Assembly: GCF_003426775.1 (NCBI RefSeq)
Contig: NZ_QJUG01000047.1
Location: 1 to 45,725 of the forward strand
Reading direction: 5' to 3'
Origin: Allorhizocola rhizosphaerae
GTDB taxonomy: Bacteria; Actinomycetota; Actinomycetes; Mycobacteriales; Micromonosporaceae
Length of the DNA: 45,725 nt
This document shows positions 1 to 45,725 of the stretch, piece by piece. Under the pieces are notes generated by a model. That model saw only the letters and a list, made by a program, of their open reading frames with translations. It was not told the DNA's origin and searched no databases. Position numbers and translations under genes: made by a program. Numbering within the stretch: position 1 is the first letter of the stretch; each line of letters starts with the position of its first letter.

Positions 1-2091
1 GATGACGACCGCGCGCGGGCCGTTGACCGCGGCCAGCGAGATCGGGCCGTCCACCGCGGCCAGCAGCTCGGCGACCTCGGCCTCGTCGGCCTGGGCCGCG
101 GCCATCGCGCCGCCCGTCGGCAGGGCCTGCATCAGCCGGCCCCGCGCGGCGACGAGAGTGGCGGCATCGGCCAGCGACAGCACCCCGGCGACGTGTGCCG
201 CGGCGATCTCGCCGATCGAGTGCCCGCACACCAGATCGGGAGTCACGCCCCAGGACTCGACGAGCCGGAACAGCGCGACCTCGACGGCAAACAGCGCCGG
301 CTGCGTGTAGCCGGTGTCGTCCAGCCCGTCACCGCGCTCGATCACTTCGCGCAGCGGCCTCGGCAACAGCGGGTCGAGCGCGGCGCACGCGGCGTCGAAA
401 GCGGCGGCGTACTCAGGGTGTGCCTCATACAGCTCAAGACCCATCCCGATGCGCTGCGCGCCTTGCCCGGTGAACAGGACGGCCAGTGCGCCCCCGACGG
501 TCTGGCCCGTGTGCACGCGTGCCGAGGGCGACCCTGCCGCCAGCGCCGCCAGGCCGGCAAGCAGCTCGTCACGGCTGGCGCCCGCGATGACGGCGCGGTG
601 CTCGAACGCGGTCCGCGTGGTGGCCAGGGACCACGCCACGTCGATCGGGTCGTCGAGGGCCCACCCTTCCAGCGCTCGGGCCTGGTCTCGCAGGGCCGGC
701 GCGCTGCGCGCGGACAACGGCCAGAGGATGGCCGGCGGCGCGTCGGCCGGGACCGGCACCGTGGCCGGCGCGCCGGGCCGCTCACTGAGCACGAGGTGAC
801 AATTGGTGCCGCCCATGCCGAAGCTGCTGACACCGGCGATCAATGTGTCGTGCGGGCGTGGCCACGGCGCGAGCTCACGCGCCACCGACAGGCGTAGCTC
901 GTCGAGCGGGATAGCCGGGTTGGGGGTCTCGAAGTTGAGGCTGGGTGGGATCTCCCGGTGGTGCAGCGCCAGCGCCGCCTTGATCAGGCCCGTCACACCC
1001 GCGGCGCCCTCAAGGTGTCCCACGTTGGTCTTCACCGACCCGACGACGAGCGGCTGAACCTGTGCGGAGCGGGGCGCGCCAAGCACCGCGCCGAGCGCCG
1101 TCGCCTCGATCGGGTCGCCGACGCGGGTCCCGGTGCCGTGCAGCTCGACATATTGCACCTGGGCGGGATCGATGCGCGCCGCAGCGTATGCGGCTCGCAG
1201 CACCTCCGCCTGCCCTTCGGCGCTGGGGGTGGTCAGCGTGTCTCCGACACCGTTGTTGATCGCGCCGCCGCGGATGACGCAGTAGATCGTGTCGCCGTCG
1301 GCCAAGGCCGCGGCCAGTGGTTTGAGCAGTACGGCCCCGCCACCCTCGCCGCGGACGTAGCCGTTGGCGCGGGCGTCGAAGGTGTAGCAGCGCCCATCGG
1401 GCGACAGCCCGCCCCACTTGCTGGAGATAATCGAGCTCTCCGGCAGCAGGCTCAGGTTGACGCCGCCGGCGATGGCCGCGTCAGACTCGCCCTTGCGCAG
1501 GCTCTCGCACGCCAGGTGCACGGCCGACAACGAGGACGACTGTCCACTGTCGACGGTGAGGCTGGGGCCGTGCACACCAAGGAAATGCGACAGCCGGCTG
1601 GACAGAATGCTGCGCTGTATGCCGGGCGCGGTGTGCTGGGACGCCGCGCCGACACCGTCGCGGTAGACCAGCTTGGCGTAGTCGTCCCAGATCGCCCCTA
1701 CGAAGACGGCCAGGCGCGTGCCGCGGACCGACGCGGGCAGCACACCCGCGTCCTCCAGCACCTCCCAGCCCAGTTCGAGCATGAGGCGCTGCTGCGGGTC
1801 CATGGCCGCGGCCTCGCGGGGCGAGATGTGGAAGAACGGTGCGTCGAACCGGTCGACCCCGTCGAGGAAAGATCCCCACATCGACGTCATGCGGCCGGGT
1901 GCCAGCGGGTTGGGGTCATAGGCGGCCGAAGCGTCCCAGCGGTCGGGCGGAACCTCGGTAACCGTCTGACCGCCGGTGCGCAGCAGCTCCCAGAAGTCGC
2001 GCCCGGAGCCAACCCCGGGCAGCCGAACCGAGATTCCCACTACTGCGATCGAGTCTGCCTCCCGTGCGCCGGGATTCACCGAATTAGTCAT
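1..2091 (-). CDS. Modular type I polyketide synthase, KSQ-AT loading module (partial, runs off the left edge)
   Basis: The first 697 residues of a type I PKS. A ketosynthase domain starts almost at once (VVGISVRLPG near residue 17), with no N-terminal docking helix, as expected for the first protein of an assembly line. The active-site motif reads DSGQSSSL with Gln184 where extending ketosynthases have Cys; the two His motifs (HGTGT and KTNVGH) are kept. This is the KSQ signature of loading modules, which decarboxylate a malonyl- or methylmalonyl-ACP to make the starter unit. The acyltransferase follows, with GHSIGE around Ser625. The Ile version is commoner in malonyl-selective domains, so an acetate starter is inferred, but the second specificity motif lies outside the window. 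Start ATG at 2091 gives MTNSVNPG. It is divergent from the SDR gene at 2341. Confidence 0.93.
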   Translation of the reverse strand, partial: MTNSVNPGAREADSIAVVGISVRLPGVGSGRDFWELLRTGGQTVTEVPPDRWDASAAYDPNPLAPGRMTSMWGSFLDGVDRFDAPFFHISPREAAAMDPQQRLMLELGWEVLEDAGVLPASVRGTRLAVFVGAIWDDYAKLVYRDGVGAASQHTAPGIQRSILSSRLSHFLGVHGPSLTVDSGQSSSLSAVHLACESLRKGESDAAIAGGVNLSLLPESSIISSKWGGLSPDGRCYTFDARANGYVRGEGGGAVLLKPLAAALADGDTIYCVIRGGAINNGVGDTLTTPSAEGQAEVLRAAYAAARIDPAQVQYVELHGTGTRVGDPIEATALGAVLGAPRSAQVQPLVVGSVKTNVGHLEGAAGVTGLIKAALALHHREIPPSLNFETPNPAIPLDELRLSVARELAPWPRPHDTLIAGVSSFGMGGTNCHLVLSERPGAPATVPVPADAPPAILWPLSARSAPALRDQARALEGWALDDPIDVAWSLATTRTAFEHRAVIAGASRDELLAGLAALAAGSPSARVHTGQTVGGALAVLFTGQGAQRIGMGLELYEAHPEYAAAFDAACAALDPLLPRPLREVIERGDGLDDTGYTQPALFAVEVALFRLVESWGVTPDLVCGHSIGEIAAAHVAGVLSLADAATLVAARGRLMQALPTGGAMAAAQADEAEVAELLAAVDGPISLAAVNGPRAVVI

Positions 2092-2193
2092 CTCCCCGCC
2101 TCACCACACAGCCATGCCGGATCCAGGGCATAGAAGTGCCCAAAGAGAAACAGCAATGGCACTAGGCTCCGCGCCGGGCTGCCGGGACGGCAA

Positions 2194-2223
2194 CCCCTAC
2201 AAATCCCCTAATGCGCATAGGGG
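2194..2223. promoter_or_regulatory. Paired TAGGGG motifs in the PKS / SDR divergent promoter
   Basis: CCCCTA occurs at 2194-2199 and 2205-2210, exactly 11 bp apart, and an opposing TAGGGG at 2218-2223. The last two copies form the near-palindrome CCCCTAATGCGCATAGGGG. Read on the minus strand, the first two copies are TAGGGG-N5-TAGGGG, the same arrangement found at 6218-6234. A -10-like TACGCT (2235-2240) lies 11 bp beyond the last copy on the plus strand. One-helical-turn direct repeats are typical of SARP sites; a LuxR/LAL regulator is the alternative. Function is inferred. Confidence 0.55.
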
Positions 2224-2340
2224 GCTGTCGTTGTTACGCTCCCGATGTCTCGTTCCGCGCCCGGTGGTGCGCCGTGTGCGCTTTCCCGCCACCGTGCAGG
2301 CGGAAGCCGTACCGAAAAATCCTTCCGGAGCGTCGCGAAA

Positions 2341-3105
2341 ATGGATCTGGGCCTGAAGAACAAGGTGGCCATCGTCACCGGTGCCAGCGGGGGCATCGGC
2401 CAAGCCACCGCCCTGGCCTTGGCGGCCGAGGGCGCCCGGGTGCTCGGCACCTACCACAGCAACCCACAGGGCGCCAAAGAGCTGCTGGAGCACGCCGAGC
2501 GCACCGGGACGGAGGCGCTGACCATGCGCCTGGATCTGTCCGATCCCGACTCGATCCAGGCAGTGGTCGACGGCGCGGCCGGGCAGTGGGGCGCGGTGCA
2601 CATCCTGGTCAACAACGCCGTGGCACTGCCGCCGTTTCCGGCACACGGGGAGCTGTTCGAGCACGCGCCGGCGCATCGCTTCGCCGACTCGCTGACCAGC
2701 AATCTGATGGGGCCATACCTGTTCAGCCGCGCCGCGGTCGGGCACATGCGTGCGGCGGGGTGGGGCCGCATCGTTCACGTGTCGTCCACCTTCGCCGACG
2801 ACGGTTTTCCGGGGCGCGCGCCATACGCCGCCGCCAAGTCCGGCCTGCACGGCCTGACCAAGGTGATGTCCCGAGAGCTGGCCCGCGTCGGCATCCTCAC
2901 CAACGTGGTGATGCCCGGCTTCATCCCGGCCAAGGGCCAGCCGCAGTCGCTCATCCAATACGCGTCGGCCGCCGCCGCCACCAAGCGCACCACCTCCGCC
3001 GGAGATGTGGCCGCGACCATCGCGTTTCTGTGCTCGGCAGCCAACTCCAACATCACCGGCCAGGTGGTCCGGGTCGACGGCCACTTCCTCACACCTGCGC
3101 CCTGA
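2341..3105 (+). CDS. Short-chain dehydrogenase/reductase
   Basis: 254-residue classical SDR, NAD(P)-dependent oxidoreductase. The Rossmann motif TGASGGIG starts near residue 13, the structural NNAV motif follows near residue 95, and the catalytic Ser-Tyr-Lys set is seen in VSSTF and YAAAK. The length is normal for the family. I chose ATG 2341 (MDLGLKNKVAIVTG) because it begins right before the cofactor domain; an upstream in-frame ATG at 2245 would add an Arg-rich tail without similarity. A GGAG-like ribosome site is just upstream. It is the first gene of an operon with the P450, ferredoxin and exporter, so it probably makes or tailors the polyketide; the substrate cannot be read from sequence. 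Confidence 0.9.
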   Translation: MDLGLKNKVAIVTGASGGIGQATALALAAEGARVLGTYHSNPQGAKELLEHAERTGTEALTMRLDLSDPDSIQAVVDGAAGQWGAVHILVNNAVALPPFPAHGELFEHAPAHRFADSLTSNLMGPYLFSRAAVGHMRAAGWGRIVHVSSTFADDGFPGRAPYAAAKSGLHGLTKVMSRELARVGILTNVVMPGFIPAKGQPQSLIQYASAAAATKRTTSAGDVAATIAFLCSAANSNITGQVVRVDGHFLTPAP

Positions 3106-3137
3106 AAGCGCGTACCTTCCGCGGTGATTGGAAAAGC

Positions 3138-4340
3138 ATGAACGAAGACAACGACACCAGTGCGCTCCCGGAGCTGCCGATGACGCGGGAGTGCCCCTAC
3201 CATCCGCCGGCCGGTTACGAACAGCTGCGGGCCATCGGACCGGTGACGCGGGTGCGCCAGTTTGACGGCCGTCCGGTGTGGGCGGTCACCGGCCACCTGG
3301 AGACTCGGGAGCTGCTGTCGAGCCCGCACATGTCGGTGAACCGCTTCCACCCCAACTTCCCGATGCCGATCCCGGCGCTGACCCAGCTGCAGAGCCCCCG
3401 CACGCCCGCGATCGGGGCACTGATCCGCACCGATCCACCGGAGCACACCCGCCAGCGCCGCGACATCCTGCCCAGCTTCACGCTCAAGAAGATCGCCGTG
3501 CTGAAGCCGCGCATCGAGCAGATCGTGGAGGACCGGCTCGACGCCATCCTGGCCAAGGGACCGACCGTCGATCTCGTTGAGGAATACACCAAACCCGCTG
3601 TGGCGATGGTGCTTTCCCAACTTCTGGGGGTACCGTTCGCCGACCGCGAATACTTCGAAGACCTCACCTACCGGCGCTTCGACCCGGCCCAGGTCGTCGA
3701 CGCGCTCAGCGATCTCACCGACTATCTGGCGCAGCTGTTGCGGGCCAAGGAAACCGAGCCCGGTGACGGCCTGCTCGACGACCTGGTGGGCAAGGTGCTC
3801 GCCGGTGAGCTCGACCGCGACGAACTCGTGAAATACGCGCTGGTGCTGGTGATCGCCGGGCAGGAGACCACCGCCAACACCATCGCGCTCAGCGTGCTGA
3901 CCCTGCTTGAGCACCCCGACCAGCTCGCGCTGCTGCTCGACGACCCGTCGCTGTGGCCAAACGCGGTCGAGGAGCTGCTGCGCTTCCTGGCCATCACGGG
4001 CGGGCTCTCGCGCGTGGCCACCGCCGACATCACCATCGGCGACCTGACGATCCGCGACGGCGACGGCCTGATCTTTCTCAACCCGGGCGCCAATCGAGAC
4101 GAGGCCCAGTTCGACCGGCCCAACGAGCTTGACGTGCGGCGTACCGTGCGCAACCACCTGACGTTCGGCTTCGGCATCCATCAGTGCATCGGGCAAAATC
4201 TGGCTCGGGTCGAGCTGGAGGTCGCGCTGCGGCGCCTGTTCGCCCGCATTCCCGCCCTTGCCCTGGCGGCACCCATGGAGCAGATCCCGATGCGCCAAGG
4301 GCTGGTCTTCGGCCTGGCAGAACTGCCGGTGACGTGGTGA
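3138..4340 (+). CDS. Cytochrome P450, CYP105-like
   Basis: 400-residue bacterial class I P450. The I-helix oxygen-activation motif reads AGQETT, the K-helix ExxR is EELLR, and the haem loop is FGFGIHQCIGQNLAR with the thiolate ligand Cys350. The Gln before Cys and the QNLAR tail are most like the CYP105 group, a tentative subfamily call. It overlaps its ferredoxin gene by 4 bases (GTGA), so the electron donor is made together with it. Probable role: hydroxylation or epoxidation of the polyketide from the adjacent PKS. Start ATG 3138 is 32 bases after the SDR stop. Confidence 0.95.
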   Translation: MNEDNDTSALPELPMTRECPYHPPAGYEQLRAIGPVTRVRQFDGRPVWAVTGHLETRELLSSPHMSVNRFHPNFPMPIPALTQLQSPRTPAIGALIRTDPPEHTRQRRDILPSFTLKKIAVLKPRIEQIVEDRLDAILAKGPTVDLVEEYTKPAVAMVLSQLLGVPFADREYFEDLTYRRFDPAQVVDALSDLTDYLAQLLRAKETEPGDGLLDDLVGKVLAGELDRDELVKYALVLVIAGQETTANTIALSVLTLLEHPDQLALLLDDPSLWPNAVEELLRFLAITGGLSRVATADITIGDLTIRDGDGLIFLNPGANRDEAQFDRPNELDVRRTVRNHLTFGFGIHQCIGQNLARVELEVALRRLFARIPALALAAPMEQIPMRQGLVFGLAELPVTW

Positions 4341-4552
4341 GCGGCGCGCGCAGGCTGGTGCCAAGCGGCGACGCCACCCGGTGCGTCGGTGCCGGGCAGT
4401 GCGTGCTGACCGCGCCCGAGGTGTTCGATCAGGACGACGACGGCACCGTGGTCGTGCTGGCCGAGGAGGTCGACGAGAGCTACCGTGCGCTCCTCGCCGA
4501 GGCGGCATACCTTTGCCCCGCATCGGCAATCAGCTTCGCTGAACACGGCTGA
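4337..4552 (+). CDS. 3Fe-4S-type P450 ferredoxin
   Basis: 71-residue ferredoxin of the type that feeds electrons to actinobacterial P450s. Cluster ligands are visible as CVGAGQC (C-x5-C) near residues 16-22 and a distal CP in YLCPAS; the four-cysteine spacing of 2[4Fe-4S] proteins is absent. The APEVFDQDDDG stretch between the Cys groups is characteristic. The GTG start at 4337 overlaps the P450 stop, which indicates translational coupling. A ferredoxin reductase is not in the window and would be supplied from elsewhere. Confidence 0.93.
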   Translation: MSGARRLVPSGDATRCVGAGQCVLTAPEVFDQDDDGTVVVLAEEVDESYRALLAEAAYLCPASAISFAEHG

Positions 4553-4592
4553 CCGGCCGCCGCATTCCGTACCGACTCAAGGAAGACAAAAC

Positions 4593-6062
4593 ATGGCGAC
4601 AACCGATGCGGCGACCAGCGCGGCGCAGACCGAACGCGGACCGTCGAGCCGATGGACCGGCCTGGCCGTGATCTCACTGGCCCAGCTCATGGTCACGCTG
4701 GACTCGACCATCATCGCGGTGGCCCTGCCCTCCGCCCAGGACGAGGTGGGCCTCACCGACGTCAGCCGGCAGTGGGCCGTCACCGCCTATGCACTGACCT
4801 TCGGCGGCTTGCTGCTGTTGGGCGGGCGCATCGGCGACCACATGGGACGCAAGTGGTCGCTCATCATCGGTGTGGCCGGGTTCGCCGTGGCCTCGGCGCT
4901 TGGCGGTGCGGCCGGCACCGCGGAGCTGCTGGTGGCGGCGCGGGCGCTGCAGGGTGTGTTCGCCGCGCTGATCGCCCCGGCGACGCTGTCGCTGATCAGT
5001 CTGACGTTCCTCGACCCGGGCGAGCGGGCCCGCGCGTTCGGCATCTTCACCGCGACCTCGATGTCCGGTGGCGCCACGGGTCTCGTGCTCGGCGGCGCCC
5101 TGACCACGTTGGTGGACTGGCGCTGGTGTCTCTACGTCAACGTGCCGATCGCCCTGGTCATCCTGATCGGCGGCTGGCTGACCGTGCCGAGCACGCACGG
5201 CCGGCACGGGGCGCGGCTCGACGTGCCGGGCGCGGTGCTCGGGACGCTGGGCCTGCTGGCCGTGATCTACGGGCTCGGCGAGGCGGGCAACCTTGGCTGG
5301 TCGTCGCCGATCATCATCGGTGCGCTGCTGGTCGGCGTGCTGCTGCTGGCGTCGTTTGTGGTGGTGGAGACAAAGGTGAGCGCACCGATGCTGCCGCTGC
5401 GCGTGCTCACCAACCGCAACAGTGGTGGGGCGTTCCTGGCCATGGCGATCTCCGCCTTCTGCATGCTGGGCATGTTCCTCGGCATGACCTATCAGCTCCA
5501 GTCGGTCATGGGCTACAAAGCGATACAGGCCGGTTTGGCGTTTCTCGCCTACATCGTCACCGCCGCGATCTACTCCACGCGCGTGGCGCCCAAGCTGCTG
5601 CTGCGGGTGCGACCCGGCGTGATGATCTCGTCGGGGCTGGTGATTTCCGCGATCGGGCTGTTCCTGCTGACGCGGCTCACGCCGGAGTCGACATATCTGG
5701 TCGACATTTTCCCGGCGTTGTTCCTCTTCGGCATCGGCGTGGGAAATATCGCGGTACCCATCTTCAGCACCGCGATGTCGGCCGCGGACAGCCGCGACGC
5801 GGGCATCGTCTCCGCGGTGGTCAGCACATCCCAGCAGATCGGCGGGTCGATCGGCACCGCGCTGCTCAACACGGTGTCCACCGTGACCGCGGCGGGCTAC
5901 CTGCTCAGCCATCCGGGCGGGACCGGCGCTGCGTCTGCGGCGATGGTGCACGGCCTGACTGTCGCGTGCGCCGTCGCGGGCGGTGTGGCGCTGGTGGGCG
6001 CGATTGCCGCACGCTTGCTCATCGACATCGACCCACGGAAGAAGCAGACCGTATCCTCCTGA
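4593..6062 (+). CDS. MFS drug/metabolite exporter, DHA2 (EmrB/QacA) family
   Basis: 489-residue integral membrane protein with about 14 predicted helices. The first helix contains the DHA2 signature LDSTIIAVALPSAQ, and the loop 2-3 motif GGRIGDHMGRK follows. The middle part carries extra helices typical of 14-TMS proton antiporters. The AAGG-type ribosome site at 4579-4585 supports the ATG at 4593. It is the last gene of the SDR-P450-ferredoxin operon beside the PKS, so export of, and self-protection from, the polyketide product is the likely job. Its stop overlaps a 21-bp tandem repeat. Confidence 0.93.
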   Translation: MATTDAATSAAQTERGPSSRWTGLAVISLAQLMVTLDSTIIAVALPSAQDEVGLTDVSRQWAVTAYALTFGGLLLLGGRIGDHMGRKWSLIIGVAGFAVASALGGAAGTAELLVAARALQGVFAALIAPATLSLISLTFLDPGERARAFGIFTATSMSGGATGLVLGGALTTLVDWRWCLYVNVPIALVILIGGWLTVPSTHGRHGARLDVPGAVLGTLGLLAVIYGLGEAGNLGWSSPIIIGALLVGVLLLASFVVVETKVSAPMLPLRVLTNRNSGGAFLAMAISAFCMLGMFLGMTYQLQSVMGYKAIQAGLAFLAYIVTAAIYSTRVAPKLLLRVRPGVMISSGLVISAIGLFLLTRLTPESTYLVDIFPALFLFGIGVGNIAVPIFSTAMSAADSRDAGIVSAVVSTSQQIGGSIGTALLNTVSTVTAAGYLLSHPGGTGAASAAMVHGLTVACAVAGGVALVGAIAARLLIDIDPRKKQTVSS

Positions 6063-6095
6063 ATGGACGATCGGCCCTCCAGAATGGACGATTGG
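6055..6095. repeat. 21-bp tandem direct repeat after the exporter gene
   Basis: Two copies of CCTCC(T/A)GAATGGACGAT(C/T)GG start at 6055 and 6076. The 21-bp period equals two helical turns, so both copies face the same side of the helix. The first copy covers the exporter stop codon. It may be a binding site for a regulator of the oxidase gene downstream, or a duplication scar. Confidence 0.6.
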
Positions 6096-6109
6096 TCATT
6101 GGCAGTGTT

Positions 6110-6134
6110 CGATTACTGACAGAGACGGTAATCG
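6110..6134. promoter_or_regulatory. Inverted repeat CGATTAC-N11-GTAATCG
   Basis: Perfect 7-bp arms (6110-6116 and 6128-6134) are separated by 11 bp. The 18-bp centre spacing suits a dimeric regulator operator better than a terminator, since the arms are short and AT-containing and no T-run follows. It lies in the 295-bp gap between exporter and flavin oxidase. Confidence 0.3.
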
Positions 6135-6217
6135 GGCCCGCATAGCACCCCGCCGCAACAGCGCTCCGCGAGCCATCCGTCACAGAAGTGAGATACAGCA
6201 ACGGAAACAGCCCATCG

Positions 6218-6234
6218 TAGGGGTTAGTTAGGGG
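6218..6234 (+). promoter_or_regulatory. Direct TAGGGG repeat upstream of the flavin oxidase
   Basis: TAGGGGTTAGTTAGGGG: two TAGGGG copies 11 bp apart (6218 and 6229), the same spacing and half-site as at 2194-2210. The oxidase start is 124 bp further on. Single TAGGGG hexamers occur by chance elsewhere in the window (for example inside coding sequence near 13788), but the 11-bp pair was seen only in these two promoter regions. Confidence 0.5.
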
Positions 6235-6357
6235 TCGACTCGACCGTCACCATGCGTGATTCTCGCCTTGGCGCACACACTGACTCTCGGTCCCGTTCGA
6301 AAAGCGCTTCAAGTGCGTGCCCACGACTATTCTTTCGACCCCTCGAAGGGCTTATGC

Positions 6358-7974
6358 ATGTCCAGCCTCAGCCGAAGAATGCTCATCGCAGGAGCGGGTT
6401 CCGCGGCGGCCGGCCTCGCCACCGGCATCGTCGCCTCGCCGGCGCCCGCGCACGACCCGGGCGAGATCCCGCCGGGCCCGAGCACCATCACTCCATCCGA
6501 CACGCGCTATCCCGATGCCCAGTTACGTGGCTACAACAAACGCTTCGTGGGCACACCCGAGGCCGTGCGCATCGTCGGCAGCACCGACCATGTGATCCAA
6601 GCGGTCCGCGAGGCGGTGCGAGCGGGCAAGCGCATCGGCGTGCGCTCGGGCGGCCACTGCCTCGAAGGCCTGGTCGACGACCCCGCCGTCAAGGTGGTCA
6701 TCGACTTCACCGAGATGCGCGACATCGCGTTCGACCCGGCGCGCAACGCCTTCACCATCGAGCCCGGGGCAACCCTCGGCCAGATCTACCGCACGCTGTA
6801 CTACGGCTGGGGTGTGACCATCCCGGGCGGCGTGTGCCCGGCGGTTGGCGCGGGCGGCCACATCGTCGGGGGCGGCGTCGGTCCACTGTCGCGGCAGTTC
6901 GGGTTGGTTGCCGACCTGCTGTGCGCCGTCGAGGTCGTGGTGGTCGACGCGGCGCGCAACGTCAAGGCGATCGTGGCCACCAACAATCCGGCCGACCCCA
7001 ACTACGACCTGTGGTGGGCGCACACCGGCGGCGGTGGCGGCAACTTCGGTGTGGTGACCAAATTCTGGCTGCGCCAGCCCGGCGTCCGCTCCAGCGTCCC
7101 CACCCAGTTGTTGCCCAAGGCACCGGGCGGTTACCTGGTCGGCCGCGCCATCTGGAACTGGCCGGACATGACCGCCGCCATGTTCCGCCAGCTGTGTGCC
7201 AACTTCGGCGCATGGCACGAGCAAAACAGCGCACCGGGCTCGCCCGGCGCCGCCCTCTACGCGTCGCTGATCGCGCCACGCTTCGAAGCCGGGCGGATTC
7301 TCGTCTCGGGCCAAATCGACCCGGGCGTGTCCAGCCAGGTCGCGCTGCTGGACAGCTTCCTGGCGGCGGTCGGCGCCAACGTCGGTCCGCAGCCACTGGT
7401 CGTCAAGACCCCGGTGCAGCCCTGGCTCAACCCGACCATCTCCATTCCGGACACCGCGGTCTCCCTGGGCATCACGGGCCCGCCACGTTCGAAGACCAAG
7501 GGTGGCCTGCTCAAAAAGCGATACACCGACCAGCAGATCGACGTCGCATACCACCACCTGACCCGGGCCGACTATTCGCACAAGGCGTCGGTGTTCACCC
7601 TCGCCTCATACGGCGGCCAGATCAACGCCCTCGCCTCGGGCGCCACGGCGACCGCGCACCGCGGCTCGATCATGCTCGGTTCGGTCTTCAGCGCCTGGGA
7701 CGTGCCGGCCGACGACCAACGCCATCTCGATTGGACCCGGGCGTTCTACCGCGACATCTACGCCTCCACCGGCGGCGTGCCCGCACCCAATGACATCAAC
7801 GAGGGCACATACATCAACTGGCCGGACGTTGACCTCGCCGACCCGGCGTTCAACAGCTCCGGGTTCAGCGCGCAGGAGCTGTACTACGGCGCCAACCTGC
7901 CGCGGCTGCGCCGGATCAAGGCCAGATACGACCCGTACGGGGTGTTCCAGCACACCCTGAGCATCAGACCCTGA
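6358..7974 (+). CDS. Secreted berberine-bridge-type FAD oxidase (bicovalent flavin)
   Basis: 538-residue FAD_binding_4/BBE oxidoreductase. The N-terminus (SRRMLIAGAGSAAAG) looks like a Tat signal. Flavin attachment residues are both present: His100 in RSGGHC (8-alpha-histidyl) and Cys160 in GVCPAVGAGGH (6-S-cysteinyl). The C-terminal BBE segment YYGANLPRLRRIKARYDP completes the fold. Relatives such as SpnJ, GilR and AknOx oxidise alcohols of polyketides, so a late oxidation of the product is likely. ATG 6358 has a GAAGGG ribosome site at 6345-6350; a start at 6256 would put 34 residues before the signal. Codon 56 (6523-6525) is TTA, so translation may depend on the rare bldA-type leucine tRNA. 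Confidence 0.92.
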   Translation: MSSLSRRMLIAGAGSAAAGLATGIVASPAPAHDPGEIPPGPSTITPSDTRYPDAQLRGYNKRFVGTPEAVRIVGSTDHVIQAVREAVRAGKRIGVRSGGHCLEGLVDDPAVKVVIDFTEMRDIAFDPARNAFTIEPGATLGQIYRTLYYGWGVTIPGGVCPAVGAGGHIVGGGVGPLSRQFGLVADLLCAVEVVVVDAARNVKAIVATNNPADPNYDLWWAHTGGGGGNFGVVTKFWLRQPGVRSSVPTQLLPKAPGGYLVGRAIWNWPDMTAAMFRQLCANFGAWHEQNSAPGSPGAALYASLIAPRFEAGRILVSGQIDPGVSSQVALLDSFLAAVGANVGPQPLVVKTPVQPWLNPTISIPDTAVSLGITGPPRSKTKGGLLKKRYTDQQIDVAYHHLTRADYSHKASVFTLASYGGQINALASGATATAHRGSIMLGSVFSAWDVPADDQRHLDWTRAFYRDIYASTGGVPAPNDINEGTYINWPDVDLADPAFNSSGFSAQELYYGANLPRLRRIKARYDPYGVFQHTLSIRP

Positions 7975-7981
7975 CCACCAC

Positions 7982-8012
7982 GGTGACGCGGCGGCGCGAT
8001 CGCCGCGTCACC
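7982..8012 (+). terminator. Perfect 12-bp hairpin between the oxidase and SDR genes
   Basis: GGTGACGCGGCG (7982-7993) pairs fully with CGCCGCGTCACC (8001-8012) across a 7-base loop. It starts 8 bases after the oxidase stop and ends 24 bases before the SDR start. There is no T-run, as is usual for actinomycete terminators; it could also stabilise the upstream message. Confidence 0.6.
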
Positions 8013-8036
8013 ACAGCGCGGAAACGGAGTGCGCGC

Positions 8037-8831
8037 ATGGCCGAGCATGGCCCCTACAGCGGCAAGGTAGCCGTCGTCACCGGGGGCGCCGGTGGCATCG
8101 GCGCCGCCTGTGCCGAGCGCCTCGCCCAGGGTGGGGCGCACACCGTCATCGCCGACATCGACACCGAGCGTGGGCCGGCCGTCGCCGCGCGGATCGGCGC
8201 GGAGTTCGTCGCCGCCGACGTCAGCCGGCTCGGTGACAACACGGCTCTGTTCGACCAGGTCGCCGAACGATTCGGCCGGCTCGACCTCGTCCACCTCAAC
8301 GCGGGCATCATCGGCGACACCGGGCCCGGCGACCGCTTCGATCCCGTGCGCTACCAACGGATCGTCGCCACCAACCTCGATTCCGCGGTCTTCGGTGTCC
8401 AGGCGGCACTGCCGCACCTGCGCGCGGCCGGTGGCGGCGCCATCGTCGTGACGGCCAGCGCCGCGGCGCTGCGACCCTCCATCGAGGTCTACTACTCGGC
8501 CACCAAGAGCGCGGTGATCGGCCTGGTGCGCTCGCTGGCAGTGGTGCTCGCCGACGAGGGCATCACCGTCAATGCGCTGTGCCCCGGCCTGGTCGACACC
8601 TCCATGATCGCAGGGCGGCGTGAGGCCATCCGTGCCGCGGGTGTTCCCGTCGCCGATCCGCGTCTCGTCGCCGACGCGCTGGAAGACGTGCTCGACGGCG
8701 GTGGCACCGGCAACGCGTGGTTGGTCATGGCGGATCGCGGCATCGCCCCGTTCCCGTTCGCCGATCTGCCCGTGCCCGGCGCCGACCGGCTGCGCTACCG
8801 CGGCGGTGTGCTTGTGGCCGACAACAGTTAG
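8037..8831 (+). CDS. Short-chain dehydrogenase/reductase
   Basis: 264-residue classical SDR. Cofactor motif TGGAGGIG near residue 14, a variant NAG motif (HLNAGI, Leu for the first Asn), catalytic Ser in TASA and YYSATK as the Tyr/Lys pair. ATG 8037 follows a GGAG site by 7 bases and opens MAEHGPYSGKVAVVTGG. The gene is 8 bases from the alcohol dehydrogenase and surely co-transcribed. The pair may carry out successive oxidation/reduction steps in tailoring or precursor supply for the PKS, which is inferred from position only. Confidence 0.9.
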   Translation: MAEHGPYSGKVAVVTGGAGGIGAACAERLAQGGAHTVIADIDTERGPAVAARIGAEFVAADVSRLGDNTALFDQVAERFGRLDLVHLNAGIIGDTGPGDRFDPVRYQRIVATNLDSAVFGVQAALPHLRAAGGGAIVVTASAAALRPSIEVYYSATKSAVIGLVRSLAVVLADEGITVNALCPGLVDTSMIAGRREAIRAAGVPVADPRLVADALEDVLDGGGTGNAWLVMADRGIAPFPFADLPVPGADRLRYRGGVLVADNS

Positions 8832-8839
8832 GAGATGCC

Positions 8840-9931
8840 ATGACGATCAGCCTTGCCGCGGTGGTCCGCGCACAGGGTGGCCCGTTCCAGCTCGAAGACG
8901 TGCAAGTCGAGCCACCCCGGCCAAACGAGGTGCTGGTGCGGATCGTCGCCACCGGCATGTGCCACACCGACCTGCTGGCGCGTGACCAGGTCATGCCGCC
9001 CGCCCCGCCGTGCGTGCTCGGCCACGAGGGCAGCGGCGTGGTGGAGGAGGTCGGCGCGGCCGTGCGGTCGGTGTTGCCCGGCGACCCGGTCGTGCTCGCC
9101 CCGGCAAGCTGCGGCCAATGCGTGAACTGCCTTGCGGCGCATCCCATGCAGTGCCGCTCGTTTCTCGGCCTCAACCTGCGCGGGCGGCGGCCGGACGGCA
9201 CGACCGCCTACCGCGGCGTCGACGGCACCGAGCTGGGCGGCCACTTCTTCGGCCAGTCATCGTTCAGTGGACTGGTCGTGGCCGACGAGCGCAGCGTGGT
9301 CCGGGTGCGCCGGGACGCACCGCTGGAGATGTTGGGTCCGCTCGGTTGTGGCCTGCAGACCGGGGCGGGCGCGGTGCTCAACGTGCTGCGTCCGCGTCCC
9401 GCCGGCAGCATTGCCATCTTCGGGGCGGGTCCGGTCGGCCTGGCCGCGGTCATGGCGGCCGTGGTCGCCGGATGCCGCGACATCATTGTTGTCGACTTGC
9501 ATTCCGCGAGGCTCCAATTGGCGACCGAGTTGGGTGCCACCGCCGTCTACGAGGCCGGAGACGATGTAGTCGAGCGGATCAACGCGGCGGTGGGCGGCAC
9601 CGATCACTCCGTGGACGCGGTGGGCTTGCCCCAAACGGTGCGCGCCGCCGTCGACGTGCTCAACGTCGGGGGCAGCGCGGCCATCGTCGGCTCGGCCGGT
9701 ACCGGAAAGGAAGTGTCTTTGAATTTCTCCCGGTTGTTCGGCCGCACCGTCACCGGTGTGGTGGAGGGCGACAGCGTTCCGGGCCTTTTCATCCCGCAGC
9801 TGGTCGACCTGTTTCTGGCCGGCCGGTTCCCACTCGACCGGCTCATCACGCGCTACGAGCTCAAGGACATCAACCTCGCGGCCTCCGACTCTGATGCGGG
9901 ACGCGTGGTCAAACCGGTGCTCCTGCACTGA
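8840..9931 (+). CDS. Zinc-dependent alcohol dehydrogenase
   Basis: 363-residue medium-chain dehydrogenase. Catalytic zinc ligands are Cys41 (GMCHTD) and His62 (GHEGSG); the structural zinc lobe is CGQCVNCLAAHPMQC (Cys91, 94, 97, 105). The NAD-binding motif GAGPVGLAAV is intact. The pattern resembles aryl/benzyl-alcohol dehydrogenases of this superfamily. A strong AGGAG site (8829-8834) precedes ATG 8840. Coupled to the SDR upstream; last gene of the polyketide-side block, after which base composition falls. Substrate unknown. Confidence 0.93.
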   Translation: MTISLAAVVRAQGGPFQLEDVQVEPPRPNEVLVRIVATGMCHTDLLARDQVMPPAPPCVLGHEGSGVVEEVGAAVRSVLPGDPVVLAPASCGQCVNCLAAHPMQCRSFLGLNLRGRRPDGTTAYRGVDGTELGGHFFGQSSFSGLVVADERSVVRVRRDAPLEMLGPLGCGLQTGAGAVLNVLRPRPAGSIAIFGAGPVGLAAVMAAVVAGCRDIIVVDLHSARLQLATELGATAVYEAGDDVVERINAAVGGTDHSVDAVGLPQTVRAAVDVLNVGGSAAIVGSAGTGKEVSLNFSRLFGRTVTGVVEGDSVPGLFIPQLVDLFLAGRFPLDRLITRYELKDINLAASDSDAGRVVKPVLLH

Positions 9932-10161
9932 CCGTGGCGCCGTAGCCGGCCGAGGCAACCCTTGCCCGGCGCGATCCAGCGCGCAGAAATCGCCGACATA
10001 GATGTCCTGCCTGCAGAACGAACACCACCCGGAAGTCGCCTTCGCCAGAGCGCACGCTAGCCCTTCGGCGAAGGCCTCGTGGGTCTAAACCACGCTGCTT
10101 CACGAGCGCGGCCACCGGCCGACTCGGCCACCTCGGTGTTGTACAGAACGAACCATGGCGT

Positions 10162-10764
10162 GTGGCAGGGAAAGCTTTGCGTGCGATTCACGACCTGGGC
10201 AGCACTTTGGTTGACCAAGCCGGTGACATCGTAAAAGGAGGCTCCACGGCCTTTGCCGAAGGCAGTTGGGGTCGCTGGCAGGCGGCGTTCGGTCGTGCGC
10301 AGGCAAGACACGTAGCAGAACGTCGGCCTGATCTGGTTGCCGTTTTGGATCGAGCTCTCACTGTTCTGGATTCAGCGGTTCCACTTATGGACGCGGCTCC
10401 TATCACCGTGGTTCACGGGGATCCGCATCCCTGGAACGTCATGGTTGCTCACTATGACGATGGCTGGTGCTGTACAGGCTGGCTGGATTGGGAGTTTGCC
10501 ATAGCGGGCGATGCGGACTTCGACCTGACGCGGGCCGCTCGCTCCCGGCTCGTAGAACTTGGCGAGATGCCAATGGCTTTCTACGACGGGTACGGCAGAA
10601 CGCCCCATCCAACTCGTGAAGCTCTCTACGAGCTCGTCTACTTCCTACATATGGCCAAGGACTCGCAGTATCACGTTGACCGTGCCACGTATCGGTACGC
10701 GTGGACGTATATCAATTGTCTGCCTAGCCGGCTCGAAGAGCTTGAGGCGTTACTGGAGCTGTGA
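10162..10764 (+). pseudogene. 5'-truncated APH/choline-kinase-family phosphotransferase
   Basis: About 200 residues matching only the C-lobe of the aminoglycoside-phosphotransferase fold: catalytic loop HGDPHPWNVM and the metal motif WLDWEF followed by a DLTRAAR helix. A full APH protein is about 300 residues; the ATP-binding N-lobe is missing. In-frame codons upstream of 10162 can be read for a while (VVQNEPWR just before it), but no N-lobe is recognisable back to the alcohol dehydrogenase stop, and no clear ribosome site precedes the GTG. Codon use is visibly less GC-rich than in neighbours, and a TTA codon is present near the end. Probably a decayed, horizontally acquired gene. The flanking 9932-10161 stretch holds no other recognisable gene. 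Confidence 0.65.
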
Positions 10765-10835
10765 AGTGAGGCGTTCTCATCCCGGACGCAGTGCCGTACA
10801 CTTCGCATTGCCGTTCCTACTCGGGCAGCTAAGCA

Positions 10836-11831
10836 TCAAATGCCGGTGGTGAGCAGGGTTTTGCCGAACACGGCGCGGCCCTCGATCGCGGCGTGTGCCG
10901 CCCCGGCCTGGTCGAGGGGAAACGTCTGCCCGATCACGGGTGCGATCACGCCTGCGGCGGCCTCGCGCAACGCCTGCTCAAGGTAAGCCGATCGGTCACG
11001 CGCGGTCAGTTGTGCCGCCTCGATGCCGGTCGCTGAAACGCCCCGCTCGTCGGCGGCCTGCCAATCGACGGACGCGAAACGCCCGCTCGGCGAGCCGTGC
11101 GCGGAGAACCGTCCCCCGCGAGCGGTCAGCATGAACGCCGCCTCACCGAGCTGACCGCCGACATTGTCCAGCACCACGTCAGCGCCGTGCTCACCGAACA
11201 CCGCTCGGGCCTGCGCGATCCAATCCGGACGAGCCGAGTCGATCAACTTATCGGGACCGAGTCGCGCCACCCGCTCCAGCTTCGCGCCGCGGGCCACCGC
11301 GACCACCCTCTCCGCGCGGGCGCGGGCCAACTGCACACACAGCAGTCCCAAGCCGCCGCTGGCCCCAACCACGAGCACCCCGTCCCCACGACCGACCTTC
11401 GTCACGTCGAACAGGGCCAGCGCGGTCACTGCGTCGTGCAGCAAAGCGGCGGCCACCGCGAGGTCGACGCTGTCGGGCACGACTACCACCGCCTCGGCGG
11501 CCACCACGGCTCGATCGGCGTAACCGCCTACCCCGCCTGTGTGGGCGACGACCCTGCGGCCAAGCAGACCCCGGGGCACTCCCGCACCGACCTGCAGAAC
11601 CCGGCCGGCGATCCCGCTGCCCGGCACATACGGCGGGCGCATCGGAAAATACTCCTGAGCCGCCCCGGAACGTATCGCCGTTTCCACCCACAGCGTGTCG
11701 ATCACCTCTACTCCGATCAGGACCTCCCCGTCGCCCGCCACCGGATCGGGCGTCTCGACCAACCGGAACACCTCCGGACCACCGAACTTCGACACCATCG
11801 CCGCACGCATCACACCCACGCTCCGTTCCAT
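10836..11831 (-). CDS. Quinone-oxidoreductase-like MDR protein (zinc-free)
   Basis: 331-residue medium-chain reductase of the quinone oxidoreductase branch. It has the N-terminal GroES-like part (MRAAMVSKFGGPEVF), a nucleotide-binding motif GASGGLGLLCVQLA, and none of the cysteine lobe of zinc alcohol dehydrogenases. Such enzymes use NADPH to reduce quinones or enones. Two starts are possible: 11831, or the Met at 11810 that matches the usual family N-terminus. It stands alone, with a low-GC region on one side and the glycan locus on the other, so no pathway role can be proposed. Confidence 0.88.
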   Translation of the reverse strand: MERSVGVMRAAMVSKFGGPEVFRLVETPDPVAGDGEVLIGVEVIDTLWVETAIRSGAAQEYFPMRPPYVPGSGIAGRVLQVGAGVPRGLLGRRVVAHTGGVGGYADRAVVAAEAVVVVPDSVDLAVAAALLHDAVTALALFDVTKVGRGDGVLVVGASGGLGLLCVQLARARAERVVAVARGAKLERVARLGPDKLIDSARPDWIAQARAVFGEHGADVVLDNVGGQLGEAAFMLTARGGRFSAHGSPSGRFASVDWQAADERGVSATGIEAAQLTARDRSAYLEQALREAAAGVIAPVIGQTFPLDQAGAAHAAIEGRAVFGKTLLTTGI

Positions 11832-12022
11832 CGCTCGATGTGGCTACGCTAGGAGTTCAACATTGGTTGAAGTCAAGCGCGCGGAGGTCGCCCGTCGCCG
11901 GCCGACTGGGAGCACCTGACCATCCGCCTGATGACGGAAGCGAACCAGCGCATCCGACAACTGCGGCGAGTTCTCGACGACATCACTGGCGGAGACAAGC
12001 TATGCGAGCTCCCACCCGGCAG

Positions 12023-13576
12023 CTAACCCGCCGTCACCGGCCGCAGCCGCCACTTCTGGTTGGTCGCGTAGAGGTATTGCCAGACCAAGACATTGGCGCC
12101 ATTGTCGGCACCGGCGTGGTCGACATCGAGGGCGCGGCCGCCGATTTTTGAGGATATCCGGTACCATCCACCGCCAAGCGCGTCGATATACCACTGCTGG
12201 TTGAGACCATCATTGGACTGCCACTGCAACACGTTCGCACCGTCCACGTCGGACGCGTCGGCGACGTCGAGCAGCTTGCCGCTGTGCACGGCATGCAGCT
12301 GGTATGAGCCGTCGCTCAGGACCCGCAGGCGCCACTTCTGGTTCGCGGCGCCCAGATATTCCCACTGCAAAACGTCGGCTCCGTCGGAGGTGCTCGCCCA
12401 GGCCACGTCGAGCACCTTTCCGCTGTGCCCGGCGGTGAGCACGTAGTCGCCGGGCGGCAGCGGCTGCGCTCCCGGGTCTCCTGAAGGCAAAGCCAGGGTC
12501 GCGCTCGTGGACACCGGCACGCCGAAGTCGGGTGTGCCGTCGGCTCGCCAGTTCACCTTCTGCAGCCGCGTTGCACGGTCTCCCCCGCAGCTGCCGCTGG
12601 GGTTGGTCACCCCGTGGTAGGCCATCCACGTTTGCGTCCCGTCCGGGGACGTGAAGAAGCTGTTGTGCGCGGTGGTGTAGGCCGAGTTGGCCGCCGAGGC
12701 GCGGAAGACCGGCTCCGGAGACTTCGACCACGCCGCCGGGTTGAGCACGTCATCACCGCGGAACGTCAACAGGCCCAAGGCGTAGTTGGGGCTCGTGCAA
12801 CCGCTGGCCGAGTATGCCAGGAAGAGCCTGCCGCCACGCCACAGCGCGGCAGCGCCCTCGTTGACCGCCGCGTGGTCGGACTCCCACGCGTATTGCGGTC
12901 TCGACAGCAGCACGCGCGGGCCGCTGGTCGTCCACGGGTTGCTCATCGGTGCGATGTAAAGGTTTTGCGGGCCTGTCGTGCCGGGCTGCCAACCGGACCA
13001 GATGGCATACAGGCGACCGTCCGGCATGGACAGTACCGTGCCGTCGATCGAGTAGTGATCAGCCGCAGCGGCGAGAGCGCCCTTGAAGCTATAGGGGCCG
13101 AGCGGATCCGTGCCGGCGCTTTCCAAGACGTACATCCGATGGTTGGCCACCGCGTGGCTGCTGTCGGTCGCGGTGTAGTAGATGTACCATTTGCCGCGCA
13201 GTAGATGCATCTCCGGGGCCCACAGCGCGCAGCATCTCGATGCGGTGGTGTCGCGCCACACCACTGTCTCGGGTGCGGTTGCCAGCTCGGTGACGGACGC
13301 CGCCTTCGTGATGGCGATGTGGTCGTTGCGAGTGTATGTCAGGTAGTAGTGACCCTGGTGGGTCACCATGAACGGGTCGGCGCCGCTCTCCTTGACGGGG
13401 TTGCGAAAGCCCGAAGCAGGGTTGCGAAAGCCGGAAGCGGGGTTGCGCGTGACCGCCGTCGATTGCGCTGCCTGTTGTTGCTGCCCACGGGCGGGAGCGA
13501 GGCTCGCCACCGAGCCTGCGGCCGTTGTCGCGAGCACGGCGAAGGCCGTCCAAAAGCGACGGGCTGACAAACGCAT
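12023..13576 (-). CDS. Secreted GH43 glycosidase with C-terminal ricin-type lectin domain
   Basis: 517 residues: signal peptide (1 to about 30), a linker with NPASGFR repeats (45-60), a five-bladed GH43 catalytic domain (about 61-365) and a ricin B beta-trefoil (about 375-517). The three GH43 acids are visible: Asp67 in GADPF, Asp178 in YSIDGT and Glu240 in VNEGAA. The trefoil shows three Q/V-W repeats (QWEYL, QWQSN, VWQYL, each followed by NQ(K/Q)W). GH43 enzymes act on arabinan, xylan or related glycans; exact specificity is not readable. ATG 13576 follows AAAGGAGAGG. It lies 29 bases after the sugar-kinase gene and is probably the end of the operon starting at 17145. Confidence 0.9.
   Translation of the reverse strand: MRLSARRFWTAFAVLATTAAGSVASLAPARGQQQQAAQSTAVTRNPASGFRNPASGFRNPVKESGADPFMVTHQGHYYLTYTRNDHIAITKAASVTELATAPETVVWRDTTASRCCALWAPEMHLLRGKWYIYYTATDSSHAVANHRMYVLESAGTDPLGPYSFKGALAAAADHYSIDGTVLSMPDGRLYAIWSGWQPGTTGPQNLYIAPMSNPWTTSGPRVLLSRPQYAWESDHAAVNEGAAALWRGGRLFLAYSASGCTSPNYALGLLTFRGDDVLNPAAWSKSPEPVFRASAANSAYTTAHNSFFTSPDGTQTWMAYHGVTNPSGSCGGDRATRLQKVNWRADGTPDFGVPVSTSATLALPSGDPGAQPLPPGDYVLTAGHSGKVLDVAWASTSDGADVLQWEYLGAANQKWRLRVLSDGSYQLHAVHSGKLLDVADASDVDGANVLQWQSNDGLNQQWYIDALGGGWYRISSKIGGRALDVDHAGADNGANVLVWQYLYATNQKWRLRPVTAG
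13399..13447. repeat. 21-bp tandem repeats encoding NPASGFR in the GH43 linker
   Basis: GGTTGCGAAAGCC(C/G)GAAGC begins at 13399, again at 13420, and the first 7 bases recur at 13441. The unit keeps frame and encodes (R)NPASGF twice plus RNP. It is a likely length-variable spacer just after the signal peptide. Confidence 0.75.
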
Positions 13577-13605
13577 GTCGCCTCTCCTTTGCCAGGACCG
13601 CCGCT

Positions 13606-14547
13606 TCAGTCGATGACGGTCGTGTCGGTTGTGGCAAGCAGCCGGTGATAGGGCGGGCGATCCGGCTCGCGCGCGAGAGCCAGCCCGCCACTGAGCGCGT
13701 CGCCTTGCGGACGTACCAAATCCAAATAACCGGCAAGTTCGCTTTCCAGAAGGCTGCCGGGATGCAGCAGCCGACCCGCGTAGCTCACCCGATAGGGGTC
13801 GGTGAGCCCGGCGGCGCGAGCGGCTGCCGTGGCAGTGCGGGCAAGGTCTTGGGCGGCTTGGCACACGATGTCGCGCGCCACCGGATCTCCCGCCTCGGCG
13901 TGCTCCATGACGACCACCGCGAACGACGCGACCCGTGACGGGATGTCGTGTGCCCGCAAGAGCTCTTGTATCGCAGCCACGCTGAGTCCGCCAAGGTGTG
14001 CCGCCGCGGCGTCGACGAGGGTGGTGGGCGCACCGGAGCCGTCGAACGCCGCGAGCGCGGACGAGAGGCCGGCCCGCCCGATCGCGAATCCACTGCCGCG
14101 ATCGCCGAGCAGATATCCCCAACCGTCGGCACGCGCCCAGCGCCCGTCGTGATGGAAGGCGAAGGCGACCGTGCCCGTGCCGGCGCAGATCACGGTGCCG
14201 GGCCCGTCGAGGGCGCCGGCGTGAGCGAGGACGCCGTCGTCGACCACATGGACCGCCGCCCCGCCAAACAGCTCCGCCAGCGACTTCCCAAGCTGCTCGC
14301 GCAGCGCGCCATCAGCGGGCGCACCGGTCAACCCCGCGCACAACCGTTGCACCGGCCCGCTATAGCCGCAAGCAGCCTTGGCTTCGGCGGTCGCACTCAC
14401 GATCGCCGTGAGGTCACCGATCCCCGGTTGATAGCTGAATCCGGGTCCGGTCGCGCTCCAGCGCCCGCCCGGCCCGTCGATGAGCAATCGGAGCTCGGAC
14501 TTGCCGCCGTCGATGACCGCAACGGTCTCGGTCATGGTCTCAGTCAT
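13606..14547 (-). CDS. BadF/BadG/BcrA/BcrD-family kinase (N-acetylglucosamine-kinase-like)
   Basis: 313-residue ASKHA-fold ATPase. Phosphate-1 motif VIDGGKSELRLLI near residue 11, phosphate-2 region VICAGTGTVAFAF, and the GWGYLLGDRGSGFAIG signature shared with N-acetylglucosamine and related sugar kinases. It would phosphorylate a sugar brought in by the ABC importer across the divergent promoter, keeping it in the cell and possibly creating the regulator's ligand. The start ATG 14547 overlaps the stop of the ceramidase-like gene (ATGA), so the two are translationally coupled; an internal ATG at 14535 is possible. Substrate is inferred from the locus. Confidence 0.85.
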   Translation of the reverse strand: MTETMTETVAVIDGGKSELRLLIDGPGGRWSATGPGFSYQPGIGDLTAIVSATAEAKAACGYSGPVQRLCAGLTGAPADGALREQLGKSLAELFGGAAVHVVDDGVLAHAGALDGPGTVICAGTGTVAFAFHHDGRWARADGWGYLLGDRGSGFAIGRAGLSSALAAFDGSGAPTTLVDAAAAHLGGLSVAAIQELLRAHDIPSRVASFAVVVMEHAEAGDPVARDIVCQAAQDLARTATAAARAAGLTDPYRVSYAGRLLHPGSLLESELAGYLDLVRPQGDALSGGLALAREPDRPPYHRLLATTDTTVID

Positions 14548-15875
14548 GTCGCGCTCGCGGCTTCGTGGGCGAGCCGGATCGCCTGCCGGACCAGCGACTC
14601 GCTCTCCTCCAGGGAAAACAGGCTGCTCAGGGCCTCGTATGTGCCCGCCTCGTGCCCCGCCTCGTCGGCCACGTAACCAAAATAGCCATCGCTGTATCCG
14701 ATGACCCTCGTGGTCGTGAATGGGCTGTCCCGCGCGATCCTGGCGGCCAGCGTGCCGAACGGCTCGACGGGCAGGTGCAGCCACGCGACCTCACCGAGGC
14801 TCACCACGGTCATGGGCAGCCGCATCGTCTCGGGCAGCTCCACTTGCGACAGTCGCTGCTGCCGCCGTGCGCCTTCCAAGCGCGTCATGGCGATGCGGGC
14901 GTCCGGCGCCTCCGGCGTGCCCGCCTGGCCACACCATGCCTCCTGCGCGGCGGCGAGTTGCCGTGCGGCGTGTTCCGGTGTCGGGAGTGGACGGACGTGC
15001 AATTCGGCCGCGCCACGGTGCACTCGGGGAGCGTCCACATTGGGCAAGGGCTGGGCGTCGTCGTGCAGCCCGCGCAGCACCGTCCCGCTGAGGATCGCCC
15101 CGATCCGTGCCACCTCGGTGAAGCCCCGGCCTCGGCGCAGCAGGCGTGGGCTCGCGTCGCCCGCTGGGCCCTGCAGGAAGCCGACGATCGGCCGCGCTTG
15201 CCCCCCGCCCGTGAACCCGGCCAGCGCGGTGAGCGCCTCCTCCAGCACGTGCCGTGCGAGGCCGGGCCAATCGGCCGACCAGTGGAGGTTTTCCGGGCCG
15301 AGCACGGTCGGGTGGCTCGCGTAATCGAACAGCATCGCGCGCACCGGCCCACCACCCGGTGCCCGCAGCGCGAGGATGCCGGTGCGGTTGTCGTGCCAGC
15401 CGTCGGGGTGGTGGCGATTGGCGCCAGCATTGGGCGCGGGCACCAGGCACCAGTGCGCTTCGACCGGCTCCGGCCGCACGGCCGCCTGCCGTGCCAGACG
15501 ATCGACCGCCGCGACGAGTTCGCCGATCAGCGCGGCGTCCCGTGCGCCCTCGTCCGCCGGGTGCAGTGGCCCGGTCCAGCCCTCCGGTCCGGAGTGCGTA
15601 TGCGAGGCGCAGACGACGACATTGTCCGCGGGCACAGCGAGCGCACGGGCCACGGCCGAACGCAGATCCGTCGAAAGGCCCACGTCCACGGCGACCGCGT
15701 CAAGGCACAGCCAGGCGACGGCCCCCGTGCCCGTGCCAAGGCAGATGAGCGTTGCCCGCAACGGGTCGTGCGTCCCGAGCGCCGTCTCGCGGCCGCGTGC
15801 TATGTATCCGGCCATCGCATGGCCCGGTTGCGGTGTCACATCGGCCTGCGCGGCGCGCAGCAGCATCGTGCTCAT
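14544..15875 (-). CDS. Neutral/alkaline ceramidase-like hydrolase, cytoplasmic
   Basis: 443-residue protein with the fold signature of the neutral/alkaline ceramidase N-terminal domain: a metal-site motif ASHTHSGPEG, then a conserved WSADWPG and a C-terminal YFGYVADEA segment. True ceramidases are secreted amidases about 650 residues long with a C-terminal immunoglobulin-like domain; this one has no signal peptide and lacks that domain. Ceramidases hydrolyse an N-acyl bond, so an intracellular N-acyl amino-sugar could be the substrate here; that is a hypothesis. I chose ATG 15875 (MSTMLLRAAQ), 4 bases after the dehydrogenase stop, rather than a start at 15920 inside that gene. Confidence 0.75.
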   Translation of the reverse strand: MSTMLLRAAQADVTPQPGHAMAGYIARGRETALGTHDPLRATLICLGTGTGAVAWLCLDAVAVDVGLSTDLRSAVARALAVPADNVVVCASHTHSGPEGWTGPLHPADEGARDAALIGELVAAVDRLARQAAVRPEPVEAHWCLVPAPNAGANRHHPDGWHDNRTGILALRAPGGGPVRAMLFDYASHPTVLGPENLHWSADWPGLARHVLEEALTALAGFTGGGQARPIVGFLQGPAGDASPRLLRRGRGFTEVARIGAILSGTVLRGLHDDAQPLPNVDAPRVHRGAAELHVRPLPTPEHAARQLAAAQEAWCGQAGTPEAPDARIAMTRLEGARRQQRLSQVELPETMRLPMTVVSLGEVAWLHLPVEPFGTLAARIARDSPFTTTRVIGYSDGYFGYVADEAGHEAGTYEALSSLFSLEESESLVRQAIRLAHEAASAT

Positions 15876-15879
15876 CGGC

Positions 15880-17145
15880 TCAGCTGTCGATCCGCAGGCG
15901 GGCCGTGAGCGCGTGGCCATGCATGAGCTCGGCGTCGGCGATGGCCGCGGTGGCCGGGGCCACCAACCGGCTACCCTCCGGCGTAACCCGTTGGTACGTC
16001 ACGGTTTTGAGGAACTTGCCCACCCACAGGCCACCGGTGTACCGGGCCGCGCCCCGGGTCGGCAGCACGTGGTTGGTGCCGATCGCCTTGTCGGAATAGG
16101 CCACTGTCGCATGTGGACCGAGGAACAGCGAGCCGTAGTTGCGCAACCGTTCGAAGTACCAATCGGGATCGGCGGTCTGGACCTCAAGATGCTCCGGCGC
16201 ATACCCGTCCATCACCTCGACCGCCTCTTCGGGCGTCGCGCACACGATCACCGTGCCATGGTCGCGCCAGGCCTTCCCCGCGACGTCGGCGGTCGGCCAC
16301 GTGGTCTCCAGCCATCGCTCCACCTCACGCAGCACGGCTTCGCCGAAGGCACGTGACGTGGTGACCAGCAGTGCCGGGCTGTCCGGTCCGTGCTCGGCCT
16401 GGCCCAGCAGATCGGCCGCCACGACGCGCGGCTCGGCGGACTCGTCCGCGATGACGGCGACCTCGGTGGGTCCCGCGATGAGATCGATGCCGACCCGGCC
16501 GAACAACTGACGCTTGGTCTCGGCGACATAGGCGTTGCCCGCGCCCACGATCATGTCCACGGCGGGCACCCCCTCGATGCCGAACGCGAGCGCAGCGAGC
16601 GCCTGAACGCCGCCGAGACAGACGACGACGTCGGCTCCGCACAGCGCCATCGTGTGCAGCTGTGGCGGGAAGACTCCCTTGCCGTCGCGCGGCGGGGCCA
16701 CCGCGACCACTCGCTCGACGCCCGCCGCCTTCGGCACGGCGACCGTCATGATGGCCGACGCGATCAGCGGATAACGACCGCCGGGAATGTATGAGCCGAC
16801 GGAGCCCACGGGAAGGTGCCGGTGCCCCAGCACCACACCGGGCAGCGGCCGCACCTCAAGGTCGGTCAGGCTGTCGCGTTGCCGGCGGGCGAACTCGGTG
16901 ACCTGCCGGACCGCGAAGTCGATGTGCGCGGCCAGTTCGTCGTCGACCAGCCGCCGCGCCTGCTGCACCTGCTCGGGCCCGACGATGAACGAATCGGGCT
17001 CCCACCCGTCGAAGCGGGCCGAGTAGCGGCGGATGGCCGCGAGCCCTTCCCGCTCCACGTCAAGCAGGATCCTGCTCACCGTCTCGACGATCTCCGGCGA
17101 CGCGGCGGCGGCCGGGCGCCACCCTTCCTTGAGGTATTCGGGCAC
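15880..17145 (-). CDS. Histidinol-dehydrogenase-family NAD-dependent alcohol dehydrogenase
   Basis: 421 residues across the whole histidinol dehydrogenase fold. Zinc and catalytic residues are kept: DLLGQAEHGPDSP (Gln and His ligands), YAPEHLE (the Glu-His catalytic pair), GTNHVLPT and a C-terminal HGHALTARLR His. HisD enzymes make a four-electron oxidation of a primary alcohol to an acid. No other histidine gene is nearby, and relatives in catabolic operons (such as the sulfopropanediol dehydrogenase HpsN) act on other alcohols, so it probably oxidises a sugar-derived alcohol here. The GTG at 17145 lies only 6-7 bases after a -10-like TACCCT and lacks a ribosome site, suggesting a leaderless message. 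An open frame continues upstream over the regulator gene but is out-of-frame shadow. Confidence 0.88.
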   Translation of the reverse strand: MPEYLKEGWRPAAAASPEIVETVSRILLDVEREGLAAIRRYSARFDGWEPDSFIVGPEQVQQARRLVDDELAAHIDFAVRQVTEFARRQRDSLTDLEVRPLPGVVLGHRHLPVGSVGSYIPGGRYPLIASAIMTVAVPKAAGVERVVAVAPPRDGKGVFPPQLHTMALCGADVVVCLGGVQALAALAFGIEGVPAVDMIVGAGNAYVAETKRQLFGRVGIDLIAGPTEVAVIADESAEPRVVAADLLGQAEHGPDSPALLVTTSRAFGEAVLREVERWLETTWPTADVAGKAWRDHGTVIVCATPEEAVEVMDGYAPEHLEVQTADPDWYFERLRNYGSLFLGPHATVAYSDKAIGTNHVLPTRGAARYTGGLWVGKFLKTVTYQRVTPEGSRLVAPATAAIADAELMHGHALTARLRIDS

Positions 17146-17151
17146 GCCGCG

Positions 17152-17181
17152 AGGGTACGAAGCACGAGACCGGCTTGTCAA
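17152..17181 (-). promoter_or_regulatory. Promoter of the dehydrogenase operon
   Basis: On the minus strand TTGACA (17181-17176) is followed after 18 bp by TACCCT (17157-17152). The start codon at 17145 falls where transcription should begin. The operator at 17183-17198 ends one base upstream of the -35 box. Confidence 0.55.
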
Positions 17182-17182
17182 T

Positions 17183-17198
17183 ACTGGTACGTACCAGT
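17183..17198. promoter_or_regulatory. HutC/DasR-type operator, perfect palindrome
   Basis: ACTGGTACGTACCAGT is a perfect 16-bp palindrome of the ACTGGT-N4-ACCAGT form. The published DasR consensus has the same outer half-sites (TGGT and ACCA). It abuts the -35 box of the dehydrogenase operon and lies between that gene and the GntR stop codon at 17204. The adjacent HutC-type regulator is the natural candidate to bind it. Confidence 0.8.
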
Positions 17199-17203
17199 GC
17201 CGG

Positions 17204-17971
17204 TCAGCGGGCCAGCTTGTGCACCCGCACCACGGCGTCGTAGATATCTCCTCGGTACCAGGAACGCCCGGCTTCGAGCACGAGGCCCTCGGTGTCATAG
17301 CTGACGCCCTCGACCAGCAAGCAGGGTTGCGTCCGCTCGATGCCAAGCAGCGCCGCGTCGGCCGGATCGGGAAGCACCGCGGCGAGCCGGTTCTCCGCGC
17401 TCCCGGCCCGCACTCCCCAGCGCTGTTCGAGCTCGTCGTAGAGCGACCGATCGTTCCAGTCCAATTCGGACAGCTCGGGGAAGCGGTCAAGCGACACGTT
17501 GGTCCGCTCCAGCGCCATGGGCACGCCGTCGGCCGTGCGCAGCCGCTCCAGCCGCAGCACCGGCGAGCCCGCGGCGACCTGCAGCCGGGCCGACAAGGAC
17601 TTGCTGGCCGCCTCGGTCATGGCGGACAGGACCTTCGCGCCCGGTTGCCTCCCACGCCTGCGCATGTCATGGCTGAACGAGGTCAGCAGGTCGATGTGCC
17701 CGGGACGCGGCTCGGCGACGAACGTGCCGTGCCCGTGCCGGCGAAACAGCAGGCCGTCGGCGAGCAGCCGGTCGACGGCCTGGCGCACCGTGGTGCGCGC
17801 GATCCCGTAGTGCTCGGCGAGCACCCGTTCGGAGGGCAGCAGCGCGCCCGGACCCAGCCGGGCGGCAAGCTCCTCGAGCACCGCATACAGCGCGTCTGCT
17901 TTGGACATGCTCGCCGGAAGCCGCCGCCGCAGCGGCGCCTCGGGCGTGGGCTGGTGTTTCGGTCGGGCCAC
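17204..17971 (-). CDS. GntR-family regulator, HutC subfamily (DasR-like)
   Basis: 255 residues: a winged helix (about 24-90; LPSERVLAEHYGIARTTVRQ is the recognition region) and a UTRA ligand domain (about 95-245; LRLERLRTADGVPMALE is a typical stretch). HutC/DasR proteins bind phosphorylated sugars and release ACTGGT-type operators. Three such sites flank this gene, at the promoters of both outward operons, so it very likely represses uptake and catabolism until a sugar phosphate appears. The GTG at 17971 is used here; a Met at 17908 (MSKADALYAV) just before the DNA-binding domain is an alternative. It is divergent from the binding-protein gene. Confidence 0.92.
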   Translation of the reverse strand: MARPKHQPTPEAPLRRRLPASMSKADALYAVLEELAARLGPGALLPSERVLAEHYGIARTTVRQAVDRLLADGLLFRRHGHGTFVAEPRPGHIDLLTSFSHDMRRRGRQPGAKVLSAMTEAASKSLSARLQVAAGSPVLRLERLRTADGVPMALERTNVSLDRFPELSELDWNDRSLYDELEQRWGVRAGSAENRLAAVLPDPADAALLGIERTQPCLLVEGVSYDTEGLVLEAGRSWYRGDIYDAVVRVHKLAR

Positions 17972-17991
17972 GAGACCAGTATCTCAAGCTT

Positions 17992-18007
17992 ACTGGTACA
18001 CACCAGT
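17992..18007. promoter_or_regulatory. HutC/DasR-type operator 2
   Basis: ACTGGTACACACCAGT has both perfect half-sites with a non-symmetric centre. It ends two bases before the -35 box of the importer operon, the same geometry as at 17183-17198. A further lone half-site GACCAGT lies at 17974-17980, next to the regulator's own start. Confidence 0.75.
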
Positions 18008-18009
18008 AC

Positions 18010-18038
18010 TTGACACAGGTACATACCAGTATTAGCTT
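18010..18038 (+). promoter_or_regulatory. Promoter of the sugar importer operon
   Basis: TTGACA (18010-18015) and TAGCTT (18033-18038) at 17-bp spacing. Operator 3 fills the spacer, so a bound repressor would block RNA polymerase directly. Confidence 0.55.
18015..18030. promoter_or_regulatory. HutC/DasR-type operator 3
   Basis: ACAGGTACATACCAGT differs at one base from ACTGGT-N4-ACCAGT. It sits between the -35 and -10 boxes of the importer promoter. Centre-to-centre distance to operator 2 is 23 bp, about two helical turns, which could allow cooperative binding. Confidence 0.65.
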
Positions 18039-18069
18039 GGCCGCATCTTTCCTGGTGAAGGGAGCGCTC

Positions 18070-19335
18070 GTGGCAAAGCTGGCTCGATGGGTTCTCGCCG
18101 CGGCCGTGGTCGCCGCCGCGACCGGGTGTGCGCCCGGTGGCGCGCCCGCGGACGGGAACATCACGCTGAACGTGTGGGGGTGGCGCACCGAGGACGTGGC
18201 CGCCTACAACAAAATCTTCGAGCGGTACGAGAAGAACCACCCCGGCGTCAACGTCGAGTACCGCGCTTTCAAGAACACCGAGTACAACACGATCCTGCTC
18301 ACCGGGCTGGCCGGCGACGCCGGACCAGACCTCGCCCAGCTGCGCGCCTACGGCGAGCTGCAGCCGAGCATCGCCTCGGGCGGCCTGCTCGCACTCGACG
18401 GGCAGATCGAGGCACTCAAGTCGTTCCCATCGTCCACTCTGGACGGCGTACGGTCCAAAGACGACGGCAAGGTCTACGGCGTCCCGTTCGCCATCCAGAC
18501 CATGCACGTCATCTACAACAAGAAGCTGTTCGCCGCGCACGCAATCGCCCCGCCCGCCACGTGGCAGGACATGACCGCGGGCGCGGACACGCTGCAGTCG
18601 GCGGGCGTCACCCCGTTCGCCGTCACCGTCCGCGACGACTGGATGCTCCCGATCGAGCACGAAATCTTCGGTGCCGGCCGCTACGGCGGGCCGGACTTCC
18701 GCGAACGCCTGCTGCGCGGCAACGCGAAATTCACCGACCCCGATTACGTGGCGTCCATCGAGCTCTACGCGGGCACGACGAAGTACTGGCAGCCCAAGTT
18801 CTCCGGGGTCGGCTACGACGACGCGAAGGCCCTGTTCGCCTCGGGCAAGGCGGCCATGTTCCCCGGCGGTGTCTGGGAGCTGGCCGAGTTCCGGCGGGCC
18901 GTGCCGGACATCGAGATGGGCATCTTCAACGTGCCGCCGCCACCGGACGCCAAGGTGAACAAGACGCTCACGCCCGGTTTCGTGGACGGTTCGTTCGGTG
19001 TGTCGTCGCGGACCCCGAGGCAGGCCCAAGCGCTGGAGCTGGCGCGCTGGATGGCTTCGGCCGAGTTCGGTCAGGCGTTCTCCGACGAGCTGACGCAGAT
19101 TTCTGCGGTACCAGGGACGACTCCCACCGATCCACTGCTCAAGCAGGCATTCGAGGGCTTCCGGGCCAACCCCGGCCCATACCTCATGTACGGCGACTTC
19201 GGCTACGGCACCCCGTCGGGCGCGGAGTTGCTGCGAGCCGGGCTGGCCGACGTGCTGCTGGGCCGCAAGTCGGCTGCCGATGTCGCGTCGGGTCTGCAGC
19301 GCGGTGTCGAGCAGTGGTTCCGGCCTCGTGGCTAA
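18070..19335 (+). CDS. ABC sugar-binding lipoprotein
   Basis: 421-residue solute-binding protein of the carbohydrate (CUT1) type. The signal peptide ends in a lipobox AATGC near residue 19, so it is anchored outside the membrane. The body has the usual features of the family: NVWGWRTEDVAAYNKIFERYEKN at the first lobe (split here: NVWGWRTEDV, AAYNKIFERY), a central GLAGDAGPDLAQL and a WMASAEFGQAF C-terminal helix. GTG 18070 has a GAAGGGAGCG site upstream; an earlier ATG at 18010 would overlap the promoter. Overlaps the first permease gene by 8 bases. Substrate is probably an amino-sugar oligosaccharide, judging by neighbours. Confidence 0.92.
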   Translation: MAKLARWVLAAAVVAAATGCAPGGAPADGNITLNVWGWRTEDVAAYNKIFERYEKNHPGVNVEYRAFKNTEYNTILLTGLAGDAGPDLAQLRAYGELQPSIASGGLLALDGQIEALKSFPSSTLDGVRSKDDGKVYGVPFAIQTMHVIYNKKLFAAHAIAPPATWQDMTAGADTLQSAGVTPFAVTVRDDWMLPIEHEIFGAGRYGGPDFRERLLRGNAKFTDPDYVASIELYAGTTKYWQPKFSGVGYDDAKALFASGKAAMFPGGVWELAEFRRAVPDIEMGIFNVPPPPDAKVNKTLTPGFVDGSFGVSSRTPRQAQALELARWMASAEFGQAFSDELTQISAVPGTTPTDPLLKQAFEGFRANPGPYLMYGDFGYGTPSGAELLRAGLADVLLGRKSAADVASGLQRGVEQWFRPRG

Positions 19336-20245
19336 GCGCGGTGCGGGCAGCAGCGGCCGGGTCGGGTGGACAGCCTTTTTCTGCGGGCCGGCCGCGCTGC
19401 TCTACACGGTGTTCGTCGTCGTGCCGCTGGTGACCGCGCTGTGGTACAGCATCTTCTCCTGGAGAGGCACCACCCAGGGCCCGCTGTCGGGATTGGACAA
19501 TTACGCCACGGTGCTGACCGCTTATCCTTATCAGGACCAGCTTTTGCGGGCCTTCGGCCACAACGGCGTGTTCTTCGTCGGCACAATGCTCGTGCAAAAC
19601 ACCGTGGGCCTGGCGCTGGCCCTGTTGCTGCACCGGGCGCCACTGGGCAGGCGGCTGTTCCAGACGCTCTACTCGCTGCCATACCTGATCAGCCCGCTGG
19701 TCGTGGGATACCTGTGGTCGATGTTGCTGTCGCCGTCCTTCGGGCCGGTCAACGCCGTGCTGGAGGCGGTCGGCCTCGACGCCCTGGCCCGGCCGTGGCT
19801 CGGCGACCCCGGCACCGCCCTGCCCGTGGTGGTTCTGGTCAACGCGTGGCAGTGGGTGGGCGGGCCGATGCTCATCTTCGGCGCGGCGCTCGCGGCGGTG
19901 CCCGCCGAGCTGGAGGAGTCGGCCCGCATCGACGGCGCCTCGGCCTGGAAGACCTTCTGGACGGTCCGCTTCCCGCTGATCCTTCCCACGGTCGGCGTCG
20001 TGACGCTGCTGACCTTCATCGGCACCTTCAACGTCTTCGACCTGGTTTTCGCGCTCGGCGGATCCTCGGGCGGGCCGGGGCAGGCCATGGACGTGCTCGG
20101 GTTGCTGTTCTACCGGCTGGCGTTCCAGGGCGGCGTCAATGCCATCGGCCTGTCATCGGCGCTGGCCATGCTGATGTTCGTCTTCGTTTTCGGGATCTCG
20201 CTGCTGGTCGACCGCATGCTGCGCCGCCGCGAGGTGAACCCGTGA
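19328..20245 (+). CDS. ABC sugar permease, MalF/LacF type
   Basis: 305-residue inner-membrane permease with about six helices. The EAA loop that docks the ATPase reads ELEESARIDGASAWKTFWTV. GTG 19328 lies inside the end of the binding-protein gene (8-base overlap), consistent with tight coupling; the next permease overlaps it by GTGA. No ATPase gene follows. In related actinomycete sugar systems a shared ATPase (MsiK) encoded elsewhere energises several importers, and that is the likely case here. Confidence 0.92.
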   Translation: MAKRGAGSSGRVGWTAFFCGPAALLYTVFVVVPLVTALWYSIFSWRGTTQGPLSGLDNYATVLTAYPYQDQLLRAFGHNGVFFVGTMLVQNTVGLALALLLHRAPLGRRLFQTLYSLPYLISPLVVGYLWSMLLSPSFGPVNAVLEAVGLDALARPWLGDPGTALPVVVLVNAWQWVGGPMLIFGAALAAVPAELEESARIDGASAWKTFWTVRFPLILPTVGVVTLLTFIGTFNVFDLVFALGGSSGGPGQAMDVLGLLFYRLAFQGGVNAIGLSSALAMLMFVFVFGISLLVDRMLRRREVNP

Positions 20246-21066
20246 AGACCACAGCCCGGGGCCGCATCGCCACGCAGGTGCTGCTGTGGGCCTATGCCGG
20301 GGTCGCGGCCGGGCCGCTGCTGCTCGTCGTGCTGGGTTCGCTGCGGCCCAACCAGGATCTGTTGCGCGATCCGCTGGGGTTGCCGCAACGCCCGACCCTG
20401 GCCAACTACGAACGGGCGTGGCAGAGCGCTTCGCTGTCGACGTATCTGTGGAACTCCGTGCTCATCACGGCAGCGGCCGTGGCGCTGTGCACGACTGTGT
20501 CGCTGATGGCCGCCTATCCCTTGGCACGCTGGCACTTTCGCGGTCGTGCCATGCTCGCCGCGTACTTCCTGTCGGGATTGATGCTCCCGATCAAATTGGG
20601 TATCCTGCCCATCTTCTACATGTTCCAGAGCATGTCGCTGATCGACAGCCGGCTCGGCCTCATCCTGCTCTACGCCGCCTCGGGGATTCCGTTCTCCGTC
20701 TTCGTACTGATGGCGTTTCTGCGCGGGCTGCCCCGTGACGTCGAGGAGGCGGCCCGCATCGACGGCGCCGACGAGCTGCGCCTGTTTCGCTCGGTCATCA
20801 CGCCGCTGGCGCGCCCGGCCATCGCGACCGTTGCCGTCTTCCAGATCGCGCCCGCGTGGAACGACTTCTTCTTCCCGCTGGTGCTGTTGCGTTCCACCGA
20901 CAAGTACACCATCCCGGTTGGACTGTCGCGATTCTTCGGCGAGCACGCCGCCGACCGGGGCGCGCTCTATGCGGGCCTGGTGCTCGCGGTGCTGCCGCTC
21001 GTGGTCGTGTTCGTCATCGCCAGCCGCCAGATCGTCGCCGGACTGACCGCCGGCATCGGGAGGTAG
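20242..21066 (+). CDS. ABC sugar permease, MalG type
   Basis: 274-residue partner permease. It has six helices, an extracellular NYERAWQSASLSTYLWNSV segment typical of MalG-type proteins, and an EAA loop VEEAARIDGADELRLFRSV. The start GTG 20242 overlaps the previous stop (GTGA). The C-terminus ends in VAGLTAGIGR, close to the GLTxGAVKG ending usual in this family. It forms the heterodimeric channel with the gene upstream. Confidence 0.92.
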   Translation: MKTTARGRIATQVLLWAYAGVAAGPLLLVVLGSLRPNQDLLRDPLGLPQRPTLANYERAWQSASLSTYLWNSVLITAAAVALCTTVSLMAAYPLARWHFRGRAMLAAYFLSGLMLPIKLGILPIFYMFQSMSLIDSRLGLILLYAASGIPFSVFVLMAFLRGLPRDVEEAARIDGADELRLFRSVITPLARPAIATVAVFQIAPAWNDFFFPLVLLRSTDKYTIPVGLSRFFGEHAADRGALYAGLVLAVLPLVVVFVIASRQIVAGLTAGIGR

Positions 21067-21072
21067 AAAATT

Positions 21073-21813
21073 ATGGAGTATCCCACCATCGCGCGCCGTG
21101 TCGTCGACCATGTGGTGCAGACTCAGGCAGGTGCCATCGAGGCGGCCGCCGATCTGGTCGCCACGGCGATCCGGGCCGGCGCGATCCTGCACGCCTTCGG
21201 CACCGGCCACGCCCGCATCGTGGCGCACGAGCTGTCCGGCCGCGCCGGTGGGCTCGTCCCTGTGAATCTGGTATCCATCAAGGACCTCGTGATGTTCGGC
21301 GGCCAACCGCCCGCCGACATCCTCGACCCCACCGTCGAGCGCGACCCGGCGCTCGCGGCGCGGGTCTACGAACTGGCCGCCCCGAAACCCGCGGATGTCT
21401 TCCTGATCGCCTCCCAGTCGGGCATCAACGGCTCGGTCGTCCAGATGGCTCGCCTGGTCACCGACCGAGGCCACGCGCTGATCGCCATAACGTCCTTGGC
21501 GCACAGCCGATCCGTGCCTTCGCGGCACGAGAGCGGCACCCGGCTGGGCGACCACGCGCACGTGGTCATCGACACCGGTGCGCCGGTAGGCGATGCGGCC
21601 GTGACGCTGCCCGACGGCACGCGCAGCAACGCGGTCTCCTCGCTAGCCGGGGTGCTCATCGCGCAAATGCTCACCGAACGGGTGTGTCGCCTGCTGCTCG
21701 ACTCCGGCATGCGGCCCCCTGTTTACACCTCAATGAACGTACCGGGCGGTGACTCCAGCAACGCCGAGCTCATCGCCGCGTACACGGGTCGCGTGCGGCC
21801 CATCGAACCCTGA
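21073..21813 (+). CDS. SIS-domain phosphosugar-binding protein (UPF0309-like)
   Basis: 246-residue SIS protein. Sugar-phosphate loops are visible as FGTGHARIVAHEL near residue 42 and the SxSG-type motif SQSGINGSV near residue 115. It looks like the UPF0309 group, related to phosphosugar isomerases and MurNAc-6-P etherases. Only 6 bases separate it from the permease, so the imported sugar, once phosphorylated by the BadF-type kinase, is its likely substrate. It lacks the glucosamine-6-phosphate deaminase fold, so the actual reaction (isomerisation, lyase or deamination) is open. Confidence 0.85.
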   Translation: MEYPTIARRVVDHVVQTQAGAIEAAADLVATAIRAGAILHAFGTGHARIVAHELSGRAGGLVPVNLVSIKDLVMFGGQPPADILDPTVERDPALAARVYELAAPKPADVFLIASQSGINGSVVQMARLVTDRGHALIAITSLAHSRSVPSRHESGTRLGDHAHVVIDTGAPVGDAAVTLPDGTRSNAVSSLAGVLIAQMLTERVCRLLLDSGMRPPVYTSMNVPGGDSSNAELIAAYTGRVRPIEP

Positions 21814-21834
21814 CCCTCTCTTCGCGGAGGAAAG

Positions 21835-24678
21835 ATGATCCCTCGTCGTGTCTTACCCGTCCTCGTTGTGGCGCTCGTGGTCGCGGCCGGCCTGCCGGCA
21901 AACGCCGCCCCGCCACCGCCGCCGTCCGCGAGCGAACCGCTGCCGGTCGTCACCCCCACGCCCCAGTCGATGAGCCGGTTCTCCACCGGATTCACTGTCA
22001 GCACCGACGCGCTCACCGGTGCAGTGCACCGGGCGGGCGTCGAGCGTTCCCGTCCCGCCAAGGGATCGGGCGTCACCGTCCACATCGGTCAGTCCGCCGA
22101 GCCGGTCCTGCGCAAGTGGGGCGTGAAAGGCCCGCAGGGCCTGCCTGCCGGTGGTTATGTGCTCGCCATCGGCAAGCACGGCTCCAGCCCCACGATAGCG
22201 ATGTCCGGCGTGGACGAGGCCGGAACGTTCTATGCCGCGCAGACCCTGCGTCAGCTTGTGCGGCACCGAGACGGCACGGCGACGCTGCCCGGCGTGGTGA
22301 TCCAGGACTACCCGGCGTTCGCCTGGCGCGGCGGCATGGAATCGTTCTACGGCAATCCGTGGCCGCAGGCGGACTTGTTGCGGCACTTGGACTTTTTGGG
22401 CCAGCACAGGATGAACGCCTTCCAGTACACGGTGAGCGGTGACCCGCGCACGTCCGGCACGCTGTGGCGCTCGCCGTACCCGCCGAACGAACTGCAAAAC
22501 TTCGCCCAGGCGATCGCTCGGGCCAAGGCCAATCACGTGGAGTTCATCTACCGCGTCAACCCGGAGGCCAACGTCTCCCCCGACCACGGCATCTGCCACG
22601 CGCTGCGGTCCGATCTGGACGCTCTCGTGGCGCGCTATCAACAGATGTACGACATCGGCGAGCGGGTCTTCTCCATCGGCTGGGACGACGTGCGCGGGCG
22701 GTTCGTCTGCAACCTGGATCAGCAGGTGTTCGGCGGTGACCCGGTCAGCCCGCTGGCCGCGGCGCAGGCCCACGTGGTCAATCACGTCTACCAGAACTTC
22801 ATCCGGCCCCGCCCCGACACCAGGCTGCTGACCGTGCCGACCGACTACGCCGGCAACCACATCTCCGCCTACCGGACCCGGTTCGCTCAGCTGATCCCCG
22901 CCGACGTCACCATGTTCTGGACCGGCCCGCAGGTCGTCTCCCCCACCATCACCGCCAACGACCTCGCCCAGGCGCAACAGGCGTTCGGCGGGCGCCGTCT
23001 GCTCATCTTCGACAACTACCCCGTCAACGACTTCGCGCCGACGCACCAGCACCTTGGGCCGCTCGTCGGTCGCGACCCGGCTTTGGCCGCGTCGGCGGTG
23101 GGTTTCCTGGCCAACGAGATGCAGGAGGCCGAGGCGTCGCTGATCTCGTTGTTCACGGTGTCGGAGTATGCCTGGAACCCCTCGGCATATCAGCCGCAGG
23201 AATCGTGGACCAGGTCGCTTCGCGAGTTTGGTGGGGCGGCGTATGAAGCGCTGCGCGCCTATGCGGAGCACTCGCTTTACTCGCCCCTGCATCCGCAGGG
23301 GGCTCCGTCGGTACAAAATAGGATTCTTCAATTCCGCGATGCCTGGCGCAACGGCGGCGACCTTGGCGCTGTCGGAGATGCGATTCTGGCGGAGGTGGCT
23401 CGCGCCCGCAGCGCCCCGGCGCAGCTGCGCGCGACACTGCACAACCCATCGTTCCTTCAGGTGAGCGAGCCCTGGCTGGTGACGCTGGAACACCGCGCGG
23501 CTGCCGCCCAGGCGGCGGTGCACGCGCTGCGCGCTCAAGCGGCCGGTGATCTGGCGACCTATCGTGCGCAACGGCGGGCGATGCGGCAGTCGCTCGCGAG
23601 CGCGGGCGGGACAGGCAAGATTGTTGCCGCCGGGGTTTACGAGCCCCTGTTCGATCTGGTTTCCGGCGCGCGCGGCTCGACGGTTGTGCGGCATGACAGT
23701 GACGCGATGTCGGTGTTTTCGCGCGGGTCCAACGGACATTTGCAAACGTCGTGGCAGACCTCGGCGGGCAGTGGCTGGAACGGATTCACCAGCATCACCG
23801 GCATCACCATGCTGGGCCGTCCGGAAGTCGTCGTGCGGCGCAACGGCGCGATGACGGCGGTCGTGCGCGGCAGCGACAACCGGCTGTGGACCAACCGCCA
23901 GGCCACTCCGGGTGGCACGTGGCAGGGTTGGGTGAAGATGAGCGATGCCGCCGTCGGTGGCGACCCCACCGTGGTGCAGGCGGACGATTTCACGCTCAAC
24001 GTGTTCGTGCGCGGCGCCGATGGCCGCCCGCACACGATTTGGCAGGTGGGCAGCGGCTGGAGTGCGCTGACCGCGCTGCCGGGAGTGTCGATGGTGGGCA
24101 GGCCCGCCGTCGTCGTGGGACTCAACGGCACGATGAGCGCTTATGTGCGCGGCACCGACAATCGTGTGTGGACATCGTGGCAGAGCAGTCCCGGCAGCGG
24201 CTGGAGCGGCTGGGCCAGTCTCGGCGGTTCGGCGGCCGACAGCCCGACCGTGGTGATGAACGACAACGGAGCGCTCAGCGCGTTCATCCGCGGCAATGAC
24301 GGGCTGCTGCACACGTCGTGGCAGTCGGCCGAGGGCAGCAACTGGTCCGGGTTCACCGTCATCCTCCCCGGCCAGACCTTCACCGGCACGCCGGAAATCC
24401 TGGTCAACAACGCCGGAGCCATGTCGGCCTACCTGCGCGGGACCGACAACCGCGTCTGGACCGCGTGGCAGAACCAGGCCGGAGGCTCCTGGTCCGGCTG
24501 GTCGGCGATCACCGAAGCGGCGGTCGCCGCGAGCAGCCCGCAGATAATCGATTCGGCCACGGGCGCGGCAAGCATCTTCGTGCTCAACGGCAGCGGCAAC
24601 ATGCTCACCTCATGGCAGACGTCGTTCGGCTCCAACTGGACCGGCTACGCCAACCTCGGCGGCAGCCTGACCCCCTGA
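21835..24678 (+). CDS. Secreted GH84-type beta-N-acetylglucosaminidase with seven-repeat PLL/DUF346 lectin propeller
   Basis: 947 residues. A Sec signal (1 to about 25) is followed by a GH20b-like N-terminal domain (about 35-155), the GH84 barrel (about 160-450; FSIGWDDV holds the catalytic pair Asp284-Asp285 and RVNPEANVS the start of the binding site), a helical segment (about 470-600), and seven repeats of about 48 residues (610-947) of the form (S/A)x(F/Y)xRGxDNxxWTxWQ...WxGW. The seven repeats should close into a propeller like the PLL fucose/sugar lectins. It would trim terminal GlcNAc from glycans outside the cell and feed the importer upstream. GGAGGAAAG precedes ATG 21835. Codon 7 is TTA, a possible bldA-type control. 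Confidence 0.9.
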   Translation: MIPRRVLPVLVVALVVAAGLPANAAPPPPPSASEPLPVVTPTPQSMSRFSTGFTVSTDALTGAVHRAGVERSRPAKGSGVTVHIGQSAEPVLRKWGVKGPQGLPAGGYVLAIGKHGSSPTIAMSGVDEAGTFYAAQTLRQLVRHRDGTATLPGVVIQDYPAFAWRGGMESFYGNPWPQADLLRHLDFLGQHRMNAFQYTVSGDPRTSGTLWRSPYPPNELQNFAQAIARAKANHVEFIYRVNPEANVSPDHGICHALRSDLDALVARYQQMYDIGERVFSIGWDDVRGRFVCNLDQQVFGGDPVSPLAAAQAHVVNHVYQNFIRPRPDTRLLTVPTDYAGNHISAYRTRFAQLIPADVTMFWTGPQVVSPTITANDLAQAQQAFGGRRLLIFDNYPVNDFAPTHQHLGPLVGRDPALAASAVGFLANEMQEAEASLISLFTVSEYAWNPSAYQPQESWTRSLREFGGAAYEALRAYAEHSLYSPLHPQGAPSVQNRILQFRDAWRNGGDLGAVGDAILAEVARARSAPAQLRATLHNPSFLQVSEPWLVTLEHRAAAAQAAVHALRAQAAGDLATYRAQRRAMRQSLASAGGTGKIVAAGVYEPLFDLVSGARGSTVVRHDSDAMSVFSRGSNGHLQTSWQTSAGSGWNGFTSITGITMLGRPEVVVRRNGAMTAVVRGSDNRLWTNRQATPGGTWQGWVKMSDAAVGGDPTVVQADDFTLNVFVRGADGRPHTIWQVGSGWSALTALPGVSMVGRPAVVVGLNGTMSAYVRGTDNRVWTSWQSSPGSGWSGWASLGGSAADSPTVVMNDNGALSAFIRGNDGLLHTSWQSAEGSNWSGFTVILPGQTFTGTPEILVNNAGAMSAYLRGTDNRVWTAWQNQAGGSWSGWSAITEAAVAASSPQIIDSATGAASIFVLNGSGNMLTSWQTSFGSNWTGYANLGGSLTP

Positions 24679-24684
24679 CAGTAT

Positions 24685-24722
24685 CGCTTGTGGACGGTCG
24701 CTCTCGCGGCCGTCCACAAGCG
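24685..24722. terminator. Bidirectional hairpin terminator
   Basis: CGCTTGTGGACGG (24685-24697) pairs perfectly with CCGTCCACAAGCG (24710-24722) across a 12-base loop. It begins 6 bases after the GH84 stop and faces the end of the convergent lipoprotein gene. Confidence 0.8.
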
Positions 24723-24772
24723 GCGTTGCAGTCCTTCGGTCTCGGTTGCCGACGCGCGCTGCGCTGTCGACC

Positions 24773-25252
24773 TCACTCTAGGACCGGCCAGACGACGACT
24801 TTGACCTCGCCGACCTCGCTTGGCTGAGAGCCGTTGACGGTCAACCGGAAAGCAAGCTCGCCTTTCGGCAGATCGCTTCGCGGAATCGACCACCCGAAGG
24901 TCTTGGTGACCGCGTCGGCCTTGCAGTTGTCGGTCGGTCGTTCGACGGCGACTTCGGCGACTTGGGCGGCTCTCTCGAGCCGCACACCGGCCGCCTTCGC
25001 GGGACATCCCGTTGAACCCGTCGCGCTCGCCACGACGACTATCTGCGTCGCGTAGTCGGCCGAAAGCCGCGCGGCGTCAATGCCGAACTCCTGCGAGACC
25101 GGCTGGACCTCGCCGGAATCGGTGATAACGCGAAGCCGGGAGCCCGGTCCACCAGGCAGATCAAACGCCAACACCCCCACCTGCTCGGCGCCGCTAGCGC
25201 ATCCGGTCGACAGGGCGGCCAGGACAAGCAGACAGGCGGCGAGGCGTCTCAT
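24773..25252 (-). CDS. Small secreted lipoprotein of unknown function
   Basis: 159 residues beginning MRRLAACLLVLAAL with a lipobox STGC near residue 18. The mature part is rich in beta-prone, Val-containing stretches and has two cysteines (TGCPAKAAG and TDNCKAD) that could form a disulfide. I do not recognise a family. ATG 25252 overlaps the stop of the S1 protease gene upstream (ATGA), so the two were a translationally coupled pair; a role as inhibitor, chaperone or surface partner of that protease is possible but unproven. Confidence 0.75.
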   Translation of the reverse strand: MRRLAACLLVLAALSTGCASGAEQVGVLAFDLPGGPGSRLRVITDSGEVQPVSQEFGIDAARLSADYATQIVVVASATGSTGCPAKAAGVRLERAAQVAEVAVERPTDNCKADAVTKTFGWSIPRSDLPKGELAFRLTVNGSQPSEVGEVKVVVWPVLE

Positions 25253-25795
25253 CCAGTCACCGTCGCCACGGACCAGCGGCTGTGCAGCACATGTATCGGC
25301 GTGTACCAAGCCAGATCGCCGCCCGACCCGTCGATGATGCCGACGGCGAGCGCTCCCCCGGATCCCGGACGATACACCGGCCCGCCCGAGTCGCCGCCTT
25401 GGACGCCGCTCTTGGTGGGGTCGCTACTGCGCGTCTGGTTGAGGTGGCATGTGCGCACTCCAGCACTATATGTGTGGCAGACGTTCTCCACTTCGAGATA
25501 AGTGTTGCAATATGGACCGCTCACCGAGCCGTTGACGCAGACATAATTGCCCACCTGCGGATAAAAGTTTCCGCGGACCTGCAGCGCGCTTGAACTCGTC
25601 GGCGCCCCGCTGTACATGTATGTTCCGTAGGACGGTCCGCCGATCAATACCGTTGTCATAGCCGTAGGTGTCATCGACTGCGGATGTCTGGCCGACGGTG
25701 TTGCCGTTGTTAGTCCAAACCGTCCCCGTCGCACCGCAGTGTCCTGACGTGAGCATGTATCGCGTCAGGCTGCCGCTATCAACGACGCCCTCAGA
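25249..25795 (-). pseudogene. Trypsin-like (S1) serine protease, 5'-truncated and frameshifted
   Basis: Two overlapping frames join into one S1 protease. The upstream frame gives TRYMLTSGHCG (catalytic His region) through DDTYGYDN; the downstream frame continues VLIGGPSYGTYMYSG to SGVQGGDSGGPVYR, which holds the catalytic Ser. Removing a single base at about 25650-25652 restores YDNVLIGG, where the triad Asp should be. Homology can be read up to the in-frame TAG at 25796-25798 that ends the GNAT gene, so signal and propeptide are missing. A sequencing error could explain the shift but not the missing N-terminus. Confidence 0.8.
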
Positions 25796-26374
25796 CTAAA
25801 CCGCCGAGTGCGCATTGGGCGTGTCGGCGCGGGAAACACCGTTTCCTGCACCGTCCTCCGGCGACGACTCCGAGCGGATCGGCATGCTGCAGTGCAACGT
25901 GTGGCCGTCGGTGTGGATCGGTTCGGCAATGGAGCGCCAGAACGGTTCGGCTCCGCGGACCCGGGTGTCGGTGTGCAGGTAGATGGCGTCGTAGCCGGGC
26001 GTTTGCGCCACGAACTCGCACGCCATGATGACCAGTTGGCGCGCCAGCCCGTGGCGGCGGTGGTCTGGGCGAACGTACACGCGGAATAGTTGTGCTGTCG
26101 TGCCGGACGGGTATTTTTCGGCGAGCCATCGTGGGTGGGGCGGGTGGTTGGGGCCGACGGCTCGCACGCCGGTGGTCGCGACGATCTGTCCATTGTGGAC
26201 GGCGACAAGCAGGGTGTGTCTTGGCGGCTCCAGATATGCACCATGAAGGTCGATGACGTCGTGGTGCCAGTGTGGCACATAGCCGTAGCCGAAGTCCCGG
26301 TAGAACGTGTCCAGCATGACGCTGCGGGCGCCGGTCAGGTCGGCCTCCCGCGCGGTGCGTACCTCGTAGGTCAT
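25796..26374 (-). CDS. GNAT-family N-acetyltransferase
   Basis: 192-residue acetyltransferase. The acetyl-CoA pyrophosphate loop appears as RPDHRRHGLARQLV (R-x-x-G-x-A form) and is preceded by the beta-4 strand LFRVYVR. ATG 26374 overlaps the stop of the ATPase gene (ATGA), making it the last member of the six-gene transport operon. Its target may be the compound moved by the transporters, for example to detoxify or trap it. The gene ends directly against the remnant of the protease gene. Confidence 0.88.
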   Translation of the reverse strand: MTYEVRTAREADLTGARSVMLDTFYRDFGYGYVPHWHHDVIDLHGAYLEPPRHTLLVAVHNGQIVATTGVRAVGPNHPPHPRWLAEKYPSGTTAQLFRVYVRPDHRRHGLARQLVIMACEFVAQTPGYDAIYLHTDTRVRGAEPFWRSIAEPIHTDGHTLHCSMPIRSESSPEDGAGNGVSRADTPNAHSAV

Positions 26375-27795
26375 CGAGCATCCTCCATCGTTTCCGCGAG
26401 CACGGCGTCCACCGGCCCGTATCGGGTGAGCCGTCCATCGGCCACAACGGCAACGGTGTCCGCGACGGCGGACACGAGGCCAAGGTCGTGTGTGATGAGC
26501 ACCAACGTGCCGGGCAGGCCGGCCAGCAGTGCCACCGAAGCGTTGCGGGTCACCGTGTCCAAAGCGGACGTGACCTCGTCGCACACGAGCACCTCCGGTT
26601 CGGCCAGCAGCGCGCGGGCCAGGGCGGCGCGTTGGAGCTCACCACCGGAGAGGCCGGCCGGCATCCGTGAGGCGGTGTCGCTGCCCACGCCAAGCCGCCC
26701 CAGCGTGGCGTCGGCATGTGCCCGAGCCTCATCGGATGCCATGCCGCGCAACCGGATCGCCGTGCGGGCCACTTGATCGCGGACAGTCCGGCGCGGATCG
26801 AACGCGGCCCGTGCGTCTTGGAAAACGTACTGGATGGCGCGGCGCTGCGCGAGGCTCCTGCCGCCCAGATGCGCGGCCAGCCGCTCGCCGCGCAACCGGA
26901 TCGTCCCGGCCGCTGGTTCATGCAGTCCGGCCAGGCATCGGGCGAGCGTGGTCTTGCCCGAACCGGATGCGCCGACCACGGCCAACCGGCTCCCGCCCGG
27001 TACCGCAAAAGAAATGTCTTGAATCACGGGTTGGCGATAGCCTGCCGTCAGGCCCTCCACCTCAAGCACCGGCTCCGCGGCAGCAAGGGAACCGCCGGCC
27101 CGCGGATGCTGCTCGGCCGCAAGCAACTGCCGGGTGTAGGCGTGCGATGGCGCATGCAGCACCCGCGCCGCCGGGCCGCTCTCACACACCTGACCGTCGC
27201 GCAGCACCACGACGTCGTCGGCAAGCCGGCGGGCGGCGCCAAGGTCGTGCGTCGCGATCACGATGGCCAGACCACGCCGGGCGAGGGCGGCGATTTCGCC
27301 TATCACCGCATCGCGCGTGAGCGGATCGAGCCCCGTCGTCGGTTCGTCGAGCATCAATGCGCTCGGCCCGCCCGCGAGCGCCTCGGCCAACACCAGCCGC
27401 TGCTGCTGCCCGCCCGAGAATTGATGCGGGTACCGGCGAAGCTCCCGCCACGTCAACGGAATCCGCGCGCTGTCGAGCGCCTGTGCGACCGCATCCCGCG
27501 CCGGCCGCCCAGCAGCACGGGCGAACTCACGCAACACCGCGCCGACGCGACGAGCCGGATTCAGAGCGGCGGCGGGGTTTTGCTGCACATAGCCGATGCG
27601 CCCGGCGACCCGGGCCGTGCCGGTGAGCCGCACCCCGGGACGGGCCTCTCCCAACAGCGCGAGCCCGATCGTGGTCTTGCCGCTGCCTGACTCACCGATC
27701 AGCGCGAGCACCCGCCCCGGCCCGACCGTGAAGGAAACCTCGCGCACCAATGCGGTTTCGCCCGCGTACGCGCACAACTGCCGCACCTCGATCAC
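26371..27795 (-). CDS. Fused double ABC ATPase (DppD-DppF type)
   Basis: 474 residues with two complete nucleotide-binding domains. Domain 1: Walker A GESGSGKTT, signature FSGGQQQR, Walker B ALMLDEPTTGLD. Domain 2: Walker A GASGSGKTT, signature LSGGELQR, Walker B VLVCDEVTSALD. In most peptide/nickel importers these are two separate genes. GTG 27795 overlaps the permease stop (GTGA). An open frame extends up to 28602 but only as shadow of the permease gene. Confidence 0.93.
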   Translation of the reverse strand: MIEVRQLCAYAGETALVREVSFTVGPGRVLALIGESGSGKTTIGLALLGEARPGVRLTGTARVAGRIGYVQQNPAAALNPARRVGAVLREFARAAGRPARDAVAQALDSARIPLTWRELRRYPHQFSGGQQQRLVLAEALAGGPSALMLDEPTTGLDPLTRDAVIGEIAALARRGLAIVIATHDLGAARRLADDVVVLRDGQVCESGPAARVLHAPSHAYTRQLLAAEQHPRAGGSLAAAEPVLEVEGLTAGYRQPVIQDISFAVPGGSRLAVVGASGSGKTTLARCLAGLHEPAAGTIRLRGERLAAHLGGRSLAQRRAIQYVFQDARAAFDPRRTVRDQVARTAIRLRGMASDEARAHADATLGRLGVGSDTASRMPAGLSGGELQRAALARALLAEPEVLVCDEVTSALDTVTRNASVALLAGLPGTLVLITHDLGLVSAVADTVAVVADGRLTRYGPVDAVLAETMEDAR

Positions 27796-28568
27796 CGCCG
27801 CCTCCGGGTCAAATCGTCGGCGAGCAGGTTGACGCCGAGGGTGAACGCCACGATGAGCGCGGCCGGCACGAGCACCGCCCACGGCTGCAACAACAATCCC
27901 GCGCGGTTGCGGTCGACCAGCACAGCCCAGTCGGCGGCGTCGGGTGGCAGCCCGACGCCCAAAAAGTTGGCGGCGCCCACCAGATACACCGAGGTTGTCA
28001 TGCGGGTCCCGGCGTCGGCCAACAACGGCCGCACAATGCACCGCCCGACGTATCCAATGTGGACCGCCCACCAGGACTCGCCCTGCAGCACCATGGCTTC
28101 CGCCGCCGGATGACGCGCGGCGTCCAGCGCCGCCGTCCGCACGAGCCGAGCCACCGCCGGGGCGGTGACGACCGTGACGACGACCACGATGATGCCGGCG
28201 TTCCGCCCGGCCGACGCCGCCACCAACAGCAGCACCAGCAGCGCGGGCACGGCCAGCAGCACGTCGAGCGGGCGCATCAGCGTCTCGTCCATCCATCGGC
28301 GGCGTGTGCCCGCGGCAAGCAAACCCACCAGCGTGCCGATGCCATATGCAGCAACCGTCGCAGCGGCCGCTAGCGCCAATGTGGACAGTCCACCCCGCAG
28401 CACAAGGCCGAGCACGTCGCGCCCAAGCCCATCGGTGCCGAGCGGATAGCCCGGCCCGAACGCATACGCCGGGCCGCGCCGAGCATTGGTAAACCCGGCG
28501 AGCACCGGCCCGAAAACGGCCACGGCGAGCGGGATCCCGGTCAGGGTCACGGCGACCGCGCGCCTCAT
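27792..28568 (-). CDS. ABC permease, DppC/NikC type
   Basis: 258-residue permease with about six helices; YPLGTDGLGRDVLGLVLRGG near residue 41 is the characteristic N-terminal motif of DppC-like proteins. The ATPase-docking loop lies around VRTAALDAARHPAAEAMVLQ. The start ATG 28568 overlaps the stop of the partner permease (ATGA). It works with the gene upstream as the channel for the peptide/nickel-type binding protein. Confidence 0.92.
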   Translation of the reverse strand: MRRAVAVTLTGIPLAVAVFGPVLAGFTNARRGPAYAFGPGYPLGTDGLGRDVLGLVLRGGLSTLALAAAATVAAYGIGTLVGLLAAGTRRRWMDETLMRPLDVLLAVPALLVLLLVAASAGRNAGIIVVVVTVVTAPAVARLVRTAALDAARHPAAEAMVLQGESWWAVHIGYVGRCIVRPLLADAGTRMTTSVYLVGAANFLGVGLPPDAADWAVLVDRNRAGLLLQPWAVLVPAALIVAFTLGVNLLADDLTRRRR

Positions 28569-29506
28569 GCCACTCCCGCCCTCGGCGCCAGCCGGAACGC
28601 AATCACGTCGGCGGTCAGGTTGGCCAGCACCGCGACCGCGGCGACCATCACCGTGACTCCTTGCACCACCGGCACATCACGCGCCGCAACCGCCTCGACA
28701 AGCACCGCCGACAGCCCGGGGATCGCAAAAATCGCCTCCACGACAATGATTCCGCCGACGAGCCAGTCCACCGTGCGGGCCAGCTGCTGCACGGCCGGCG
28801 CGGCCGCATTGGGCAGCGCATGCCCAAGCAGCACACGCCATCGCGGCAACCCGTGCCGCCGGGCGTGCGCCACATAGTCGCTCGCAAGCGCGTCGATCAT
28901 CGCGCCTCGAAGCGTGCGCACCGGAGCGGCCGCACTGCGCGCGAGCAGCACCACCACCGGAAGCACGAGCAACGCCGGATCCTCCAGCAGCCCACCACCG
29001 ACCGCCGTGGCAGGCAGCAACCCCAGCCATAGCGCGAAGACCGCGATGAGCAGGACCGCCAAGGCGAACTCCGGCACGCAGTGCAGCGCAACGGTTGTCG
29101 AGCTGACCGCGCGGTCGAACCAGCCGCCCGCCCGGACCGCCGCGCACACTCCCAACGCGACGGTCAACGGCACCAGCACCGCCAGGGTCACCAAGGCGAG
29201 CACCGTCGTCGGCCCGGCCGCCGTCCCCAGGAGCGAGACCACCGGCCGCCCCGAACGCAGTGACGCGCCAAGGTCTCCGGTGACCAGACCGCCCAGCCAG
29301 TCGCCGTAACGCTGCCACACCGGCCGGTCCAAGCCGAACTGTTGCCGCAGCGCCGCGATGCGCGCCGGATCGGGGTCGTCGCCCGCGGCCGCCACCGCCG
29401 CATCACCGGGCAAAGCCTCCAGGAACGCGAACACCAGCGTCGCCACGGCCAGGATCTGCAGCAGGCCGACGCCGGCTCGCCGCAGCCCGTAACCGGCCAG
29501 GGTCAC
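28565..29506 (-). CDS. ABC permease, DppB/NikB type
   Basis: 313-residue permease. Typical DppB features are seen: an N-terminal helix ending FLEALPGDAA, RQQFGLDRPVWQRYGDWLGG near residue 55 and GDLGASLRSGRPV after it, then helices 2-6. I prefer GTG 29506 because it gives a GTGA overlap with the binding-protein stop like all other junctions of this operon; a GTG at 29515 is the alternative and adds three residues. Confidence 0.92.
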   Translation of the reverse strand: MTLAGYGLRRAGVGLLQILAVATLVFAFLEALPGDAAVAAAGDDPDPARIAALRQQFGLDRPVWQRYGDWLGGLVTGDLGASLRSGRPVVSLLGTAAGPTTVLALVTLAVLVPLTVALGVCAAVRAGGWFDRAVSSTTVALHCVPEFALAVLLIAVFALWLGLLPATAVGGGLLEDPALLVLPVVVLLARSAAAPVRTLRGAMIDALASDYVAHARRHGLPRWRVLLGHALPNAAAPAVQQLARTVDWLVGGIIVVEAIFAIPGLSAVLVEAVAARDVPVVQGVTVMVAAVAVLANLTADVIAFRLAPRAGVA

Positions 29507-31077
29507 GCCAGCCACACCCGCTCGAACCGGGCCCAGTCAAGCGTGTTCGGCGGCGCCTGGCCCACACCGTGCACTTTGGACGATGTGCCGACGATCCAGT
29601 CGGCGAAGCCCCACACCAACAGCCCGCACCGCTCGTGCAGCTGGGTCTGCATGTCGCGGTAGACGGCCGTGCGGGCGGCCTCGTCCACGGACGCCTGCGC
29701 CTTCTGATACAGGCCGTCGAACTCCGCCGAGCCCCAGCGGGTCACATTCTGCGGGGAGGTGGTCAGCAGCCGCGTGGCGATGTGGCTGTGGATCGGCATG
29801 GAGCCGGAGCGGTACGACGCCATGCTCCCGCCGGTCAGCGTGTCCCGCCAGAACGTGTCCTTGTTGCCCATGCTGACCTCGACGGCCACACCGGCTTTGC
29901 GTGCCTGCTCGGCGAAGATGGTGGCCGCGTCGACCAGCCCGGCACCGGCGTGCGCCGTCTGCAACTGCACCTTGAGCCCTTCGGCTCCCGCCTGGCGCAG
30001 CAACGCCTTCGCCCGGTCGAGGTCCGGGGTGCGCTGCGGGAGGTCGGCGTAGTACTGATAACCCTTGCCGAACAGGTCGTTGCCCACCTCGCCCATGCCC
30101 GACAGCACGGTGTTGACCAGCTCCTGCCGGTCGGCGATGAGCCGGAACGCGGCCCGCACCTCGGGCTTGTCGAACGGTGGCCGGTCCAGCTTCATGGCGA
30201 AGGCGTGCATCGCCGAGCCCGGCGCGCGCACGATGCGCACCCGCGCGTCCGCGGCGTAGGTGCGGGCGCTGGTGGTCGCGAGGTCGTGCGCGTAGTCGAT
30301 CTGCCCGCCGACGAGTGCGTTGACCCGCGCGGTCTCCTCGTTGACCGGGATGAACTCCACCTCGTCCAGCCACGCGGGCTGGTCCCAGTATCCATCGAAT
30401 CGCGTGAGCAGCAACGGCTTTCCCGGCTCGAAGGAGGAGAACCGGAACGGCCCCGAGCCGACCGGGCGGGTGAAGTCGGTGGCGTCGCGAGGGACGATCC
30501 AGGTGCCGAAAGCGGCGGTCGCCGAAGGGAATTCGGCGCTGGCCGTCTTCAAGACGAATTCTATGGTACGGCCATCGACCGCGCGGCACGCGCCGAGATC
30601 GATGGCCGCGAGCTGGATGGCGGCGCGCCGGTTGGCGGGGTCGGCCATGATGCGGGCATAGCTTGCCAGCACGTCCTCGGCGGTGACCGGCCTGCCATCG
30701 TGGAAGTCGGCCTGGCGCAAGGTGACCCGCCACCGCGTGGCGTCGGCGTTGGGCTCGAACCTCTCGGCGAGCCGCGGCTGCACCGACATGTCCGCGCCAA
30801 AATCGGCCAGCTTGTCATACAAGGCCTTGGAGCGCGCACCGTCGACGAAAAGGTTGGCCGCGTGCGGGTCGAGCGTCTCCTTCGCACCGGCGGTCTGAAA
30901 CGCGGCGCGCAGCCTGCCGCCCCGGCGCGGAGACGCTGTGGCGTCAGGAGTCGCGCCCGGTGCGCTCGTCGCGCCGGAACCGCATCCGGCGAGCAGGGCG
31001 GCGCCCGCGAGCCCGGTCAGCAGGCGGCGGCGTGAGGTGGTGACTGAGGACATCGGTGTTGGTGCCTTTCTGTTCAT
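29503..31077 (-). CDS. Peptide/nickel-type ABC solute-binding lipoprotein
   Basis: 524-residue cluster-C binding protein (SBP_bac_5). An SRRRLLTG twin-Arg-like start leads to a lipobox LLAGC near residue 31. The mature part contains RLAERFEPNADATRWRVTLR and ADFHDGRPVTAEDV, usual in DppA/NikA proteins. Substrates in this family range from peptides to nickel or metallophore complexes and cannot be told from sequence. ATG 31077 overlaps the MFS stop (ATGA); a Met at 31053 would start closer to the signal. Confidence 0.9.
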   Translation of the reverse strand: MNRKAPTPMSSVTTSRRRLLTGLAGAALLAGCGSGATSAPGATPDATASPRRGGRLRAAFQTAGAKETLDPHAANLFVDGARSKALYDKLADFGADMSVQPRLAERFEPNADATRWRVTLRQADFHDGRPVTAEDVLASYARIMADPANRRAAIQLAAIDLGACRAVDGRTIEFVLKTASAEFPSATAAFGTWIVPRDATDFTRPVGSGPFRFSSFEPGKPLLLTRFDGYWDQPAWLDEVEFIPVNEETARVNALVGGQIDYAHDLATTSARTYAADARVRIVRAPGSAMHAFAMKLDRPPFDKPEVRAAFRLIADRQELVNTVLSGMGEVGNDLFGKGYQYYADLPQRTPDLDRAKALLRQAGAEGLKVQLQTAHAGAGLVDAATIFAEQARKAGVAVEVSMGNKDTFWRDTLTGGSMASYRSGSMPIHSHIATRLLTTSPQNVTRWGSAEFDGLYQKAQASVDEAARTAVYRDMQTQLHERCGLLVWGFADWIVGTSSKVHGVGQAPPNTLDWARFERVWLA

Positions 31078-32285
31078 TGAAGAGCGCGCATACGGATGAC
31101 TGCCAGTGCGGAAAGCAACCCGGCGAGAATCAAGGGCATAAAAGCCATGTGGGGGTACGCGTTACGCGCGCCGAGATCCCAGAGCCAACCGGTTGCGGCC
31201 GAGCCAAGCGTGGCCGCGACTCCGGAAGCCAGATAAAACGCGCCGTAGTAGGTGCCGGGCAGGTCGCGATGGGCGAACGCGGGCACGAGCTGCATCACGA
31301 ACGGATGTGCTATCTGATAACCGATGCTGAGCACGAGCACGCACACCACCACCGCGACCGGATGCCCCGACAGCGCGGGTGCCACGAAGGCCAAGCCCAT
31401 CACGGCAAGCCCGGCGGCGATCGACCGTTTCGGGCTCCAGCGGGACTCGCACCAGGCCGTGATGCGCACTTGCCCGGCGATGCCGACGAGCGTGGCGAGC
31501 GCGAACACGACACCGGCTGCCCAGGGTCGGCCCGTCGCCTGCTCGGCCGCGAGCGGTACCACCAAATAAAGCTGGGAGTAAAGGGCGAAGATGGCCGCCG
31601 TCGCGAGCGTGAATCCCACAAACGCCCGGTTGGCCAGCACGCCGCGCCAGTCCTGCCAGACCGTAGCGGTTTGTTGATTGGCGACGGGGCGTGCCGGAAG
31701 TGCAAGCAGCTGCGACAGGGTGAGCACGGCGAACACCGCGGCCGCGCTCACCGCGACGACCCGGAAGCCGAGGCCCGCCGCGAGCAGTCCCGCGCCGAGC
31801 AGCGGACCCGAAAGCGCACCCGCGTTGGCGTAAACGTTGAACCTGGCAAACGCTTCCGCCCGCCGCGCGGGCTCCGTTTCGGCCGCCACATAGGCCCGCA
31901 CGGCCGGGTTGAACAGCGCACCGGCCAGGCCGGTCAGCACCGCCGCCGACAACAGTCCGACGGTCCCCTCCACGACGGCGAACAGTCCAAACCCGACAGT
32001 GCGCAAAGCACAGCCGGCGATGATGACCGGGCGGGGGCCCAGCCGGTCGGCCGCGGTCCCACCGACCAGGAACAGCCCCTGCTGGCTCAACGTCCGCGCG
32101 CCGAGCACCAACCCGATCGTTGCGGCCGCGAGGCCCAGGCCGCCAAGGTGGCCCGCCAGATACGGCACCAGCAGATAGAAGCCGAGGTTGACCCCGAACT
32201 GGTTGAGCAGCAGCAGGCGCAACGGCAGACCCACACCGGCGGCGCCGGCTACCCGACGCCCGGCGACCGACACCACGCCACCCAC
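31074..32285 (-). CDS. MFS transporter, first gene of the ABC operon
   Basis: 403 residues with about 12 helices. The loop 2-3 motif reads GGTAADRLGPRPVI and an RAYVAAETEPARRAEAF segment follows helix 4. The GTG at 32285 is the most upstream start in frame. The gene heads a tightly overlapping operon with a peptide/nickel-type importer, an arrangement like CntE with CntABCDF in staphylococcal opine-metallophore loci, where the MFS protein exports the compound and the ABC system brings it back loaded with metal. No opine biosynthesis gene is seen here, so that parallel is only suggestive. Confidence 0.88.
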   Translation of the reverse strand: MGGVVSVAGRRVAGAAGVGLPLRLLLLNQFGVNLGFYLLVPYLAGHLGGLGLAAATIGLVLGARTLSQQGLFLVGGTAADRLGPRPVIIAGCALRTVGFGLFAVVEGTVGLLSAAVLTGLAGALFNPAVRAYVAAETEPARRAEAFARFNVYANAGALSGPLLGAGLLAAGLGFRVVAVSAAAVFAVLTLSQLLALPARPVANQQTATVWQDWRGVLANRAFVGFTLATAAIFALYSQLYLVVPLAAEQATGRPWAAGVVFALATLVGIAGQVRITAWCESRWSPKRSIAAGLAVMGLAFVAPALSGHPVAVVVCVLVLSIGYQIAHPFVMQLVPAFAHRDLPGTYYGAFYLASGVAATLGSAATGWLWDLGARNAYPHMAFMPLILAGLLSALAVIRMRALQ

Positions 32286-32333
32286 CGCAACCCAACACCC
32301 CTCTCATAGAACCGCAGGTCACGCTAATGCAAA

Positions 32334-32348
32334 CGGGAGTCATTTTCA
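32334..32348. promoter_or_regulatory. Possible Zur-like half-site before the MFS-ABC operon
   Basis: CGGGAGTCATTTTCA compared with the actinobacterial Zur pattern TGAAAATCATTTTCA: the right half is perfect, the left half matches at only 3 of 7 positions. It lies 49 bp upstream of the MFS start in a locally AT-rich stretch. Offered only as a candidate. Confidence 0.25.
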
Positions 32349-32735
32349 ACTAGCGTGTTGATCGCCACACAGGACGTGTCCTTCGTCCGGCGTTTACGTT
32401 GCGGTTGTTGAGGCGAGGCGTTGCCGACGTCCGGGTGTCATGCCATCGGCACGCTTGAGCTATGGACCTGACCCTCAGGAAACCGCCGCGAGCGACTTCA
32501 CGACGCTCACCAGCGTGGGCTACTTCGTGTCGCTGTCGGGTGCCGCGCTGACCGTCACCATCCCAAACCGCGTGGGATATCTGCCCGCGTCCGTGGCGGC
32601 GACCACCAGTGTCACCGCGGCGGCTGCCCACGGCCGGACGAGTCATCCGCTGCCTGCACGAGGACCCCCCGAAGCTGGGATCCATCCGGTCGGGAAGGCA
32701 GTGATTTCCTCGACGAGGAGCAGGACGCGGTACGG
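32349..32735. other. Spacer without a recognisable gene
   Basis: About 390 bp between the MFS operon promoter and the stop of the pseudokinase gene. Open frames exist on both strands (for instance a plus frame from 32440 running into the kinase gene), but none has a ribosome site, a known motif or a sensible N-terminus. The promoter of the MFS operon must be near its left end. Confidence 0.5.
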
Positions 32736-34169
32736 CTATTTCCGGCAGACCGCGCCGCGCACGCCCTTGGGCGGGGTCTCGTGCACCTGGTTGCTATCGG
32801 TTGCCTGGATCAGGAAACAGTACTTGCGCACCGGATCGACCGGGACCGTCATCGTGGTGTTGCGGTGCGCGAACAGGTAGCGGTTCGGCTCACCCTCGCC
32901 CGCGACGACCACCAGGTAATCAAGGGTCCGGTCGCTGGTCCAGTTCAGCACCACCTGATCGCCACGATCAATCGGATCGGCCAACTCCAGGCGAACGGCG
33001 GCGACGCTCCCGGGAACTGCCGCTGACGCCGGAGGCGGCGGCATGCGGGGAGTCGTGTGCAGCTCGTCGGGGTCGCCCTGCGCCCGCAGCACGAGCGTGG
33101 CGGCGACGGCAAGCAAAGCGAGCACACCACCACCGGCGAGCGCGTAGCGAATCCACGGGGGGCGCCGCTGCGGTCGTGCCGCGGGTTCGATGGCGACCGG
33201 AGGCCCGGTGCGCACATCGGGCGGTGGCTCGGGCGAGGCGAGGCCGAATTCGTCGAGGGCATCCGGGCTCTGCCCGTCGGCGCGGGCTTCCACCGGTACC
33301 ACATCAAAATCATCTTGGGACGGTGAGGCGCTCGGCTGCTGCGGGAGGAGGTCGGCCAGGCGCTCGGCCACCCAGGAGGCGTCCGGCGGACGGTTTGCGG
33401 GATCGGCCTCCATCAGCTTGCCGATCACCGCCGAAAGCTCAGCCGGGACACCGGGCAGGTCGAGGGCGGGGGCCGGACCGGCGAGCACACGCAGCACGCG
33501 CTCCCCCGGTTGTTCGCCCAACTCGCGAGGATGCGGCGAGCTTCCCGTCAGCGCGAGATGCAACACCGCTCCCAGGCCATAGAGGTCGGCATGTTCGTCG
33601 ACGGTCCCCGCACGCAGCGTCTCCGGTGACACGAACTCGATGGCGTGCAACGGATCGCGGGGAAACACCTCGCGCAGGTGCACCCCGAAGTCCGCCAGGA
33701 TCGGCTCGCCGGACGCACGGAACAGGACGTTGGCGGGACTCAATCCACCGTGGACGATCCCGGCGTCATGCGCGGCGGCGAGGGCGCTGGCCAGTGCGTA
33801 ACCCAGGACCACCACATCATCCGGGGGCAGGGCACCGGCGCGCTCGACGAGAGCCGCCAGCGATTGGGCGCAAAGCTCCATCCGCAGGGCGTGCCGCCCG
33901 TCTTCCATCCGCTCGATGCCGTCGATGAGCAGGATCCGCGCCGGTGGCACCAGGCCGCGCAGCAACGCCAGCTCGCGCTCGACCGCCGTGAGCGTCCGGC
34001 GGTCGAACCTCGCCGGATAAACCTTCAGCGCCGTGGGTCTGTCCACATGCGACACCGCGTAGACGGTGGCGACCGGACCGTGAGCCAACAGGGCCAGCCG
34101 CTCACTGGACCCGGGCGTTGTCCCGCCCATGTCCGCTACCTGCCGCACCTGTTCCTCCAGCATGCTCAT
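32736..34169 (-). CDS. Membrane serine/threonine pseudokinase of the ESX locus
   Basis: 477 residues: kinase-like domain (about 25-275), Pro/Asp-rich linker, one membrane helix (about 340-362) and an extracellular fibronectin-III-like domain with two Cys (KYCFLI and GAVCRK). The ATP lysine is present (Lys49, ALKVY) and DFG is intact (160-162), but the catalytic loop reads HGGLSPANV instead of HRDxKPxN, so the catalytic Asp is Gly142, and the glycine-rich loop is degenerate (AHGPVATVY). It should bind rather than phosphorylate. It is divergent from eccD, so it probably regulates or scaffolds the secretion system. Confidence 0.88.
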   Translation of the reverse strand: MSMLEEQVRQVADMGGTTPGSSERLALLAHGPVATVYAVSHVDRPTALKVYPARFDRRTLTAVERELALLRGLVPPARILLIDGIERMEDGRHALRMELCAQSLAALVERAGALPPDDVVVLGYALASALAAAHDAGIVHGGLSPANVLFRASGEPILADFGVHLREVFPRDPLHAIEFVSPETLRAGTVDEHADLYGLGAVLHLALTGSSPHPRELGEQPGERVLRVLAGPAPALDLPGVPAELSAVIGKLMEADPANRPPDASWVAERLADLLPQQPSASPSQDDFDVVPVEARADGQSPDALDEFGLASPEPPPDVRTGPPVAIEPAARPQRRPPWIRYALAGGGVLALLAVAATLVLRAQGDPDELHTTPRMPPPPASAAVPGSVAAVRLELADPIDRGDQVVLNWTSDRTLDYLVVVAGEGEPNRYLFAHRNTTMTVPVDPVRKYCFLIQATDSNQVHETPPKGVRGAVCRK

Positions 34170-34259
34170 TCGGCGATCGTAGGGGCGGCCCCGGGCCTCG
34201 GGGCCGGCGTCGGCACGTTGCTGCCGCCACCGTCAAAACTATCTTCAGGAAAGAGCAGC

Positions 34260-35627
34260 ATGAACACCACAGGGCTGGTTCGCCTCACGATCGCGGCGCC
34301 GGGACGCCGGATCGACCTCGCCCTGCCCGACCGCGCGCCGCTCGCCGAAATTCTGCCCGGTCTGCTGCGGCAGGCGGGCGAACATCTCGCCGACAGCGGG
34401 GTGAACAACGGTGGATGGGCGCTGCACCGGGCGGACGGGTCCGTGCTGGAGCCGGAGCGGACGCTGGCCGCACACCGCGTGCTGGACGGCGAGATCCTGC
34501 ACCTGATGCCGGCCGGAACCGACTGGCCCGAGCTGGAGTACGACGATCTGGTGGACGCGATCGCCGCCGGGTCGACCCGCGCGGGCAGCGCTTGGGGGCC
34601 ACGCCATACTCGGTGGGCCGGTCTGGCCACGGGAGTGGTGGCCCTTGTGGCGACTCTGCTCGCCATTGTCCGTGCCGGACCGCCGTGGCCGTGGCCGGCC
34701 CTGTGCGCGCTCGGGGTCGCGGTGCTCGTGCTTGCGGGCGGGATGGTGCTGGCTCGGGCCGTCGGCGACTCCGCGGCCGGTGCCGTGCTGGGCGCGTCCG
34801 CGCTGCCGTTCGCGTTCGTCGGGGGTGGACTGTTGTGGGCCGACGGTCGGGCGCTCGCCGAGCTCGGTGCGCCGCACCTGCTGGCGGCCGGGACGGCGCT
34901 GCTGCTCGCGGCGATCGCCGGCCTGCCCGGCGTGGTCGACCGGGCAGCGATATTCGTGACCGCCGCGACGATCGGGCTGCTCGCCATGCTCGGGGCGTGG
35001 CTGCGCACCACCGAGGCACTGGACGGGCACGAAGCGGCCGCCATCGTCGCGGGCGCTGGGCTGGCGTTCTCGCCACTGCTCGCGCCGCTGTCGATCCGGC
35101 TGGCGCGGGTACCCATGCCGGTGCTCCCCCGCGGCACGGCCGATCTGTTGCGCGACAATCCACAACCGCCGCGCTCAGCGGTGTACGCGGCGGTCGTGCG
35201 GGCGGACGGACTGCTCACCGGGATGCTGGCCGGGCTGGCCGTCGCGGTAGTGGTGTGCCAGGCGCTGCTGGTCCACAGTGGAGGCGCCGCCGCGCTGGTC
35301 CTGGTCGGTGTGCTGACCGTCGGGTTCCTGTTACGGGCCCGGCTGTACCCGATTTTCGTGCAGCGGTTCGCGTTGCTGGCTGCCGGCGGATCGGGCGCGT
35401 TCTGCTTGGCCGTGGACCACGCGAACCCGTTGTCATTGGCTGTGCCGGTGCTGGTGGCTGTCGGCGCGCTCGGTGCGCTGGCCGGTCTGTGGTACAGCCG
35501 TCACCGTGCGAGCCCTTACCTCGGTCGCGCGGCGGAGTTGCTGGAGGTGGTTGTGGTGCTGGCGATCGTGCCTGTGGTCTGCGCTGTGCTGGGCCTGTAC
35601 GGGTACGTGCGCGGGCTGGGCGGCTGA
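34260..35627 (+). CDS. eccD: Type VII secretion integral membrane protein EccD
   Basis: 455 residues: an N-terminal ubiquitin-like domain (1 to about 90; VRLTIAAPGRRIDLALPDR, then LDGEILHLMPAG) and about eleven membrane helices from residue 118. This domain order is specific for EccD, which forms the inner-membrane channel vestibule of ESX systems. ATG 34260 follows AGGAAAGAG. Codon 358 (35331-35333) is TTA. One base separates its stop from the eccB start, so the two are one operon. Confidence 0.92.
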   Translation: MNTTGLVRLTIAAPGRRIDLALPDRAPLAEILPGLLRQAGEHLADSGVNNGGWALHRADGSVLEPERTLAAHRVLDGEILHLMPAGTDWPELEYDDLVDAIAAGSTRAGSAWGPRHTRWAGLATGVVALVATLLAIVRAGPPWPWPALCALGVAVLVLAGGMVLARAVGDSAAGAVLGASALPFAFVGGGLLWADGRALAELGAPHLLAAGTALLLAAIAGLPGVVDRAAIFVTAATIGLLAMLGAWLRTTEALDGHEAAAIVAGAGLAFSPLLAPLSIRLARVPMPVLPRGTADLLRDNPQPPRSAVYAAVVRADGLLTGMLAGLAVAVVVCQALLVHSGGAAALVLVGVLTVGFLLRARLYPIFVQRFALLAAGGSGAFCLAVDHANPLSLAVPVLVAVGALGALAGLWYSRHRASPYLGRAAELLEVVVVLAIVPVVCAVLGLYGYVRGLGG

Positions 35628-35628
35628 C

Positions 35629-37050
35629 GTGGCCACCAAACGCGACCAGCTGCAGGCGCATCAGTTCCTGGTGCAGCGCGCGGTTTCCGCGCTTGTGACC
35701 CGCGAGACCGATCCCGAGCAGCCCCCGTTTCGCAGGCCCACCACGTTCGCGTTCGTCGGGATTGGACTCGCGCTGATCTCGCTCGTGGCGACCGGCGTCT
35801 ATGGACTCATCTCGCCCGGCGGGGACAGGACCTGGCGCGACGGCAAGTCGGTCATCGTGGAGCGTGAGACCGGCACGCGATACGTCTACCTCAACGGCAA
35901 ACTGCACCCCGTCGAAAACTACGCCTCGGCCCTGCTCGCGCTCGGGCAGCACTCCGGCACCGCCCGGATCTCGCGCAACTCGCTGGCCGGTGTGCCCAGG
36001 GGGCCACGGATCGGCATCCGGGACGCGCCGGACGCGCTCGCCGACCGACGCCGCTTGCTCAGCGGTGGTTGGACGCTGTGCTCCAAACCGGCCACGGACG
36101 TCACGGGCGCCACGGTCTATCGGTCGGCGCTGCTTGTCGGCCAGGAACCGGCCGCTGGCCTCGAACTCGGCGCGCGGGGAATGCTGGTGCATGTCCCCGG
36201 GACGACCGAAAACTTCTTGATTTTCAATGGGTACCGGCATCGGGTCAGCGAGGCCGACGCAGTCACGGTCGGCCTGGCGTTGCGGCCTGCGCCCGTGTTT
36301 CCGGTCGCCGCAGCGGTCGTCGAGATGGTGCCGCTCGGCAAGCCGATCGGCCCGATCGCCGTGCCGGACGCGGGCAAGCCGTCGACCGCGGTGCCCAGCC
36401 GGCCGGATCTGCGCGCGGGTCAGCTCCTCGTGATGACTACCCCCGGCGGGGCGGTGCAACACTTCCTCGCCGAGACCGACCGGCTGCGGCCGATCACCAG
36501 CCTGCAATTCGACGTCCAGCTCGCCTATCAGCCGACCACCGCCGCATATGACGGCCGCGAGCCGTTCGGCATGCCGCTGAGCCCGCTCGCGGCGGCCGAG
36601 GCGAAGCAGGAGCAGGCGCCGCCCGCCGTGCCCGACAACCCGCCGGCGACCCGCCCGGAGTTCGCCGACGGCCCCGGCGCAAACGTCGTGTGCCTGACCT
36701 TCGATCCCGGCTCGTTCACCCCCCGGCTGAGGGCGAATCCGGCACTGCCGCCGGATGACGCGATGATGGCCACGCCGCGCCGGACGGACGGTGGTGTCGC
36801 GCTGGCCGACCAGATTTTGGTGCCGCCCGGCACGGGCGCGGTCATCGAGGTGATGTCGAGCTCGAACGCCGACGTGGGGACCCTCGCGGTCGTGACCGAC
36901 CTCGGCAAGGCCTATCCGTTGGCCGGACCGGATGTGCTCGGAGTTCTCGGCTACGCGGATTTCCGGCCGGTCCGCATGCCCGCCTCGTTGGTGGCGAGGC
37001 TCCCGCACGGACCGGGATTGGACCCGGACGCCGCCATGCGGCAGTGGTAA
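35629..37050 (+). CDS. eccB: Type VII secretion protein EccB
   Basis: 473 residues beginning ATKRDQLQAHQFLVQR after the GTG, the conserved EccB N-terminus. A single helix (about 46-68, FAFVGIGLALISLVATGVYG) is followed by a large extracytoplasmic part with the R1 repeat domain start RDGKSVIVERETGTRYVYLN and a conserved Cys pair (TLCSKP and NVVCLTF). EccB forms the outer face of the ESX membrane complex. No EccE or mycosin gene follows; a strong hairpin closes the operon. Confidence 0.95.
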   Translation: MATKRDQLQAHQFLVQRAVSALVTRETDPEQPPFRRPTTFAFVGIGLALISLVATGVYGLISPGGDRTWRDGKSVIVERETGTRYVYLNGKLHPVENYASALLALGQHSGTARISRNSLAGVPRGPRIGIRDAPDALADRRRLLSGGWTLCSKPATDVTGATVYRSALLVGQEPAAGLELGARGMLVHVPGTTENFLIFNGYRHRVSEADAVTVGLALRPAPVFPVAAAVVEMVPLGKPIGPIAVPDAGKPSTAVPSRPDLRAGQLLVMTTPGGAVQHFLAETDRLRPITSLQFDVQLAYQPTTAAYDGREPFGMPLSPLAAAEAKQEQAPPAVPDNPPATRPEFADGPGANVVCLTFDPGSFTPRLRANPALPPDDAMMATPRRTDGGVALADQILVPPGTGAVIEVMSSSNADVGTLAVVTDLGKAYPLAGPDVLGVLGYADFRPVRMPASLVARLPHGPGLDPDAAMRQW

Positions 37051-37110
37051 ACGTGTCCCAGGGGTCGCCTGGTCCTTGGTGGACAAGCGGGCGTCCTCAG
37101 CGGACACACG

Positions 37111-37157
37111 ATCGGGGTTGGACCCGAGGGCTTGCCAACCCTCGAATCCACCCCGAT
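37111..37157. terminator. Bidirectional hairpin after eccB
   Basis: The arm at 37111-37130 (ATCGGGGTTGGACCCGAGGG) pairs with 37139-37157 (CCCTCGAATCCACCCCGAT) with one bulge and two G-U pairs; the loop is 8 bases. It sits between eccB and the convergent small secreted gene. Confidence 0.75.
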
Positions 37158-37191
37158 CACGGCGAAACCCCGAGTGGTCGCGCCGACAACC

Positions 37192-37515
37192 CTAGACGAG
37201 CACGTACAGCACCCACGTGCCGCTGTAGTCGGAGAAGTAGCAGTTCCAGTCCTTCCAGTACCCCCGGACCTGGCCGAAGGCACCGGCGACCAAACACATC
37301 CATTCGCTGCTGTACTCGCCCGCACGTTGCCACGCTTGAGGTTCGACGGGCAGGCCGGCGGGACGGCCGGCCGTCACTGCCACGGTGGCGGTAGTTGCGG
37401 CGGCGGTAGTTGCGATGGCGGCGGTTGTCGTGCTGGCGTTCGCCGGCGCGGCGAACCACGCGGGTGCGATGACCAGCGCCAGGGACACCAGCGCGGTCAC
37501 GATGGCTTTGCGCAT
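37192..37515 (-). CDS. Small secreted protein, two cysteines
   Basis: 107 residues. A clear Sec signal (MRKAIVTALVSLALVIAPAW, cleavage near AANA-S) is followed by a Thr/Ala-rich linker and a short aromatic C-terminal part with two Cys (WMCLVAG and DWNCYF). I do not recognise a family. ATG 37515 has a strong GAGGAGGT site. Only 21 bases separate it from the gene upstream, so both are one operon, and both mature parts are rich in Trp/Tyr, suggesting related extracellular roles. Confidence 0.75.
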   Translation of the reverse strand: MRKAIVTALVSLALVIAPAWFAAPANASTTTAAIATTAAATTATVAVTAGRPAGLPVEPQAWQRAGEYSSEWMCLVAGAFGQVRGYWKDWNCYFSDYSGTWVLYVLV

Positions 37516-37536
37516 GCGTACCTCCTCGGATCGGGC

Positions 37537-37917
37537 CTAGAATGAAGATCGCTTGTATATGCCGTAGTACTGACGGGTCTCGTGGTACTCGCAGTACGCC
37601 TTGGACCAGCCACCAAACTTCGAATTCAGCCAAACCCCTCCTGTCCGCTCGATGTACGCCGGCGCACGGTTTGGGGCAAAACAATTGACGTACGCAATGT
37701 AGAAGTAGTTCGCGTGCGGTGACGTGGTGCGGCAGTCGCCCCAATGGAAAGCGGCGTTTTGGTTCGAGACCGACGTCAGGATCCGGCAGCTGTCGACCGC
37801 ATGGGCGGGTTCGGCCGCGACGAGCGCACCCCCGATGGTAACGCCGACCGCGACGAGACCAGTCGCGAGCCGTCGGACCAGCGATCGGGTCCGGTGTTGC
37901 GTTGCCAGTTGTCTCAT
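37537..37917 (-). CDS. Small secreted protein, four cysteines
   Basis: 126 residues with an Arg-rich Sec-type signal ending AEPAHA-V (about residue 40) and a mature part with four Cys (SCRIL, GDCRTT, VNCFAP, AYCEYH) and many Tyr/Trp. Paired cysteines suggest two disulfides. No family recognised. ATG 37917 follows GGGAGG. It is divergent from the NB-ARC regulator gene, 143 bp away, which is its likely controller. Confidence 0.75.
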   Translation of the reverse strand: MRQLATQHRTRSLVRRLATGLVAVGVTIGGALVAAEPAHAVDSCRILTSVSNQNAAFHWGDCRTTSPHANYFYIAYVNCFAPNRAPAYIERTGGVWLNSKFGGWSKAYCEYHETRQYYGIYKRSSF

Positions 37918-38060
37918 TGAGCCTCCCTCGTTGGCGAGTTGGTCATGGCATCGACCGTCGCACATGTGGCGCAGGCGCAAGGATTTCCCATACGATTCCG
38001 TACGCCAGTCCTTCGAGTTCCGAGGACTGTGGCCACGTCGCTCCACGGGGGAATTGATCA

Positions 38061-40814
38061 ATGGTGGCTGAGAGAGCGAGCTCCGTGATGGGCTCTCTTC
38101 CGGATCCAGGCGGAGCGCGCACACTCGACGAGTTTGTCGAGAAGCTGCGATCACTGCGCGTATGGGCCGGCAGCCCGTCATACGACGCAATCAAAGAGCG
38201 CGTCAACGCCTCCTGGGCGGAAGCCGGTCGCCCAAGCGGGGAGCTGACGAAGAAGGCGACGGTGGTGGACTGTTTCAAGACGGGCCGGCGGCGGCTGAAC
38301 ACAGATCTTGTGGTTGCGGTGGTGCAGGCGCTACATGCTGACGTGGGATACATAACGCAGTGGCGGCAAGCGCTGCGGGTCATCGGCGGCGAGATCGAGG
38401 CGGCAGCGCAGGTCCGGGTCCAGGACACCCTGCCGCCGGACCTGGCCGTCTTCACCGGCCGCACACCGGAACTCGACCAACTGCGCCAAGCGCTACACCA
38501 CACGCAGCATGACGGCGAGGCGGTGGTGATCTCGGCGATTGAGGGGATGGCCGGGGTTGGGAAGACCCAACTGGCCGTCCATGCCGGGCATCTGCTCGCC
38601 CGGGAGAGGCAGTTGGACCGGGTGTTGTTTGTCAACCTGCGCGGGTTCCATCCCGATCCCACCCAGCCGCCGGCCGACCCGGCCGCCGTCCTGGACGGCT
38701 TCCTGCGCCTACTCGGGGTACCAGGCCAGCAGATCCCCCACGACCTGGCCGCTCGCACCGCCGCCTACCGCCGGCGTCTCGCGGGCACCCATGCCCTGGT
38801 CGTCTTGGACAACGCCGCCGACGCCGAACAGGTCCGGCCGCTTCTTGCGGGTACGCCGGGATCTCTGACGCTGGTCACGAGCCGGCGCAGCCTGACCGAT
38901 CTACAGCCGGCGACACGTCTGTCCGTGGACGTGTTCACACCCGAGGAGGCCATCGACTTCCTCACCCGGGCCGTACCCGAGGTCGCCGTCGGCGCGGATC
39001 CGCACGCCGCGGCCCGCATCGCTGACCGCTGCGGCTACCTACCGTTGGCCCTCAGCCTGGTGGCGGGGCACGTCCGCAGCACACCGGGGTGGACGTTGAC
39101 CGATCACGCCGACCGGCTCGACGAATGCCACCACCACCGCCGGCTGGACAGCGGCGTGCAACTCGCCCTCGACCTGTCCTACCAGCGTCTGCCCACGGAC
39201 CGGCAACGCCTGCTGCGGCTGGTGGCCCTGCACCCCGGCCAAGACTTCGACGTTTATGCCGCCGCCGCCCTGACCGCCGCCGACCTGACCACCACCGGGG
39301 ATCGGCTGCACGACCTGTGCAGCGATCACCTGCTGCAGCAGGCCGCCCCCGGCAGATACAGCTTCCATGACCTGGTTCGCGCTTACGCCATGGACCGAGC
39401 CGTTGACCAGGACCGCCCGCCAGAGCGCCGTGCGGCGCTGACTGGCCTGTTTGACTTCTATCTGGCCACCGCAGCGACCGCCATGGACGTGGTCTACCCG
39501 CATGAGCGGCAGCGTCGCGCCACGGTCCAACCTGCCCGCACCGCTACACCCGAACTGTCCGAAAAGGACCGGGCCGACCGGTGGTTGGATGCCGAGCTGG
39601 CCAACCTGCTCGCCGCCGCACAACATGCTGCCGCACATGGCTGGCCCGAACACACCTGGCAGCTGTCAGCCATCCTCGACCGGCATCTGCTGACTCGTAG
39701 CCGATACCGTGATGCGCAAACGCTGCACCGGCGCGGCCTGCACCTCGCCCGTCACCTCGGCAACCAGCCCGCCGAGATGAACGCGCTCAACGGCCTCGGC
39801 TACGTCGACCGGATCCTAGGCCGTTACGAGCAGGCGGCCAGCCACTTCGGGAGAGCGCTGCACATCGCCCAGGACATCGGCGACCGTAACGGCGAACTGC
39901 AATCACTCTCCGGTTTCGGCCACGTCCGGTGGATGTTGGGCCGCCACGAGCAGGCCGGCGATCACTACGAGCGGGCTTTGCAGATCGCTCAGGACATCGG
40001 CGACCGCGTCGGCGAGGTGAACGCGCTGAACGGTCTCGGCTACGTCCACCGCAGCCTTGGCCGTTACGAGCAGGCCACCGGCCACTTCACGCAGGCGTTT
40101 CACATCGCCCAGGACATCGGCGACCGCGTCGGCGACCTAGACGCGCTGAACGGTCTCGGCCACGTGCACCGGATGTTGGGCCGCTACGAGCAGGCCACCG
40201 GCCACTTCACGCAGGCGCTGCACGTCGCCCAGGACATCGGCGACCGCGCTGGCGAACGGCACGCGCTGAACGGTCTCGGCCACGTCCACCAGATGCTGGG
40301 CCGCTACGACCAGGCCCGGGACCACTTCGAACGGGTGTTGCGGATCGCCCAGGACCTCGGCGACCGCAACGGTGAACTGCATGCACTGAACGGTATCGGC
40401 CGTGTCCTCCGGACGCAGGGCTGCCATGCGCAGGCCGTCAACCGTTACCAGCGGCTGTTCGACCTCGCCCAGGAGCTTGGCAACAGCAACTGGCAGTACG
40501 AAGCCCTACAAGGCCTTGGCCGCCTGCATCACGCCACCGGCCGCCCCGACCTCGCACTTGTCCACCATCAGCAGGCGCTACAGCTTGCGACCGACCTGGC
40601 CCAACCCGCAGATCAAGCCCGTGCCCTCGACGGCCTCGCCCAAGCCCACCACACCCTCAACCACCACGACCAGGCCCGCCGACACTGGCAACACGCCCTG
40701 GGCATCCTCACCAGCCTCGGCACCGACCGCACCGAGGAGCCTGAGGCCAGTGTGCCCAACATCCACGCCCACCTCACCAACCTCGACCAACAGCCACCGA
40801 CCTCCACGGTCTGA
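38061..40814 (+). CDS. HTH-NB-ARC-TPR STAND regulator
   Basis: 917 residues: an N-terminal HTH-like region (about 20-110; WAGSPSYDAIKERVN and GYITQWRQAL are hallmarks of this actinomycete family), an NB-ARC switch (P-loop GMAGVGKTQ at 162-170, Walker B LVVLD ending at Asp250, CGYLPLAL as the GxP module), a winged helix, and TPRs from about 540 to the end. Six central TPRs are 40 residues each and nearly alike (ALNGLGxVHxxLGRYEQA). ATP-driven oligomerisation on ligand binding is expected. ATG 38061 follows GGGGGA. Target genes are probably the two divergent secreted proteins; a defence role as in other STAND proteins cannot be excluded. Confidence 0.9.
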   Translation: MVAERASSVMGSLPDPGGARTLDEFVEKLRSLRVWAGSPSYDAIKERVNASWAEAGRPSGELTKKATVVDCFKTGRRRLNTDLVVAVVQALHADVGYITQWRQALRVIGGEIEAAAQVRVQDTLPPDLAVFTGRTPELDQLRQALHHTQHDGEAVVISAIEGMAGVGKTQLAVHAGHLLARERQLDRVLFVNLRGFHPDPTQPPADPAAVLDGFLRLLGVPGQQIPHDLAARTAAYRRRLAGTHALVVLDNAADAEQVRPLLAGTPGSLTLVTSRRSLTDLQPATRLSVDVFTPEEAIDFLTRAVPEVAVGADPHAAARIADRCGYLPLALSLVAGHVRSTPGWTLTDHADRLDECHHHRRLDSGVQLALDLSYQRLPTDRQRLLRLVALHPGQDFDVYAAAALTAADLTTTGDRLHDLCSDHLLQQAAPGRYSFHDLVRAYAMDRAVDQDRPPERRAALTGLFDFYLATAATAMDVVYPHERQRRATVQPARTATPELSEKDRADRWLDAELANLLAAAQHAAAHGWPEHTWQLSAILDRHLLTRSRYRDAQTLHRRGLHLARHLGNQPAEMNALNGLGYVDRILGRYEQAASHFGRALHIAQDIGDRNGELQSLSGFGHVRWMLGRHEQAGDHYERALQIAQDIGDRVGEVNALNGLGYVHRSLGRYEQATGHFTQAFHIAQDIGDRVGDLDALNGLGHVHRMLGRYEQATGHFTQALHVAQDIGDRAGERHALNGLGHVHQMLGRYDQARDHFERVLRIAQDLGDRNGELHALNGIGRVLRTQGCHAQAVNRYQRLFDLAQELGNSNWQYEALQGLGRLHHATGRPDLALVHHQQALQLATDLAQPADQARALDGLAQAHHTLNHHDQARRHWQHALGILTSLGTDRTEEPEASVPNIHAHLTNLDQQPPTSTV
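39780..40500 (+). repeat. Six 120-bp tandem repeats in the NB-ARC/TPR gene
   Basis: Units begin at about 39780, 39900, 40020, 40140, 40260 and 40380, each coding one 40-residue TPR. The copies at 40020 and 40140 share long identical blocks such as CAGGCCACCGGCCACTTCAC, including synonymous positions, so they arose by recent duplication and the copy number may vary between strains. Confidence 0.85.
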
Positions 40815-40914
40815 AACGCTAAGAACCGTCCGAGAGGGGATCGGGGCAGACTGCCTAATGGGTAGGCGCATAGGTCGCGGCCGTGCCGTGGCACCGGCGG
40901 TCCAGCGGTGCCGG

Positions 40915-40943
40915 GCGTGGGCACCGTTGGCCGGTGCCCACGC
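40915..40943. terminator. Perfect hairpin terminator after the NB-ARC gene
   Basis: GCGTGGGCACCG (40915-40926) pairs fully with CGGTGCCCACGC (40932-40943), loop 5 bases, followed by TTACTCGGTCATTT. It also lies 9 bases beyond the end of the convergent remnant at 40952. Confidence 0.85.
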
Positions 40944-40951
40944 TTACTCGG

Positions 40952-41098
40952 TCATTTGAGGCTCAGCAGCATCGGGTGACAGGGCCGAGGGCATTGTAGA
41001 CTATCGATCGACTGGCAACGATCTGCACGCGGGTCCTGAATCACGATCTCACCCGTGATGCCGAGCACCCGCAAAAGACCGAGAACCTCGAATCGCAT
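40952..41098 (-). pseudogene. Short remnant resembling a SARP/AfsR N-terminus
   Basis: A 48-residue frame starting MRFEVLGLLRVLGITGEIVI. Proteins of the SARP/AfsR family begin almost the same way (MRFxVLGPLxV...G...V), but here the sequence loses similarity after about 20 residues and stops. There is no obvious ribosome site. Probably the relic of a larger AfsR-type regulator; being so short, the match may be fortuitous. The rest of 40815-41333 holds the two hairpins and nothing else I can identify. Confidence 0.35.
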
Positions 41099-41283
41099 GG
41101 CATTGATCTTAGCCTGAATCCGTAGACGGGGAGGTCGCTTGTCTATATTGGACAGTCCGGAGATGTAGTGAGGGGCCGTTTATGGCGACCAAACTGAGCG
41201 CTTGGCTGGCGTAAACCCCGGGGTCATCGCCCTTTCACGGCACCAGAGCGCTAACGCCCAGCGGTGCTTCCCTGAGCGGAAAT

Positions 41284-41313
41284 CGGCTGCCCACTTTCTC
41301 TAGTGGGCAACCG
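41284..41313 (-). terminator. Hairpin terminator of the ESX substrate operon
   Basis: CGGCTGCCCAC (41284-41294) pairs with GTGGGCAACCG (41303-41313), one wobble, 8-base loop. It starts 20 bases beyond the stop of the PPE-like gene on the minus strand. Confidence 0.65.
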
Positions 41314-41333
41314 ACACTGTCCATGCAGGACGG

Positions 41334-42587
41334 TCAGGGCACCGGGCGTTCCGCGCGGATTGCCGTGGGGGCCTGGCTGATCTGCCACAGCTCATCGTCG
41401 AGCAGCGGCACGGTGTTGTCCGTTTCCCGTACGCGGCGTGCGGGCCGCGCCGGCCTCTCGGTACGAGCCGCTTTGCCTTGCAGGGCAGGCGGAAGGCCGG
41501 GCGTCGAGGTGGGCTTGGCGCCTCGGCCGGGGACCGGGCGCTGCGCGGTGCCGGGGCCGGGCACGCCGGCCGAACCGCCCGCGCCCATGCCGCCCATCAT
41601 CGGCGCCATCGGCGGTACGAGACCCGTCGTGGGTGTGCCGCCCGGTCGTGCCGTGAGGGGAGCCGACGCGGCGGCCGGGGGCGAACCATTCGTCTTCTGG
41701 ATGGCGTCGGCCAGAATCGGGACCGCCGCTCGGGCAATGGGTTTGGGCCCGAGGTTCACGCTGCCGCCATGGCGACCGCCGCCTCCCGCCACGCCTACCG
41801 GCGGGATGAACGGTAGGCCGCCGACCGGCGGCCCGGCCGGGATCGGCTGCGCCGGTTGCGGAAGCGGAAGGTGCGGGCTCGGCGGCAGGGCACCGCCGCC
41901 CTGCAGGGTCGGGTCGCCTGCCAGGTCCGGTTGGCTTGCCCCGCCCATGCCGGCGCCCGCGGATGCCTGTGGACCCGACGCCGCGGAAGCCGCACTGGGG
42001 CCACCGCCGGCACCGGTTGACGCCATGGCGGTCTGCCCGCCGCCACCACCGGCTGCACCGCCACCCGAACCGCCCCTCGGACCGCTCCATTGTGGACTGC
42101 CGCTTGCGACCTGGTTCAGCGACCGGCCCACCCGCTCGAAGAGCTCGGCGAGCTGATTCATCGCGGCACCCGACTTCTTCTGCAGCGCAAGGATCTGGTC
42201 GATCACCGAAATCCCGTTGGTGTGCATCGCCACGAGCCGCAGGTATTGCTGGTGTGCCTCGCGGACGGTCCGCACGGTCTGCGGGATCAGCGCCGCGAGC
42301 TCCTGAAGCAGCTGCGGCACCCGCGATCCGGTGATGTTGCTTGACCACAGCCCGACCTCGCCCGCGCTGCGCTGGGCCCCATCGGCGAACGTGCCGCCAG
42401 CCGAGTCCTGCCAGTAGCCGCGCGCATCCTGCGCCTGGCCCTGCAGCGACGCGGCCGCGGCGGACAGCTGTTCGGCGGCCGTGCGCCAGTTCGCCGACGC
42501 GGTCGTCAGCGCGCCCGCGAGCGGCTCGATCGGGGTGATCAGCTGGTACTGCTGCGGTATCGGCACTGTGGTGTAGTCGATGGCCAT
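41334..42587 (-). CDS. PPE-like / WXG-type ESX substrate with Gly-Pro-rich tail
   Basis: 417 residues. The N-terminal 170 form a helical ESX-substrate-like domain with a WXG-like turn (RGYWQDSAGGTFAD near residue 60) and a second long helical stretch (VRTVREAHQQYLRL). The middle (about 175-370) is Gly/Ala/Pro-rich and low in complexity; a conserved acidic tail LLDDELWQISQAP follows. Its start shares one base with the stop of the PE-like gene (TGATG), so the two are co-translated as PE/PPE pairs are. It is probably exported through the system encoded by eccC upstream. Confidence 0.8.
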   Translation of the reverse strand: MAIDYTTVPIPQQYQLITPIEPLAGALTTASANWRTAAEQLSAAAASLQGQAQDARGYWQDSAGGTFADGAQRSAGEVGLWSSNITGSRVPQLLQELAALIPQTVRTVREAHQQYLRLVAMHTNGISVIDQILALQKKSGAAMNQLAELFERVGRSLNQVASGSPQWSGPRGGSGGGAAGGGGGQTAMASTGAGGGPSAASAASGPQASAGAGMGGASQPDLAGDPTLQGGGALPPSPHLPLPQPAQPIPAGPPVGGLPFIPPVGVAGGGGRHGGSVNLGPKPIARAAVPILADAIQKTNGSPPAAASAPLTARPGGTPTTGLVPPMAPMMGGMGAGGSAGVPGPGTAQRPVPGRGAKPTSTPGLPPALQGKAARTERPARPARRVRETDNTVPLLDDELWQISQAPTAIRAERPVP

Positions 42588-42901
42588 CAGGCGAGGTCCT
42601 TCCCTATTGCACCCGGCGTGTTCGCCGCGCCGGCGACCGCCGCCGCTCCCGTGTTGTCCCCGCTCAGGTAGTCGTGCGCGGAGCCGTCCGCGATGGCCGT
42701 GTAGGCGGCGTAGCCCTGCCTCGCGTCGCTGACGAACTTCTGCAGCAGGGCCTCCGCCTGGCTCTTGGCGGCCAGGAATGCGGCGGCCTCAACCATCCCG
42801 CCCTGGCCCTGGCTCTGGCCCGTGATGCTCACGTTCGGCGGCGTAGCGTTGAACGCCCGCATCTGGCTGGTTTCCCCGTGCAGACCGTCTGTGCCTGCCA
42901 T
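42587..42901 (-). CDS. PE-like small ESX protein
   Basis: 104 residues, no signal peptide, mostly helical, with a long Ala/Gln/Lys helix (MVEAAAFLAAKSQAEALLQK) and an Ala/Gly-rich end. Size and position directly between eccC and a PPE-like gene match the PE/EsxB-like partner that carries substrates to EccC. The canonical PE motif is not present, so the assignment rests mainly on context. ATG 42901 lies 46 bases after the eccC stop. Confidence 0.7.
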   Translation of the reverse strand: MAGTDGLHGETSQMRAFNATPPNVSITGQSQGQGGMVEAAAFLAAKSQAEALLQKFVSDARQGYAAYTAIADGSAHDYLSGDNTGAAAVAGAANTPGAIGKDLA

Positions 42902-42947
42902 GCCCGTCCTCCCTTTCTCGTGTGGCGAATTCGGTTGTCCACAAAGG

Positions 42948-45725
42948 TCATTCGCGCGGCGGCAGCCAGGCCGACTGCAGGAGCCTCGGCGAGTCCCGGC
43001 GGTGGATCAGACGCCCGCGTCCGGGCGGCAGCGGCTCGGGTTTCAGCCCGCCGAGCAGCGGGCCCTCATCCTTGTCTCCGGAGAACATCAGGCCGGGCGA
43101 TCCCACGTCGCGCAACCGCGCGATGAACGGCTCGAACATGGCACGGCCCGCGCCGCCCGTGCGCCGGGCCAACACCACGTGCAGGCCGATGTCCCTGCCC
43201 TGGGCCAGATACTCCATCAACGGCAGGAAGGGATTGTCCATCGAGCTGGCGACCAGGTCATAGTCGTCGATGAGGACATACAGCTCCGGCCCTTTCCACC
43301 AACTCCGCTTGCGCAACTGTTCGGGCGTGACGCCCTCCCCCGGCAGCCGCTCCGCCATGGCACGCGCGGCCTCGGCCATCAGCCGGGTCGTGGTGGCGCG
43401 GTCGGTGCCATAGCCGAGAAGGTGCTCGGACTCGATCTCGCCGAGCAAACCGCGACGGTGGTCGATGAGGATCACGCGCGCCTGGCTCGGGTCGTTGCTG
43501 TCCACGATGCGGCGCGCCAGCAGCCGCAGGAAGGCGGTCTTGCCCGCGTTGGCGTCGCCTAGCAACAGGAAGTGCGCGTCGGTGGTGAAGTCGATCCGCA
43601 CGGGCGCGAGGTCCTGTTCGGCGATGCCGATCGCGAAGCGGTGGCCGCCCGGCTCATCGCGCGGCGGCAGGGTCTCGTAGGGCAGGAGCGCCGGCAGCAG
43701 CCGCACACTGGGAGCCGGTTCTCCTTGCCACGCCTCGGAAACGGCGGCCACCATCGCGGCGACTCCGTCGGGCAGGTCCTCGGGCGTGTTCCGTCCGTCG
43801 ATGCGCGGCAAGGCCATCAGCAACTGGTGTTTCGTCGTCGCGATCCCCCGGCCGGGCGCGTGCTCCGGCACGTTCGACGCGCTCACCCGGTCCACCATCG
43901 TGTCGATCGGATCACCGAGGCGCAGCTCGATCCGGCTGCCGAACAGGTCCCGCACGTTGGGCCGCATGTCGAACGCGCGCGAACACGTGGCAATCACGTG
44001 CACGCCGTAGGAGAGCCCACGGGCAGCGATCGCGCCCACGACATCGGCGAGGTCGTCGAACTCCTTGGACAGGGTCTGCCATCCGTCCACGACAAGGAAC
44101 ACGTCGCCGTACGGGTCGTCGGTGATCGTGCCGTCGGCGCGTGCCGCGCGATAGGCGGCCATGCCGTCGATGTCGTGTTCGGCGAAACGGCGTTCCCGCT
44201 CGGCCAGTACGGCCGCGACCTCGGCCACGGTGCGCCGCACCGCGCCCACGTTTTGCCGGCCCGTGACCCCGCCGACGTGCGGCAGTCCACGGATCGAACC
44301 CAGCGTGCCGCCGCCGAAGTCCAGGCAGTAGAACTGAACCTCCCGCGGCGTGTGCGTGAGTGCCAGGCTGGCGATGAACGCGCGCACCGCGGTGCTCTTG
44401 CCGCTACGCGGCGCGCCCACCACGAGCACATGCCCGGCGGCCCCGGACAGGTCGCACACCAACGGGTCGCGGCGCTGGTCCAGCGGCCGGTCGACCAGCC
44501 CGACGACGGCTCGCAGCGAACCGGACAGGCGCGCATCGAGCAGCTGGTCCAATGTGGGCGGTTCGGCGAGGGGCGGCAGCCACACCTGATGCGCCGGCGT
44601 CCCGCGCTCGGCGAGCCGGTCCACGAGGATGTCCAGCAGGCTCTCGCCGATGTCGTCGTCGGAGTCGTCCGCCTCCACCGGTTGGGCCTCGTCCCTGACG
44701 CGGGGCGCGACGTAGGCGGTGGAGTACTGCTGGGGCTCAAGCCGCTCCATTGTGGACGATCGGCGCGGCTGCCCATCCGCTGCCCGGTGCACTCCCGACA
44801 CGTAAGCCGACCTAAAACGGATCATGGGCTCGTCGCCGTACCGCAAAAATCCATGGCCTGGCGCCCGAGGGAGGGTGAACGCGTCGCTGACGCCGAGCAC
44901 CACCCGGCTGTCCATATCGGAGAAGGTACGCAGCCCGATCCGGTAGGACAGGTGAGCGTCCAGCCCGCGCAGCCGGCCCTCCTCCAGCCGCTGGCTGGCC
45001 AGCAGCAGGTGCACGCCGAGCGACCGGCCCACCCGGCCGATCTGCACGAACATGTCGATGAAGTCGGGCCGGGCGGTGAGCAGCTCACTGAACTCGTCGC
45101 AGACCACGAGCAGGGTCGGCACCTCGGCCAGCGGCGCGCCCGCCGCACGGGCCTTTTCGTAGTCGCGCAACGAGGAGAAGTTTCCCGCCGCGCGCAGCAG
45201 CTCCTGCCGCCGGATCAGCTCGCCGTTGAGCGCCTCGGTCATCCGGTCCACCAACGGAAGCTCGTCGGCCAGATTGGTGATCACCGCGCTGGTGTGCGGC
45301 AGCCGGTCCAATCTGGTGAAGGTCGCGCCGCCCTTGAAGTCGATGAGCGCGAAGTTGAGCATGTTGGGCGGGTGCGTGATGGCCAGCGCCAGCACCAGCG
45401 TGCGCAGCAGTTCGCTCTTTCCGGATCCGGTGGCGCCGATGAGCAGGCCGTGCGGGCCCATGCCGTCCTGCGCCGACTCCTTGAGGTCAAGCTCGACCGG
45501 TGTGCCGTCCGGGCAGATCCCGAACCGCACCCGCAACCGGTCTCGGGTGGGCCGTTGCACCCACGTGTCGGCGGGATCGAACGCGAACGGGTCCCCCAGG
45601 TCGAGCAGCTCGGCCAGGCCCAGGTCGCTGGTCAACGGCTGCTCGCCGCGCGTGCCCGCGGTGAGCCGCAGCGGCGCCAGCTGGCGGGCCAGCGCCTCGG
45701 CCGCGGCCACCGGCAGTTCGTCGGC
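42948..45725 (-). CDS. eccC: Type VII secretion ATPase EccC (FtsK/SpoIIIE), N-terminus beyond the right edge
   Basis: The C-terminal 925 or so residues of EccC; full proteins are about 1300. The frame is open to the window edge (ADELPVAAAEALARQLAPLRL), so an apparent Met near 45710 is not the start. Three ATPase domains are visible: Walker A GATGSGKSE with Walker B LLVVCDEF; GAPRSGKST with VFLVVDGW; GDANAGKTA with LYVLIDDY. The first domain is the classical active one; the later two have variant Walker B motifs, as usual. It drives export of the PE/PPE-like proteins encoded just downstream, together with EccB and EccD. Confidence 0.95.
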   Translation of the reverse strand, partial: ADELPVAAAEALARQLAPLRLTAGTRGEQPLTSDLGLAELLDLGDPFAFDPADTWVQRPTRDRLRVRFGICPDGTPVELDLKESAQDGMGPHGLLIGATGSGKSELLRTLVLALAITHPPNMLNFALIDFKGGATFTRLDRLPHTSAVITNLADELPLVDRMTEALNGELIRRQELLRAAGNFSSLRDYEKARAAGAPLAEVPTLLVVCDEFSELLTARPDFIDMFVQIGRVGRSLGVHLLLASQRLEEGRLRGLDAHLSYRIGLRTFSDMDSRVVLGVSDAFTLPRAPGHGFLRYGDEPMIRFRSAYVSGVHRAADGQPRRSSTMERLEPQQYSTAYVAPRVRDEAQPVEADDSDDDIGESLLDILVDRLAERGTPAHQVWLPPLAEPPTLDQLLDARLSGSLRAVVGLVDRPLDQRRDPLVCDLSGAAGHVLVVGAPRSGKSTAVRAFIASLALTHTPREVQFYCLDFGGGTLGSIRGLPHVGGVTGRQNVGAVRRTVAEVAAVLAERERRFAEHDIDGMAAYRAARADGTITDDPYGDVFLVVDGWQTLSKEFDDLADVVGAIAARGLSYGVHVIATCSRAFDMRPNVRDLFGSRIELRLGDPIDTMVDRVSASNVPEHAPGRGIATTKHQLLMALPRIDGRNTPEDLPDGVAAMVAAVSEAWQGEPAPSVRLLPALLPYETLPPRDEPGGHRFAIGIAEQDLAPVRIDFTTDAHFLLLGDANAGKTAFLRLLARRIVDSNDPSQARVILIDHRRGLLGEIESEHLLGYGTDRATTTRLMAEAARAMAERLPGEGVTPEQLRKRSWWKGPELYVLIDDYDLVASSMDNPFLPLMEYLAQGRDIGLHVVLARRTGGAGRAMFEPFIARLRDVGSPGLMFSGDKDEGPLLGGLKPEPLPPGRGRLIHRRDSPRLLQSAWLPPRE

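Follow-up and report, generated by a model that had tools for sequence, protein, structure and literature searches.

The window analyzed here, i.e., the whole stretch of 45,725 nucleotides of Allorhizocola rhizosphaerae NZ_QJUG01000047.1 (GCF_003426775.1), carries three minus-strand genes arranged as one tightly packed unit (13606-17145) behind a dre-like operator. The first one encodes a HisD-family dehydrogenase (HisD; PF00815, 434 bits), with a GTG start at 17145 and a stop at 15880. It is followed, 4 bases past that stop, by the ATG (15875) of a gene ending at 14544 and encoding a cytoplasmic neutral-ceramidase-fold protein (Cer; PF04734), and then by the gene for a BadF/BcrAD-type sugar kinase (NagK/MurK-like; PF01869, 67.6 bits), which begins with an ATG at 14547, in overlap with the stop of Cer, and ends at 13606. 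These coordinates confirm the physical coupling of the three genes claimed in the original prediction. The kinase scored 64.7 bits against the NagK model NF046058, below the curated cut-off of 370, and its nearest solved relative is the MurNAc/GlcNAc kinase 8zo3 (E 7e-19). Moreover, a gene for a GH43 glycosidase with ricin-type lectin repeats (12023-13576, minus strand; PF04616, 212 bits; PF14200, 171 bits) begins 29 bases beyond the kinase stop and is probably the last gene of this transcript; its N-terminus, judged by eye, suggests a probably secreted protein.

The neighboring regulator gene (17204-17971, minus strand) encodes a DasR/NagR-like GntR/HutC protein with a GntR helix-turn-helix (PF00392) and a UTRA effector domain (PF07702). 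Divergent from it, a plus-strand block (18010-24678) comprises a sugar-binding protein gene (18055-19335, with the start called by codon bias; PF01547, 113 bits), two ABC permease genes (19304-20245 and 20242-21066, both PF00528), the gene of a UPF0309/NagS-like sugar-phosphate protein (SIS; 21073-21813; PF13580; NF002805, 256 bits, over cut-off), and that of a GH84 beta-N-acetylglucosaminidase-type enzyme (21835-24678; PF07555, 263 bits), which, by eye, also has the N-terminus of a probably secreted protein. The sugar-binding protein is a distant NgcE relative (TIGR03851, 60 bits, under cut-off). With the dre-type 16-mer consensus, sites (ACTGGTNNNNACCAGT) were found between the regulator gene and the HisD gene (17183-17198, 0 mismatches), and twice on the other side of the regulator gene, ahead of the importer-SIS-GH84 genes that diverge from it (17992-18007, 0 mismatches; 18015-18030, 1 mismatch), so that both transcripts are flanked. 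Three sites compare with 0.07 expected, and 0 of 100 shuffles reached three; when as many as 3 mismatches are allowed, the number of matches (10) does not exceed that expected by chance (10.6). A GntR/HutC regulator with a dre-type operator is likewise present in the nag system of B. subtilis. The regulator's domains, the three sites and the divergent gene order bear out the predicted DasR-like regulator opposite an importer, SIS and GH84, and point to a DasR/NagR-type GntR/HutC regulon of predicted operators.

Features of Cer, SIS and HisD

The match of Cer to PF04734 is modest (42 bits, above cut-off) and covers residues 9-102 only. Its predicted structure (pTM 0.89) aligns with the neutral ceramidases 2zws (VIA-align Z 31.2 over 389 residues) and 4wgk (Z 29.2), with which it has the catalytic-domain fold in common, and it retains six active-site columns of 2zws (H97, H99, R160, H204, E411 and Y448), some of which presumably bind Zn. 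Cer differs from neutral ceramidases in having 443 amino acids, no signal peptide (by eye), no C-terminal part and only 18% identity, and in being set in a sugar operon; against the full-length neutral ceramidase equivalog NF041649 it scored 22.1 bits, the cut-off being 1200. Aldehyde oxidases and beta-aminopeptidases were structure matches ranked below the ceramidases, and were treated as background. The six conserved residues uphold the view of Cer as a likely remover of N-acyl groups, and we propose it to be a Zn-dependent N-deacylase of a phosphorylated amino sugar.

Regarding SIS, NagS (SCO4393) from Streptomyces coelicolor was published in 2025 as a GlcNAc-6P dehydratase; that report gives H53, R64, E94 and D179 as essential residues, 6P-chromogen I as the product, ManNAc-6P as a further substrate, GlcN-6P as a compound not used, and a 40-fold loss for the S91A variant (PMC12680351). 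It also describes that NagA deacetylates 6P-chromogen I to an enamine/imine in vitro, that identity within the Streptomycetaceae NagS set is at least 58.7%, and that, among four SIS homologues tried on GlcNAc-6P, the one at 65.5% was active and the three at 26-36% were inactive or negligibly active (PMC12680351). The window SIS is 35.0% identical to NagS over 226 positions, below that 58.7%, and has P at the position of S91 and A at that of S54. The four essential residues are kept in 38/38 SIS rows, window included (a poorly aligned MurQ row was left out, and the SIS proteins of L070 and L081 are not in the alignment). In these residues the window resembles the S. coelicolor NagS/NagA system, which also has a deacylase acting on amino-sugar 6-phosphates and GlcNAc uptake and metabolism under DasR; however, SIS lies between a permease and the GH84 gene, whereas NagS lies beside dmdR1, and a ceramidase-fold enzyme, in place of NagA, is the proposed deacylase (PMC12680351). 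On alignment and gene context, SIS can be regarded as a NagS relative and a recurring partner of Cer.

The window HisD is a paralogue, as a better HisD match is found at C439 of the same genome (515 versus 434 bits), and a role in histidine biosynthesis was rejected on this ground. Its closest solved relative is HpsN (418 bits, versus 255 bits for E. coli HisD), the (R)-DHPS dehydrogenase. In the alignment it keeps, as HpsN does, the catalytic Glu-His pair and the Zn-site Asp (E318, H319 and D352), together with K353. According to the HpsN report, histidinol dehydrogenases carry the motif GSAPL and HpsN carries GRY(A/S)H with the sulfonate-binding His126 (PMC11382572). The window motif, GRYPL, fits neither signature, even though the family, the catalytic Glu/His/Asp and the Pro-Leu end of the motif are common to histidinol dehydrogenase; in place of His126 it has a Leu, and assignment as HpsN was rejected for lack of this His.

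Genomic neighborhoods of Cer and its partners

The neighborhoods of Cer were surveyed in GTDB r220, taking the best 80 among 241 confirmed stretches retrieved by two exact peptide patterns. Within 5 kb of Cer, a mannose-family PTS was present in 18/80 loci and a BadF kinase in 13/80, and both together in none. As either a PTS or a kinase is found near Cer and never both, the sugar is likely already phosphorylated when Cer acts, as expected for an N-deacylase of phospho-amino sugars; the opposite order, deacylation before phosphorylation, which had been suggested earlier, is disfavored by the 18 loci in which Cer adjoins a PTS, since this system phosphorylates on import. SIS was found near Cer in 18/80, and kinase plus SIS in 10/80. 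No PTS or kinase lies within 5 kb in the remaining 49 loci, which still count in the denominators; many of them belong to distant groups such as Verrucomicrobia, and they may hold unrelated ceramidase-fold enzymes. NagA lies within 8 kb of Cer in 9/80, and in those loci a role of Cer as a simple NagA substitute is unlikely. Cer adjoining SIS, PTS or kinase was observed in Actinomycetota, Coprothermobacterota, Chloroflexota, Bacillota and archaea, with PTS and NanE identities confirmed by Pfam in examples. In L062 and L065, Cer sits between PTS IIC/IID and IIA, and in 14 Amycolatopsis loci (one cut by a contig end) Cer and PTS occur with no SIS within 5 kb. The archaeal Cer loci L066 and L067 have MocA/TIM-barrel neighbors.

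A second survey, of 20 regions hand-picked from SIS matches, revealed kinase, Cer and SIS together in 11, 3 of which also have NanE. Importer genes 55-68% identical to those of the window occur in 7 of these 11 (L214-L218, L222, L224), as well as in Terrabacter L087 and Streptosporangium L110, and in the draft genome of L222 Cer and SIS are in frame in one ORF. Some SIS loci devoid of Cer have ABC importers and RpiR-like regulators (L226, L230 and L232, by eye), which hints at MurNAc-like contexts. In a phylum-wide draw, Cer (E 1e-15) was detected in 17/395 other genomes; the 20 loci, with short flanks, had SIS in 2, a PTS IIA gene in 1, and neither kinase nor HisD in any. Concerning the operators, the PTS-Cer operon is preceded, at about 45 bases, by a window-type site (0-1 mismatch) in 7/7 Amycolatopsis loci scanned. 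Outside Amycolatopsis, an operator-like site (up to 2 mismatches) stands beside the regulator or GH84 gene in only 4/15 loci scanned (L087, L215, L221, L224), and the operator is therefore not common to the whole group.

The original prediction had grouped HisD, Cer and kinase as one set. HisD was found near Cer in 0/80 loci (best 80 of 241) and in 0/20 SIS-centered regions, while Cer, kinase or SIS was found near other HisD genes in 0/56 loci, namely 27 family loci and 29 class loci (those given loci among 35 other class matches). A conserved trio was accordingly rejected, although occurrences elsewhere may have been missed, since the best 80 of 241 stretches were sampled, one of the two peptide patterns fails to hit the Cer of the window itself, and Cer lies less than 5 kb from the stretch end in 24/80. 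Two of its members, kinase and Cer, do recur; HisD does not and is apparently a local addition to the transcript, outside the conserved set, while SIS, left out of the trio, recurs beside Cer. What recurs as a unit is kinase-(NanE)-Cer-SIS, together with an ABC importer and a GntR regulator. Gene order, operators, catalytic residues, Cer-SIS-kinase recurrence and PTS/kinase alternation are all backed by sequence.

NagA and NagB had also been described as missing. NagA is indeed absent from the window, but elsewhere in the genome, at C235:29914-30855, there is a homologue with 33% identity to NagA of E. coli, and a genome-wide lack of NagA was rejected. The neighbors of this homologue are a ROK kinase, a DeoR regulator and a weak SIS-match protein (19.5 bits, cut-off 25). 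NagB was not found in the 493-contig draft assembly, neither with the E. coli NagB query (a search run without a control) nor with TIGR00502, which matched 8/14 control genomes, 4 of them over cut-off.

Proposed pathway and alternative readings

The best explanation for the locus, with a probability of roughly 60%, is a regulon of DasR/NagR type serving a single amino sugar, with Cer as the cytoplasmic deacylase; phosphorylated amino sugars are probably degraded by the kinase, Cer and SIS along an uncharacterised route. The substrate, the acyl group, the order of steps and the role of HisD are as we infer them. The secreted GH84 enzyme, perhaps with GH43, would free an N-acyl-hexosamine, most simply GlcNAc, to be brought in by the ABC importer and converted by the BadF kinase into the 6-phosphate. 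Cer, as a cytoplasmic Zn amidase, would deacylate the phosphorylated sugar or a derivative of it, and SIS would carry out C2-centered chemistry next to this step, either deamination/isomerisation or a NagS-type dehydration. HisD, apparently joined to the transcript in this lineage, would probably turn an aldehyde or alcohol product into an acid. From the original prediction, this proposal retains an amino-sugar locus with regulator, N-deacylase and sugar kinase, abandons the three-gene unit and disfavors the step order. The oxidation of a primary alcohol by HisD found no direct support; if HisD takes part, the chemically closer target would be an alpha-amino or alpha-keto aldehyde, oxidized at its C1 aldehyde.

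It is also possible, to a lesser degree, that HisD acts on another substrate, such as a polyol or sugar-derived alcohol, and is merely co-regulated, the amino-sugar pathway being independent of it. In agreement with this, genes for Cer, kinase, SIS, NanE or GH84 occur near 0/27 family and 0/29 class HisD loci and in 0/20 larger regions, and the nearest HisD found (71%, G867) is flanked by an AP_endonuc_2 TIM-barrel gene on one side and a GFO/IDH/MocA gene on the other, with SDR and 2-hydroxyacid dehydrogenase genes also in the neighborhood. However, the window HisD leads the Cer-kinase transcript, so close to Cer and right behind a dre-like operator.

Somewhat unlikely is a non-orthologous Nag route in which Cer acts first: the kinase would yield GlcNAc-6P, with Cer standing in for NagA and SIS for NagB to reach Fru-6P, and HisD would form a side branch to glucosaminate-6P, starting from GlcN-6P, which, like histidinal, is an alpha-amino aldehyde. 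Aga/Nag operons, such as E. coli aga, likewise combine a PTS or kinase, a deacylase and a SIS-family enzyme (AgaS is a SIS protein), although AgaA, NagA and NagB are not orthologous to the window deacylase and its partner. The Amycolatopsis pairing of PTS and Cer would parallel the PTS-AgaA arrangement, and the recurrence of kinase, Cer and SIS in actinobacterial operons, together with the NagB result in the 493-contig genome, agrees with such a route, as does the failure of distant NagS homologues on acetylated GlcNAc-6P (PMC12680351). Against it, loci of Coprothermobacter (L064/L076), Thermococcus (L067) and Desulfurococcales (L066) carry Cer and SIS alongside NagA as well as a SIS protein resembling GlmD/AgaS, and a GlmD-like gene directly follows SIS in Terrabacter L087; as such genes coexist in these loci, SIS need not be a deaminase. 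Moreover, SIS has the catalytic residues of NagS, which does not use GlcN-6P (PMC12680351).

A dehydrative route with SIS acting first is improbable. GlcNAc-6P or ManNAc-6P would become 6P-chromogen I, and Cer would release an enamine/imine that sheds ammonia spontaneously to give 3-deoxy-hexosulose 6-phosphate; HisD would then oxidize the C1 aldehyde to KDPG, the substrate of the Entner-Doudoroff aldolase. This would account for Cer and SIS alongside NagA and GlmD-like genes elsewhere, and the genome has two KDPG-aldolase-family (PF01081) genes. Nevertheless, HisD is present in 0 other Cer loci (best 80 of 241), and we know of no HisD relative acting on an alpha-keto aldehyde, which also counts against it. 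The NagS product, its deacetylation by NagA in vitro and, with NanE in the operon in several lineages, the use of ManNAc-6P by NagS are in its favor, as are the four essential residues, while the absent or negligible activity of the three distant homologues (26-36% identity, against 35% for the window SIS) and the P and A of the window SIS for S91 and S54 oppose it (PMC12680351). Equally doubtful is a Cer acting on a non-acetyl acyl group (e.g., N-glycolyl) or another amide, such as a muramic acid derivative, and feeding NagA/NanE: NagA lies alongside in the 9/80 loci (best 80 of 241), MurQ occurs in L096 and the kinase is closest to a MurNAc/GlcNAc kinase, but NagA or MurQ matched in 0/20 SIS-centered actinobacterial regions, and an unusual acyl group is without direct evidence. 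A dedicated pathway from SIS through Cer and HisD to KDPG, entering Entner-Doudoroff without NagA/NagB, is very unlikely, because the three distant NagS homologues were inactive or nearly inactive on GlcNAc-6P (PMC12680351).

Within the open-access literature, no report of ceramidase-fold proteins in sugar catabolism was found among the matches listed, and nothing was found there on UPF0309. As for the amino-sugar regulon with Cer as deacylase, testing a single operon would aid the assignment of the cytoplasmic Cer and the non-Streptomyces UPF0309 proteins, two widespread families, and would reveal the true role of the NagS homologues that fail on GlcNAc-6P.

Layout and operators of the locus

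The original prediction had proposed that a HisD-family dehydrogenase (HisD, 15880-17145), a ceramidase-like protein (Cer, 14544-15875) and a BadF-type kinase (13606-14547) form an undescribed amino-sugar catabolic set, and the three genes are indeed present at these coordinates, all on the minus strand. HisD and Cer are separated by 4 bases, the Cer stop and the kinase start overlap, and a GH43+ricin-lectin gene (12023-13576, minus strand) starts 29 bases past the kinase gene. A GntR/UTRA regulator (17204-17971) lies upstream of HisD-Cer-kinase, and divergent from it run a sugar ABC importer, a UPF0309/NagS-like protein (SIS, 21073-21813) and a GH84 enzyme (21835-24678), which together occupy 18010-24678. 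Three 16-mers matching, with at most one mismatch, a consensus that we take to be dre were detected in the window (at 17183, 17992 and 18015), against 0.07 expected, and a count of three was reached by none of 100 shuffles. As one of these sites lies between the regulator and HisD, HisD-Cer-kinase has an operator of its own. According to PMC4333415, GntR/HutC regulators of GlcNAc use are tied to dre-sites.

At its C-terminus, the GH84 protein is extended by a long series of repeats that resemble one another (judged by eye), without a Pfam match and possibly lectin-like. Elsewhere in the window, a dipeptide/nickel-type ABC importer (SBP_bac_5, two permeases and a double ATPase, 26371-31053) is apparently unrelated to the sugar locus, and type VII secretion system genes (EccD and EccB) are found at 33645-37050.

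A recurring Cer-SIS-kinase operon

Conservation was analyzed from both sides. For Cer, 84,980 species genomes were scanned with a 10-row Cer alignment via exact peptide patterns, and the best 80 of 241 confirmed matches were retained, with Cer less than 5 kb from an end in 24 of these 80. For HisD, we used 27 other same-family loci and 29 same-class loci (those obtained from 35 other matches), all with 1.5 kb flanks. A HisD relative (E 1e-4) was found in 0/80 of the best 80 of 241 Cer loci, and HisD was likewise missing from the short flanks of 20 Cer loci from a phylum search; conversely, Cer, kinase, SIS, GH84 and NanE (a further enzyme gene seen in some loci) were found near none of the 56 HisD loci, nor in 20 larger regions around family HisD loci. 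On the basis of these loci, HisD-Cer-kinase was rejected as a conserved trio: the amino-sugar theme of the proposed set stands, while its membership has to be revised, as SIS belongs to it and HisD looks local.

Drawing on 200 same-family genomes (Cer at E 1e-10), we obtained 15 Cer loci from 14 other genomes, counting L018 and L004, which are two pieces of one Cer gene, and L006, where tblastn at 1e-4 did not re-find Cer. Kinase and SIS both occurred within the short flanks of nine of these 15 loci, one of them in two and neither in four. Moreover, kinase, Cer and SIS were found together in 11 of 20 regions hand-picked from SIS matches, with NanE also in 3 of the 11. Importer genes 55-68% identical to those of the window were present in seven of the 11 (L214-L218, L222 and L224), as well as in Terrabacter L087 and Streptosporangium L110, and these nine loci have the gene order GntR / SBP-permease-permease-kinase-Cer(-SIS), SIS not being seen in L110. 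Compared with this operon type, the window looks rearranged: SIS stays with the importer, and Cer and the kinase lie on the opposite strand behind HisD. In a 47-row Cer tree, with several long branches and an unsure deep order, the window Cer groups with those of Amycolatopsis and Virgisporangium (13 rows, 100/99 support), apart from the Cers encoded in those operons whose importers resemble the window's most closely; thus, two divergent Cer clades occupy the same operon slot. The phylum search recovered SIS in 2/20 and kinase in 0/20 of its Cer loci, within short flanks.

Some variants were also observed. In L222 (8263-10239, minus strand; a single draft genome), Cer and SIS share one uninterrupted reading frame, possibly through a lost stop or a sequencing error; the SIS start has an ATG in frame and a stretch that by eye resembles a ribosome site. 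L025 (G297, 1522-3910) has Cer, a IIA gene of a phosphotransferase system (PTS) and SIS side by side, so that a single locus joins the two contexts. A second SIS context is found in L226, L230 and L232, where SIS relatives (49-54%) follow regulators that by eye look RpiR-like; these loci have an ABC importer of their own, and Cer is absent.

Ceramidase fold and candidate substrate of Cer

The AlphaFold2 model of Cer (mean pLDDT 83, pTM 0.89) matches neutral ceramidases with a Foldseek E of 9e-24, far above all other entries listed, and superposes on 2zws with a VIA-align Z of 31.2 (rmsd 4.0 over 389 residues), the next unrelated Z being 4.5. Residues H97, H99, R160, H204, E411 and Y448 of 2zws, which we take to be its Zn site and active site, align in a profile alignment with H92, H94, R154, H188, E371 and Y401 of the window Cer, all six invariant in the 10-row alignment. 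In contrast to neutral ceramidase, Cer has no signal peptide (by eye) and lacks the C-terminal part of that enzyme.

Of the best 80 of 241 loci, 18 have mannose/sorbose-family PTS genes within 5 kb of Cer and 13 have a BadF kinase there, the two never occurring together; the proteins of the remaining 49, which have neither, may be other ceramidase-fold enzymes. The IIB, IIC/IID, IIA and NanE genes were identified by Pfam in example loci. All 14 Amycolatopsis Cer loci among these 80 contain the PTS, and in 7/7 Amycolatopsis loci scanned, a window-type operator (0 or 1 mismatch) precedes the PTS-Cer operon by some 45 bases. Among 15 non-Amycolatopsis loci scanned, an operator-like site (up to two mismatches) lies beside the regulator or GH84 gene in four (L087, L215, L221 and L224) and in none of the remaining 11. 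In L062 (Erysipelotrichaceae) and L065 (an uncultured bacterium), Cer is embedded in a mannose-family PTS operon at about 7.9-11.7 kb, with IIC/IID on one side and IIA on the other; these clusters also hold NanE and NagA. Because PTS import yields a phosphosugar, the Cer substrate is most likely phosphorylated, and Cer would probably act after phosphorylation.

Order of steps and the place of HisD

The amino-sugar theme of the locus holds, and the observation behind it is sound. The best-supported reading is a co-regulated route in which GH84 would release an amino sugar that would then be imported and phosphorylated, with Cer removing the acyl group and SIS responsible for the C2 chemistry. 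The simplest order would have Cer acting first as a deacetylase, followed by SIS as a deaminase/isomerase, but in several phyla both proteins are found alongside NagA and GlmD-like genes. NagA and NagB had both been described as missing, which for NagA holds only within the window. In the source genome (a 493-contig draft, 96.7% complete, 3.2% contamination), a NagA homologue is present on contig C235; its neighbours are a ROK kinase, a DeoR regulator and a protein whose weak SIS match falls below the cut-off. NagB was not found with E. coli NagB or TIGR00502, the latter giving matches in 8/14 control genomes, 4 above cut-off. The genome also holds a GlmD-like double-SIS gene on C59 (Pfam checked), a weaker relative on C475, a second SIS relative on C22 (47%) and two KDPG-aldolase-family genes.

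The other of the two remaining orders would begin with dehydration by SIS, followed by deacylation and spontaneous ammonia loss. The solved relatives of SIS are 3cvj and S. coelicolor NagS. According to PMC12680351, 6P-chromogen I is formed from GlcNAc-6P by NagS through dehydration, and NagA deacetylates this product to an enamine/imine. The SIS-first order fits both this chemistry and the NagS residues found in SIS, the four essential ones being kept in 38/38 rows chosen from our loci, window included; S91 is kept in 2/38. At the S54 position, the window and Virgisporangium L054 have Ala (their Cers form a pair within one clade of the tree) and L096 has Gly, with Ser in 35 of the 36 rows other than window and L054. 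However, the window SIS is 35% identical to NagS, and three distant homologues (26-36% identity) were inactive or negligible on GlcNAc-6P (PMC12680351).

Dehydration by SIS as the first step would also give HisD a natural job, in making KDPG; alternatively, HisD may be a co-regulated outsider. Among solved structures, it is closest to HpsN enzymes (418 bits, vs 255 for E. coli HisD), and the source genome holds a separate, better HisD match. HpsN residues E318, H319, D352 and K353 are kept, but His126 is replaced by Leu, and the motif GRYPL differs from both GRY-A/S-H of HpsN and GSAPL of HisD, as given in PMC11382572. The window protein thus looks like a third type within the family; GRYPL recurs in 42/56 other HisD loci and the Lys in 56/56. 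The closest relative found (71% identity; L265, G867:C104, 13-5718, in a 1.8 Mb draft genome) lies in a different, sugar/polyol-type operon, where an FCD-type GntR, a 2-hydroxyacid dehydrogenase, an SDR and an AP_endonuc_2 TIM barrel are listed ahead of HisD and a GFO/IDH/MocA gene after it. In L168, L164 and L160, the neighbours of GRYPL-type genes, which make up a HisD subfamily, include PIG-L de-N-acetylase, D-serine dehydratase-like, amidohydrolase, ABC importer and DMFA2_C genes.

No paper on a catabolic module with a cytoplasmic ceramidase-fold protein was present among the open-access literature matches listed. Overall, Cer, SIS and the kinase point to a recurring putative catabolic module built on such a protein.
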